Source of the DNA: Clavelina lepadiformis
Lineage: Eukaryota > Chordata > Ascidiacea > Aplousobranchia > Clavelinidae
NCBI RefSeq assembly: GCF_947623445.1
Contig: NC_135244.1
Coordinates: 22,382,860 to 22,446,859 of the forward strand
Direction of reading: 5' to 3'
DNA length: 64,000 nt
The position numbers and the translations under genes were made by a program. The number at the start of each line of letters is the position of its first letter. Position 1 is the stretch's first letter. The notes under the pieces were generated by a model. That model had not been told where the DNA came from. It saw only the letters and a program-made list of their open reading frames with translations, and ran no database searches. This document shows positions 1 through 64,000 of the stretch, piece by piece.

Positions 1-1
1 A

Positions 2-307
2 AAAGCTGAAAATTACCAAGAATTGGTGGAAGATATGCTTTCCAAGTTGAAAGATTTAGGTGTGAAGACGAGTATCAAGGTTCACTATCTCTTCAGCCAC
101 TTAGATCGTTTTCCTGCAAACCTTGGTGATCTAAGTGAAGAGCAGGGAGAAAGGTTCCACCAGGACATTAAGGTCATGGAAGAGAGGTATCAGGGCAGGT
201 GGGATGCCCATATGATGGCCGACTACTGTTGGAGTCTCCAACGTGACTGCTTGGCTGCATCACATTCCAGAAAGTCGTACAAAAGAAAATGTATAAGCAT
301 CGACTAA
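2..307 (+). mobile_element. C-terminal end of a multi-copy element protein (FHQDI family), cut by window edge
   Basis: The frame is open from base 2 and stops at 305-307, so only the last 101 residues are visible. They include HYLFSHLDRFPANLGDLSE, GERFHQDIKVMEERYQGRW, HMMADYCWSL and a basic tail. I recognise this from a widespread family of uncharacterised, highly multi-copy proteins in arthropod and other invertebrate genomes, which behave like parts of a mobile element; the enzyme class is unknown to me. It lies upstream of the visible CatSper-like exons on the same strand, so it may sit in an intron of that gene. The following sequence to about 830 may be the element's non-coding tail (inference). 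Confidence 0.6.
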
Positions 308-1162
308 TTTTTTTGTATTACAGTAGCGGTATATGATTGATTAGCGTGCTTTGACAGCTTACTAAATGTACTTTGAGCGTTACTAAAAGTAGTGTTTGTG
401 CTTTGAAGTCGCCTGTTTTTGCGTTACAAAAATCTGTTGTTTACTGCTAACATCGCCTAAGTTTTATAATTTTTGCTTGATTTTCACATGAAACATGATT
501 CGCGTAAAGAAGGCTCTCTGTGTTAACGATTGCGTCTTTAACAATATCGCATCAGAAATAGAAGAATACTGTATGCACATGCTTGAAAAGACAGATATAG
601 ACTCATCAAAGTTGTAGTATAAAGAGAATTTTACCTATGTCAAAATTTGCGTATTTTTAGCACTTTTTGAAACAAAAATATGAAATATCTCAAAAACTAG
701 AGCCAATTCGGAAAAACTAATGCCATTTTTGGATTCAGCGACATAAAAATACCCTAAAACCGTTGAAACTTTCTTGGCACCAAAATGTGTGTTGACTAGT
801 GTTATTGTTCGGGGTTGAATTGAGTGACCACCATAAACACGTGTATTGTTCACTTTAAAGTCGATTCAAGCAATTTTATCCGGAACGTGCAAGAAATCGA
901 ATGCAAGTTGTCCAACTGGTATCGCTCTCGTGGAAGCTGAAGCCATCACTGATGATGGGATGGCAGCCTGCTTCCTGCCTGTCAGCCAGGTTGGTCAACA
1001 GACTTCTTCGCTGAATATTTTTCTTTCTTTTTTGAGGAACTTCTGTTTATGATCGTTATATAATTACTGTGATTTATTATTATTGCCTTGTTATGTTGTA
1101 ATTTTTATTTGATGATTATCCTTGGGATCTTAGTGTGACGGTTTTTTATCATGTTTGTTTAG
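308..1162. other. Gene-free stretch, probably element tail and intron
   Basis: No convincing exon was found. The part up to about 830 has the look of a conserved non-coding tail of the element at the left edge. A 68-residue open frame at 846-1052 (+) contains CPTGIALVEAEAITDDGMAA and looks coding-like, but it has no matched splice sites or start and I cannot assign it. Confidence 0.35.
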
Positions 1163-3149
1163 GTTCTCTATGTTAATGTCACGTGTCCAGTTGGGCTTCA
1201 TATCAGGATAAAGAATGATTCGTAAGTTTTTCAATTTTCGGAATCAAATTTTGGTGAAGTTAAGAAAAACTATGTATACGTATAGCGCTAAAGCATACCC
1301 AACCTAAAACCCATAATAGAGGAATAAATGATTATTATATGTAGAAAAAGTAAAATTTTCACCTATACTGTACTGGTATCAGAGTTTTGATAGTTTTTAT
1401 TTAATTATTTCATAATCTGAACTAGATTAACAGCTTTTGCAAAGGAAATTTATTTTTATATAATTGTTATTATGTAATTTATATTTTGCAACATGATATA
1501 ATGGTGTGGTGTGATGCAATAAAACTGGAAGCTAGAACTCTATAAACATGACTATCTTACTGTTTTGCAGTGTTTCTGGATGCAATCCTATCTTCTCTGG
1601 CCACGGTAAGATTGTTGTTGTTATTCATTTGAACGTTTTGTGTGCTTGTAAATCACAGACCCAAAATTTAGTTGAATGCTTAAATTATTAAAAGTAAAAT
1701 AAAAGAATTCCATCTTTTTTATCAATGAGATAAGCCATTGCACAACAGCTTTCTTAAACATGTCACCGGTAAGTAAGTCTTTAACATTTCAACCCTTTTG
1801 ATCTCTATGCAATGTAGACTGCTCATTCACCATCACTGAAGATGAGACGTTCTATCCAACGATCGACTTATACAGGTTCAATGAGTATTTGTACACGTTG
1901 GAAGACGACGTTAAATTTGTGGAAACTAACGGAAGGACAGGGTTCGAAATGCACAACAAGAATCTTATGCTCAAGGTTAGAGCAACTGAGCGCGTGCTTA
2001 AACTCTCAGAAGTATTTAGATTTTGTTTTCTTTGAACCAAAGATAGAGAATCGCTAAAGGGTATTTCCCAAACGCGAGAACATTTTTATAATGTTACATG
2101 CAGTTAAAATTGAATCAGCTAAAAATAATGTAATTATGCGGGACGTGTTTATTGAAGGCCTGTTATCTGTGCTCTCAATTTAAAGAAGTCAACTCAACTT
2201 CGGAAATGATTCTTCAGACGGCCCGCAGGTCATTGTTTGACGTCATCTTCATTTAAATAATTTGTGTTGTGAAACTATGCAGGACTAATTTTGTGAGACA
2301 TTTCTTTAGCCTAGGCCCTAGGCCCTATATGTTAAGGTTAAAATATAAAGCAATTCGGCTCATAGTACATTGTCTGTGCATTCTATATCGCCTTGCTAAC
2401 CCTGCGTAAGTTCGCTGTAAATGACAATGGTGATGTCTAGTTTGCCACTAATGAAAAATAACTGAAAGTGAAAATTAAACACAAATTAGTAAAAGCAAAA
2501 TAATGTTGTAAATTATCAGCGTCGACGAGTTAATCGCAAAGTAGTTCTCATATTTCAGCGCTTGCCCGTGCGAGCTTGCTCAATATGATCCATCTCGATG
2601 GACTGGGAATATTTCTTTTGAATACGCTGACTCAGCTCCCTCTGGCGCCCCCAACGACTTCGTGTTCAATGTGCAAGTGCTTGGCAACAGGTTAGCTGAT
2701 GTCTATGCCGTTGAAAGTGAGCAACGTTTTAATCAATTTGGTATTTTATCGTTTCAGTTTTTGTGATCTTCGAATGAGCTTCACCGTACGATTGATACCC
2801 GAACCATTGGTGTAAGAGCAATACGATATAAACATTTTGTATTTTATTCACCGAAATTGGAGTTATCGACATCTAACTTAAGTTGCTTTATGACAGCCAT
2901 AGAAGGCTCAATTACACAACTGTGTACAAGCGTGACGTGGATTTAATCATTTTCTTCCATATAATTATGTCGATGCTGCGTTTATCTATTTATTACGAAA
3001 TAATAGACATTGATTGTTCTTGCAGGCCTTTCATGTTGTGGGAAATCGTCGTAGTAATCATCTTTATCGTCATCACCCTCGTCGCTCTAGCGATTTCATA
3101 CCGCAACTATATCATCTACGTGAAAGCGACCAAGGAAAAACTCTCCTGA
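1163..3149 (+). CDS. CatSper channel accessory subunit, delta/epsilon-like (C-terminal exons)
   Basis: Visible exons are 1163-1221, 1571-1605, 1818-1975, about 2545-2690, 2758-2811 and 3026-3149, ending in TGA. They encode a cysteine-rich ectodomain end, one transmembrane segment (WEIVVVIIFIVITLVALAIS) and a short cytoplasmic tail. The order of landmarks (VTCPVGLHIRI, GCNP, FYPTIDLY, FVETNGRTGF, an ACPC cysteine pair, FNVQVLGN-FCDL, TM helix) matches the C-terminal region of CATSPERD/CATSPERE, which cap the sperm CatSper calcium channel. Phases agree at all joins except the 1975/2545 join, where the acceptor at 2545 keeps frame but adds five residues; a nearer acceptor at 2559 would not keep frame. 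N-terminal exons lie upstream of the window or beyond the element. A polyA signal is at 3159-3164. The family is recalled, not searched. Confidence 0.6.
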
Positions 3150-3158
3150 AACAATATG

Positions 3159-3164
3159 AATAAA
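3159..3164 (+). terminator. PolyA signal of the CatSper-like gene
   Basis: AATAAA lies 10 bases after the TGA of the last exon. The opposing gene's polyA signal is only 74 bases further on. Confidence 0.6.
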
Positions 3165-3237
3165 GCCATGCTTCTTACGTAACAAAGGGCAACACTGTGC
3201 GTATGTTTCTCTGTGTCTATGATCATTAGGACAATGT

Positions 3238-3243
3238 TTTTAT
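3238..3243 (-). terminator. PolyA signal of TTC9
   Basis: AATAAA on the minus strand, about 510 bases downstream of the TTC9 stop. It implies a 3'UTR that runs almost into the convergent CatSper-like gene. Confidence 0.45.
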
Positions 3244-3756
3244 TGAAGAAAGTTGGAATAGTGTTATGACAAAACGTAACCCGATATTGTTGTGATCACA
3301 TATAGGCTTAACCTTGGTAGCATTGCACTGTCCCACCGGTGGAAATGACGCTATTCGGCGGTGGAACGTAAACACCGTGTCAAAGTAACATATATAATCT
3401 CGTAAAAACAATGGCCAGTAATGAAAACAATCTCATAAAAACAAGAAATCTGGCATAAAGAGCGACAAAACAAGCTAAATTACACAATAAAACTCGATCG
3501 ATGTGACGTTGCATGTACTATACGTTTCTGTAGGCTACCGGATTTAGCCTGCGTTGTATGAATGTAAACTTGCGCACACTAATAACCGGAATTGAGGGTA
3601 GATGCATGCTACGTGGTCCTTTTGGTTCTTCAGTATAGTGACGTCATACCAGTAGGTCGACAAATATTTGGCAGAGAGTTTTTTTTCGAATTAGAGTTCA
3701 GCCTGGGCAGCTGTCAATCAACATGGCTTCAGTCAAAACCTGACAGTAATGTGACG

Positions 3757-6535
3757 TCACTTCTTTCCCTTACTTGCTTTGATGAGTTGATTCTCAACCA
3801 TTTGCAAATATTTCTTTATATTCAAATCTGCCAAAAAGGTCAAAGGTTAAATTTCTTTGTTACCTTTGATAAACCAAAATATTAGTAGATATGACAGTCC
3901 AATGAAATGCAGCTTGAGTAGAACGTAGAATTACGACAGTGACTGTTAACCTAAATCTTTTACCCATTGGTTCGTGCGAAAGGTCTTTGGCGCTCTGCAA
4001 ATAGAACCTCGATACTTCGTACTCTCTCAGGTAATAACAGGCCATTCCCGCCCTCGTTAGCGCCTTCACGTGGTCTTCTCTTATGTCGAGGACCTTGAGG
4101 CAGTATTCCTTGATTCTTCTGTACGGAACCCTCTCCTTGTGCATGAGGCATACTGACGTACAAAAAGTAATTTTTATGATAGTGATATCAGTTGATATAC
4201 TGAAATGACAGCAGCATGGTTCAATGCAACATCATGTGCATGTGCCGACAGCGCATTTGAGCTGTTGAATTTCTCAATATAAACTAACAACTACCGAGCT
4301 GTGAAAATCCTAAACCAAAATTTTGATTAAATTATTACGAGAGAAAGTGTTCAATTATGACGTTACAATAAAGGTCAACCAGGCGCCGCTTCACGCCCAT
4401 CTGAATTGAAACAAAGCAAAGGTGTCGAATTAACTTCAATGAACGGACGCACTCGAGGTTTCAAAGAAATTCGTGTTTATTAAACATTCACCACGCTCCA
4501 ATACCCGAACGTTTTCACGACCGGACCCCTTTATCGGCTCAATCAAAGCATTTCAATCGGAAACTTCTATTATGACGCCACTATTGCCTTCTATGATGTT
4601 AGAGTTAGCATTCAGCTTAAAAGTACGACAATGTTTTGAAAACGAAGCAAAGATGTTTTGGTTTCTTTCAGAATTCATTGTTACATATGATAGCTGTCAT
4701 AATGTACCATGAGTTGTCCGAACTCGATGGTCGGGAATCTCAAGGACCTTGATAGCGCAAAAACGACTCCGCGTTGAAGTTTTATTTTCAGCTGACGCCA
4801 ATCCTGTTGGGTTAGAATTAATGCAGGGAGTAAGTGCAGTTAAACTGCGCTCTGTCATTGTGAAGTTGTAACCAAGCATTGACGTTAAAGTTCCGTTCCA
4901 AGGCAATAGCTTGTATATCTTTGAGAGCTCTCCCTATTTCGTGGTTCCACTTTTTGAGACCAGTCCGTCGAAGGGATAATTTTCATTCAAGAGTTTTTCA
5001 CATTGTCCCGTTTAATCCATTCGCTCCTAACTATCCACTCAAGAAGTACGTAAGGGTCACTCGAGTTAAGCCTTTTGGTGACACTTCAACCGAAAGATTG
5101 CTCTATTATTTACAAACGGCGGCCGTTCTGGAATCCTATTTTATCCGGCATCAATTTGCAAGTTCCAATGCTCACATATCGCTGTTTAAAACGTCGTAGG
5201 TTGCAAAGCGTTAACCAATAAGCATCATTTCCCGCACATGAATTGTAATAATGAGAACTCTGAAACCGTTATGACTAATTAATAGCTTAGTGGTTGACTG
5301 CTGCTGATGTAACGTCATTTTATTATCTCTAACCCAGGTTTATTTAGTTTTAAAGGTTCGACAAACGACACGTTTATATCGCTTTGCAAAAACCACACTC
5401 GTTTGTCTATGGCCTTGGGTTTTTAACCCGAAGCCCGTGGACCACTTGAAATCCTATATACACGGGGGTTCGTAGTTTTCAAATATTCTTTATAGGCGTC
5501 CATGGCTAAAAGAAGTTAAAAACCACTGGTCTATAATAAACGGTTCTCACCCGCGAGATTGAGATAGCAATCTATCTCCACCGCTTCCTTGATGTCCTTC
5601 AGTTCATTCGGCATCACGCGTAGTGGCATCTTATCTTTGTCCATCGCCTCAAACTCCGCGTTCCACACCACACCCTCGTCTGGGTCCAATCCTGGACATG
5701 AGAAACATTTTCTGCACACTTTTGGACGATAAACGAGGTAGCAAACGTAATATTGCTTATTGCTATACTTGTAAGGAGGACACTGCTTGCAAATTTGTAT
5801 AGCAACTAACACTCCACCTGGTTTATAGAAAGCATTTCTCAGTGCGAAGGCGATTTCTATAAAGTACCTTTAATATGGAGCAGGGCTCGGTGAAAATATT
5901 TGGTCGCTTCCCTGTATTCCTTATGCTGTAGATCTTCCATTCCCTTGTTCTTCAGTTCCATCGCGATGCCCACCTTCGCCTTCATATCCTGTGGAATAAA
6001 ACTTGAACTTGAACGAAGTTGTGTGTGGTATGGACCGGTATAGCGTAAGCACGATTTTTGATTAACGTTTTGCGAGAAACAAAACGCGGTCGTAGACCAT
6101 TCCCTAAACTGAAGTAGCGTGTGTTGATGTGAACGTAGCGACACACACTTTAGATCTCACCTGGATGAAGTTTACTTTGGGCTTCCTGACAGTCGCTGGG
6201 TGGTTGGGGTCCTCGTACGCTGCCCTGTTCGTGATCACCGCTGTCTTGCATCGAAATTCGCGTTTTACCACATCGAACAACCCCACTTTACCCCCCGCCT
6301 GCTCGTCAAGGTCACCCGACGTCACTAGCAGTTCGTCGTCGTCATCGTCGTCGTCATGGTAACGACGGTGCGATTTCTGAATGACCGGTGCGAAAGTCGG
6401 GGCTTGTGCAGGTTCCACAACCGATACCTCGGGCACCGATTCCCGGATTGACGTCATACTTTCAGGCCATTGTTGCGTCATTCTCGAACTAGTGCTCGGA
6501 GTCGGACTACTTGAAGTCTCACTCGGGGTTGGCAT
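3757..6535 (-). CDS. TTC9: TTC9-type tetratricopeptide-repeat protein, complete, 5 exons
   Basis: Exons in transcript order: 6535-6161, 5988-5868, 5691-5551, 4152-3964, 3827-3757; all joins are GT-AG and in phase, giving 298 residues. The TPR core is clear: AMELKNKGMEDLQHKEYREA, YFHRALLHIKG, AVEIDCYLNLA, YRRIKEYCLKVL, HVKALTRAGMACYYLREYEV, and a C-terminal helix NIKKYLQMVENQL. This follows vertebrate TTC9 block by block (about 220 residues in human). TTC9 proteins are cytosolic TPR adaptors; TTC9A is reported to bind tropomyosin. The first exon adds a roughly 125-residue, low-complexity Ser/Thr/Pro-rich N-terminus with a run of seven aspartates (GAC/GAT repeats near 6332-6358), not expected in the family. 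Start chosen as the first ATG of the open exon. Confidence 0.9.
4484..5200 (+). other. Coding-like sequence inside TTC9 intron, unrecognised
   Basis: On the strand opposite TTC9, the 1.4-kb intron between exons 3 and 4 holds several separate open stretches with protein-like composition, e.g. near 4500-4640 (SIGNFYYDATIAFYDVRVS), near 4790-4870 and near 4885-4970 (VKVPFQGNSLYIFESSPYF), and a 106-residue open frame at 4879-5199. They lie in different frames. I could not assign them to a family or a working gene; an old gene copy or element remnant is the likeliest reading. Confidence 0.3.
5413..5528. mobile_element. Short hAT-like MITE in TTC9 intron
   Basis: The right end read inward is CAGTGGTTTTTAACTTC and the left end CCTTGGGTTTTTAACCC, resembling hAT terminal inverted repeats. 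Flanks GTCTATGG (5405-5412) and GTCTATAA (5529-5536) look like an imperfect 8-bp target duplication. At 116 bp it cannot encode a transposase. Confidence 0.5.
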
Positions 6536-7627
6536 CTTGCAGATGTTTTATCTATATTCAACCCGACCCTGTAGTGGAGTTACTTGCTACTAGGTTGCCT
6601 TGATACTTCCCTATTAAGCTTAATCAGTATTTGTTCAGGCTTATACAGAAATCTATAGAAAATCTCTCTTGCCAAGGATCCTGCTTTTGAATACCATTAT
6701 AAACAGTCAGTGAAAAATATTGTGGAGTCACTTTGAAGCAAAAGTTTATTGGTCTACCGACTGGAGTCTCACGCCGAACTTTGCATCTTCAATAACTGCG
6801 AGATTCGTAGAACGATAAGTTGAATTATACAAGTTAAATTATACTGTTAAACTCATACAACTAAAGCTGAGTTGGTAAAATTTACTGCAGCAAACTCTCT
6901 GATGTTCTTACCATCGATACAGTATCTACAGGTGAGAGCTGTAGCCTACTCACTAGCACTGGTATTCTGTTTATCTTCTTCGTCTTATATTCTCTGAACC
7001 GGGATTTAAATGCTTTGTCCCGTTTGTTTCGGACACAGTATTCAATTGCAGACTCTTTGCTTCGAAACAACCTGATCTCTCACCGCGTCGCTCATTTGAT
7101 CGCTTTATGACGTAGACAATAGCGATAGCTGAAGAAAAAATGCCCGCTTTCCAAGGGTTGAACGTCAGTATTGTGTGGGAAAATGGCGTTGACGAAATTT
7201 TGATTGTAGGGCAGAAATATCTTTCGTATACTGTGCAAATTCTATTATGTAATGTATAAATAAGTATTGACGTTTTGTTTTAACGTAGTTGGCAAAGAGT
7301 GGCACCGCCAGAACGTTCCATGGCTTTTATTTGCTGCCAATAAACCGATAAGTCTTTTTTATTAAACCAAAACGCTACAAAAATAAATATAACACTCAAT
7401 CACAGGTACAGTAAGTAAGTGCATAAGTCCAGCATCTGGCAAGTGCATAAGTCAGAGACAAAAAAAAACGGTATTTGAAGCACATTTGCTAAAAATTGGA
7501 TTACGCTTCGTACCTTCATTGTCGTGGTGTTGATGAAATGAACAATTGAGAAAACATTAAATCATAAAAATTGTTCAAAAACTACTCAGTCTCAGGATTC
7601 CAACTACATCTAATTCTAAAATCCTCA
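6536..7627. other. Intergenic: TTC9 promoter side and 3'UTR of scaffold copy A
   Basis: No supported exon. The TTC9 5' flank lies on the left. A minus-strand polyA signal (TTTATT on plus) at 7326-7331 is about 300 bases past the stop codon of scaffold copy A and probably ends it. A 62-codon minus frame at 6882-7070 has no supporting features. Confidence 0.5.
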
Positions 7628-10600
7628 TCAATCGTTGTGAACCAAATCGACCAACTTGTCAGTGTATTCTCGTAGGAGGGAAAACACCAAGCTATCTTCA
7701 GATAATTTCTCATCAAGGCTGTTCGTCCCGGTTTGAACTTCTACTGCACTAACCAACTTCAGTTCCCCGATTCTCGAATAAATTCCTCTGAAAGCACCGA
7801 TCATTTCTATGACGTCACTTTCATTCCCGCCATTAACCTACGAAAGTAGTTTTGTTACGTCAGTGCTATTTAACAAAGAAATCTATTCACAACAGACGAG
7901 CACGTCGAGTCGTACTTTATTAAAACAGCACTGGGAGACACTGACAACAGCAATAGTGTTTTTTTTTTCATGCTGCACCCAGGAAAGTTAACGGGAACTA
8001 ATCAGTCAACTTTATCAAAAGTCGTTAACATTTCAGTCACCAACCAACGCAGGTGAAATTAGGACTTCCAGGCTGAATAAACATAGAAAGTGTGAAATCA
8101 ATACCTCGCTTTCGTAAACATGCACAGCACGATCAAAGGCGTGAAGCATTTGGTCCTTTGCTGCTTTAAGCTCAGAAGGTTCATCCAATGACGATGGACC
8201 TGAAATGACGTCATCAACCGAGTTGATGTTGTCACCTACCATGTCCATTGAAGTTTCATCACCTGGTGAAGGACTTGAAACGACGTCATCATCTACCACG
8301 TCATCAAGTGAGTTGATGATGTCGTCTACTATCTCCAAGCAGTCTCGTCGTACTTCTCCTGCGTCATCACCTTGAGTCTTGTTTCATTAAAAATTGCAAT
8401 TGTTCAGTAATTTTAAAAGTGTTGTTTGATCTATAATTGTACGTTAATGTGCCATGTTAACAATGATCTTAGCACACTCCACGCGGAAATTATTCACAAT
8501 CTATATTATTTCATCAACAATTACAGCCACTACCTGCTGTGTTATGGGCTCCTGCATCACGACTTTAAACTCTATGTCAATCTGAGATTCACTCAAGGGC
8601 TTAGATTGAGCGATACTCGATGAGGATGAAGGATATTCATCATCTTCTTCAGAGGTTTCATCTTTTGTTGGAATGCTTGGGACATTCTCTGCAGGGATTG
8701 AATTTATTGGAGGTTCTTCCTCGATCTTTTCATTCCGCTCCTCCAGATACGTCGAAGTCCACACGAACACACATGTGCCCGCTGTCGAGATCAGCCGATC
8801 TTTGAGGTCAAAGGTCAAGCTGCTTATAGAAGCAGAATGGCTGTTCAAATCATGTAAGCACCTTTTAGAATCACTTATACCTGCGAAGTGATAAGGATTA
8901 GCCGTAACGCATAAGATAACATGGTTATCATATATTGTCAACATACAGTTTGTAGCATGGTAAACACCATTATTAGATATATTTACAGTAATATCAATAC
9001 CTACTGGAAGCAACATGCGTAGCATTCTGGGGGTTATAGTGACGCTCATATACCTTAAGTTGTGTAGAAAGTCTTGGACAAGTCTACTCACCAGGACTCA
9101 AGCTTAATATATAGATGTGATGGTTTCCACACGCCACAGCCACAATCGTCTTGCCGCTGTCGACTGCCAACTGAAATACTCTACTGGCGCAAGAATTTGT
9201 CTTAAATGAACGCTGCCATACGCCACCAGGGATGCTGTATTCGTGGATGGAACTAGCGCATCCAACTAGGATGGATTCCCTGTTCCAAAATATGCTTTTC
9301 AATATACAAAGTAATTTAGGAGATATCTATTAAATGAAAGTGCATAGGTCCTAGCCAATACAAGTGGTGTGTACAAAAGTAGTTCGAAACTTCATTTAAC
9401 CCACTTACTCCAGGAGAGCAATATCTGTCAACGAATCTCTATGGGATCTAAAAATTTCCTTGCTGTCCAGTTCCCCATCTCCGTCTGAGAGCGAGCAGAA
9501 ATACAGGCCGTGATCTGCTCCACACGTGATGAGTATAGTCTGGGAAAAGTTTCGGGACATGAGAGATAGGAAACTCGACTTTGCGCTAAATATCTGCTGG
9601 ACGTACTTTTTCACCGCATTGAACAAACTTGACCGATGCTACGGCCGCGCTGTGGCATCTAAGCAAAAAATTCCTCCGTGTGAATTCATCGTAATTCACA
9701 CTAACTTTTCCATTGTGACCTCCACAAGCAAGCATGTTGCTGTTTACCGCGTAATCCGCACAAAGAACACCGGTCTGTTGAATACGATGTGTCTTGCGGT
9801 GCTCGAACGCTTCAAGTTCAAACACACTGCACAAGAAAGTGCAACAGTTTACTTTAAACGTGATGTTGGCTTCCAAGCTTGGTACAACATTAAGGTAAAA
9901 TAACTAAGAACATTGAACGCTTTCTACAGAACGCCTATTGCGAAACCTACTGCACGAATCCTACTTTATCCCCGACAGCTAAATTCTTCCCATCATCTCG
10001 AATACACATCGGGTGGTGTTCCAACACAGAAGATCCTTCAGGGATATCACTTTGTCTCACGTGACTCTCTACGTTGATGACTTTATGTAGATCCTTTTGC
10101 CAGCAAGAAAAGTTGTATGTAGAAAGTTTTTGAATTTATGTGCCGCAACCCGCACTAGCCTATACTTACAACAGTCTTGTTCCTTGCTTGCCACGCCATG
10201 ACCTTTCCATTGTCACCACAAGTCAGAAAAGAATCTTTGGGGAGGGAGTTTAACTTGCTAGTGGATGGCATCACCTGATTGCGATAACAAAAGATAAATT
10301 CTTAGTTGCAAGATCTTTAGCAACCATCAAGTATATTCGTGAAATAGTTAGTGTTTTATTATTGAGCTAGTAACCAGCAGCCTTAATCATAACCAGTTCG
10401 TAAATGGCGAGCACCTGAACAGAACTCTATAATAAAACAATTAGAGTATTTATAAATGTTTTGGTAATCTAATTACAACATTAGAAGCAGTTGGATCGAG
10501 TTAATGCAAAAACAAACATACCACAACGTCACAGACATGTGAATTATGAAAGTCGGATTGAGAGTAAATGCGCGGGCTCATGATGTCAGACAAATCGAAC

Positions 10601-13407
10601 GTCACCAGTGAATGATTGGAATAAACACAATGCAGCCAGTTCTTTTGCGCATCCGCCGCCGATGCAATAATTCCGATGTTTCTAAGCAAGGGTGATAAAT
10701 AGGGAACCTCGCTATTATTGAGACACAGCCATATTATTGTCTTTATTACGTAGATTCCAAACTTAACCTCACCTGAGTTCCTCCGGTGGAAATACTTCGG
10801 TTATAAATTGCAAGGTGCTTGTATTGTACGCATGAATGGAGCCACAGCCACATCCACATAGAATGACGCCGTTTAAAACACTAACGGTTCTGCCTTTTCG
10901 GCACTAGAACGTATCAAGGAGAATAATTATAATTAATCTGTTGCTTGAAGTTATCCCAGAAAAATTTAGTAAGTTAGTTGATGTTGCACTTCCGGCTAGA
11001 TTGTCAAGAAAGAATTACATACCATGCTGGCTACATAAAAACACAAACCTGTAAAACCTCATGTCTGGCTGAATTAACTGCGATTCTCGGTCTGTTCTGC
11101 CTACTGTACTGGTATATGAATCCTCCCCTTGTGATGGCAAATGTGAATCCGGTGTCATTGCAGCATACGACGTCACAAAACGTGGAATGTTTTAAATCGA
11201 TAGAAGGCCGGTGTCCTCTTAACGGATGTTTTTCTCGCTACAGACAGCACATAAATTTTAATAAATTAAAACCAGAAGGGCGTAACGCACACGACCTACC
11301 ATGTCGCTCAGATTTCGAAAATTGACGTGATGCAAACCGACTGTCACGAAATAACTCCCGTCTTTAGCAAATGCCATCGCTTTAATTCCATTCGAAACCT
11401 TGTCTCGGTTCGATGTAAAGAGATTTTCATTCTAGGCAGAAATAGATGTGGAGGAAAAAGATGGGTTTAGTACTTTAGTTAGTTACTTTTTTGTCGCACA
11501 GTGACCAAAGTAAAACACTTCAATAAGCAACTAAAGCAACCCAAAGAAAAGCTTTTTGAATATCAACCTTTCGGTCCCACACAATAAGCTTGAAGTCAAA
11601 TTCATTTCCCGCTGAAATGATGTAATTTCCATTGGGGGTGAATCCAACACATGACACTTCTTCTTCATGTTCGCCGAATTCAGCGACTTGGCGACGATCA
11701 ATCAGAGAGAATAATCTAACCAGCGGGTTTTTACCGCTCTGTGGATAAAAAATTCGAAATTGGTTGAACAACAGCATTCAACAAGTTCATCATAACAGTA
11801 TGCTAAGTCTATAAGGCGACAGTCAATCAACAAAACATATATCATTTAAGTTAAAAGAACAGATGATTCGCGTTCAAATATTTCCTCACTTCTCCGGTGG
11901 CGATGAACTTCCCGTCCGGTGAAAACCTTAGACATGTGATGGGTTTTTCCCCAGGGCTAATGACGTAAAATCTTTCGTTGACTCTGACGTCGTAAAGGAC
12001 AATGACGCAGCCAGCTGGGTAAGCGACCAAGCCAGTGTTTTGGTCGCATGAGAAGGCGCGACCGCTTATCAATGACAGACCAAGTACGTGCTTCAGTTGA
12101 TAGTTAAACTACAAATTACAACAATTATACTTGTTAAGATTATTCACCGTAGAAAAAAATTCTGTTGCGCAAAACTTATTATTTCTTTGTAGTTTAAGCA
12201 TCTAAGGTTGATTTTTGGTGCAATTTAAGCATCCAGCGATTACGGAATGCACAACTAAACCCGCCCATTTGCCTAATATGCTGTCCAAAACGTCAACCTG
12301 TATCCCTAATGTTTTCGCCGTCAGGGCCGATTTATAATAAACAAACAAGGCAAAATTGGTTGTTTAAACTTGAGTTGGTAAAATATAAACAAAAAATTGC
12401 AGCTTCCTGCCACCATGCCAAAATGTGGTTCTCTGGACGCACGATTTGTTGTGGAAAACTGCCCTATTTTCTGGTCTGGTTTTAGCTAGTTATAAACTCA
12501 GCAATCATTTAACAGGATCTCTTCTAGGCGAATAGAAGTGACGACACGACTGCAAACCTTTTTTGGGTTACCGCACGATTTCTTGTCCAAAATTACCACC
12601 GATACTGGATCATAGATCAGGCTGGCGGTACTTCAAGGAGTAGGCCTTTTAGTTATTCTTGAAATGAAATCATTGCACTTACAGCGACAGCTCAAGTTTG
12701 CTTCAACCACGGTAGGCCTACTATTTATTGTTAAGGGAAAATTTATTATCGAGAAACTTCTTGTTACTGCAGACGTCTTATTCATAGATATGTTGTAAAA
12801 GAAATATTCAGGTCACGGCTCGAGAAAACTTGCAATAAGTTATTAAAGAATTGTTAAAAGTTTTGCTCGGACAATTTACTGCAATACGACGCGTTTCAAA
12901 AAAAATGTTTTGAAGATGGACTGGTCTTTGTTTGGAGATAAAAACCCGGATGCCTAATTCTTGTCATTATTTTCGATGGGTTTGAATACAGTATTTGTAG
13001 CCGTAGCAGGCTCAATATTTTATTCAAATGTTTCGTTTCAACAGTAAAAGGACCAAAAAATGCTAACCAATTACACCTGAAAAAGGCAAACTTAATAGAT
13101 GAGAGAAACGCGGCAAAGCCATAAGACTTACAACATACCAGTTGGAAAGCTTGCTCATAAAATTCTAGCTAACTGTTGTGGGACTGAGGGTTTACTACAA
13201 TTCCACGGCTAAACTTTTCCGCCAACACATGTAGGTTTAAAGTAAAATATGAAACAGAATATAAGATGACACTCTGTAGGGTTAACGTTCATTTGTAACC
13301 TTGTAGGTCAGGCTACATATAGGTTTGTCATCTTCAAAATGAGCTCGCCAGTTTTCAGAAACAAATAACGACATTCTTCATACCTTTTCTCTCAGCTGCA
13401 CCGGCAT
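7628..13407 (-). CDS. MAPKBP1/WDR62-like WD40 scaffold, copy A (short, divergent)
   Basis: Exons in transcript order: 13407-13384 (tentative start, MPVQLREK), 12108-11890, 11738-11568, 11431-11300, 11237-11049, 10903-10773, 10681-10522, 10274-10170, 10093-9951, 9826-9607, 9539-9409, 9279-9092, 8880-8534, 8377-8105, 7837-7628. All joins from the second exon on are in phase; the product is about 880 residues. It opens with HVLGLSLISGRAFSCDQNTG and [12 protein letters not shown] and runs through two beta-propellers of WD repeats typical of MAPKBP1/WDR62, which scaffold JNK signalling and act at spindle poles. The C-terminus is much shorter than copy B: the long linker exons are missing, leaving an acidic exon, a helix (KDQMLHAFDRAVHVYESE) and the end LLREYTDKLVDLVHND. 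Exon lengths match copy B almost one for one. The 8377 acceptor (AAG) is weak. Confidence 0.85.
8105..8377 (-). repeat. Acidic exon of copy A with internal duplication
   Basis: The exon encodes two related acidic units, VDDIINSLDDVVDDDVVSS and VGDNINSVDDVISGP, each followed by a Ser/Pro segment. The exon then ends in the helix shared with copy B. The internal repeat suggests local slippage or duplication replaced the linker found in copy B. Confidence 0.5.
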
Positions 13408-16015
13408 TGTTTTTCTTCAAAGGGGCTTCACCATTGCGTTAGTTGCTCTATTTACTTTTCCTGGCAGCTGAGTTATGGCACGAGCTTATTACATCTAATA
13501 CTCTGACTTGCTGGCGTTATCCATAGCAGGATTGCTAAAAATAAAGCGCTATAATGTATACAGTAGAAGTGAATGTTGTGAATGAAGTGAGTGTTTTCCG
13601 TATAAAGGAAATAGCGCACGACCAAAATTTCTAGGAAGACTGCAGATGTTCGTAGTCTTAGCAATCACCCTAATTTTCATTGCACCTAACACCACACTCA
13701 TAAAACAGCGGACACCAACATGAGTTTAACGAAAATTTTTAACACAAGGATTTGCAAAAGACGTTGCAGCTTCATAACCTTTATTACAAAGCTCGGTTTG
13801 ACTTCACATCTCCACAAGTCATAGGAAATATAATACGACCACCACAGACAAAGCACGTAACTGATTCGCGATCTTAAGGCTACATGTAATCGCGTGTAAC
13901 AAAGGAAGAAAATTGTCAAAGGAATTTGTTGCGTCACGGTTATAGTTTCTCAAACATGTTTTCCATATAAAAACTTTCCAGACCGTTAACACGTTTTTAA
14001 CAAATAATTTGTAGAAGAATCAGCGAAAATTAGTTTCAACAAAGACCAAATCAACACATCTCATTTGCAGTTGAATTAATACACCGTTGGTCTTACACGC
14101 AACACTTGACAGATTGATCGTAAGTTAGTAAGCTTTGTCCTCGCTATATTTCGCTGGTAAAAGTCTGTCATGTTTAGCTCTAGGACGGAATTTATTTTGC
14201 TCAAATTGAAACTTTACGAAAACGAACGAAACTTTTTACGTAGCCTACACCTGAAATCACAAACACGTTACGAACATCTTGTACTCTGTCTAGCAAACAA
14301 CACACAAGGTGCCGTCTATTTGTAATCACCGAAGCGAACAAACGTTATGAAAGTAAATATGACTTGTCAACTTAAAACACATTTATAAACTACGCACGAT
14401 GCGTCCGCTGAAAGCACCGCCTTACTGTTTCATTTGCAGTTTAGTGCTGTGTATGCATTTAGTCCCTAGGTCGTAGCTACATTGAGTGCCTGCACGAATT
14501 TTAGGGAATTCTGGCAGAAAACATCAAATTTTAACAACGCATTTAACCTGGGGCCCCTGACTATGGCCTGGAGTCTAATAATAATTTTACATTCACCTCA
14601 AATGGTAATCTTGATCTGGTATGAGCTCGAACCAGCAAAGTATAAAAATAAATCAAGGAAGTTGAAGGTTACCTGGTAAATGTCATTACTATTCTACATC
14701 GAAGGACACACTGTCGTCATCTCATATGATGTCATCAACAGCTGATGGAATTTCTTTTCCACTAAATGGGATCGCAAAAATCACAATTTTTCAGCTATTA
14801 TTTAGAAGAAACGAACTCATTTTTACTCGGGAGTAAAAATAGCATCAGCCTAACACAGTTAGCTGAACGAAAAATTTAATTTCACAGGTAAAATAGCTCA
14901 AATACAACCACTTCGCACGCTGTGAAAGTTCAACGAAACGTCCAAGCACAAAAGCGTCAAGTCAAGTTTATTGCAAAACATCCTGCCACGTATCAATGCA
15001 TCACCAAATAGACTTGTACATTCACACACTTTGCATAGGACTGTAGCGGCTGGTATGACGTCATAGTTGTAGGGGACAGCACCGTTTTTAGGCGAATTTA
15101 AACAGAAAAGACAAAAACGGACGAAAAAACTTAAACGACGGAGTAAGAACCACAGTACATATGGATTGTATGAATTAACACGCACCGCGGTAGAATTATA
15201 TGAAATTATGAGCACGGAATAGTTCCTGCAGTCATAAACAAGACAGTGGTCATGGGAAAAAAGTGAATTCGCTCCGGAATTAAAGGAACACGGGAAAGTG
15301 CTGATGGAGAGTAAACACCTACAGTGCAAGTGCCGGTGACTGATCGAAATTTCGTTCGCAAATTGAACATTTTTCGTTCAGCTGTGCAAGGGTTATGGGA
15401 ATTATACAGAACAGTCGAGAAGAGTGATACGAAAGTTGCATGAGATGAAGCATGAGATGAAGGTGACAAAAAATTCAGTTGAAAGAAGAACCTGAGAAAA
15501 AGTCGAATTCTCTCAAAAGTTTGATTTTCTTGCAAAATTCCGGGAAAGATGCGAGATAACATGCGTTGAAAGAATAAAGTATCGAATGAGATGCAAAAAG
15601 ATTTCAACGTGAAAAAGGCAGCTAGAGCAATGTAGCTGGGGAAAAACTGATAAATAACCAAAAGTTACACATCATAAAAATAAATACTACAAGACAGCAA
15701 AGGTTGTTCGCACTATGGAGGCACTTTGAAACAAAGAAAATTCGAGTAAACACCTTTATGGATTTCATACAGCAACAACATGGGTTAGTTTGCATCGCAA
15801 GACACTATTCCAAGCACCAACGCAAATAATAAGATTGCTTGGAGAGGGGAAGGCCCTCGTAAATGTGAGCATTTCACATGAGGGCTTTGAAATGATATGA
15901 AATTCATATCACGCATTGTAACAGTGGACGTTGTCATGAACTCAATGCATAAATAACGTTTCCCTATGCACTGTGCTGATAACTTTGCCAGACTTGTTAT
16001 GATGTCATTATGACG
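12112..16015. other. Spacer between the two scaffold paralogues
   Basis: Apart from the tentative 24-base first coding exon of copy A (13384-13407), no exon is supported. Minus-strand open frames at 13473-13937 and 14898-15661 have no family signal, no splice-site pattern and unbalanced composition. Repeat-like sequence occurs at about 12320-12620. The promoter of copy A and the 3'UTR of copy B must lie here. Confidence 0.5.
12320..12620. repeat. Dispersed repeat, second copy near 27.45 kb
   Basis: The segment starting GATTTATAATAAACAAACAA, followed by a TGGTTGTTT block and a ccatgccaaaa/gcacg block, recurs in similar order at about 27458-27640. Similarity is partial and judged by eye; the family is unknown and no clear ends were found. 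Confidence 0.35.
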
Positions 16016-19000
16016 TCATACCATGTCGGCTTCTTCCGTCACCACATTTGCTCGGTTGTCCACTTGGTGATGCACGAGGTCAACAAGTCTATTTGAGTAT
16101 TCTCGTAATAGGGAAACCACCGCAACATCATCACTTAAGTTCTCTAGTGATACCGTTCGGGAAGGCACTTCGTCTTTTTGTTCGGGATTAATTGAGATCG
16201 GAAGATTTAAATTTCCGATCCTTGAGTTGATATTTTGAAATGCTCGAACCAGTTTTTGAAATCCGAAGAAATTTCCGTTTTTAGAAGCTTTTGAGTTATT
16301 CTGGAGCTCCTGTGAATACGAAAATTATGTTAATGGGGCATTAAGATGATTAAAACATAAACTAGGTCCTATTTATAAGCTACAGCAGTGAACCCAGTGT
16401 TTGAAATGATAAAACACATTAATTTAGACCAGGGGTGGCCAACCAGTCAGAGACCAAGACCTCACTTCTTACTGTGTTAACCGCAAAGAGCCACATCATA
16501 CACACTATGATTTATGACGTTTTTTCTGATTACGTCATAATACTGCATCAGATATTGTTTCAGTTTCATCATCCTTACTCTGGTTCGAAATCTGATGTAA
16601 TCAGTGATTATTTAGCAAATATCAATAGAACATTAGCCAGTAGAGATTACTTTTCTGTATTATTTATCTGCCTAAAATGGGTAAAAAGTGCTCTCTTTCG
16701 GAGGTTCAAAATGAACGAAAAAGCCGCATAATACCGGGCAAAGAGCCGCATGCGGCTCGCAAGCTGCGGGTTGGCCAGGCCTGATTTAGACAATTAAGTG
16801 CAAAGATATTTAACAGCATAGAAATCTACCGGCAAGAAAATGGAATTCAAAAATCACAAAATACCATCTGTTTATTGTAGACTGCTTCAGCATGGTCGAA
16901 TATAGCCAGGAGGTCGTCACTTGCTTTCTGGCATTCAAGCTGAGCGTCATATGAAGTATCACATGAGCTGTCTGAGCTCTCCTGTGAGTCATGTGAGTGG
17001 TTGTTGTTGAGTACCAGGTTCACCCTGTTGTAGGAAGCCGCACCTGGGGAATGACGTTGAACAAAGTTGTCTTAAACTTGATTCCCGGCATCCTTAATTA
17101 CTCATATAACAGTATTGGAGATTGATAGCCAAGTTTAAAAACAATATTTTCAGTGCATAGACATCAAACTTCAGCAAATGTAAACGAAAAATTAGGTCTT
17201 TATATCATCCACAACATCAGCGTATGGTGGAAAATATGAAATTACATACTGCATAGTACATTATACACCGTAACCAAAAAAGTAAAGATTTGAAATTTAC
17301 CAAGACTTCTTCTACTTTCGTTGCCGTTATTGTGATCTCCGGCTTCGTGAAGAGCTCGAATTTGTCGCTGTTGCGCTCTTTTCAATGCGCTGTCTCCATC
17401 CGAGTTGTAATCCCTTCCTAATGCTTGAGACTTGGCGGGTGTCAAAGGCGAAACTTTTGGGGATCGATTCTTTGTTAAACTTGCGAGGAGCTCAGCGAAT
17501 GCGGGCGGCATGGCTGGCTTGTCAATGGATGGTTTCTTCTCACTCTGGTTCATGTTTGGATCGTTTTCATTCAAATCTTCTTCAGGATTGTCTTCATTTT
17601 GATTTGAATGTCCATTCAACGACGATTTATCAGCTGCCAATGATTTATCGTTCATCGAAGACTGCAGCGATGGTTCAGCAGCCACATCTCTGTCTTCAAT
17701 TTCATCAAAATTATTTTTTACCTTGTCATTCTCAGGCCTTGATGTGGTTGAGTTTTGCAAATCTAAAACAATTTCATGATCCACGCCCCCATTGGGGATA
17801 ACGTTGTCGTTGACATCTTGTTTGATTATTGTGACGTCACTGTTAGACACTTCATTTACAGAATTCAAAACATGATTGACAATTTCCTGGCAAGCTTTGT
17901 TAACTTCTTCGCTTGGTTGCGATGTCACAATGGGGTCTGTAACATCATCTTTGTTCTCTTTGAGACTTTCAGGCAAGATTGGAGATTTTTTCTCAGATCT
18001 CGGACTAAGGCAGATCTGAATGGCGGCAGTTGATACAAAAGTTGGCTGATCACTTGCATTTGTCATGTCTGTGTTCCATTTGCTGGATGCAAGATCCTTT
18101 GTCGAGTCCACCTTGCTTCCGTAGATTACATTCCTGATGTCTACGTCCTCTTCGTTTCCCTCCATTGTGATGTCACAGAGTTCATCACTCTGGTTGAAAC
18201 TGGTTGTAACTGGTTCCAATGCTGGGTCGGGCAGTGAATTTTGAGGAGTGATGTCTGAATCTAAGTCCGGAGCATCGTCATTGCTCAGCTGTGATGTAGT
18301 TGAGCTCATGCTCCTGTTTATCTCCTCCTGCAATGAGATAGAGTTCTGGACTTGATCTTCAGGAGGATCAACACAGAGAGGAGGAGAAATAAAGTTTTCC
18401 TCATCACGAGCACTCTGAGTTACAACCTCCACATCTTCATCTGTTTCCTCTTCCAGGGAGGCTTTGGAGTCTTGTGTGGAGTCGATTGAACTCGATTTTG
18501 TGTTTTGGTCAACAGCCTCTGGTGCAGATGAAGCCGTGACCTCATTTCGTGATGATTGATCGAGGATGGAGGAGGAATTCTCCTGCACTTCCGATGTGGA
18601 AGCTTCAAGCTCGTTAGATTCATCGCCCTCATCACCGCTGCTGTGTTCTGCACACTCGTCAACTCCTTTAATAATTTCAACCTTATCCACTTGTGGCAGT
18701 GTTGAGCTGTTTACTGGTTCAATTATCGCCGTGTTAGTGACATCTGCACATTGGTCATGATCTGGTTTCATGACGGTGACGTCATCATCACGACTTATGA
18801 CATCATAGGCAGGCAGACGCGCAACTGTGCTGTCATGTCCTCCAAGGTTGTTTTCTGAGCGGGAGAGTAAGATGAAGCAATGTATAATATTAGCATGTGA
18901 AATAATTAACTAACTTGATTAAACAGTTGAAACCATTCCTTGGTTAAAGAAAACATCAAAGTTTTTAGATACAGCCTCGATGAACCAATTTAACAGGTTG

Positions 19001-22000
19001 GATTTAATTTACCTGAAACTTCATTGAAATCTTCTTTATCCGAGAACAATTCCTGATCACCGTGGGAACTTATCGTTGAATTGACTTCATAAGACTTTGC
19101 AAGATTCTCGATTTCTTCATAAACCTAGGTTTTGTAATAATTAGCTTTGTAATAATTATACCTAGCTGCATAGTTATCAACAATGCTTCTAATTACGAAA
19201 GGCAATTTCAAAAAGTCTGGGATTCAACAACTTGGCTGTTTAAGTGAAATAAAGAAAATTCGCCAGTAAAGCTAGAATATATTGTTACGTTATTTTGGAA
19301 GATGGTTCGTGCAACCACAACAACACTGACACCAAGTTACATACCTTGTCTGGCTCCAGTTTATTACCCCATTTACCCAATGAATGTCTCGGGGTTAACG
19401 AGAACGGGGTTTCCTCACCTTCAGGCAATTGCTGGATGAGCCACTTTGGAAGGGCGGGGGTTCTTGGCGTAGACAACATCGAATCCGCTTTGAAAAAAAA
19501 ATGAATCAAGTTGGTATCGAGGCAGTAATAGCCTCACCAGTAAAGTTTAACTTCAAAGTGTTTTTGGAACCGAAACAGTCTCATAAATTTCTTCACCGGT
19601 CTTTTAAAATTTACACTTATGCAAGTAAAGCAAAAAATTAGTCAGTTAGTCTTTAAGAATCGTCTTTAATTTCTTAGCAGTCTCCAAAGTAAAACTTTAA
19701 AAAAGTTGTGCCATTTCTACAACTTAGTTTGCATACTTATGTATTGGCTATAGTTGTATTCACTGTAAACTGTACAATAATCGAAAACACAATTAGTAAC
19801 TAACCTGGATTATTGGACGAATTATAATCAACCTCTCGAGAGTCATCATTGAAAAGGGTCGGAAGAATATTCCCGTTTAAAGCTCGTGGGGTCCCGTTGA
19901 CCTCGCTGCTTAAATCATCTGCAATCATCGCACCAAAGTAGTCGGTTTTGTTGAGATTACTTTCTGGGGTCGACACCGATGGCTCCGACGCTGGCTGTAG
20001 CTGATTCAGGTCTTCACTGGCATTATGAGTCAGTGACCACACAAAAACACAACTATCGGCCGACGTTGAAAGCAGTCGATTTTTTAGGTCAAAGGTGAGA
20101 GCTACGGCCACCTCTGAATGGCCGCTCAACACACTCAGACATTCTCCTGCATTAAGTACAATTGAGATATATGACTTCTATGTTTTTTCGAGGAGACTAA
20201 CAAAAAATTTCCTTGCACTATGATGAAAACGAAATTAAAGAAGAAAGTTGTCAAAAACAAACTAAATGAGTCATTTAATATGAATGGTTATGTAGTAATG
20301 CTTACAGTACATGTTAATAATTTATAGCAATAACATGCAAGATGCATGTATTTAAAAAGTCATGGACATGCACAACAGGTTATTTCTGAAGTCTACAAAA
20401 GTACCACATGTTTGTAACATAGCACATGTTTTTTCTATCAACGAGCTTCGTAATACCTGAAGCAAACCCCACAACATAGATATGCTTATCAGTGCACGAA
20501 TTGGCCACCAGCGTTCTTGAACTGTCTACAGCAATTCTGAAGATAGTTGCGGTCGAGTCATTGACTCGAAATGAACGACGAAACTTTCCACCAGTGATGT
20601 CGTATTCACTTAGAGTTGTACCACAAGCGACAAGCACAGAGTCTCTGTGACAACACAAGGTTGTTTTTTTAAACTAACGATGATAACAAACTGCTTGTCA
20701 AAAAAAGACTCTATTTGAATCCTCCCTACAGATGATCTTGTATGGCCAAAATATATTTTCAAAGACCCATTGCATATACTATTCTGTTTATCACATCATA
20801 TCATATAGACATAACTTTATTGTCCGCTGATCTTTGTTAAGCTTTCAACTCACTCAAGCACAGCCATGTCACTCATCGAATGCTTTTCAACAAAGTGTTG
20901 ATCTCGACTGATTTCGGTTTTTCCGTTGTTGCTTGTGATGGAGCAGAAGTAAAGCGATTTGTCCGCGCCACACGTGATTAGACGAAACTAAAAATAGAAG
21001 AGTTTTTAAAAACATGGAATACAAGGAACTTTTCATAAAAATGATAAATAGTTTGTTGATACAAAGTAAAACACGGATCTTTAAACACTTCTCACCCCGT
21101 TTTCTTGAGGAGCGAACTTCACAGATGTCACTGCGGCTGAATGGTCGGCAATGGTGTGCGTTGGAGCGTATTCCTCGCTGAACGTGTGGACGCACCTATC
21201 GCGACTCGCTGACGCAAGCACGCCTCCAGTGGTGGAGTAATCCATGCAGAAGATATCCCCATCATGCGTTGGGATTAAGGCAAGTCTCTCAAACGACTCC
21301 AGGCTGTATATGCTGTGGATGATGAAGAAAAACATTACAAGTTTAGTTTGGGGTGAACTATTCAATGGTGAAATTCACATTTCACCAACAAACATGATCC
21401 ACAAGTATTGCTGTATTTTTATCAACCATACAACTTACTGAATGTTTCCTGCCTTGTCTCCTATCGCCAGATGCTTGCCGTCATGTCGAATGCAGAGCGA
21501 TCGAGCTTCGTACTTCGACGTCATTTCTTCGCTCAATTTGTCTGAGGCGTTGTCCAGTTTTATAACTTTCAAAAGCTCCTGGAATTGTCGCAAAGAAGAA
21601 ATTGAATTTCAAAAACCACATTCTTTTAACCAACTTCTTTTTAAAACTCTGGGTGAAACTTTGTTGCTATTCACTTGACGCGACACCAAACTTTTTCCAC
21701 AAAAGGCCAGATAAGCATGAGGACTGACAATCGCGAGTCAAATGCCCATTTTGTTCAATAAGCTTCAATACAATAAGCTCATTTGTGGCACGAAGAGGCA
21801 GGCCGGACAAAGTAATCTCACGGGCCATAGTTTGGTGACCCCTGAACTAGTGTATACATTATATGTACATAAGTAAGCGTGCGTCTGCTTCATTTCACTT
21901 ACACATGTATTTTCACAACACTGCCAAGCACGGGTCGACCCGTCCGTGGAACAGGTTAGAAAGCAATCCTTGGGGAGAGATTTGCACTCACTTGACCCCG

Positions 22001-25000
22001 GAACCACCTGTTATAATTACGACAAAATTTTAAAATGCTTTCTATCAATGTTGTCATGATTGATTAGGTTTGATATTAGTGGTGGATCTGTTTTGGTCGT
22101 TCCCCAACCACCAGGCTTGTATTCAAAGTAAACAAAAGCCCCTAATTATAATTTTCCAACAACTTTAACAAGGTGAAATCAAAGACAAAAATATCATAAA
22201 TAAACATAAAAGTCAACAAGCTATGTTTGAGGACACAGAAAAGCAATTAGAGCATCATTGAGTGAAATAAATAAATAGCAACAAGCATTACCTTCACGTC
22301 CCACACACAGGAGTTATGAAACTGAAATAAGGAGTTGATCTGCGGCTGAGAGAAGTCCATGACGTCAAATACAAGCAAAGTGTGGTTTGAATAGACACAA
22401 TGCATCCACATATTTCGCATGTCAATCGCCGTGGCAACAATCTCTTGATTTCTATGGACAGTGAAGTGTGTTATACTGCATTTTGTGTAAATGTACATAA
22501 AGTGTTGTCGTTTGCGAGATCACGACCCACTAAAGTTCGATTAAACACTAATCGATGGAAATCATATGTTGTATGCTGAGCGCAAACAAAAAATTCCTTC
22601 CCATCTTTATAAACCTGAAATTGCTAAGTAAACAAATGTCTCCGCCTACTGAATAAAGAGAGGACTAGGTATGCTGAGGACTACCTAAGGAGTTTGTCTC
22701 TTTTAGCAAAAGGTTGACAACAATAGTCATTACGGGGAATTATAATTATAATAATACACACAAAGCCTTAAGGGATTTGACGTACTATTGACCAATAAAG
22801 GGATTAAAGTTAAATATGACAAGCTTGACGCTGCTGAAATGATCATTTACTTTAAGCTGCTAAATTACACGTGTAAATTTGTTAAAGAACTTATCTACAA
22901 CTTTGAGTGATGTGAACATACCGGACTTGTGTTGGTGGAAATATTTCCGTGATAAATTCAAGTGAAGCTGAGTTGAAAATGTGAACAGAACCAGTCGCAC
23001 ATCCGCACAATATCATGTCGTCAATGCTGCGTACTGTCCTTGCACCCCCACACTGTTATAAGGAACAAGATCGTTTTAAAATACAACAACAACGCCACAA
23101 AGCGTCGCGATAAATACTTATTAAAACTGGGCCAGTCAAGTGAGCTCAAGAAGCCCCTGAAAACACAACTATACATAAAACAGTTGGTTTGTCTTACTGT
23201 ATACCTTTAACTCGACAAACTTTTCAACAGTTCTTTTTGAATTGAACTGACATAAAATCCCGGATTTTGTGACGGCGTAAGTCAGATGAGAATGGGCCCC
23301 TGTTCCGCAAATGACATCACAGAAGATGTGGTTCCTCAGCGTGTCGAGGATTGCTGATCGGCCTTTCAGTGGGACGGTCGTGTTCTGAAAGTTCAAACCA
23401 GGATTATCTGATGTCCACGTTCCCGTTACTTTGCTTAGAATAAAATAGATCTCACATCAGTAGTGGAGTTCTCCAGATACCAGAACTTGACGTGACGATT
23501 TCCAACCGTGATAAAATGGCTGCTGTCTTCAGCAAATGCAACCGACTTGACTTTCGTTGAAACTTTGTTTGTAGCTGCAAGTTTGTCTTTCTGCAAAAAG
23601 AAACGGAAACTTAAGTAACTAACAAGTAGAAATTACTATATACAATTATACATATATGTGTGGGCATCACTAACGGTAACAATAGAAACCAATAAAAGTT
23701 TAACTATAGCTTCGCGCAGTCTTTCACCATCATTTCTTTGCGTGCAAACAAAGGAAATAAAATAAAGCAGTAGTAGATTTTATAGCAACGTCATTCACTC
23801 AAAATGGGCATAGTATGCCAAGCTAGTGGGAAGTACAGAGAGATAACAATGCGTTGGAAAAATTTAGTTTGCGCTTCCAAACAGAATAAATGAAAGCAGA
23901 TTTGCGGATTGAACCAATTTACTCATTTCACAATTAAAAATCAATCATTATGTAACAGAATGAACTTGCCTTCCAATCCCAAACATTGATAACGTTGTCA
24001 TGCTGGTATCCGATTGATATGACATACTTGCCACTCGGTGAAAATGAAACAGATGAAATTCCAAATTTATGCCCGGACAGTGAAATCACTTGACAACGGT
24101 CGGTTAACGAAAAAACTCGGACGCAAGGTTGATGACCAGCCTGCAAATATTTGAGAATCAAAAACTATGATATCCGTTGTTTGACCGTCAAATAATATTT
24201 ATAGATATATGACACTATTCAAATAATCCACGTAGAAATGATAAACTTAAGGACGCTTCTTCAAAATGTTGAAATATATCGTAACTGACAGCATGAAAAA
24301 GTTCTTTGTTTAATTTTTATTGGTAGAATTGATTAACTGATCGATGCATCCTAATTAATTTTGCGCATTTCAAGCAAGGCCCCACTTCTCTGGTGCAATA
24401 AAAGGTGCAATAAAAACATGCAAAAGCTTTTATCGCAAGCTATAATTTGTCGCCTACTTATGTGTACTTAGCTGTCCAGTGAACTATCACCAAACAACTG
24501 CACAAAATCTTTCATACAACAGAACTATACATTTACACCAAACGTGACAATTTTCTCACCTCTCCCGTCGTTATAAAGCAACCATCCCTTGAAAACCTCA
24601 AGCATGTTATTGTCTTCTGGCCGGGGTTGAATATATGGGATTGCTTGTTGCTGCCGGGGTCGTAGAGAACTATCACACAGCCAGCAGGGTAGGCGAGCAG
24701 TCCTGTGTTTGGATCGCAGGTGAAAGCGCAATTGCTCTTTAATGTCAACCCAAGCACATGCTTCAGTTCAGAGCTATACTGCAAATACATCCAGAAATTT
24801 TAGGTGACGTGTACAATCACAAAAAACTTTATATCTTTGAATTTTAAATCTTTCAAAGCGGTACTTGTTTAAAAAACAACAAGATGTTGGCTTGTGGACT
24901 GAAAATACAAATTAAACTAAACATGAAAATATCCACACTTGCTACACAGTTTAAACAAGAAGGTAATAAACTTATACAAACATTATAAAATCGTTGTACC

Positions 25001-26127
25001 AGGTTTACCAGTACCCCACCATTTAAAATATATTTAACATCTTTCGTATTTTGTTCATTACAATGTAATGTTGGACTACTGCCTGCATATGAATATTAGA
25101 ATTTCAAGTCAAATATGTGGTAGTATGGCCAGTAGGATATCATAGTTTTGTTTCAAAGTTAACCTAGCACACACGCCAACATTCTTTTGCGGAGAGACCT
25201 GGCATTCAATGAATTGTAATCAAAAGAAGACAAACAATGGCTTTCAACCAAGTTTCACTTTACATAAAGCTTGTCCATTGTAACCATACAACAGGCTTGT
25301 TAGCCAGAGCAGTGGTAGAAACCTAACATGTAGTGATTATTGACAAACTGACTTACTCAACACAATTGAAGGTGACCCGGTAGTAAGCTGGGCTATTTTG
25401 TTAAGTTAAAGCATACACATATCATCACAGAACTGTGCTCACATTAACGGCTATGAAACTAAAAAATAGTTTGGACACTGTTTTAACATTTTATGCAGCA
25501 ATACATTAACGTTACCATACTATGCTTTACATCAAAGATTTGTGTTTATTTTAAACAAAAGCATGTTACAATTTTTCCAAGAAGGGAATCAATTCATCAA
25601 ACCACAAGAAGTTTGATTTTTTGTTTAACAATGGACACTTCCGACGAACAACCAATTTTTGTTTTATGTCTAGTTGTCATGCACATAAAATGTTTGCAAA
25701 GATATAAATATAGCAACCAGTGATATCAATACATCACCGTGCTTATTTTTTGCAACAAAATGATGACAATTAATGGTTACAAGAAAGGCACATCAGCAAC
25801 GAAATATATGTGTGTTATACAGTTATTAGTTTACAGTTGTCTGTCAATGCCACAAGTTTTATTAAAGAAATATATAATCGATTAACCCCAATTTAAATAC
25901 AATAGCAAACTTATATGTCGAAAGTACACGTAAGTTTCATGATATCGCCTACGCTACCGGTCGGATAGATATTATTTCTAAAAGTCGTTCTGTACCGATA
26001 TATACTGCGCATGACCAACCTGCTCCGAGAATGCATGACGGCTTCTTCTCCTGTAGTGATACCCAGAATAAACTTTCTTTCTTCTGTAGTAGGAATCTTT
26101 TGAACCTGGGTTACTCCTCTCCGACAT
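16016..26127 (-). CDS. MAPKBP1/WDR62: MAPKBP1/WDR62-like WD40 scaffold, copy B (full length)
   Basis: Exons in transcript order: 26127-26020 (probable start, [12 protein letters not shown]), 24778-24560, 24140-23970, 23590-23456, 23384-23205, 23052-22922, 22451-22292, 22007-21903, 21578-21439, 21312-21096, 20987-20854, 20644-20457, 20146-19805, 19487-19345, 19124-19013, 18854-17301, 17043-16865, 16309-16016. Every join is in phase, giving about 1503 residues, close to human MAPKBP1 and WDR62. Hallmarks: [94 protein letters not shown], then [13 protein letters not shown], a 517-codon Ser/Asp/Glu-rich exon and a C-terminal helical region. The family scaffolds JNK and MKK7 and localises to spindle poles/centrosomes. 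The intron after 23970 has a GC donor. Exon 1 fits by phase and basic N-terminus but is less certain. Confidence 0.92.
16430..16783. mobile_element. Non-autonomous hAT transposon (MITE)
   Basis: The 354-bp element begins CAGGGGTGGCCAACC and ends GGGTTGGCCAGGCCTG, inverted ends of hAT type. It is flanked by a perfect 8-bp target duplication ATTTAGAC (16422-16429 and 16784-16791). It lies in the last intron of scaffold copy B. The 98-codon open frame inside has no transposase signature. The perfect duplication suggests a fairly recent insertion. Confidence 0.88.
24779..26019 (-). other. First intron of scaffold copy B
   Basis: A 1.24-kb AT-rich stretch between the probable first exon and the first WD exon. 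No other exon is supported. Confidence 0.45.
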
Positions 26128-26724
26128 ATTCTTGTCATAACACCTTGCTCGTTTAATTGCTAAGAATAAGGTGATAATGACCCAACCATTGAACTTTTTG
26201 TTACTTTAGCGAATTGTCTATGATTTCTTTGCAATATATACTACTACCACCCTATAAAAATAATTCACAGTCATAAATGATCAAATGTTTTAGTTAAATT
26301 AGTACAAAATGTAAGCAAATTATTTTGCACAGTTATGCAAAAACGAATCATACATATCCACTGAAGTGTAAAAAAATAAAGTTTTACTGTAAAAAAGTTT
26401 CAAGGTAAATTACTTTAAAATGGTATAGTTACATTCTTCAATACATTTTGCTCTGAACTATTTCATTCATCAAATAAAATTAAAATATATTCATGAAAAA
26501 TCTCCCTTGTTCAAACGTTAATTGTTTGACAATAGACGAACACACGAACAATGTGAAGTGAAGAACACTGAAGGACATATTTCATGCAAACAGTGTTAAA
26601 TTTTGAAACATTGCTAATACAAAAATAAAAATCATAATACTAAGAGCATATGGATTTAACAAAGCAGATTACATCAAACTGTAACAGTGGAATAAACGTT
26701 ATGGACTGGACTTGGAGATTAAAG

Positions 26725-27042
26725 TTATGAGCACTTCCACACACAAATGGCCATGTTTCCACCAAAGAACATGTACAAGATGTTCTTTGTCTCGTGAGTG
26801 ATCTCAAAACCAAAACCTTCCCCGACAATTGTGTGCCAAGAAGCCCCGAATTTTTTGTCCATGTTCTCTTTAATCATCTTCGCTGCGTTTTCGTTGTTTG
26901 TGCTAAATTTCTCACATGCAGTCACACACAATTCCATGGCTTCCACCCTCATTTCTTCAGGCATGTCAGTATGACGGATCAGTGGATAACTGTGAAGTCG
27001 ACGGAAGTCGTGAGCTTCTTCTTTTTTGGTTTCAGTTGCCAT
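26725..27042 (-). CDS. DNAL4: Dynein axonemal light chain 4, intronless
   Basis: One uninterrupted exon of 105 codons plus stop, the same length as human DNAL4. It contains the diagnostic PLIRHTDMPEEMRVEAMELC, ACEKFSTNNENAAKMIKE, MDKKFGASWHTIVGEGFGFE and the C-terminal GGNMAICVWKCS. This is the LC8-like fold light chain that dimerises and binds dynein intermediate chains of axonemal or cytoplasmic dynein. The start is the first ATG, followed by MATETKKEEAHDFRRLHSYP, aligned with the family start. No introns, although other genes here are finely split, so a processed copy that became the working gene, or intron loss, are both possible. No clear polyA signal was found. Confidence 0.96.
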   Translation of the reverse strand: MATETKKEEAHDFRRLHSYPLIRHTDMPEEMRVEAMELCVTACEKFSTNNENAAKMIKENMDKKFGASWHTIVGEGFGFEITHETKNILYMFFGGNMAICVWKCS

Positions 27043-27457
27043 ATTGGTTTTAAGCAGTTACGTGTACAAAGCTTTTTAAGTTATGGTGTAGGTTTCATAA
27101 GAAACTCTGTTAATTCAAAAATATACTTTTTCTATTGTTGTGGAAACTACTATAAGAAGGTTTTAAACAAAATCTCAACAGTTGAGACACAAAATCTAAG
27201 GATAAAAGCTTAGAATCCGTGCAACAATAGACCACAGACTAATAATACGTGTGTGACGTGGTTGAGCTGCAATGGTCTTGTCAAGACTTTATGAAGTTAA
27301 TAATCCTTGCTTTATTTCAACATTGCTGCAATATCCAGGCATAATTGGAACTTATTGACACCTAAAAGCGTGGTTATGACCCTTGAGCAGAGACTTGTGC
27401 CAGTTTGTACTTCGTACATTCACCACTATATACACCGAAGTTTTTATCCTCTTGTCG

Positions 27458-27640
27458 ATTTATAATAAATAAACAAAGAAAAAATGGTTGTTTGAATGCC
27501 AATTTACAATAAATAAACAAAGAATTGAGGCTTCAGTGCACGCCATCACGCCAAAAGTAGCTTTTTTGCACGCACTTCTTGTCTAAAACTGACATACTTT
27601 CCAGTTGGGGTTGAACAAAATCTGCATTGGGTTTAAGTTG
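27458..27640. repeat. Dispersed repeat, copy of the one near 12.3 kb
   Basis: Begins GATTTATAATAAATAAACAA and contains a second TTTACAATAAATAAACAAAG unit about 45 bases later, then the cgccatcacgccaaaa block also seen in the 12.3-kb copy. Family unknown. Confidence 0.35.
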
Positions 27641-29065
27641 TGCAAAAACTTTCGCCATAGTCCCTGTTAACAAACCATGTTATGATATTTTCTAGGCCCA
27701 GCAAGTATAATTATATATGGTAATTATAATTAGGTATTTATGCTCCTGTTCGTGACAGAGAAGAAGAATCCAACTAAAATACCAATTTTCATTAAACTTT
27801 TTATACTTTCTACATAGGCTAGGTAGCCTAGGCTAGCAGGATGGCAAAATGTTTTTCGATTTTGACAAGTTTTAAAACCCTACTGGAAATTTTGTAGGTT
27901 TCTGTCCAATCTTCTGGAGCAGAATTTCTGTTTGGCCCTAAATAAGTATAGGCCTATTACGTTGGTTGTCGTGATTTAAATTTTAGCATTACATTAATCT
28001 GGTGAACTGAAATTAAAACTTCCATTATAAGGTTTTAAAATATATAAAAACTAGGCAATTTGTTGAAATTAATTACTAATCGCACAGATGTAACTCTCGT
28101 CCCACCTGGTTTTTGGTGAAAATAAAACCAGTAAATCAACTTTCAGACTTTTCAACCTGGACCGGTGAGACTTTTCAACCTGTACCACACAGAAAAGATG
28201 CATAGTCTACTTACACAGGCTAGTCCTAATAAATCCATAGTTTGGTAGCTTATGCTTCACTAGAGGATGTTTGAAAAATGTTTAAGGCGTGTAGGAAAGC
28301 CAACAGAATACGATATTTCGCATGGAGGCCTACCGACCACTATTACACCAAACACATTCCACAACCCTTCTCCCTAGCGACTGAAGCAGGACTGATTTGT
28401 TTGGGTTGGCGTTGTCAACTGTTTGAACTTTGCGCTAAACAATTTTTTTCTGTTATTCGGAAAATATTTTATAATTCAGTCAATGACGTTTAATGCTTCA
28501 TCCATAGAACCATGAAAAAATAACAATAAAATTATTTTTAACGTATCGAGTTAATTTGTAAAAGTTTTACAAATTTTTAAGGTTTTAAGACTAACCAAAA
28601 TGTATTTTATTTTTTTCACATGGAGCGCCAAGTGACGCTGTTTACCTCGCATTATTGCCAGTAAGTGGCAGCAAAGAACAACACTTGCTCCCACAGAAAA
28701 GTAATTTGTTTGATATGCAAAACTAATAAACTGAAAATCAGTGCTATTTGTTACTTTGAAACAGTATTTGAGATTGAGACCCAAGAATACCAAAACATAC
28801 CTTTGAAATGAATCACCAATGAAAATGTCAATGCAAAAATTGTTACTGCTTGACGAATTTAGGCAAATTAGTTGTTTTTATTGCTGCAATACACCAACAC
28901 CTATATATCATGCATATGTTTGGAATTATATAATCTCATTCTTCACTTAAAATTGCGTCAAATGTCGGACAAGAGCAATTGAGCTGTAATTCATAAAAAC
29001 TGGATTCGTGTGGTTGTATTTATTGTAATGAGATATAGATATAAGTAAAACAAGAAACAGGAATT

Positions 29066-29256
29066 AGTTTGGCACCCTTAAGGTTAACTTTATATTTTTC
29101 GACACGAGTTTTCACAAGCATAAGCTTGCTGCTTCAGGTGTACTTTGAAAAATCCATTTTTGTGATCCATTTTTCACAGTACACCTGAAGAAGGAAGCTT
29201 ATGCTTGCGAAAGCTCATGTCGAAAGATATAAAGTTAACCTTCAGAGTGTCAAACT
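29066..29256. repeat. Fold-back (long inverted repeat) element
   Basis: Two arms of about 80 bases, left 29066-29148 and right 29176-29256, are inverted copies at roughly 85-90 percent identity by eye, with a spacer of about 27 bases. Arms start AGTTTGGCAC / AGTTTGACAC and share AAGGTTAACTTTATAT and AAGCATAAGCTT. No coding capacity. It looks like a fold-back MITE; its transcript would form a long hairpin. Confidence 0.75.
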
Positions 29257-29556
29257 ATATCCTCTTTCTTATTTTATTTTAAAATTTGATTAACACGGTT
29301 CAGACAACATCAACATAGATATAAGCATGATAGGTAATAAAGCCTATTCTCTTGGGAACGAATGCTTTTTATAGAATTGCTATAGTGCTCTGCTATAGTG
29401 ACTTTGCATGTCATAATTCAACCGCACATTTCATCAAAGAATAGAACACGTCACCGTATTAGGAAAATAATTCCGTTGTATATAGAGAGAAGAAGGTATC
29501 GTTTTTCATCTAGAAAATTCGAAGTACAGTACAGTGAAGTTTCTTATCGTCAAAAA

Positions 29557-29718
29557 ATGAAGATGATTCGTCTAGTATCGATTGCTTTTCTTGTTTATCT
29601 GGTCAAGGTAAAGACTATCTGCCTTGCTTCAGAAACAGTGACGCATTCGCTGATCCCACCAACCAGGATGCTTCATCCAACATCGGTGAACCTCCGTGAA
29701 GGGATGGTAAACGGGTAG
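29557..29718 (+). CDS. Possible short secreted peptide or signal-peptide exon
   Basis: A 53-codon frame beginning MKMIRLVSIAFLVYLVK, a good signal-peptide core (basic start, hydrophobic stretch). A plausible donor (AAG|GTAAAG at 29608) would make this the first coding exon of a spliced gene, but no following exon was found. If unspliced it encodes a small secreted peptide. No family recognised. Confidence 0.2.
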   Translation: MKMIRLVSIAFLVYLVKVKTICLASETVTHSLIPPTRMLHPTSVNLREGMVNG

Positions 29719-32700
29719 CATCTGGGGTAAAGGGAGAAGTAGGTGAAAATATTCCAAGCCTGAACCTTTTGTGTTTGCAAAAAAGAAAATTTGGTGAGGT
29801 TTATTTTTGATTAAATTACGGTAAATTACTTTGTTACAGTGTTTTTTGTGGTTTCGGTGTCTTTGCGAGTAGGTCCTATACTGCTCAGTACGTGTAACAA
29901 TTTCTCCTTTTGCTGTACTAGACAATGATTTGATAAACATAAGGCGAAAACTAGGTGAAGCGTTACGACACATAGCAGCTCTATGTACTGGTGAGCTTTT
30001 TGTTTTTGACTGGAACCATTCTGTTTTCTTTTTAAACTGTAAACGTTGAGCTTTTCAAATTTTTTAAAGTTCAAAATTTTACAGATTTAGGGAGTTGCAT
30101 GTAATCTTGTGGGCGCATTCTCCCGATTGTTTGAAGCATTAATAAGCATTAATAAGCCTTTAATCACCCGTTTGTCCAGTATACGTGTTGTAACTATAAG
30201 CTGACAGCGATGCTAAAATTACAACTTCAGTGTCCATCTTTACTGACATTGAATAAAAACCAAGCCGAAAATGGTTGGTACGCGCCGTCTAACGGATATC
30301 AGTAGAAGGTTTTGGCGACCACACAAACTTTGAAAAATGTAGAACAGTGTGGCGTTCGGACAATTTCATAATTGCAATAATTATATATATTGGCATTGCA
30401 TAAAGTTTGATTTTTCTCCAGTCTAGATAATGTAATAATGTGCAAAGCTTGTAGCGTGCTGACATAGATTGAAGTGTTTCAAGTACCTTGTTTTCGTGGT
30501 GTAATATGCGACACGTGGTTTATGGTAGCAGGTATTGTTCTAGTATCTTTAATCACAAGCGTAGTTTCAAACCAATATGTGATATAGTAAGTGTGTCAAG
30601 TGGTTTTTTTGTACTGATGTAAAATCGATTTGAATTCTTTGTGATGAAAAGCTTAGAATAACATGGACACATGTACACGTGTGATAGCAGTTAATTTGGC
30701 ACTCGCTCATTGGTCAATATTTTAGTATATAAAACAAGTGTTGGATTTAAATCGCTCTCTTGGAAATTCTCTCTTCTCTGAGTTATTTCCCTTGTTCTGT
30801 AAAATTGAAGTTATTACTGAATTATTAAGAAAGTGGGATCATGGTGTAAATATTGCTAATTCGATACAACTGATTCGGACAATATAACAACTAAATTTTA
30901 TGAAGTTGGTGTTGATTTAAGAAGCAAATGAGACAGTAAAACGCAACGGAGTCAAAGACAATCATAGGAGTCAGACAATAAAACTGAAAGACTGGGTTTG
31001 GCTTAGGTCATCCCAAAACCATCACACCATCATCCCATAACAGCATGCCAAGATTTAGAGGAGATTTGGTTTCTGTTGGAATGAGAAATTTGGTAATAAG
31101 GAAGTTCATACGCAGTTCAACATTATCATATTTTGGTAGAGATTTTGTACTAAAAACATACGGTACAAATACAAACATTTGTCTGTAATAGCACTGTACA
31201 AGTTATACCTTATTTTTGTGTTGCTTCAAACTACGTGAAAATGCGAGTATATACTTAACAGCCTTCACCTTAACATAACTTAAAAAGAATTTTAAATTTT
31301 CTGAAAAGGAAAGTTGCAAATACCTTTGTTAAGTTTAGCTGTAATATTTGAATCCGGTTGAGTGACCGCACTTAAGAAGGTGAATGGTCTGGGTTGTTCT
31401 GCAGAAAACAGAAACTGGCGTCGTCGCGATTCAGATGGCGGTGAATTCCACAATTGTGCTCTTATCACCTTTCGAAATATTCTCGTACATAAAGCCATTG
31501 ACGACTCATGTTCGATTGAATTTCAGGCTACTTGGGAAAAAAATATTTCCAGCCTTTGTGGCTAAGACTTTCCAGAACAACTTAGTCATGGTTTTTAGTT
31601 GTTTTGCGAAATGAAATAAATTACAATACAAGCATATATTGACATCAGTGTATAGTTTTTGTTAACAGTTAACTGCCATTCAAGATAGGTACAGCATGTG
31701 AGGAAATAATGACGTAATGGGACAAGTATAATGAGTAATGACAAACGTATAGAGTAGGTAATCGTAGTAATCGAAATTACAAATGGAATCGAAATAATCA
31801 TCCAACTAGGCAGCAGTCGATTGGTTAAGTTGCTCGATAGATCCAGGTTCTGCTCTCGGTCTCGGCGATAGGCTAAGTTCCCTGGCTGCCATCAGTCACG
31901 GGTGAATAACATACTTCTTCCTCTTATTAGGGCCGCTGGGTCGCCACATGAAAGAGTTTATGCAAAACATAATACAAAAGAAACAAAATTTGTAGCTTTG
32001 ATGCATAAAAGCAAAACAAACAAAATAAAAACTGGGCGATATCAAGGTTTTCAGCATTATTTCATCATTTTACCAGCTGCTAGACTCGACTAAAATCCAG
32101 ACCAGTGGCCCAGGAAAGTGGCTCACAGAGTCATGGAAAAACAATTATTGTAGCCGAGGGTCCGCAGGTAAAAAAAAGGTTAAAGACCATTTGCTTAGAG
32201 AGACCACATAAATTAGACACGATGCAAATCAAAAGTGCATCATTTGTTTTTTAAGGGTGTAGGCCTATACTTTCCAGATCTATCAGCTATCACCATATTA
32301 ATCAAAAATTCAAACCTAGTAACTGCTTATGTGTTTAAAATGCTTCGGTAATAAATGAGACCAAAATGCATTAAAGTTTTGAGTTTTTACGCCTAAAACA
32401 CCATGTAGTTGTTTTCCCAAATGCATAATTTCTAGCACAGCACTAACAGAAATCGGTTATTTTTATTTAGCAAACAAATCAATCATAGTCAAAGCGTAAA
32501 TTGGTAACCGGAAATGTTTTTCTGGTGGTTAAGACACAGCGCTTTGTTGCAACATGTAACCGGAACGTGTTAACGTATCACCAACTACCTGAGTTCGACC
32601 GAAAACCAGCTGATACTGCACCAGAGAACGTATTATGGTGTAACAACGCCGTGATGTAACAGAAAACATGCCTGGCTAGATTCAAATAGTTGGTTTCCTT

Positions 32701-32972
32701 TATAAATTTCGATTGCGACATTTCATTTAAGCTATTTTTGGAACAATAACATAGAGCAATTTGAACAGTATTTGCTTGCTAAGGCAAGCTGATGTTCGCG
32801 GTTAACGTGTGTTATTGTACGAGAAAAGACATGTTTTTTTAGAAGTGAAAGATTGTAATTATGTTTTGAAACCTGTTTATCACAATCGCTGGTAGAATGT
32901 TGTCCAAAAAGTAGGATGACTAAAGCAGCATTTTCGAAAACAGGGCAATAAACAGGAAAAAATTCCGATCCA

Positions 32973-33397
32973 TCATATGAAAAGATATTTCATAAGCTTC
33001 CACTGAATCTGACAAACCAAACGTCCTTCATTGAACCGGTTCTCATTGAAAACACCGGCCTGCCAGGTTCCTTCAAGCTGTTGATTCACATCAACAACAA
33101 ACCGGACGGCTTGATCACGTGACAGATCAGCTGTGTACCTGCTAGGACTCAGTACACGCCGCGTGTTCCTTTGTGACATCATAATGATTGCCGCACTGCT
33201 ACTGACAAAGCCAGTTTTGTATCGACCGAGCAAAAGGGGAAGTTGAGCTGCCAGCTCTGCCACGCTTGAATGGCTCGGGTGGCGTGATGGGTCAGGCAAA
33301 GGGTGTTTTGTTGCCAAAAGTATTGCAACTTATTACAACAAGGTAACGTTGCGACAAAAATTAAAGAACAGTTCTTACCTAAGCATTTTAAATCAGA
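32973..33397 (-). CDS. Candidate terminal exons of an unrecognised gene, with a 19-nt microexon
   Basis: Exon 33256-32973 is open and protein-like (LLLGRYKTGFVSSSAAIIMM, DQAVRFVVDVNQQLEGTW) and ends in TGA after 94 codons. Upstream, 33397-33379 is a 19-base segment flanked by a strong pyrimidine tract plus CAG and by GTAAGA; it joins the larger exon in phase. No start exon or further upstream exon was found toward 34.2 kb, and I do not recognise the family. Could be chance. Confidence 0.25.
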
Positions 33398-34247
33398 CTG
33401 AAAAGAAAAGATAAAGAAAAAGAAAAGACCGTGTTAGAAAGATATGAAACAGGTTAATAATATTGTCTTCGTTAAAACCACCTTTGCGTTTTCGTCAAAA
33501 CAGCTGCCGCCGACTTGTTTTGAACCTCGCTAAAACCAGTGCGAGCTGGTTTAAAGCGAACTGCGCAATATTGATCGGGTTTTGTGCACAGGTAAGGGGC
33601 TTTCGCAATGGCTGGCAATGGTTCGTTGGAAAGGTCGTGCACATAACACCGGAGTGTTTGGTTTAAAAATAGACTAACCGGTTCTATTTAACTAGTTTTG
33701 TAGGATGAATAGACCAGTGCAGTTTAAGTTAGAAAGTGTGACAAGCAACGTTTGACAAACCACTACGCAGATTACAACATCATGGGAGAGCTGTTAGTCA
33801 AGTTGTAAACAAGACGGGGAAATTACGGGAGTGGGAGTATATGACTCGGTTTGTGAGCGAATGTGGGCGTTGTTATTTCAATTCTTCAAGCTAAAAGCAC
33901 TTGTTAAAGCGATGACGCAATCATTGCCAATGCAGCAAATTTTCTTCTGTTTACTTTACATAGCAACCGTCGCACGTGACAAAGATTCTAAATGTTTAAA
34001 ATGATGAGATTGTCAGTGCAGTATTGAGGCTAAAGGCGCCGCAGGCTGTATTTAGAACTGATCTGCGAATGTTTTTGTATCGTAAAACGATTTGCGAACT
34101 ACTTTTAAAATTGCGAAAGTAGGTCTTAAAGTTTGTGTTTTTTTAGAAAAAAGAACGTTGTAAAGATCTATTAATCTGGTGCTAGAAGGCGACCGTTATT
34201 TGGTCAGGCAATCACTTCTGCAATAGTGCTTTGCGTGAGTGCGCAAA

Positions 34248-37200
34248 ATGCAATCTTCCTATGCTGTTGTTGCCAACCTGTTGCCAATCATTACTGGATT
34301 TCTTGCAACACTAGTTCAAGGCAGAGTTACTTATTCCAACGACAAGCAAGAGGTATGTTTGTTTATTTGTGTTTTTGCATTCAACTTCTAGTATATATAT
34401 ATAGATTACTCTCTCATTCACAGCCAAAGCCGGCAGGTAAGTCACATCGCCAAAGCTGCTGCAGTAGAATAACTGAACTACTGATTGGGTTACAGTTTGG
34501 TTTCAAATCAGAATTGGAAGTCTAGTTAATATGGCACTTGTTTTATGTTGTAAATTGCTTAATTTCTTCGGGTTAATGTTTGTGCATGTGCACTAAGTTT
34601 CTCTATATTTTACAAGAGTCAACATGAACAAAAAAAGTTTGTAAACTTACTAAAAGTTGACTTCTTCATTGCTGTCATGGTGAACACCAGTGAGATAAAC
34701 TCAAGTCATATAAAAGATTTAATTGATTATATACTTATCTAAAGATCGATCTAATCACAAAGTTTATCTGAACCTTAGGGTAATTGGAGTTAATCATTTT
34801 AAAAATTGACTGAACTTCCAAATTGGTCAAACTGGCTTTCGCAGGCCGCCAATGTTGTGAAATATAGTGACACATGCACAGACAAAATTTATGCAGAACG
34901 TTGTTGGAAAATAAAACATTTACAAAGTTTGTGGTTTGTGTTAGACAAGTTTCTACATTAAGGTGTTATGTGGTCTATTACTTCAACATTAGTTTGCTAG
35001 ATGTGTGTTTTTTTTCCACCTTTTATCTGCACCAGTAAATGCTAGGGTCCGCATGTTCTGTGGTTTGTTGTTAGAAAACTCTCTTTTGTTTGACCAGTGT
35101 TAGTTGACTGGTGACGCAAGCCAAGTCATGGGACGACTGGGGGAACAACTGCTAGATTTTTCTTCCAGTAGCGATAGATCAAATGGCTGTGTGGTAAGTT
35201 GCATTTGGAGGTAGGCAGTTACAGTACCGCTTGGAATGCCAACACTAGTTTCTTTCAATCTTATTTTTTCTTCAGGTTTTCTTACTTGTACTTGATAGTT
35301 TTCTTTTCAGGCCTTTTATATTTTTTTATTTCGTACAACAGTTTACTTAGAATTGTACAAATTGGAGAGCGTTTGCAGTTTACTTTGTGGATAGTTTTGT
35401 TTTATATTTGCAGTTGTCAGTGATCTTTATTGCCGCATGTTGTGTACGTGGTATCTTAAAGTAGTAAATTTGTACCATTTTACATACACGTAACATGTAT
35501 TTTTTCTATGCTGGTTTGCATTCTTTTGCTTACGCTTTCGCTGTATTAATACTTGCGCTGTATTGACAGACTATTGTTGCAGTGCTCATCCTTTTGAGGA
35601 TTTTTTTGTAAACCTGCCAAGTTTGTCTTGAACTGTCTTTGTTACGTGCATTGAATGTTCTCTGCCTTTTACTTGTGTCGTTTCGCAGATGCATTGAAAT
35701 AAAAAGTTCTCAAATAGCTTTGTTTGATCCATACAATGTGAAATTGTATGCATTAAGCTGAAAAGAATGTTAAGTACCTGTACATATTTTTTTTTAAATA
35801 AAAGTAGGTTTAAAGCTTTAAAAGATATCCTAAGCGTAGTGTAACGATGATAATTTTCTTTCAGAACGGTGAAACCAAATGCCAAGGAAAAGATGGAGAG
35901 TACTTTTGTCAAGTCGGCTCCTGTTGTTGTGAAGATGGCTGCTGTACCGGCGAAGGCTGCTGCACTTACTACTATCAACTCTGGTGTAAGCATATTCAGT
36001 TGCTCAGTGTGTTCTGTTTTATGAAGATTTAGTTCCACAGTATATCTCTATGTTAGATTGAGTCGCAAGCATACAAAATCGGTTATATTCATTTATAGTT
36101 ACAGCCTTGATTTTGTTAGCTCGATTGCGTTCAGTCATCATTGATGCTAATTTACAGGGTTCTGGCTCATCTGGGGAGTGATCATATTGATGAGTTGCTT
36201 CTGTGCTTACCATCATCGACGGAAGCGAAGAGCTCACCGCTCAAGCAGAGGTCGACGCCGCAACAGAGAAAGTGGCCCTTATGCTGGAGTCTGCAACTAC
36301 CCTGGCCCTCCTCTAGACAACAGTGAGTAAAAATAAGTGCTTTGGTTGCTGATTTGTGGACATTCTGAACCATCTTTTTGTACCAGAAAAAATTTGGCCA
36401 AGAGGTTTTTCAACATGGCCTTTGGTTTCTTAAGTGTAGGCATAATTTTAATGATAAAGTTTTTACAAATTTTTCAACGTTTTGAGATTTGAAGTCATTT
36501 TGAATTATAGTTCGCTGAGCGAAGGTTGAATTTTCCATTTGCAATCAGAAACAACAGAATTGGAGTTTTTAGTTTTAACAGACCATTTGGTTCAAAACTG
36601 TTAAAGTTTTTAACAAAACCATGCAATTTATACATTTAAAGTCAATACAATCGGCAAGTGTTTGTGCAATTTAAAGTAACTAAGGCGAAAGAAAAGTTAC
36701 TTTGAGTTGGCCTAACACTGCCTGGCTTTTAGCCCTACAAAAAAGATTTCCATAGATCCTAAAACGATTTTCTTACAAAAAAAGCTTGTATCAGATCATC
36801 TGCTTCATTGGAAAGCTGTATTAATAGCTTAATGTGATGCAGAATATGTTGTAACTAGTGTTGTTTAAGCTATATCCACAAATTTTGTTCATTGAAACTC
36901 CAACCATGATCTGCTATATACTGTTGACTATTGCGTGGAGTTGAATGAAGTTTCGAAAGCAGAAAAATAGCTTTCAGTGTAGTGTTTGCCGATTCACCAA
37001 CACTTGCATCGTCACCATATCAATAACTGATGCTCCGCGGTTTAGGTGTTCTGGGATACTGTAAACTTCCAGTCTATGATGATGTGATCCGAATCCCACC
37101 AACTGCATCCCCGCCTCCCCCCTACTCATCGAGACGACCCATCAACACCGTCGCATGCTTGGAACCCAACCAGAATGGGTAAGACTTTGCACCTGTACTC

Positions 37201-38314
37201 ACGGAGGTGATGTTGTACCGGCGATAAGAGAAAAGTGATGAAAATAAAGTTTCCATGTAGTAAATATGAAGTAAAAATGTGTTAATTTTGGGAAGTGTAA
37301 ACTAGAAGGTAACTTTCCATTGCATTAAGGGAAATAACAGCTATTCTTTTCCCTTTTTCCTGGCACAGGCATTTGTATTGAACTAAATTTAACTGTAAGA
37401 GGCCCATGAACCACTTAGGAATGTCAGGACATAATAACATTTTATGGTTTTAATAAAGCGTTGCTATAAATCATTAATAGACTGTGGCCTAGAATACTTG
37501 CGGTGAATCACCCAGTTTATGGTATTTTATTGAATTTTAGTGAGACTGTCATGAGGATCATTCCATGCAACTTGACCTCATCCATGCTGTCTTTGCATTC
37601 GCTTTCCTACTACATGCCCTCGCTCGTTGCACAGAGTTCAGTTGCAGACTTACCGGTATGTGCGTTATACATAATAGAGCCAAGGACAGTTATATGGCTA
37701 ATATCTTTATTTCTCAGTAAATCTTCTGTGCTGAAAGTTATCCAGATAGCTAATTTGCCTTAATCACCTCGCTTACACTTGACTTCTCCAATGATGGTGT
37801 GAAATATTTCAGTTTTATGACTAAATTTTACTCTGTCAAACTTCAGGCGCGGAATAATCGAATGAGCGAGTTGATTTTGCCACATGGTGTCACTGACGAG
37901 GACACAGCGAGCACGGCAGAGAGCATATTCAAAGAAGCCGACGAGTTGCCTCCAAAAGAGGAACCGATAGCTGCGATTGAAGCTGATGTTTCCATAGAAA
38001 TGGAAGACATTCCCATAGTAACAACGCCAGAGTGCCACGAAGGTTGCTCCTACGAACCTGCCCATACCGACACAGTTGAAATTGATCACGCGCGAGAAAG
38101 CGATTACTCAAGCGTGGACGACAGTTCTGATGACGAGTGGGCATTTGGAATCGACAGTAACAACAATAACCATGTCAAGTCGATCAAAAGACCTGTATTT
38201 GGCCGCCTATGTGATGGCAGCGGTGATGGCAATGCCCAGCTACAGGAGAACAATGATAAAATTCCGAAAGATTCAGGTATCATACTGCACCTTGAACCAA
38301 GGGATTCCGATTGA
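34248..38314 (+). CDS. WBP1L: WBP1L-like single-pass WW-binding membrane protein, complete
   Basis: Exons 34248-34352, 35865-35985, 36158-36322, 37046-37178, 37813-38314; all joins are in phase, giving 341 residues (human WBP1L is about 342). Order: signal peptide (MQSSYAVVANLLPIITGFLA), a short Cys-rich ectodomain (CQVGSCCCEDGCCTGEGCC), YYYQLWWFWLIWGVIILMSC spanning ectodomain end and TM helix, a basic HHRRKRR stop-transfer, then a cytoplasmic tail with LPVY and PPPPY motifs. The CC-YYY-LWWFW block is the WBP1/WBP1L signature; PPxY motifs bind WW domains such as those of NEDD4-family ligases. The last exon is acidic (SSVDDSSDDEWAFGID). Start is the first ATG giving a signal peptide in phase with exon 2. 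The 3'UTR seems to run about 1 kb to AATAAA near 39371. Confidence 0.9.
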
Positions 38315-38823
38315 ACGCATTTACATAACTCTTCTTATTATTGCAAAGTCGGACTACTTTCCTTTAAAATTTCAACACATTCGACTCTTGATTAATTTTC
38401 ATTGTCTGTTAGTTGTTTATTTAGCATATTTACCTGTGCAGTAGGATGAAACTACACAAATTACTTTTATGGTTTATTCAACATCAGTTCTATTGGGCTG
38501 CACTGCCTACACACGCCATACGCCACCACGCCTTAATCCTTTTAGATGTGTTTTATCACCTTTTGCGCGGCAGTATTGTACAGTATTCAGGTTGTTTGTT
38601 GTACCTCGTCATCACTGTGTACTTTCTCCAGCTGTAGTTTTTTCGTTTTAGTCGTTCTTTTAAGTTTCTTGCTGCGACTAACACCCGATTTCTAAAGTGT
38701 CAGCCATGGTTGTAAATAGCTTTCGATTCCCAAAGCTTTCGTGCAATTAGGGGGTCACGTGACCACTTTCTATGCCGACCTTAACCTGTGATAGCGCCCA
38801 TTTGTGGTGTTGGTGATTTGTGC

Positions 38824-38837
38824 GTGTGTGTGTGTGT
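38824..38837. repeat. (TG)n microsatellite in WBP1L 3'UTR
   Basis: Short alternating GT run downstream of the WBP1L stop codon. Confidence 0.7.
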
Positions 38838-39370
38838 TTTTACCTATTATAGAATACTTTAGTGCCTACCCTTGCGTGCGGGCACTTCGCGTTTATTGTG
38901 CTTCGTTTTAGGCAAGTTTTTTTTTTTCAACGCTTTCGACTCTAGAACGAATACAATTCATGCTTCGAAGACGTCCTGTTAGCTGCTTGTAAAATGCTCA
39001 GATTTAGAAGTCTACAGCCGACCTTATTCAGCATGTACAGCTGTACGGTATTGACCCGCGTCAAACAGTGGCTGCATTGTTGCTGCGGTTTCGCCGCCCT
39101 TTTGCTTATGAGATTTTTACAATGTCATTGTCTGCTACTTGGCCGTAACAATGCCCTATTGTCAGCTGCTTGTGTACTTGAAGGTCGCTAAGGTGCTGCG
39201 GAAGTAGGTCACCAACCAAGCAGGGTGTGGTCGCCTTGTTAAGTGACTTGTGGGATTAAACATGTTTGGTTGCTTATTAACAGGTTTCTAAATCGTTCCA
39301 GCGTTGAACGAGCGCATTTGTTGTGGGCGATCATGCTTAAAACTCGGCTACTTAACCAAGTAAGCCTCCC

Positions 39371-39376
39371 AATAAA
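39371..39376 (+). terminator. Likely polyA signal of WBP1L
   Basis: AATAAA about 1.06 kb after the WBP1L stop, the first such signal downstream on this strand. No other gene intervenes. Confidence 0.4.
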
Positions 39377-41424
39377 GTCGTCTGCACTGTTTGAATCATC
39401 TTCATTCAATCATATTAATATCGCTGTCAGGGTTTTAAAAGCACTTGCGCTCTTATGTTCAAGTCGAATACAGTTAATTCCTAGAACCTAAAGTTTTGAG
39501 AGAAACTTTTTTGATTTGCCAAAATAATTGCTACGATACAAATTAAATGGTAAATATACTAAACACCGGCTCAACAGCGCCATTTGACGGTTATTATTTT
39601 ACGACAAGCTAACTAAGTAACTACACTTTTCTAAGGTATGTCGTCGGCTCCACTGTCTAAAATCGAAATTTAGAAAATAACAAAACAGTTTTTATTGCGC
39701 TTTTCGGTTTCCCGTGTTTATAAACTCTGATTTCAAAGAAGTACGAGGGCATCAAGAAACATGGTTTGAATTTTTGAGCAACAAAAGTGCAACCTGCAAG
39801 CTTACATCATCAGCAGCAAAGTGTCGCAGTAGCACTAGCGTCATCAAGAGGTGTGCATTGGGCCAAGGCTTTCTTCACAGGTGGAGCCATTTTATGACTG
39901 GTTAGAATAGGAGAGAGAAAATGGTTATGCTCGAGTGATTTTGAACCTATAGGGCCAACAAGCTTGAAACTTTTTTCCACAATTTAGATTTTAGAATTTA
40001 GAGGATGAGACTCTCTCTCTCTTATTCTAACCTGTGATAAAAAGGCTTCCTCACGAACCTATAATTGTTTCGGCCAAAAACAATTTTACGTCTTCATTCC
40101 TTCTTCGCCCATCACATTTCCTTGTTTGCGACCACTTATTGGCTATAACCTTGGTAAACATTCAATAAGTGGACACACAATACCTTGAAACCGCTGTATA
40201 CGGCCTTACGAAAATACTGTAGTAGCATAAAACGCTTCAAAGGTGTAGGCCTACATCATTAATTGCCCGCTATTGTCAGTTTGAATGTGAGAATACATGT
40301 CATTTCGAAGCATTCGAAAGCGACTTTTTGAGCCGTAAAAATACAAATTTGGGTCGAGGTGAAAAAACGAGAACATTTTAGGCCTAGCTTTTAGAAACTT
40401 TTGCCCTCCTCTAACGCAGTGATTTCATTAAGTCAAAAGCTTTTCCAAGCGCCGCTAAGCGGCATTAGAGAGTACTTGGCGTTGGCCTTCCAAGATTGCT
40501 TGTGGTAGAAGCCGTTGGTTGGTGTTTGCGAAATTCATCACGTGTGCCTCACCCATTTCTTGAAGCGATTAACTTTTTGCTAAATTTTACGATCAAATAC
40601 GGGACAGGTTCCCATCAAAGATTCCGTCTTATGGAGATATCTGTGTGTCCAAAGGAAATATAGAAAGGGCAACTCTGTAATTGTTACGGCAACATATCAA
40701 ATATCTGTACAAGTGTGTTGCTTCGGTGATAACAAAGAATGGTAACGGAATCCTATTCGGCCATTATTCGTTTGTTGACCATTTCATTATCTTCAGTTTT
40801 AGTTTTAGATGAAATCAATCTCGCCCATCCCTCATTTAACTTGATTTAAATCGCTTCACAGCTGCCTCAAATGCAGCAACCTGTCTACATTTAAATCGTG
40901 AATCTACGCTGTTTAAAGCAAGAGTGAGTATAAGCTAAACTAAAAGTATATTTCTAGGGCAGCTTGGTCGCATCTGCTTTCGTGAATTCGAGCTTCAGTG
41001 GTCGGCATACGCTCGGGGTTATACAAACACTCCATAAAGGTCATCACCGTTACAGTGCTGGGGGACGGAAGCTTTCCAAGAAACTTTGTTTTTGGTGAAG
41101 TTGTTGTTGCGTTTAGCGGTGAAAAGTGCTAGTTTTAGAACAGAATGCTAGCATTAGAAGAATGCCACAGCATAGAATATCAGCATTAAATACAAATTTA
41201 AAATTTCTCATAAATTGGACCATCATAGGTGTTTGGTACGAGCAGTCAGACAAACATAAAATTGTTTCATCCTCTAACAGATGTATCAGTTTATCACTAT
41301 ACGTTACAGGTTAAGACTTTTATATTTTTACTGGTCAAACTACAAATATTTTTAGCTTTATCGAGATAAAAGTGAAAGCATTGTTTGATATAAATTATTC
41401 AATTCGCTTGCTGAGTTACATGAG
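39377..41424. other. Intergenic, no gene seen
   Basis: Two kilobases between WBP1L and the 41.4-kb gene. Only short frames with no family signal (for example 39714-39905). A short CT-rich run lies near 40013. The promoter of the next gene should lie at the right end. Confidence 0.5.
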
Positions 41425-42960
41425 ATGCCGTCTGGGCCTATTGATATACCCCGGGGATACCCCGTGACCCCACACCTTTCATCTGGACCCCGGTTTTCTG
41501 GGACGTCCCGAAACCAACCGGCAGCATCATACCCCTCGTCCCAAGTATCCGGGAAATCCCCGAAGAAAGAACCGGTTCATCTTCCTTGCACGTCCGCCAA
41601 TCCGGAGTTTGCAGATCTTCCGGCCCAGAATCCCGGAGTTCAAGGTGAGTTTGCGCTGTTTAAAACTTCCAGAGAATTTTTGCAAGTGAGCTCGTTAGAG
41701 CCTACAACCCCCCGTACGTGCGCTGATTTAATTTCTCGATTCTCTTGCTTGTCCGAGTTAAAAAGGGTTGAAATTATTTTAATATCTCTTCTTTATAATA
41801 ATTAATACAGAATTGTTATTGTCTCTGTTTGAAAAAGTTGTTTATAGCTAGTTCAGATATATCCAAAAACGCTTCACCCAAATATCAGAATTTGGAATTT
41901 CATTTCTCCAGTTCTTGCAGGCACGGTCCAGTTATAACCCTTTAACATTCTAGCATTTGTTTTCTTTCAGGTGGTCACTTACGACCGGAAACAAGCTACC
42001 CCACTCCTCGTCACAATGGAATTCGCCAGCGACTTCCGGGATTCTCAATGGCTGCTTATTACTGTGGCAATGACGTTCACATTCTTCCGTCGTTGAGAAA
42101 TTCCCGACTATCGCGGAACTCACAGATGCTGCCTCAGATATCTGTTGTTCCAGGTGATTTATAAATTCAATGCGTTGCTTCATTTGCTTTGCGCTTGTCA
42201 ATATCCTATTAGATGGTATCAATGTACAAGGCTTACTTCAATGCATTTCTATGCATTTGTAAGAGGTTGGTTGGTGTAAGAATATAAGTTAAGCCTGAAG
42301 CTTGTACATATAAGCCAATGCCTTGCTTTGTGTTGACATCTTTTCGATTTCACGTCGGCAGCGTTAAAGCACAACAGACTTCATCAAAAGCAACGTTTCG
42401 CGATGAACAATCACTCTCACACCCCCCAACCTGTTTCTGTGAAGAGGGTGGAAGTTTCGCTTCACGAAGTTCAGACGAAACCGAACGCAAGGAACGCTGC
42501 AGCGTCTCCTGATGAAATCGAAAATTTTCCAATGACGCCCAAATTTGAAATTAAAAACGCCACAGCAGCTGGCGCTGGCAAGGATATCGTCAATTTACCC
42601 CTGAAATCAATCGACTTGAATAAAGGGTTGAACGCAGCGTCAGCAATAAAGCGTCGAACGCGAGAGAGCGCGAGAAAACGTGTCGCCACCCTGGAGGAAA
42701 GTCTGGCATCGAAAAATGACACTAATGTCCTGTCTTTAAGTCACCTACCGCTAAAAGAAGCCTACTTGAAACCCGACTCTGTGACCAGTAAAGAACAAGC
42801 GTCGAAGCAGCAACAAGACAAAACAATTAGAATTCTTAAGTGGCTCAAAGAATTAAGATACCTCGATGAGAAAACGGTGCAACGCGCGCGGTTAGAAGTC
42901 GAACGAACTCACTTTCAACTGCCTGAGATAAAGGAATCGGCGCTATCCGCCTTCGTGTGA
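41425..42960 (+). CDS. Unrecognised 333-residue protein, 3 exons
   Basis: Exons 41425-41644, 41971-42153 and 42362-42960 are joined in phase by GT-AG introns and end in TGA; AATAAA follows at 43214-43219. The N-terminus is Pro/Ser-rich and predicted disordered, the middle is basic (RLSRNSQMLPQ; IKRRTRESARKRVATLEES), and the C-terminus has a helical, charged block (IRILKWLKELRYLDEKTVQR). No signal peptide, TM helix or domain that I recognise; a short-helix regulatory or chromatin/cytoskeletal protein specific to tunicates is possible but unproven. An out-of-frame ATG lies just before the chosen start, so an upstream exon or another start is possible. Confidence 0.7.
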
Positions 42961-44778
42961 CGTCACTGTTGGAGCTGCTTATCGCCATTATATTTGATTT
43001 TAAGACAAATTTACGCGAGAGTCGTTTCCCTAAGTCAATGCATCCAGCAGTGAAATTAATTGACATTTATGAGTGAACCATCGGGTGTTATCAGGTATTT
43101 TGAGTTTTGCAGAACTTGCTCGTTCCTATATCGTCCGTATCTTACTCTCATTGCTATTTGCAAGTGATATTGACATTTGTTAAATTTTTGTTTTCTCTCT
43201 GCTGACATGGATGAATAAAAGTGTTTGCTTTTCTTTCGTCAGAGATTGTACGTCATAGATGTATTTGATAAAACGTCATCATATCAACAGTGTTATTATA
43301 ACAGATCGTTTTGTAATAGGAGCGTTAGTACGCTTAGACCTTAGACCTGTGTTCATCTCGAAAGTGATCAGGCGTTTGTCATTTGCTGTTATCTGCTAAA
43401 ATCTTATTGAATAACTGAAAAATTGTTGATTTATTTTAAGAAAATATTAGATAAATGCTTTTTTTATTTTTGAATCTGTGTGTTAACTTGAAATACTAAA
43501 TTTTAAAGCTTTTTGTATTCTATTCATTAATTTTTGCTTGAATGTTTTATTATTAAATTTACGATTTTTGTACTTCAACTGAGAAAAGATAAAAATATTT
43601 TACCGCACGATGGCGCTAACGTTTCCCTTATGTATCAAGCAAAAAGAAAAAAAGCTCTCAATTGTGAGGTCATAAAACGTAACACAAGATAAACGCAGCG
43701 GTGAAAGGCACGAGTGCGGGAGAAAGGTGGTTGTGTTGTGCTGTAGTGGAAGCCGGAGAAGTTTTATGTCCAGTTTAATATCTGAAGATGCAAGAGCCGC
43801 ATGATCGTCGCGGTTGAGCACGGTACCTTTGCAGCAAAGAAATTTTTATAGGCCTAGCAGTGTAGGGCTTTTGTTTACCTCTGAAAGGTTCTACTGATAC
43901 TGCAGATTCAGCCGCAGCCTGCTATTACTGTATTACAGCTATATTAGACCTGAATAGTGACTCAGTATTTGACTAGGTTTCTTGTCTTTGTTTGTATTTT
44001 CGTTTGATGTCATCTGACACTAGACTACACCATATGGTGCTGAAACCTAATTAAAGTAATTGACTTAGCCTAGTTAAAGCCGAACACGTGGCTCATGAGG
44101 CACAACATTTGCTGTGTTTTAGCCAATTAACTGCATGTGCTTAATGTTTAGAGTCAGATCTTTCTGAAAAAAATTTAGTTTTTTAGCAAGTAGGTAAAAA
44201 CTTTCGTCCAGTATGAACGTACACTTCCATACTTGGCCGTGAAATATTAGGTTGTAACTTTTCAGGAAAGCATTAACTTATGTACATCTGCTGATAAACA
44301 AAGCACTACTTGTCAGGATACTCGTTAGTCCAAAGGGCTTGTTTGTTTTGTAGCATATATAAAGCTTGATGTGGAACTTGGGAACTCATTACAGCAACAA
44401 GGCAATGAGGCTGTGATAATTGTGAGGCTAATAACTTAATTACAAGACATATGTAGAGACGAGCCTATCTGATGAAAACTGAACCGAGAAGATATTTGAA
44501 ACTTGAATATTTTACTCAAGTCAATAAATTTTATGTTTTCATGTTGTCCGAAATTATTATAGGACCAAATTAGAGAATACAAGCAGACCTGATTTCATTG
44601 TGATTTGAGCAAACACGGATATTGTCAACTTTGTTTATGCCCCTGACATACATGTCAATTTTTTCCTGAGAGTGTGAATACCAAGCACAATAGCTGAAGC
44701 ATCACATTGGAAACTACAAAACTAATTACATTCAAATTAAACTATTTGGATAAGCCACAAAGAAGACTCATTAACAAA
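42961..44778. other. Intergenic: 3'UTR and glypican promoter side
   Basis: Holds the 3' end of the 41.4-kb gene (polyA signal 43214-43219) and the 5' flank of the glypican gene. No other exon is supported; the minus frame at 43600-43821 has no features. Confidence 0.5.
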
Positions 44779-47700
44779 ATGAGGACAGCCTTTGTGTTCA
44801 TTATTACTTTTTCAATTAACTTTGCTTTGTCAAATGGAGAACTTGCTGGAGGCGACCATTGCATGGACACCCAGGTTTTGTTCATGATTAAAGGGTTCAA
44901 CAAAACAACACCAAGCAAGGCTATCAGGGGTGAGAGTTTGTGAAAATATCGGTATGGCTGATGTGTACAGTTTGGTGAACATTTTTCTGTATTGTACGTT
45001 TGATTGGTCATTGTCAGAATAACCTTTGACATGTGTTAGATATGATTGCAAATTGAACAACTTAACTTAAAAGTAAAACCAAATTTGCAAAGAATTTTTA
45101 CGGTGCCTTAAAACTTAAAATTTTTAAGGCGCTGGTTTACAGTTGATTGAGTTATTTATTAAAAGCTCATACATAAGCACATGATGCATTACCAGAGGTG
45201 CTTACTATAAATAAGGTTATTGTATCTCACAGGTGAGATGATGGAATTTTGTCCAAAAGAGTATACTTGCTGCACACAAGAAATGGAAGTAGATTTCAAG
45301 TCTCATGCGTTACATGATTTTGGGATGAAAATCGCCATGAAAAGTGAAGCGGTCAAAACCACGTTCAGCAAAAAGTCTCAGGAAATTAACGGTTAGTGAA
45401 ACACTGTATAAATAATCATTTATTTTTGCTTACAACCGCAGTAAAGTATGGTTTGATATGTCAACATTGAGAAATTTTCCTTTATTTTCCTCAATCATAT
45501 ATAAGCATGCTTTATTACATCCGATTATTATCATTCATACTCGACTGCTTGGGGCTTAGTTTATCTAATTGTTGTAATAAGGAAGCACTCAAAGCATTGT
45601 TTTAAGAGAAAACATTAGATTAGTTGAAAATTGGGTCTCAATTTAAATTCAATAACTTCCTTTTATTGCTTGGTGGTATCATGCTGACTGTGGCAGCTAC
45701 AACACCAAGCAATGGGGATGTCTTACTTTTTCAAATTTGATAGACATTTTCTATAAAGTGTCATTTTAAAGAATACATCACGTACTCAGTTTTCATTATT
45801 AAAAAATTCAAACTTAGCTCGCAGAGTCACCACCCAGTCATTCAGTGGGTGTAAAATGGGGCAATGACGAACGCTTTGCCAACATGGCCGTGTTATGAGT
45901 AACACCTTGGCGGCGCGTAAATATCTGGATGACATTAACAGGACGAATATGAGCTGATCCCCGTAACATCGTGATTTTCTTTTCGCGGCCGAGATTAAAG
46001 CAATAGTTTTCAAATTCAATGTGTGACCGGGTTCCTAGTTTCAAGATAAAACGAATCGAATTTCACAGTTGTGGACCCTCGCCGGCGATTGACGTCTGTC
46101 TTTCTCAGTACATGTGATGCTTAAACAAGCTTTGATTGGTCTTATCGAATTCTTTCGCGTCTTATCTTAAGTTTGAGAAGTCCAATAATTGAATATTTTT
46201 AGTGCGGACCGTCGAAAGTTTTTCTTACAAGCTTGTTTTTAAACTTTACAAAAACTCTTCAGACTCTGTTACGTCAAATCTATTGTGTATGTGGCGTGCG
46301 TGTGAATAAGTGAATTGTCGCCCCTATGGCAACAATCGTTAAGCGATGCAACAGTCGACAAAGGTCGCGTCATTTCCACGAAAGTAACATCCCAGAGATT
46401 TTATCAGCGAGATTTCTCGAAAAAAAAAATAATCTCACTTAAAATGTGTGGGGTTCCGTTCTTTGTCGACCCAGTCTTACTGGATGTCTCGGATTTCAAG
46501 AAATTTTCTGAACCATTTCGTCTTGGTTCACTGTGCCTAGTATTGGTTTACGTAACGTTTTTTAGTTAGGATCTTCGCCTTCTGCTTGAGTTTCCAAGTC
46601 ATTAATTTGAACATTTCCACTCTCCTTGCTTCATCGGTGTTTCTTCTAATTTGAAAATCGTACGATGTAACGTTGCTTTTATTTTTGCTCGTCAATTCTC
46701 ACTGCTGCTGGCGAAAAGTGAAATGTCAAGTTTTAAGATAACGCCCAAACAATCGGCTCGAGATTTCTCGGGCTTTATCGCGGGTTTGCGGAGCTTTTTG
46801 CAGCCTTCTAAGTTTAATCACTCATTCCAGCTCTGTTGTGTTTTAGCAAATATGTACATCGATGCCGAGCGAACCACAAAGGAAAATAGTCAAACACTCC
46901 ATCTTAAAACCGCGAGTTATTTGTGCTCAGAGCGAAGCTTATTCTGGTTGCGTTTAATAAATGTTTAACTGAGGCCTTTTCTGGTCTTACTTCGTCAAAC
47001 AGGCCACACACGAGCACACACTAAACCACATTTGCTTACTCTTCGTACGTGCTGTGTTTTGTGATGCGAACCTTGATCGATATTTGAATGCCGAAGCAGC
47101 GCTCACGCAATGAGAATCGCCAAAGAACAAACTTTCGGGAATGATAACAGCAAGTATGGCATAAACGGGAAAGTTACCAGTTCCGCGTACTGAGTGATAG
47201 TGCGATTGGAGGGCGACTTGTGGTCTTGCAGACCTCTTGGAATGCGTTTAATATCTGACGATATTGATTTGGATGGGATTTCTGTGATGGTAAAAGTTTT
47301 TTAACTAAAACCTCGATGTAAATTGACAAAGTGCGTGGCTTACAAGTGCTTTTACTATTTATTTCATAACAATAATAACCTCAATGAGAAAGTCTGGTTC
47401 TATTCATCCCCCCCTCACAAATGATTGTTTGTTATAAAACAAACCATCTCCATACCACCTCATTGTAGGCCTGGCCATTTTCCAATTAGATTGTCGCGCT
47501 CGAGGCGACGAGCAAAAAACTGTTTATACAACGTCATGGTCAGATTACATCTGACGTCATCATCTGTTCCTTCGCGTGTAGGGTTTAGAAGCGGGGTTCG
47601 CGCCTACCAGCTGAAATTTCGTCACAAACTCAGGTCATCGCCTTATGTTGTAGAAATGCGACAACTGCTTCGACTTCCGAACGAATTTCGCGGCCTTGAG

Positions 47701-50700
47701 CGCGAATAAAATACGAAACTTGTCGCGGCGATACGACGAAAGGTCTGTGTTGGTGGTGATTACTGTAATCGGCCGGGTTAGACGCATCTGTTGTCACCAG
47801 GAACACGATTTAATTGACCGGCATGTTTGAACTCATGGAATGCTTTCACTTAACGTGGACGCTTATTTGTTTATGCGTCCAGTCTTGGTCAAACCGTACA
47901 AGTGAAGTAATAGGATAACTGAACACCTGATTTGTTAGTTTCGCTTGTTTGTCGCGTACGCCGCCATCGATGAGCATCCGCGGGCGGATAATTATGGCTT
48001 TCTGGTCGCCATTCAACTTTATTCAAATATGTTATTGCGCCCACGTGTAAACCGTTTAAGGATTTTGTGGATTGCCAGCCTACTTATACGCAGTTACAAG
48101 GAGCTTCTGTGCTTGAGCTGCTGAATAAACGTAACCGGGGTCAAGCTTGTTAATTTAAAGCTGGACATTTTCGTGTTTGTACACGTAGAATTGACAAAAG
48201 TTCGTGACCCTTGTCGTCATATTAACGATCGTTATGAGCGCATAGTCACTTGGGGTCTTGTTGATGCAACAAACTCGTCTGACACCTTTCTCCATTACGC
48301 TGGGAAAGGCTCTGGTGACGTCATACGCCGTAGTAAAATCGGTTTGCGATGAAGTATATTTCCTGTCTAGCAATGCTTGTGAAATAGACACGCTACGATG
48401 AGAGTTGGCACCGCAATCAGCTTTCTTTTTGATGGTTTCCGCAAATTGCTCGACCGGATTTTACGCTATCCGCATTATCTCAGTTGAATGAGTTTTCTTC
48501 AGTTGAACTTTCTAAGAGCTTGCCACAGTGCAGTGTGAATGCACTGGATGACGCATGCATGCGAAAAACTCACGTGACGTAATACTAAAACTCTTGCTTC
48601 TTACAAAGTATATGCCTTTGACGTAATCGTTTGTTGACGTAATTAGTATGATTGTTGTCAGAAAAATATTCGGTCACTTTTGTCATGTGTTTGCTAAATC
48701 CGACGGCGACGACCATCGAATCATCCATTCGTTTCGCTCCACTCACGAAACACAATTGCTTGCTTCCCGCAAGGCAATCCCTGTTTTTTTTCCCATGTTA
48801 TTAACGAAATGAGATCTAATTGCGCGCTACAAAGGCCCTTGCAACACTGCCCCAGTGTCCTCCCTTGCTTTGGACCACTGGTGTCATTATAACCCTCACT
48901 TTGTCGTGGTTCCCATCGGTTGCTGTCAATAGACGAGTTGCCCTACTATACATCTCTATACAACGGGTATCTCCACCTGAAAGAAAGCGTGCTTCCAAAA
49001 TGACATTCACGAACCCTTGTATCATGTTCTTTGCTTTTAACGAGGTTAATTGACTCCAGATTTATGGCCCATTTCGGAAACGTTGTTTGAAAAGTTTGTA
49101 ATGGGGATCAAATATTAGGAGTTTGCAACATAATTTACCAATAGTTATCACATAATGCTAGATGCTTTTTGGTAAATGGGGTTGCGTGTATGACTATTAT
49201 ACCACATCTACATTAACATGCTTGGGGGTATGATTCATCTAAATCATCTCAAAATGTGATCGACATTTTAATGACCAACTCTTGTTTGAGCGAAGAAACA
49301 TATAACACCAGTGTCACTCCCAAAATTCCGTTCAATCAAACTTGTTAAAACACCAAGCTGAGCTCCATGAATCACTGCTTTGCAAGGGCACAAACAAGTC
49401 GTGGTTTGGAAAAGCCTGTAAGTTATTTCACCATCATATCTTAAAGAGAGAAGATCGGAATAGCGCTGGCTGAGTTGCTGTGAAAATAAAAAGCTCCCAG
49501 TCTTAAGTTTTCATTCAGACTTAACAACGTCAGTTAACAAGTCACTTGCGATCCACTTGTCTTAAAAATAATCTCAATTGAATGTCTCGCGGTTCGGTTC
49601 GCGACAAATCCCTGTATATTCAGCGCCCTCTGAGATCGAAGAGATGGAAAAAACCTGGTAAAAAATGTGAAAAATTTTCCTATCCGACTCGTGATAGAAA
49701 TATAACGCGTCGATCGGACCAATCGTGCTTGACTGCCGCGCTTGATGTGGGTATTACGCCGCGGAGTGAACATTAATAAACACGTTGAAGAGGTTAGGTA
49801 GATTCTCTTGCCCTATTTTATGGTTGTTATGCTTGGAGCACCAATAGAAGCTTGTTGTAAATCAAAAACTTCATCGCTCGTAAATTGTGCTGGTTGCTAT
49901 TTTTTGTTTGAAAAATCCGAGCTTTGATGATTTGGCAAGTCCCACGTGGAGCCCCTTTTCGAGTCTTTCTTTGATTTGTTTAAAAACTGTGCGGTTGCTT
50001 CAACCTTTTCTAAAAAATCGTGTTTAATGTTTGGATATGATGTTAGATTGTACGCACAAGACACAATATACACAGTGTGTTTCAGATGTTTTGGGAACCG
50101 AAATGGTCTCATTAATTTCTCCAACGGTCTTTCAAAGTGCGCACTTCTGCAACTGCACAGGAAATTAGCAAAATTAGTCTTTAAAAGGTGCGGTCACTTG
50201 AAGGTTTTTTAGCGCTTGTCAAAGTTAAACCTTAAAAGTACCTCGCAGAATCACATAATCGTTTGTTTATCCTAGTGAGTTACTCTAAAGTGTTTACTGT
50301 TTAAAATCTTTCTCCACACAACGTGTATTTACAATTACTTATTGTTTATATAATCAGTGGGGTTTTGTGGTTTAATCGATACGAATGATATAAATCATCT
50401 TTCGACTGTAAAGCAAAACCACAACCACGGTCTTAATCAGAATACATTACTATATTGGCAACCATAACATACAGCCTCGTTAAATGGAATGAAATGTACA
50501 TTAATTGGACTCAAAAAAGATAGAAACTGCGTAGTCTTTATATTTTATACTGAATTTAGTATTCTACTGTTTGCATGAGTTGTTAAATTTGGTTTTTGAA
50601 ATCTTAGAAAATTTTACTGCCGTTGACGCATAACGCCTCGGCCATAAAGATACGTGTTTTGAAGGGAATGTCTTTGGTCAAATTGTAGAAATGCTGCCTT

Positions 50701-53700
50701 AGCTCGTGGTTTTTCAACGATTTTTTGCATCGCCTTTTCAATAATTAATTGACCAAGTGTAAGTACACTTTCTCGCAAAAACTTAGCAACCGTTGCATAT
50801 AAATAGCAACAGGGATACTTTGTCTTCAAAGAAATGTTGCTTTGGTTAACGACTGACTTGCCTAGCCGCCCAGGTCTGTTTAATAATGTTGAATTTTTTC
50901 TTAACAACTTGCGGAGTGTTATTATTTTGAATCGTGACTCCCGCTTGCTGTTACACGTTCATAATAAGTCGATAAATTGCCAGTTTTGCTAATCGCGGTG
51001 AAGTAGAAAAGCGGTCATTATCTCATCAGACCTAAGATTAGCCTAAAAAATGACCTTTCCAACAAGACAATTGAGATGAAAATAGCCGTGGATAGCGAGA
51101 GGGCTCTCAGTTTGGTATTTATCTCAATTAAAACATCTGAAGGCCCCGACAAACAAATTACGCTAATTAACCCCTCACCACGAAGGTCACGCGGCGTCAA
51201 AGCGTGACTTAGCTTGCTAAACCCAATTTGACATTGCGGTTTATTGTTTGACAACAAAGTCCAAAAACGTTTGCGTCATCAAACTTGTCAATTTCTGGTA
51301 ACCCCTGCAAGTTGTGACGTCACAATGATTTTCCCTGCGTCATCACTTGGGTGCTTGTGAGGTCATCCTCGGGGCTCAGGAGAAAAGAGGTGACGCGGGA
51401 TGACGTACGTAAACGATTTTCCCGCCCTTCCGCTAATGCATGTTGATGCGCGCTTTCTATTAGTGATGCAATACTGGTTTTGCTGAATTTTCCATAATTT
51501 TCTGCATCCCTTTGATGTTTATGGCTTAGTTTGGTCATGCGTGACTACACATCATCCGGTTGAGTTGATGACGTTTAAGTCATTGTGATCTTTAACAACA
51601 ATGGATGTGTGCATTGCTTTCGAATTACGTGTTCAGTGGCTTAAAAGAAATTGCCGTAGTCGAGTAGAAGGAAAATGAACATTGTGGTTGTCGTCCATGA
51701 CCTACTGATGACGTACGGCTGCTGGCCAATGAACATGTTTCTTTTCTCTTGATATAAGAAGCGATATTTTTAGACCACAACACCAAGAAAATTTTGCGCT
51801 AAAATGTAAAAGCAAACGTCTGAAGTGTGCGCTGGCGCCACATGGAGAGAATCCAGATTGAGTTGTTGATGTTTGCTTCTCTGGCCGTCAATCACACCGG
51901 GCTTGGCTAATGATCAACTTTCCTCGATCACGCGATATTTATTGAGCGCGGTTCTGTCACAAAGAAAGCGAAGTTATGTGGCCAAGTCATACTTCACTTA
52001 AAGCTCGCAAATAAACCTGACTGACGATTTCGTCATTGCGATTGTTTTCTAATTCTATTTTCAGTATTTTGCAACGCTTTTGTGTTGTTGCGTTCCTAGC
52101 ATGCTTGTTGTATAAATACGTGGCTTATATTCATGCGTGTAATGACGTAGGCAAACTTTCAATTAAACTGTAAAGCGAAAATCGAACAAACACAATCGCA
52201 CAAACAAACAAATACTTATTATTTATCACAAACTCCGATGTGAAAGTTATTTGCGCAAGTTTATTTGCCCAGTCCACGGCGAAAAGAAATAAGTGTTCTT
52301 TGTTGTGTGGCCCTATTTAGCCAACGTCACCACGACCGATCGGAATAGAATTCACGCATCGGCAACTGATGATCAGCCGCTTGTTGGTAACTCAACCTCG
52401 CTCATGCCATACCCTGGGCACGCTCTGTTTTGTCCGGGGTCCGAGAACTGAGATTTTGAGGACGGTTTTTCCCAATTTTCTTGTTTCATCTCATCACCTT
52501 TGACACTTACCCTTTACCACATTTACCACGGTCCATACATTGCGCCTAAGCAGTGAGAGTGTTTGTGTGTTTATTTCCGAGTTTCACTGAAAAGCGAATC
52601 ACTTTACTTTGTCAATACTTTGTCGGTCTTTCTTACATTTAAAGCGTTCAAATTGAAAAGAGCGCTGTTAGCTGATCAATTACAATTCGTCAACAATTAC
52701 CTCTCTCGTCAAGAAAGCGTCCAATTTGAAAGCAATAAAGGCCAAACAACCGGCGTCTTTTAAGCTATAATGGAGGCAGGGCTTAGTTGTCTTATTCGAA
52801 ACGCCCATTAACCCACTTTGCAGTTTAACCTGCTTCGACCCTTCTGCTTTGAAAGGCTTCTATCCCTCCCTAATCCTGTTCAAAGAGGGAGCGATTGAGA
52901 GGAGTTATTATTCTAACTCGCCTGTTTGTCTGTCATCGGCGCGTGGAGTTTTGTCCTTGTTTTGCTTTCAGTTTTCTTCCTATGTGTGTTTAGTTAAGGC
53001 AGGTGGCATGCCATGTACTGACAGTCTCTTCGACAATCGCTTATTCGCATTGAAACAACCCATTTTTTGGTGGAAAACCATTTCCTCATTTCTGTCAAGG
53101 TTGCTGGAGCGTATCAAAACATTTTTGCTGGTTTAAAAAATGTGTCTTCAGCAAGAGATATTTGCCCACAGGAAATGAACGTCGGGTAACTCGGGTATAG
53201 CATATAAGGTACACATAACTGTTCTTTCTGTTTGTCCAACGCGAATGTGCTTTCTTTCAAATGCTAGCAGGATGCGACCAGTTAAACTACGAGTTCTACT
53301 GTTTGTGTAAATATTGTGGTCTGCCGGTGTTGTCAAATCTGTTTTTCCGTTTTTCCAGTGTTTTTCGAGGAACTCGTCGACAACTCTCAGCAATCCTTGG
53401 ATGAGCTCTTCTTCAAAACATACGGCGACCTTTACACGGAGAATTCTGAGGCCTTCACCGAATTATTTCAACAACTGAAAAGTTATTACAAGTACGTCTG
53501 CCATGAACCGGCTGTCTCACTAACGGATACGTTTGTGCAACTATAAGTTAATTCTAATCGTATTAAGTCAAATATACAATAAATCAACGGGTGCAGGTTG
53601 TGTTTGCAAAGTTGCTTCTGTATCGTTATTGCAATAGTTTCATTTTTCGTGCCAACAGGGGAGCATCGGTGGACATGGCCGACATTTTCGACTCCTTCTT

Positions 53701-56700
53701 CACAACCGTCATGCAAAAAGTGTTTGCGATTATGAACAAGCGCCATTTGTTCAACGATGAATATCTTCAATGCATTGCTGATAACATGAACACAGCCAAG
53801 CCGTTCGCGGACATACCCGGAAAGCTTTCAACCCAGGTATCATGCGACTTCATTGCGACCGATATCGTTCAAACTCGCTGAGAATGACTGTTGTCTGTTG
53901 AATTCCAGATAAATGTTGCGAAAATGATCCAAGTAACAATGTTCTCTGTTCGTCTGAGTTACCCAATTTGTTTTTGTTCGGGCAGGTGCAACGAGCTTTC
54001 ATCGCCGCCAAATCTTTCGCAGAGGGTCTGGAGGCCGGTAAACAATTCGCCTACAGCGTGGCACAAGTGAGTGACGTTTTAGCATTTTTTCCTGTGAGAT
54101 TGATTCAAACCATGGCTAGATCAAAATTCCTTCAAGACTTCTTTAATCCTGACTGAAATTGACATCACGTGCAAATCCTGACAGGCATGTCACTTGGCAA
54201 CGACGCCTTGCAGTAGATATCAGATATTACGAACGCATAATCGCATGTTTTTCGTCCCCGTCATCTACCGTCATCCACTAATCAGTTATCGCCGTTTGCG
54301 TTTTGATTGACAGCCGTGGTACTTTTAGCTTGACATACAGACATTTGTGACAGCTGATAAAGCTTTTTAGTGAAAGCACACGTTAATGTTTGGACAGGCT
54401 TGAATGTACCATACTGTCGCTGGTTCTGCATTTTTATGCCAAAAATGACCATCTTTAACTTTTTCAGTTCTACCCGACGTCGGAATGCGCCAGTGCCTTG
54501 ATGAAGATGTCATTCTGCTCAGCATGCCAGGGCTACACGTCCGTCAAACCATGTCACGGATACTGCATGAACGTTATGAAGGGATGTTTGGTCGAGTACA
54601 ACGAACTCAATCATGTTTGGAACAAATACATACGTATGTTATGTGTTTTGGCTGATGTTACTTGCCTGCTGTGAATAGAGTTTTCTGGCTTTTGTTTGTA
54701 TTGGAAAGATGCTGAGGCCGCCACTATAGGGGGGTTTATAGCAATGGCCGATATAGGGCCTGGTCAAGCTTGACCATCTGTGTGGCTGAAACGTGAGCTG
54801 AAAAGAAATAATTCTATTTTCAGCAAAAGAACATGTGTGTATGCAACTTATTGACTATAGTTAAAATTTTATCAAAAACTTCCAGTAAATAGTTCTCTTA
54901 GAGCAGGACCTCGGGTTTAAAGAAATATCATTGTTTGCTCTTCCTGGCTGATGTTTACGCGCTCGTTAAATTGTACAGAAATATTTTCTTAAACCAACCA
55001 ACGACATAATGACCACACAGAGATGTGTTGGACGAGAGGGCAGATATAATAGAGAGAGTGAGAGAGCGCGCGAAGCCCCAAGTTGTTTGTATAGACTTCT
55101 AAGGAAACCACTTCGTGGGCTCTCCGCACTGGGCATGTCCACCCGCTCGATCAATGTGGACAGTTGAGTCACGACTAGCCCAAGCATTATTTTGTTGCTC
55201 TTGTGACTCAGAGTCAGTTTGTACCTGACTCAACTTAAATATCATGTTTGATAGAGTTATTGTAATTTTTTTTAATAAATTCTTTTACTGGTGTGTTTGC
55301 GCTTTTGGGGCTTTTGTTAACTATAAAAATTGTTAGAGTGTATACTTCGGACGGGGAAGTGGTTTCCTGAATAGAATTGTGTAGCAGCCACATCACCGAT
55401 ATTACCACGCCCATTGCGTTTCAGAGAAAATATCAGCACGTTGAGTTTTTATATAAAGTACTTGGGTATTCAATCACGAAAAATAACTCGTTGATGAATA
55501 ATGAAAGCGATGACGTAATGATAAAAATGATTAAAGCATTGTGGTAGCTTTGACCGGGAAGTTTCTTTCTGAAAATAACTGATAAACATGCGAGATCAGC
55601 TTGTAATGTAACTCTACCAACAATAACAATGGTAGATTAGTTGAGTTGCCAAAACTTAAAAGCGGTTTAACTTGGTTACTTTGTTTATAGACATCGTTCT
55701 CACATCCCCTTTTCATTCGTATGACGTAACAACCATTGTAACTTTATTTGATCGTGTGTGTGTGTGTGTGTATGTGTGCAGAACAAACTGGTTTTTGTAG
55801 CAATAGCAATAATCTAAATTCTAAGTGAATATGTAAAATTAGTAAAACCTCATACATTCAATTTAAATTCTCTTCTCTTTCGGGTTCCTGTTTTTCTCCG
55901 CAACAAATATATATTTTCATGCCACTGATTTCATGCAGATGCTATGAAGAAGGTTCTTGACCGACTGGACGGTCCATTCAACATAGAGTTAGTTCTTGGT
56001 CAGATGGACATCGACATCTCAAACGCCATCATGCTCGTGCAAGAAAATAAGAATGACGTCACAGATCTGGTGGGTTCCTTTTCTTCGATGAATTTGATGC
56101 GTCGTGTATAGTTTTTCAACATTGCCTTCACAAAATTTTATCATCACTTCCACGTCACAGTTTCTCATCTATCTCACGTTGCATGTCTGCTCTGGTGTGC
56201 TCTATTTCTTTGATGATTTCACCGAATCAATATACTGCGACATTTTTGTGTGTTTGTCTAATAAATAGTTCAGTACTTAAACTTACCAAGTCCTATGCAT
56301 TTTGCATAAATATCTTTTCATTTTACTCCGGAAGGTTTTCATTGAATGCGGGGAACCACCCCTGAATCCCAACTATACTTTCACCGGACTCGGGGGATTC
56401 CCGTCCTTATACACCGAGTATGACGCATATCCGGAGAACCCACCCAACCTCGGGTTTGGAAGCTACCTGCAAGAGAGCGATCACCATGGCAACGACGAAG
56501 ATAAGAAACGTCACCACTCCTCGAGAAAGACGCGATCTTTGGAGAATGAAGAGGTAAAAATTTTCACTCCAAGTCTTAAATGTTTTGCCCATCATGTCCT
56601 ACATTTTGTCTCGCTCTTCGCATGCTATAGTCCTACTGCAACCAGCACTTAACTTACTGTTTTGTCTGCACCGAGCGAAGAACTTTAGCTTTGTCCCTTA

Positions 56701-58842
56701 TTCGAAAGGGTTTTTCAGCAATCGCTTTGCACAAATACGTCTCACTTTGGCATGAGATAGGGCTCTGGACCATTAAACAATTAATATTTAAGCGATATCG
56801 ATTTTTCTGTAGAACCAGATACAGGTTCTTACGCGCTTTCTGTTGTGTAAGTGCTGCGGGATTGTTGAGTAAAACGTGGTAACAATCAGCGTGGCAGTTG
56901 CCATTAAACGCTTTTTTCTTGTAGCAAACGCCACGCCACTCTCGGAGAAAGAACACAAGACGAAACGTGAGGGGCCGAAAGAAGTCACGTGACTTTGCCA
57001 TATCCGAGAAACGTCCCGAAACCACTTTGGACGAAACCAGGTAAGCAGCGTCACAATGACTCGTGTATTCCAATGGACTGGATACATAATCGCCTCAATA
57101 ACTTGGATACAAGTAACATATGTCAGATGTTGCTAATGTACGAGTAATCAATTTAACCCGCGTGAATTATTGATGGAAAAAGCTCCCCGTGTTATAATGG
57201 GATGTCTTTGTTATGCTCGGGCGAAGCATCTGGTACACTTCGACAATTCTTCATCGCTTGTTTTCCGTATTATGTGAATATTATTGCGTCATTATCACTC
57301 CTTTATTACGTCACAGGTACGACTACAGCGAAGAGCAGGATAGGACGGAGGAGCGGGAGTACTTCCAGGTGACGACTGCGGCCGGAACCAACCTCGGCGC
57401 CCTGGTGGAAGACGTGAGGACGTCGATCCACCAGAGCAAGAACCACTGGAAGATGATCCCACATCACGTTTGTCTGGATGAGGCCGAAGAAGACTCCAGC
57501 GCCACCTGCTGGAACGGGCACACTCAGGGAGAGTAAGTGTGTCGTCAGAATATGGGTTATTGTGATGGGATGTGCTTGGACGATGCGGAAAACTTTCAAG
57601 AACCTTTTTGGCAGATATCAGCACCCAGTGGTCATGGACGGATTCCACAACAACCCGGAAGTGGTTATTACGTCGCAGAAACCTCCCAATCACGTCATAA
57701 AGGGTCAAATCACGTCATTGAAAAACACGATTGAAATGTTGAACAGCGCTTACAGGGGATTTGACCCCCATCTGGTGGACAACGGTACAGTTGTGGTTTT
57801 GTCAAAATTTTTGCCAGAAATGCCGGTACCGTTCCGGGCTTACGATCAAGCCTAGTCTGTAATTACATGGTAGCCTATACCGTACGTAGCATTTACATTT
57901 ACCGGTATAAACACTAAAAGTTGAGTTGGGCCTAACTACTCTCAGGCATTCCTGTTATAAAGTTTAAGTGTATTTAAAAAACTGTACGCCTGATGTGGCT
58001 CATTAAAGACAGGGGGACTCTACTTGTGCTTGTGAGTCTAGCATCAGCCATCTCGTCATAATTGCTGACACCTGTTTCGTAATAAGCGGATAATTTGCCG
58101 CATTCTGTATTCGTGACGTTAATACTGGCACATGTAGATGTTATCAAACATTCGTTTTTCGGTGAATTTACTTTCAAATTAAATTAACTTGTTTTATCAC
58201 CAGCCACCTGTTTTCAATAAAATAGTTCAAAAATAACAGTTATAAAGCCATAGTCATATTAATTATATCAAATCATATAACAGTAATTGTCATAATATAG
58301 TCGTATAGTGACGATACAATAATAACCATAATACTAGACTTTTAACAATGAGAAATATTTGCGCGCAGATGATGAGGTCGACACGTACGAACCTTCCGGC
58401 GACAATTCAGGAGACGGCTCGGGGGAGGTGGAAGCGATTGAGTAAGTGTCGTTGTCACTTTAACTACATCTACCTCGTGTAGAGTCAGTTACACTGGCCG
58501 CCTTTTGCCAAGTGCAGTTTGTGTTTCGTTTTATTAAGCTTAAATTTTAATACGGTGACGAGTTTAGACGGACTTTCTTACTTGGCTCTTGGGCTTAGTT
58601 TCCATTTTATATCATAATTACATCGGTCACTTTCTGGTAGTTCGATATTTGGGTGGAAATCTATCAATTGCTTTATTTCACTTTTCAATTGCTTTAATAT
58701 GATTTCTATGTTTTCTAGAACCGAACCGAGATCACGTGATCCTGATTTAACATGTCCAACCTGTGGCGGGTCAACCCCCTCGTTCAACGTCATCGCACTT
58801 TCGTCCGCCCTGCTTGTGGCTCTGAGGCTTGTCGTGCAATAG
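44779..58842 (+). CDS. gpc: Glypican (GPC1/2/4/6 group), complete, 13 exons
   Basis: Exons 44779-44929, 45233-45391, 53359-53491, 53659-53836, 53986-54066, 54468-54633, 55939-56069, 56335-56553, 56925-57040, 57317-57532, 57615-57784, 58369-58441, 58719-58842; every join is in phase, giving 638 residues. A signal peptide (MRTAFVFIITFSINFALS) is followed by the cysteine-rich glypican core: CPKEYTCCTQEME, YGDLYTENSEAFTELFQQL, CSACQGYTSVKPCHGYC, VCLDEAEEDSSATCWNGHTQ, NNPEVVITSQKPPN. A furin-like RKTR|S site is in exon 8. Exon 12 encodes the heparan-sulfate attachment cluster (SGDNSGDGSGE) and exon 13 a hydrophobic GPI-signal tail. The product is a GPI-anchored heparan-sulfate proteoglycan modulating Wnt, FGF, BMP and Hedgehog. 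Exon 9 is unusually basic. Exon 8 uses an AAG acceptor. Confidence 0.95.
45392..53358 (+). other. Second intron of the glypican gene (8 kb)
   Basis: Contains no supported exon on either strand; open frames such as 46315-46569, 46651-46968, 47425-47709, 50614-50907 and 52849-53136 lack family signal and splice context. Its length is far above the 0.1-1.5 kb introns elsewhere, and it lies after the N-terminal exons, a position often used for enhancers. It carries CRE-type TGACGTCA palindromes near 47552, 48315 and 51316. Confidence 0.55.
55754..55778. repeat. (TG)n microsatellite in glypican intron 6
   Basis: Alternating GT run of about 17 bases followed by TATGTGTG, within the intron between exons 6 and 7. 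Confidence 0.8.
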
Positions 58843-60461
58843 ACATCATATAAAGTCAAAAGAGACTTTTACTTGGGACGCATCGCAGGCCCGCTTTGGG
58901 GGATTCCCGAAGCATATGGTCGGAGTTGCAGTGTTTTGTGATTAGAAACTGCGCAAGTTGTTATATCAGACTCAATATTCTTTGTATCGATCGATTTTGT
59001 GTTTATTTTTTCTTTGCCGTCAACCTCTTACGATATTTTTGTCCATTACTTAACTTTCTTGGTCTTGAATCAGCATTAGACGTAACGAAAGTCAAAGCAC
59101 AGCCGTAAGAGAATGATCTTACACTGAAGCATCCGCTTCTGCTACGTTGCGTTTACTTTGTGGCTTCTGCATCTGCGTTATTGCGCCTTTCACTGTACAG
59201 GCAGTTATCAGTCATTATATTCCTAGTATTGTTGGATTTCAATGAACTATTATGACGTAGTCGTAGAGATTAATACAACATTGTTGGGTAAACACTTCAC
59301 TGCCCTCGTGCGCGCTCAAGTGGTAGGTTGTTAGTGTGAGTGTTTGTGAAAACCCAAATTCTCTAAAAATCACGAATATTTGTTGCTGGCTGTGAAAGAT
59401 TTTTGTTCGTGGAAGTCATCTTTTTCTGACGACATAATGCAAGATATGACGTATGCAGTGTAGATTTATTACTCGGCACTTTTTTGTTTAGAATATGTTT
59501 GTGCCTTGGTTCTGCGGTCCAAATAATTAGCGGGGCAATCTACTCTGACGTCCGTTGCTAAGCGCGCTCACTATTTCCTGTGTGATGTATCTATTGCGTG
59601 CGTTCTGTGACAAACTTCGCTTTTCAACGATTTTTAAAATAAACACTTCTCAAACAAGTCCTTGTTTTTGACATGTTGAAATTAGCTAAATATTATCTTG
59701 TATTGTTTAGTGTGTTATAAAAACAGTCTTGTGCTAACTGCTAAGAACCCTCGCAGTGTCGCAAGCAAGTGAAACCATCGTTTTCGAAATCTTGATTCAA
59801 GTAAAGATCGATACATCGGAATATGAAGAATGGTGAAGTAAAGATCGATATATCAGACAGAGATGGACATGCACAATAAAAAGAGCGTTAAAAAGATGAT
59901 CGCCAACAAACTAAAGTTCCCAATCTCAATATTCATATATTTTGCAATTTTGAAAGAAAACATTGATTGCCTTCGTTTTCCAGTGCTCCCACTTTCCTTT
60001 CCGACATTTTCTATCGTCCCTGCTATAGATGACGCGCTACTTTGACGACACAATTATGGGAATCCCCCAATGTTTTCTTACAAATTGGCGGGAAGCGACG
60101 TGACGTAAATGTCGTTGTCTCATTCCTTGGCCCTCGTGGTCAGGGAACGTGTAGCCTAGCTAAAGGCATAATTAGTGGATAGATTTCGAGAAGAATGCTA
60201 TTTAAACTGTGGAAAGATTATAGTAGTCTATGTATGTTGAGAAAATCAAGAAGTTTGAAGCCAACATAGATGGACCCCTTTCAAAATTCTTCTGTATTTT
60301 TTATTCCAAACTAGTTTAGTTGCTATTGCTCACAACTGCACAGTGCCATGTCTGTCCGTGTTCTCATGAACCAGCTAACGGACAATAATAAGACTTCAAA
60401 ATAACAATAACACTTTCCTTTGTTGAATGCTCTTGAGTTACAGAAGCTTTTGATATCTCAC
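58843..60461. other. Glypican 3'UTR and intergenic stretch
   Basis: AATAAA at 59638-59643 is the first strong polyA signal after the glypican stop and may end a 0.8-kb 3'UTR. No further gene is supported; the 60-codon frame at 59863-60045 has no features. Confidence 0.45.
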
Positions 60462-60652
60462 CTTGAAGAGGCTGTCTTCCCAGCCATTCTTGGCATCAAG
60501 CCAGTGAAGACACTGCAAGGCCCAAGCAGAGAACACGGTTGATGTGAGGGTTCCATCACGGTAATAGCCTGGACCCAGGTCAGAACAAATTGTGATATTG
60601 TAGGATCCAGATCCTACGAAGGGCGCCTTTGTGTTCCATTGGTATGATGGTG
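60462..60652 (-). CDS. Single clean exon of an unrecognised gene
   Basis: A 191-base exon on the minus strand with a good acceptor (TTTCAG at 60653-60658) and donor (AAG|GTGAGA at 60460-60461). It encodes 63 full codons: PSYQWNTKAPFVGSGSYNIT, CSDLGPGYYRDGTLTS, VFSAWALQCLHWLDAKNGWE, DSLFK. It starts one base into a codon and ends in phase 0. Composition is convincingly protein-like, but I do not recognise the family. Decayed copies of its 3' part occur at about 61000 and 61610-61900, so this belongs to a locally duplicated gene or a mostly dead family; partner exons were not found with confidence. Confidence 0.5.
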
Positions 60653-60915
60653 CTGAAATTTAATGACAATATTTCAAATACCACAGACTCTGACAATACT
60701 ATCTACTCCACAGTTACCTTTCTACAGAACAAAAGTGAAAAACAGTATGATGTTACACTCACTGCAACTCATGCACAGTAACTCACTGCAAATTCTCACA
60801 GACGCTCCTACCAACCTTCCTTGTCAAACTCCTTTCTAGCCATGGTGATTACTTGGCCTACAATGGTCAGGAACATTTTAACCTTTCTAACTCGCCCTTC
60901 AATATTTCCAACTAC

Positions 60916-62000
60916 AAAAACCAACAACTTTGACGCGAGCACCGAAGGCGCTCTTGTAAAATCATCCGTGCTTCTTTTTTGACGCTGAGTGTTCTATCAC
61001 CTGTCTTCCCAGCCACTGTTGGTATCAATTTTCATTCATTTTAATTTTTGTCCTGATTGTGGGGAACGAAAAATTGTGCTGACGCAGGTGGTTGCAAACA
61101 TATTAGTTGTCGACCTTTTCCACATCTCGCCCAGATTAGTCCGAGTCCATACAAAGAATAGAGCACGAACAACATGGAGAAGACAATAGGATTTTCAAGG
61201 AAGCGCTGCCACATGTTGGAGGAGATCTGAACATGATTTCATCATTTGAAAGTGACACATTCTGTTACATCATGAATATCCTTTCCTCATTGTAGTCCAG
61301 TTTGTTTGGAAAAACCAACAGCTTTGACGCAAGCAGCGAAGGTCCCCTTGTAAAATCATCCGTGCTTCTTTTTTGACCCTGGGTCCAGACTACCCTTGTA
61401 ACCGGGAAGTGACCACATTGGCACACAACCGTGCCGGAAATCGTGTCCTCATGAGCCTGGTAAAGACATAAGATGATGTTAGCTGCTTTTATCATAGAAT
61501 AATCCATAAAGCATTCAATTAATTGAAAATGCTATATTCAGTAAAATTTTCACTTCCCTAATTTTAATATTTCACCTTGCTGGAAATTCTCAGTAATTTA
61601 TCACCTTCCAGAGGCTGTCTTCCCAGCCGGTATTAATTTTCATTCATATTAATTTTCGTCTTCAATGTGGAACAATTGTCCTGCGCAGGTGGTCTCAAGC
61701 ATATTAATATTTATCGACATTTTCCACAAATTGGACGGGAAAATGTGACAAGGCCTCGAAGGCCAAAACATGCATTAAGAACCAATCAGAGAATGTAAAA
61801 AAGTTGTTAGCGTCAGCGTGGCAACCAAACCCACTCAAGTTAAGACGCTGCAAGACAGAAGCAGAGAACACGGTCAATAGAATGGTTCCAGACTATTCTA
61901 GTTCTGGGGAACTTCCTAAAGCAGCACCGTGTCCTCATGAGTCTGGTAAAGACATGAGGTGATATTATTGGTTGCTCATAGCAGAAAATAATCCACAGAG
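60916..62000 (-). pseudogene. Decayed, rearranged duplicates of exon fragments
   Basis: Blocks repeat in disturbed order. A 70-base block at 60916-60986 recurs at 61310-61381. The GGCTGGGAAGACAG exon end of the 60462-60652 exon recurs near 61002-61015 and 61616-61640, each time followed by the same unrelated block (caggtggt...catatta...cgac-ttttccaca; about 61020-61130 and 61640-61735). A CTCATGAG...GGTAAAGACAT block at 61450-61480 recurs at 61933-61963. The minus frame 61265-61507 includes AHEDTISGTVVCQCGHFP after an acceptor-like CAG and may be a relic or live exon. Confidence 0.5.
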
Positions 62001-62103
62001 CTTTTTAATTTGTAAAAGTTCTACAATTTTACTTTGTCCAATATCTCATCACCTTTGCAACCATGGTATGTGTTGAACCAATGCAGTGCAGCTCATACCT
62101 AGA

Positions 62104-62153
62104 ACATGGTGAACAAAATTTTCCCGACTCAGGTTTGTATGAAGTTTGATGCT
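62104..62153 (-). other. Possible small exon
   Basis: About 50 bases on the minus strand between GGATTCTGCAG and TAG|GTATGAG, open in two frames. It could belong to the gene of the 60462-60652 exon, but nothing links them beyond strand and proximity. Confidence 0.2.
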
Positions 62154-62349
62154 GCAGAATCCATAGAATGGTGCTTGGACCCTCCATCATTACGAGAGAG
62201 CTAAAATATAATGACAACATATCAAGCCACTACAGTTTTGCAAACCGGCTTCTGTGTTCCCATGAAACTGACATAGACAAAAACACTATTCTTGGCTGCA
62301 GAAAACAGAAACTAATCTGCAAAATAGTTCACTTAATTACCTGTTCTTA

Positions 62350-64000
62350 ATATACAAGAAATTTCTCTTTTGTGTTTAATTTCCCATCTTATAAAGGTTC
62401 TTTCAAGTGCCAACAATGCATCTTTTGCGTAAAGGCATTATAGCTGTAGATTAAGTATATCATCATATTAAAACTCAACTGCATAAGTATTTTCATATTT
62501 TGCACCATGCTTTGCATTGTCTTCGTTGTTTATTGTGCTTTTATGATGTAAGGAGATATTAAAACATGCATATCGACAGTAAAATTAGTTGCAAACAAAC
62601 TTCTGTAATTGAAAAGTTTTATCGAGAATTATAAGTGACTTGCATATAATATCTTATCAAGTATTTATTCTATTTGCTTCGTATGGTTTTGCGTTTATTT
62701 CAACAAATGATGACATTCATAGCTCTATAATGCAACTTTTCACATGTGTTATCCCTTTCAATCTAAATTTGATTCTTAAGAGTCTAGTATTCAAGCTACT
62801 GTTTCGTGATGTTATTCTTGTCGTGTATTTGGAATAAATCATGATGTTATTAAAATGAACATTTATATGGGCAAGTGTTGTCAGGTTGAATGCAATTGCT
62901 ATTATATCCAGACTCTGGCAGCGGAATATTTCATAACAAATAGAATGAGACTGTCAGTGAAACCAGAACCAGCTTTTATCTTGCAACAATTAACTATTGT
63001 TGTTACCCAACACCATCTCAACTATGATGACACACAAACGTTCTTGACTTTTTTAAAAATAAAAACTAAGATGTATGATGACACATTAATTCTTAATATC
63101 TTTACGCAATTATTTCTTGACTTGTAGCCATTACTTGATTTTATTTTCGTTTTTTTTCTTTTGTAAGCAAATGACTGAGTGAATATTTGACTAAATGACT
63201 AGCAAAATACAGGAATATCGTCAACAACAGTTCTTGTTAGTAAAGGCATATTGGAAGTAATTTGCTGCATCTGAGGACGGTCTAAAGTTCTATTGCAATG
63301 GGGGGAAGTGATTAGTAATCAATATTTTCAGCATAGGAATGTAACGGTGACAATATAAACTGCTAAGGCAATTTTTCGTTTTTACCACAGCTAAAGTCAA
63401 CAGCCAAAACTGAACTGTAACTTAGCATTTACGTCAACTAGTACAAATACCCCAACGGTAGTTTAGGTTAATTTAATACAAAATGTTCCTGTTAGGGTAT
63501 ACACTTAAGTACACGTTCACAGAAAACATTCTATTCATGCCTAAATAAAGCACCGATTGCCTTTGTCACTTATATTCGTTTCAATTGTTTCTCTTATTGT
63601 AGAACAATGTAAGCGACCTGCTTTAACCTTCTGCCAAACTGCACTTTTTACAAATGTTTTGGAAACAAATTCCTAAGAGGGGAATTACCTTCTACGAGTC
63701 AAAAGAAAAATAATAAACAACGCTCTTTATAAGACTGATTCGGACAAAACAATATCTCTCAGGTCGTCTGTTGTTTTGAAATAACAGTGGTAAACCAGGT
63801 AAAAGAAATATATAAATGCCAGGCTACATATGGTGACTTGTATTTGTGTTGTTTAGGATCCGCTTTAAAAGCTTTGGCCTATAGTGATATATGATGTTTA
63901 TGGTTGAAACTCAGAAAACTGTAAAAGAAATGCAGAAACATAATTTCAAAAAGATATTTCTCACGCTAATCATCTGGGGCAGAGCAAAGAAATTAAAACA
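62350..64000. other. AT-rich right end, no gene seen
   Basis: No supported exon, repeat or regulatory signal. The 90-codon plus frame at 62855-63127 has no recognisable domain and lies in very AT-rich sequence. Confidence 0.5.

What the first reader, a model, noticed from the sequence alone, without database searches (positions are those of the whole stretch)
7628..26127. Tandem MAPKBP1/WDR62 paralogues with matching exon lengths and phases
Copies A and B are head to tail on the minus strand. Twelve consecutive WD-region exons correspond, with lengths (A/B) 219/219, 171/171, 132/135, 189/180, 131/131, 160/160, 105/105, 143/140, 220/217, 131/134, 188/188, 347/342 and equal phases, so this is a duplication with introns. 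Copy A's protein is clearly more diverged from the vertebrate pattern. Vertebrates have two family members, MAPKBP1 and WDR62; a local pair here could be an independent duplication.
Basis: partly seen in the sequence, partly recalled or inferred. Interest (0 to 1): 0.75.

Follow-up and report, generated by a model that had tools for sequence, protein, structure and literature searches.

The report
Tandem MAPKBP1/WDR62 gene pair, tunicate
A genome that looks like a sea squirt's carries two neighbouring copies of a cell-division scaffold gene that vertebrates appear to have duplicated separately into MAPKBP1 and WDR62, and one of the two copies has changed fast and lost most of its tail.

Summary
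Two complete MAPKBP1/WDR62-family genes lie head to tail on the minus strand. All 12 quoted exon-length pairs are exact. All 12 introns compared have equal phase; 11 share the alignment column and one is 3 columns off beside a gap. B is the long form (18 exons, 1503 aa); A is short (about 880 aa, first exon uncertain).

No invertebrate outgroup was available, so an older split is not excluded. Synonymous sites are saturated.

New here: A keeps both WD40 regions and the C-terminal dimerisation segment, but its linker is 143 aa against 715 in B. A may be a JNK-blind partner of B. This is inferred and weakly grounded, since B itself has only a partial JNK-docking motif. Genome searches showed no further member among the matches examined; four of six outside matches to B were not examined. 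Assembly statistics fit Clavelina lepadiformis. Expression was not testable.

The parts
16016..26127 (-). Gene B, long MAPKBP1/WDR62-family scaffold, 18 coding exons, 1503 aa
   Evidence: Spliced frame open with one terminal stop; PF24780 384 bits, PF24782 264 bits
26020..26127 (-). B exon 1 (MSERSNPG..., exits in phase 0); start codon not proven
   Evidence: nearest in-frame upstream stop at 26208
19805..24778 (-). B exons 2-13: double WD40 region (the 12 exons matched by A)
19345..19487 (-). B exon 14, LPKW motif (aa 756); no counterpart found in A
17301..18854 (-). B exon 16, 1554 nt, linker rich in Asp, Glu and Ser by eye; at most a short remnant in A
16016..17043 (-). B exons 17-18: RVNLVLNN (aa 1353, partial JNK D-motif) followed by the C-terminal segment
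7628..13407 (-). Gene A, short fast-evolving paralogue, 15 coding exons, about 880 aa
   Evidence: Spliced frame open, one terminal stop; PF24780 215 bits, PF24782 120 bits, scanned without exon 1
13384..13407 (-). A exon 1, best candidate (MPVQLREK); uncertain
   Evidence: highest donor score of 14 phase-0 ATG candidates listed for 12109-16015
8534..12108 (-). A WD exons 2-13, matching B exons 2-13
8105..8377 (-). A exon 14: linker remnant plus first block of the C-terminal segment
7628..7837 (-). A exon 15: rest of the C-terminal segment, stop
   Evidence: tblastn of the B tail hits 7807-7637, 49% identity, E 7e-10
13408..16015 (-). Interval between B stop and A start candidate (2608 bp), AATAAA at 14972, 14196 and 13785
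16016..16024 (-). Donor-like ATG|GTATGA overlapping B's stop; phase 0, in frame with A exon 2 if used
   Evidence: score 7.0 against 4.5-10.4 for the donors used to build the matrix; 4 of 192 GTs in the interval downstream score higher

Best explanation
A DNA-level tandem duplication of a single MAPKBP1/WDR62-family gene in the tunicate lineage, old enough for synonymous sites and introns to be scrambled. Shown from sequence: both copies are intact and matched exon by exon; A evolved about five times faster than B in the WD region (with recalled human sequences as reference); A keeps the two WD40 regions and the C-terminal segment that in MAPKBP1 mediates dimerisation, but its linker is 143 aa against 715 in B. 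Inferred: B does the ancestral job, a scaffold that dimerises through its C-terminus, sits on microtubules, spindle poles or basal bodies through its propellers and is regulated through kinase docking in the tail. A is a specialised partner that can still dimerise with B but cannot dock JNK; an A/B heterodimer would then stay on microtubules when JNK is active, as reported for wild-type/delJBD mixed dimers of human MAPKBP1.
For: Exon lengths and splice sites; 12 introns of equal phase, 11 in the same column. Pfam family. WD identity 281/622, dN about 0.48, dS 2.7 (LWL85) or 4.5 (ML), undefined by NG86, YN00 failed. Neutral decay of A from B would leave on average 19-25 stops in the WD region; none is seen. 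Quartet AB|MW 70 sites versus 7 and 5, bootstrap 100; branches A 0.87, B 0.17; 79 versus 25 unique changes, chi2 28. A and B share gaps against both human proteins, one of 20 columns. C-terminal alignment score 154 against a maximum of 62 in 500 shuffles. Linker 143 versus 715 aa. No NFAT4, JIP1 or RxxLxL match in A's tail. Literature: WT/delD and more so WT/delJBD dimers of MAPKBP1 become more filamentous, and the C-terminal coiled-coil domain mediates homo- and heterodimerisation (passages of PMC12347751). Own genome: 20 of 26 matches to B's WD protein lie in the window; of the 6 outside, 2 are in an EML-like gene and 4 were not examined.
Against: No RNA or protein evidence for either gene. 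Human sequences in the tree are recalled. The unrooted quartet also fits a root on the A branch (A ancient, lost in vertebrates), which would inflate A's branch. B also fails the strict NFAT4 and JIP1 patterns; its RVNLVLNN lacks the last hydrophobic residue, and RxxLxL arises in 28% of shuffled B tails. The loose classical D pattern matches A (RRDCLEI, aa 730; 19% of shuffles) and not B, the reverse of what the JNK-blind reading wants. [quoted passage not shown] Only 2 single WD40 repeats pass in A against 5 in B. Amino-acid identity alone does not show constraint on A: neutral decay over a quarter of the divergence gives 0.46 against 0.45 observed. Heterodimerisation is untested.
Confidence: 0.5

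Rival explanations
1. Independent tandem duplication as above, but A has a separate, B-independent function (for example tissue- or cilium-restricted) and does not act through A/B dimers.
For: Strong rate asymmetry and loss of linker are also what ordinary neofunctionalisation gives; the D-motif evidence for a JNK difference is weak.
Against: The C-terminal segment is retained where the linker was not.
Confidence: 0.3
2. A is an ancient paralogue that predates the vertebrate-tunicate split and was lost in vertebrates.
For: The unrooted quartet cannot exclude a root on the long A branch.
Against: Tandem position and shared introns; gaps shared by A and B against both human proteins; the best PF24782 stretches use 303 (A) and 305 (B) residues for 334 and 341 profile positions, while the recalled human proteins fill the profile.
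Confidence: 0.1
3. A and B are the two vertebrate lineages: A = WDR62, B = MAPKBP1 or the reverse (ancient pair).
For: None found; 7 and 5 sites favour the two pairings against 70.
Against: AU p below 1e-48 against both topologies; MAPKBP1-WDR62 identity 66% versus 31-42% to either tunicate copy (recalled sequences).
Confidence: 0.02
4. A and B are joined by splicing in some transcripts (not exclusive of the other readings).
For: Donor-like ATG|GTATGA at B's stop, phase 0 like A exon 2; A's first WD exon has no ATG of its own.
Against: Separate complete C-termini, AATAAA after each gene, 2.6 kb between them, a usable exon-1 candidate for A; 4 of 192 GTs in the interval score higher than this donor.
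Confidence: 0.07
5. A is a decaying pseudogene.
For: Fast evolution, shortened linker, fewer passing WD40 repeats.
Against: No internal stop in the spliced frame and usable splice sites throughout; length differences are multiples of three in 11 of the 12 WD exons, and the 347/342 exon is compensated by a different intron phase. Neutral simulation gave at least 11 stops in every one of 400 runs.
Confidence: 0.03

Closest known systems
Vertebrate MAPKBP1 (JNKBP1, NPHP20)
   Same: Double WD40 region, long linker (B), C-terminal segment (A and B). Domain layout from passages of PMC12347751.
   Different: A lacks most of the linker; the D-motif, RAHLVLDI by recall, is RVNLVLNN in B and has no counterpart found in A.
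Vertebrate WDR62 (MCPH2)
   Same: As above; B has LPKW where recalled WDR62 has LPLW.
   Different: B is about equally distant from WDR62 and MAPKBP1 (42% and 41% identity, recalled sequences), so neither copy looks like its one-to-one orthologue.
Vertebrate MAPKBP1/WDR62 pair
   Same: Two members per genome.
   Different: The human copies are on different chromosomes and both have long tails (recalled); here the copies are in tandem and one tail is mostly lost.

Membership tests
MAPKBP1/WDR62 family (gene B) | First and second WD40 domains PF24780 and PF24782 | tested here: met
   Best two families, 384 and 264 bits, E 1e-114 and 3e-78, but under the curated cut-offs of 496 and 290
MAPKBP1/WDR62 family (gene B) | C-terminal helical segment | tested here: met
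   Aligns with the recalled human C-termini in three blocks; helices themselves not predicted
MAPKBP1/WDR62 family (gene B) | NFAT4-type JNK D-motif before the C-terminal segment | tested here: inconclusive
   Strict pattern not matched; RVNLVLNN keeps RxxLxL, which 28% of shuffled tails also contain
MAPKBP1/WDR62 family (gene A) | PF24780 and PF24782 | tested here: met
   Best two families, 215 and 120 bits, below the curated cut-offs
MAPKBP1/WDR62 family (gene A) | C-terminal helical segment | tested here: met
   A versus B local score 154, maximum of 500 shuffles 62; helices not predicted
MAPKBP1/WDR62 family (gene A) | Long linker with JNK D-motif | tested here: not met
   143 aa linker; no NFAT4, JIP1 or RxxLxL match; one loose classical match RRDCLEI
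Tandem duplicate pair | Adjacent, same orientation, shared intron positions | tested here: met
Lineage-specific (independent of vertebrate) duplication | A and B closer to each other than to either vertebrate copy | tested here: met
   45% for A-B; A to human 31%, B to human 41-42% (recalled human sequences, unrooted)
Lineage-specific (independent of vertebrate) duplication | Other tunicates and invertebrate outgroups place the split inside tunicates | not testable with these tools
   The tools used here gave no other animal genome

The most novel reading that the evidence does not exclude
Gene A is a natural JNK-blind member of the MAPKBP1/WDR62 family that heterodimerises with B through the retained C-terminal segment and locks it on microtubules or centrosomes, so that the tunicate evolved by gene duplication the mixed dimer that has been built artificially for human MAPKBP1 (wild type/delJBD).
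Probability: 0.15. Interest if true: 0.6.

Novelty: new variant of a known kind. Interest (0 to 1): 0.35.

Why it matters
MAPKBP1 and WDR62 are linked to nephronophthisis and primary microcephaly (abstracts), and how their dimers use the JNK-docking tail is open. A chordate outside vertebrates that duplicated the same ancestral gene on its own, and stripped one copy's tail while keeping the WD40 regions and the C-terminal segment, gives a natural separation-of-function comparison. If only the duplication is real and not the mechanism, it is an ordinary lineage-specific paralogue.

Tried and rejected
Ancient-pair reading: rejected by the quartet. Pseudogene reading for A: rejected on stops and frames. 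Third family member in the genome: PF24782 gave 32 matches, 4 in the window, all B exons; PF24780 gave 17, 6 in the window; B's WD protein gave 26, 20 in the window. Of the outside matches I looked at five loci: L009 and L010 read by eye as F-box/WD proteins; three pieces of L021/L022 score best with EML, and two pieces of L023 score better with other WD families than with PF24780. The other outside matches were not examined. A's exons were missed by the PF24782 search, and A's own protein search did not complete, so an equally diverged copy could be missed. Duplication boundary: a 150-bp match between 12328-12471 and 27456-27601 also occurs in the unrelated locus L013, so it is a dispersed repeat. 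Hidden A counterparts of B exons 14-16: tblastn of B's tail found only the last exon, and the A intron there is 156 bp. Short linker match [20 protein letters not shown]: 4 of 300 shuffles reach its segment score, reversed A scores 55 against 65, and the whole-linker alignment is reached by 67 of 500 shuffles; kept only as a possible remnant. Solved structures, queried with B's first 668 residues: no chain named MAPKBP1 or WDR62 among the 60 shown of 121. Structure prediction was not attempted, since spliced proteins are not letter-for-letter window translations. Papers (held library only): WDR62+tunicate 0; WDR62+Ciona 3, of which PMC4015606 (passages) clusters a Ciona WDR62 with fly after dropping 6 of 14 orthologues and has no occurrence of MAPKBP1; MAPKBP1+tandem duplication 7, 6 listed, none on this by title; a broad six-term search held 1,933, 12 listed, none on this by title.

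The rivals' odds overlap and are unchanged.

Full report
What is there. The minus strand of 7628-26127 holds two complete genes of the MAPKBP1/WDR62 family, B upstream and A downstream. I rebuilt both from the sequence. B has 18 coding exons and 1503 aa; A has 15 and 880 aa if its best exon-1 candidate (13407-13384) is right. All 12 pairs of exon lengths in the finding are exact, and the modelled introns are GT-AG except B intron 3, GC-AG. The first 12 introns have equal phase in A and B; 11 share the alignment column and one is 3 columns off beside a gap. The intron after the twelfth WD exon does not match: phase 0 in A, phase 1 in B.

Family. The two best Pfam families for both proteins are the MABP1/WDR62 first and second WD40 domains: B 384 and 264 bits, A 215 and 120 bits, all under the curated cut-offs of 496 and 290; single WD40 repeats pass 5 times in B and twice in A. 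The WD parts of the human proteins, recalled from memory, score 657/613 and 638/577, so the recall is good enough for a family-level comparison, and both tunicate copies are diverged, A most.

Age and constraint. A and B share 281 of 622 aligned residues in the WD region; third positions differ at 64%, dN is about 0.48 and dS is saturated (2.7 by LWL85, 4.5 by ML, undefined by NG86; YN00 failed). In a simple neutral simulation A would carry on average 19 stops (a quarter of the third-position divergence on A) or 25 (half), never fewer than 11 in 200 runs each; it has none. The same simulation gives 46% amino-acid identity for the quarter case, so identity alone shows no constraint; the evidence is the open frame. 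Exon length differences are multiples of three in 11 of 12 WD exons. At DNA level, comparing 1-16015 with 16016-30000, only the first WD exon, a dispersed repeat and one 54-bp inverted match align.

Tree. On 615 gap-free columns, sites favouring A+B against MAPKBP1+WDR62 number 70, against 7 and 5 for the two refuting pairings. Maximum likelihood gives 100% support in 200 bootstraps, AU p below 1e-48 for the others, and branch lengths A 0.87, B 0.17, MAPKBP1 0.19, WDR62 0.26, internal 0.78. A has 79 unique changes and B 25 where the other three agree. A and B share gaps relative to both human proteins, one of 20 columns. The human sequences are recalled and the quartet is unrooted, so a root on A is not excluded. 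From established knowledge (recalled, not tested) MAPKBP1 and WDR62 lie in a 15q/19q region pair left by the vertebrate whole-genome duplications, which would make a tunicate pair independent.

What A lost and kept. From the last WD motif to the first C-terminal block B has 715 aa and A 143. For B's LPKW exon, exon 15 and nearly all of the 1554-nt exon 16 no counterpart was found in A, and the intron there is only 156 bp; a short remnant is possible (4 of 300 shuffles). The last two exons are kept: the A-B alignment scores 154 against a maximum of 62 in 500 shuffles, and the blocks align with the recalled human C-termini. [quoted passage not shown] In my recalled sequence the D-motif string is RAHLVLDI, at 1287 in a copy 6 residues shorter than the length I recall (1514). 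Recalled WDR62 has RANLRLTL at 1294. PMC4670726 (passages) calls the family's motif NFAT4-like. B has RVNLVLNN at aa 1353, which fails the strict pattern and keeps only RxxLxL (28% of shuffled tails have it); A has neither. A looser D pattern matches A once and B never. The JNK-blind reading is therefore a lead.

One gene or two. Each copy has its own C-terminus and stop; the nearest AATAAA lies 265 bp after A's stop and 1044 bp after B's. But B's stop overlaps ATG|GTATGA, a donor-like site scoring 7.0 (modelled donors 4.5-10.4; 4 of 192 GTs in the interval score higher), in phase with A's exon 2, so read-through splicing deserves the RNA-seq check.

Copy number and source. Searches of the window's own genome found no other family member among the matches examined (limits under Tried and rejected). 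Genome size 209.06 Mb in 95 contigs and contig C4 of 25,070,715 bases fit the Clavelina lepadiformis genome note (210.1 Mb, 102 scaffolds, 9 chromosomes, N50 25.1 Mb; passages) better than Ascidia mentula (197.0 Mb, 9 chromosomes; abstract in the listing); the identification is an inference.

Verdict. A real, intact, old tandem duplication, most likely independent of the vertebrate one. The unusual part is copy A: fast-evolving, linker largely removed, C-terminal segment kept. Its role as a JNK-blind partner is a testable inference, not a result.

Noticed in passing
26725-27042 (-): Single-exon dynein light chain (PF01221, 110 bits; DNAL4-like by recall), about 600 bp upstream of B on the same strand; only match in the window.
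   Followed up: partly
about 26160 (-): Acceptor-like ttattcttag about 32 bases before B's ATG (sequence): a 5'UTR intron or a trans-splicing acceptor, given the close upstream dynein gene.
   Followed up: no
23969 (-): B intron 3 uses a GC donor (gcaagt) while the matching A intron uses GT.
   Followed up: no
12328-12471 and 27456-27601: Copies of a dispersed repeat, 71% alike, also in unrelated locus L013 at 69%.
   Followed up: partly
16420-16790 and 21650-21845: Stretches in B introns 17 and 8 that look by eye like hAT-type non-autonomous elements.
   Followed up: no
57198-57536 (+): Glypican exon, PF01153 39 bits, above cut-off; a second piece at 57457-57855 scores 18 bits.
   Followed up: no
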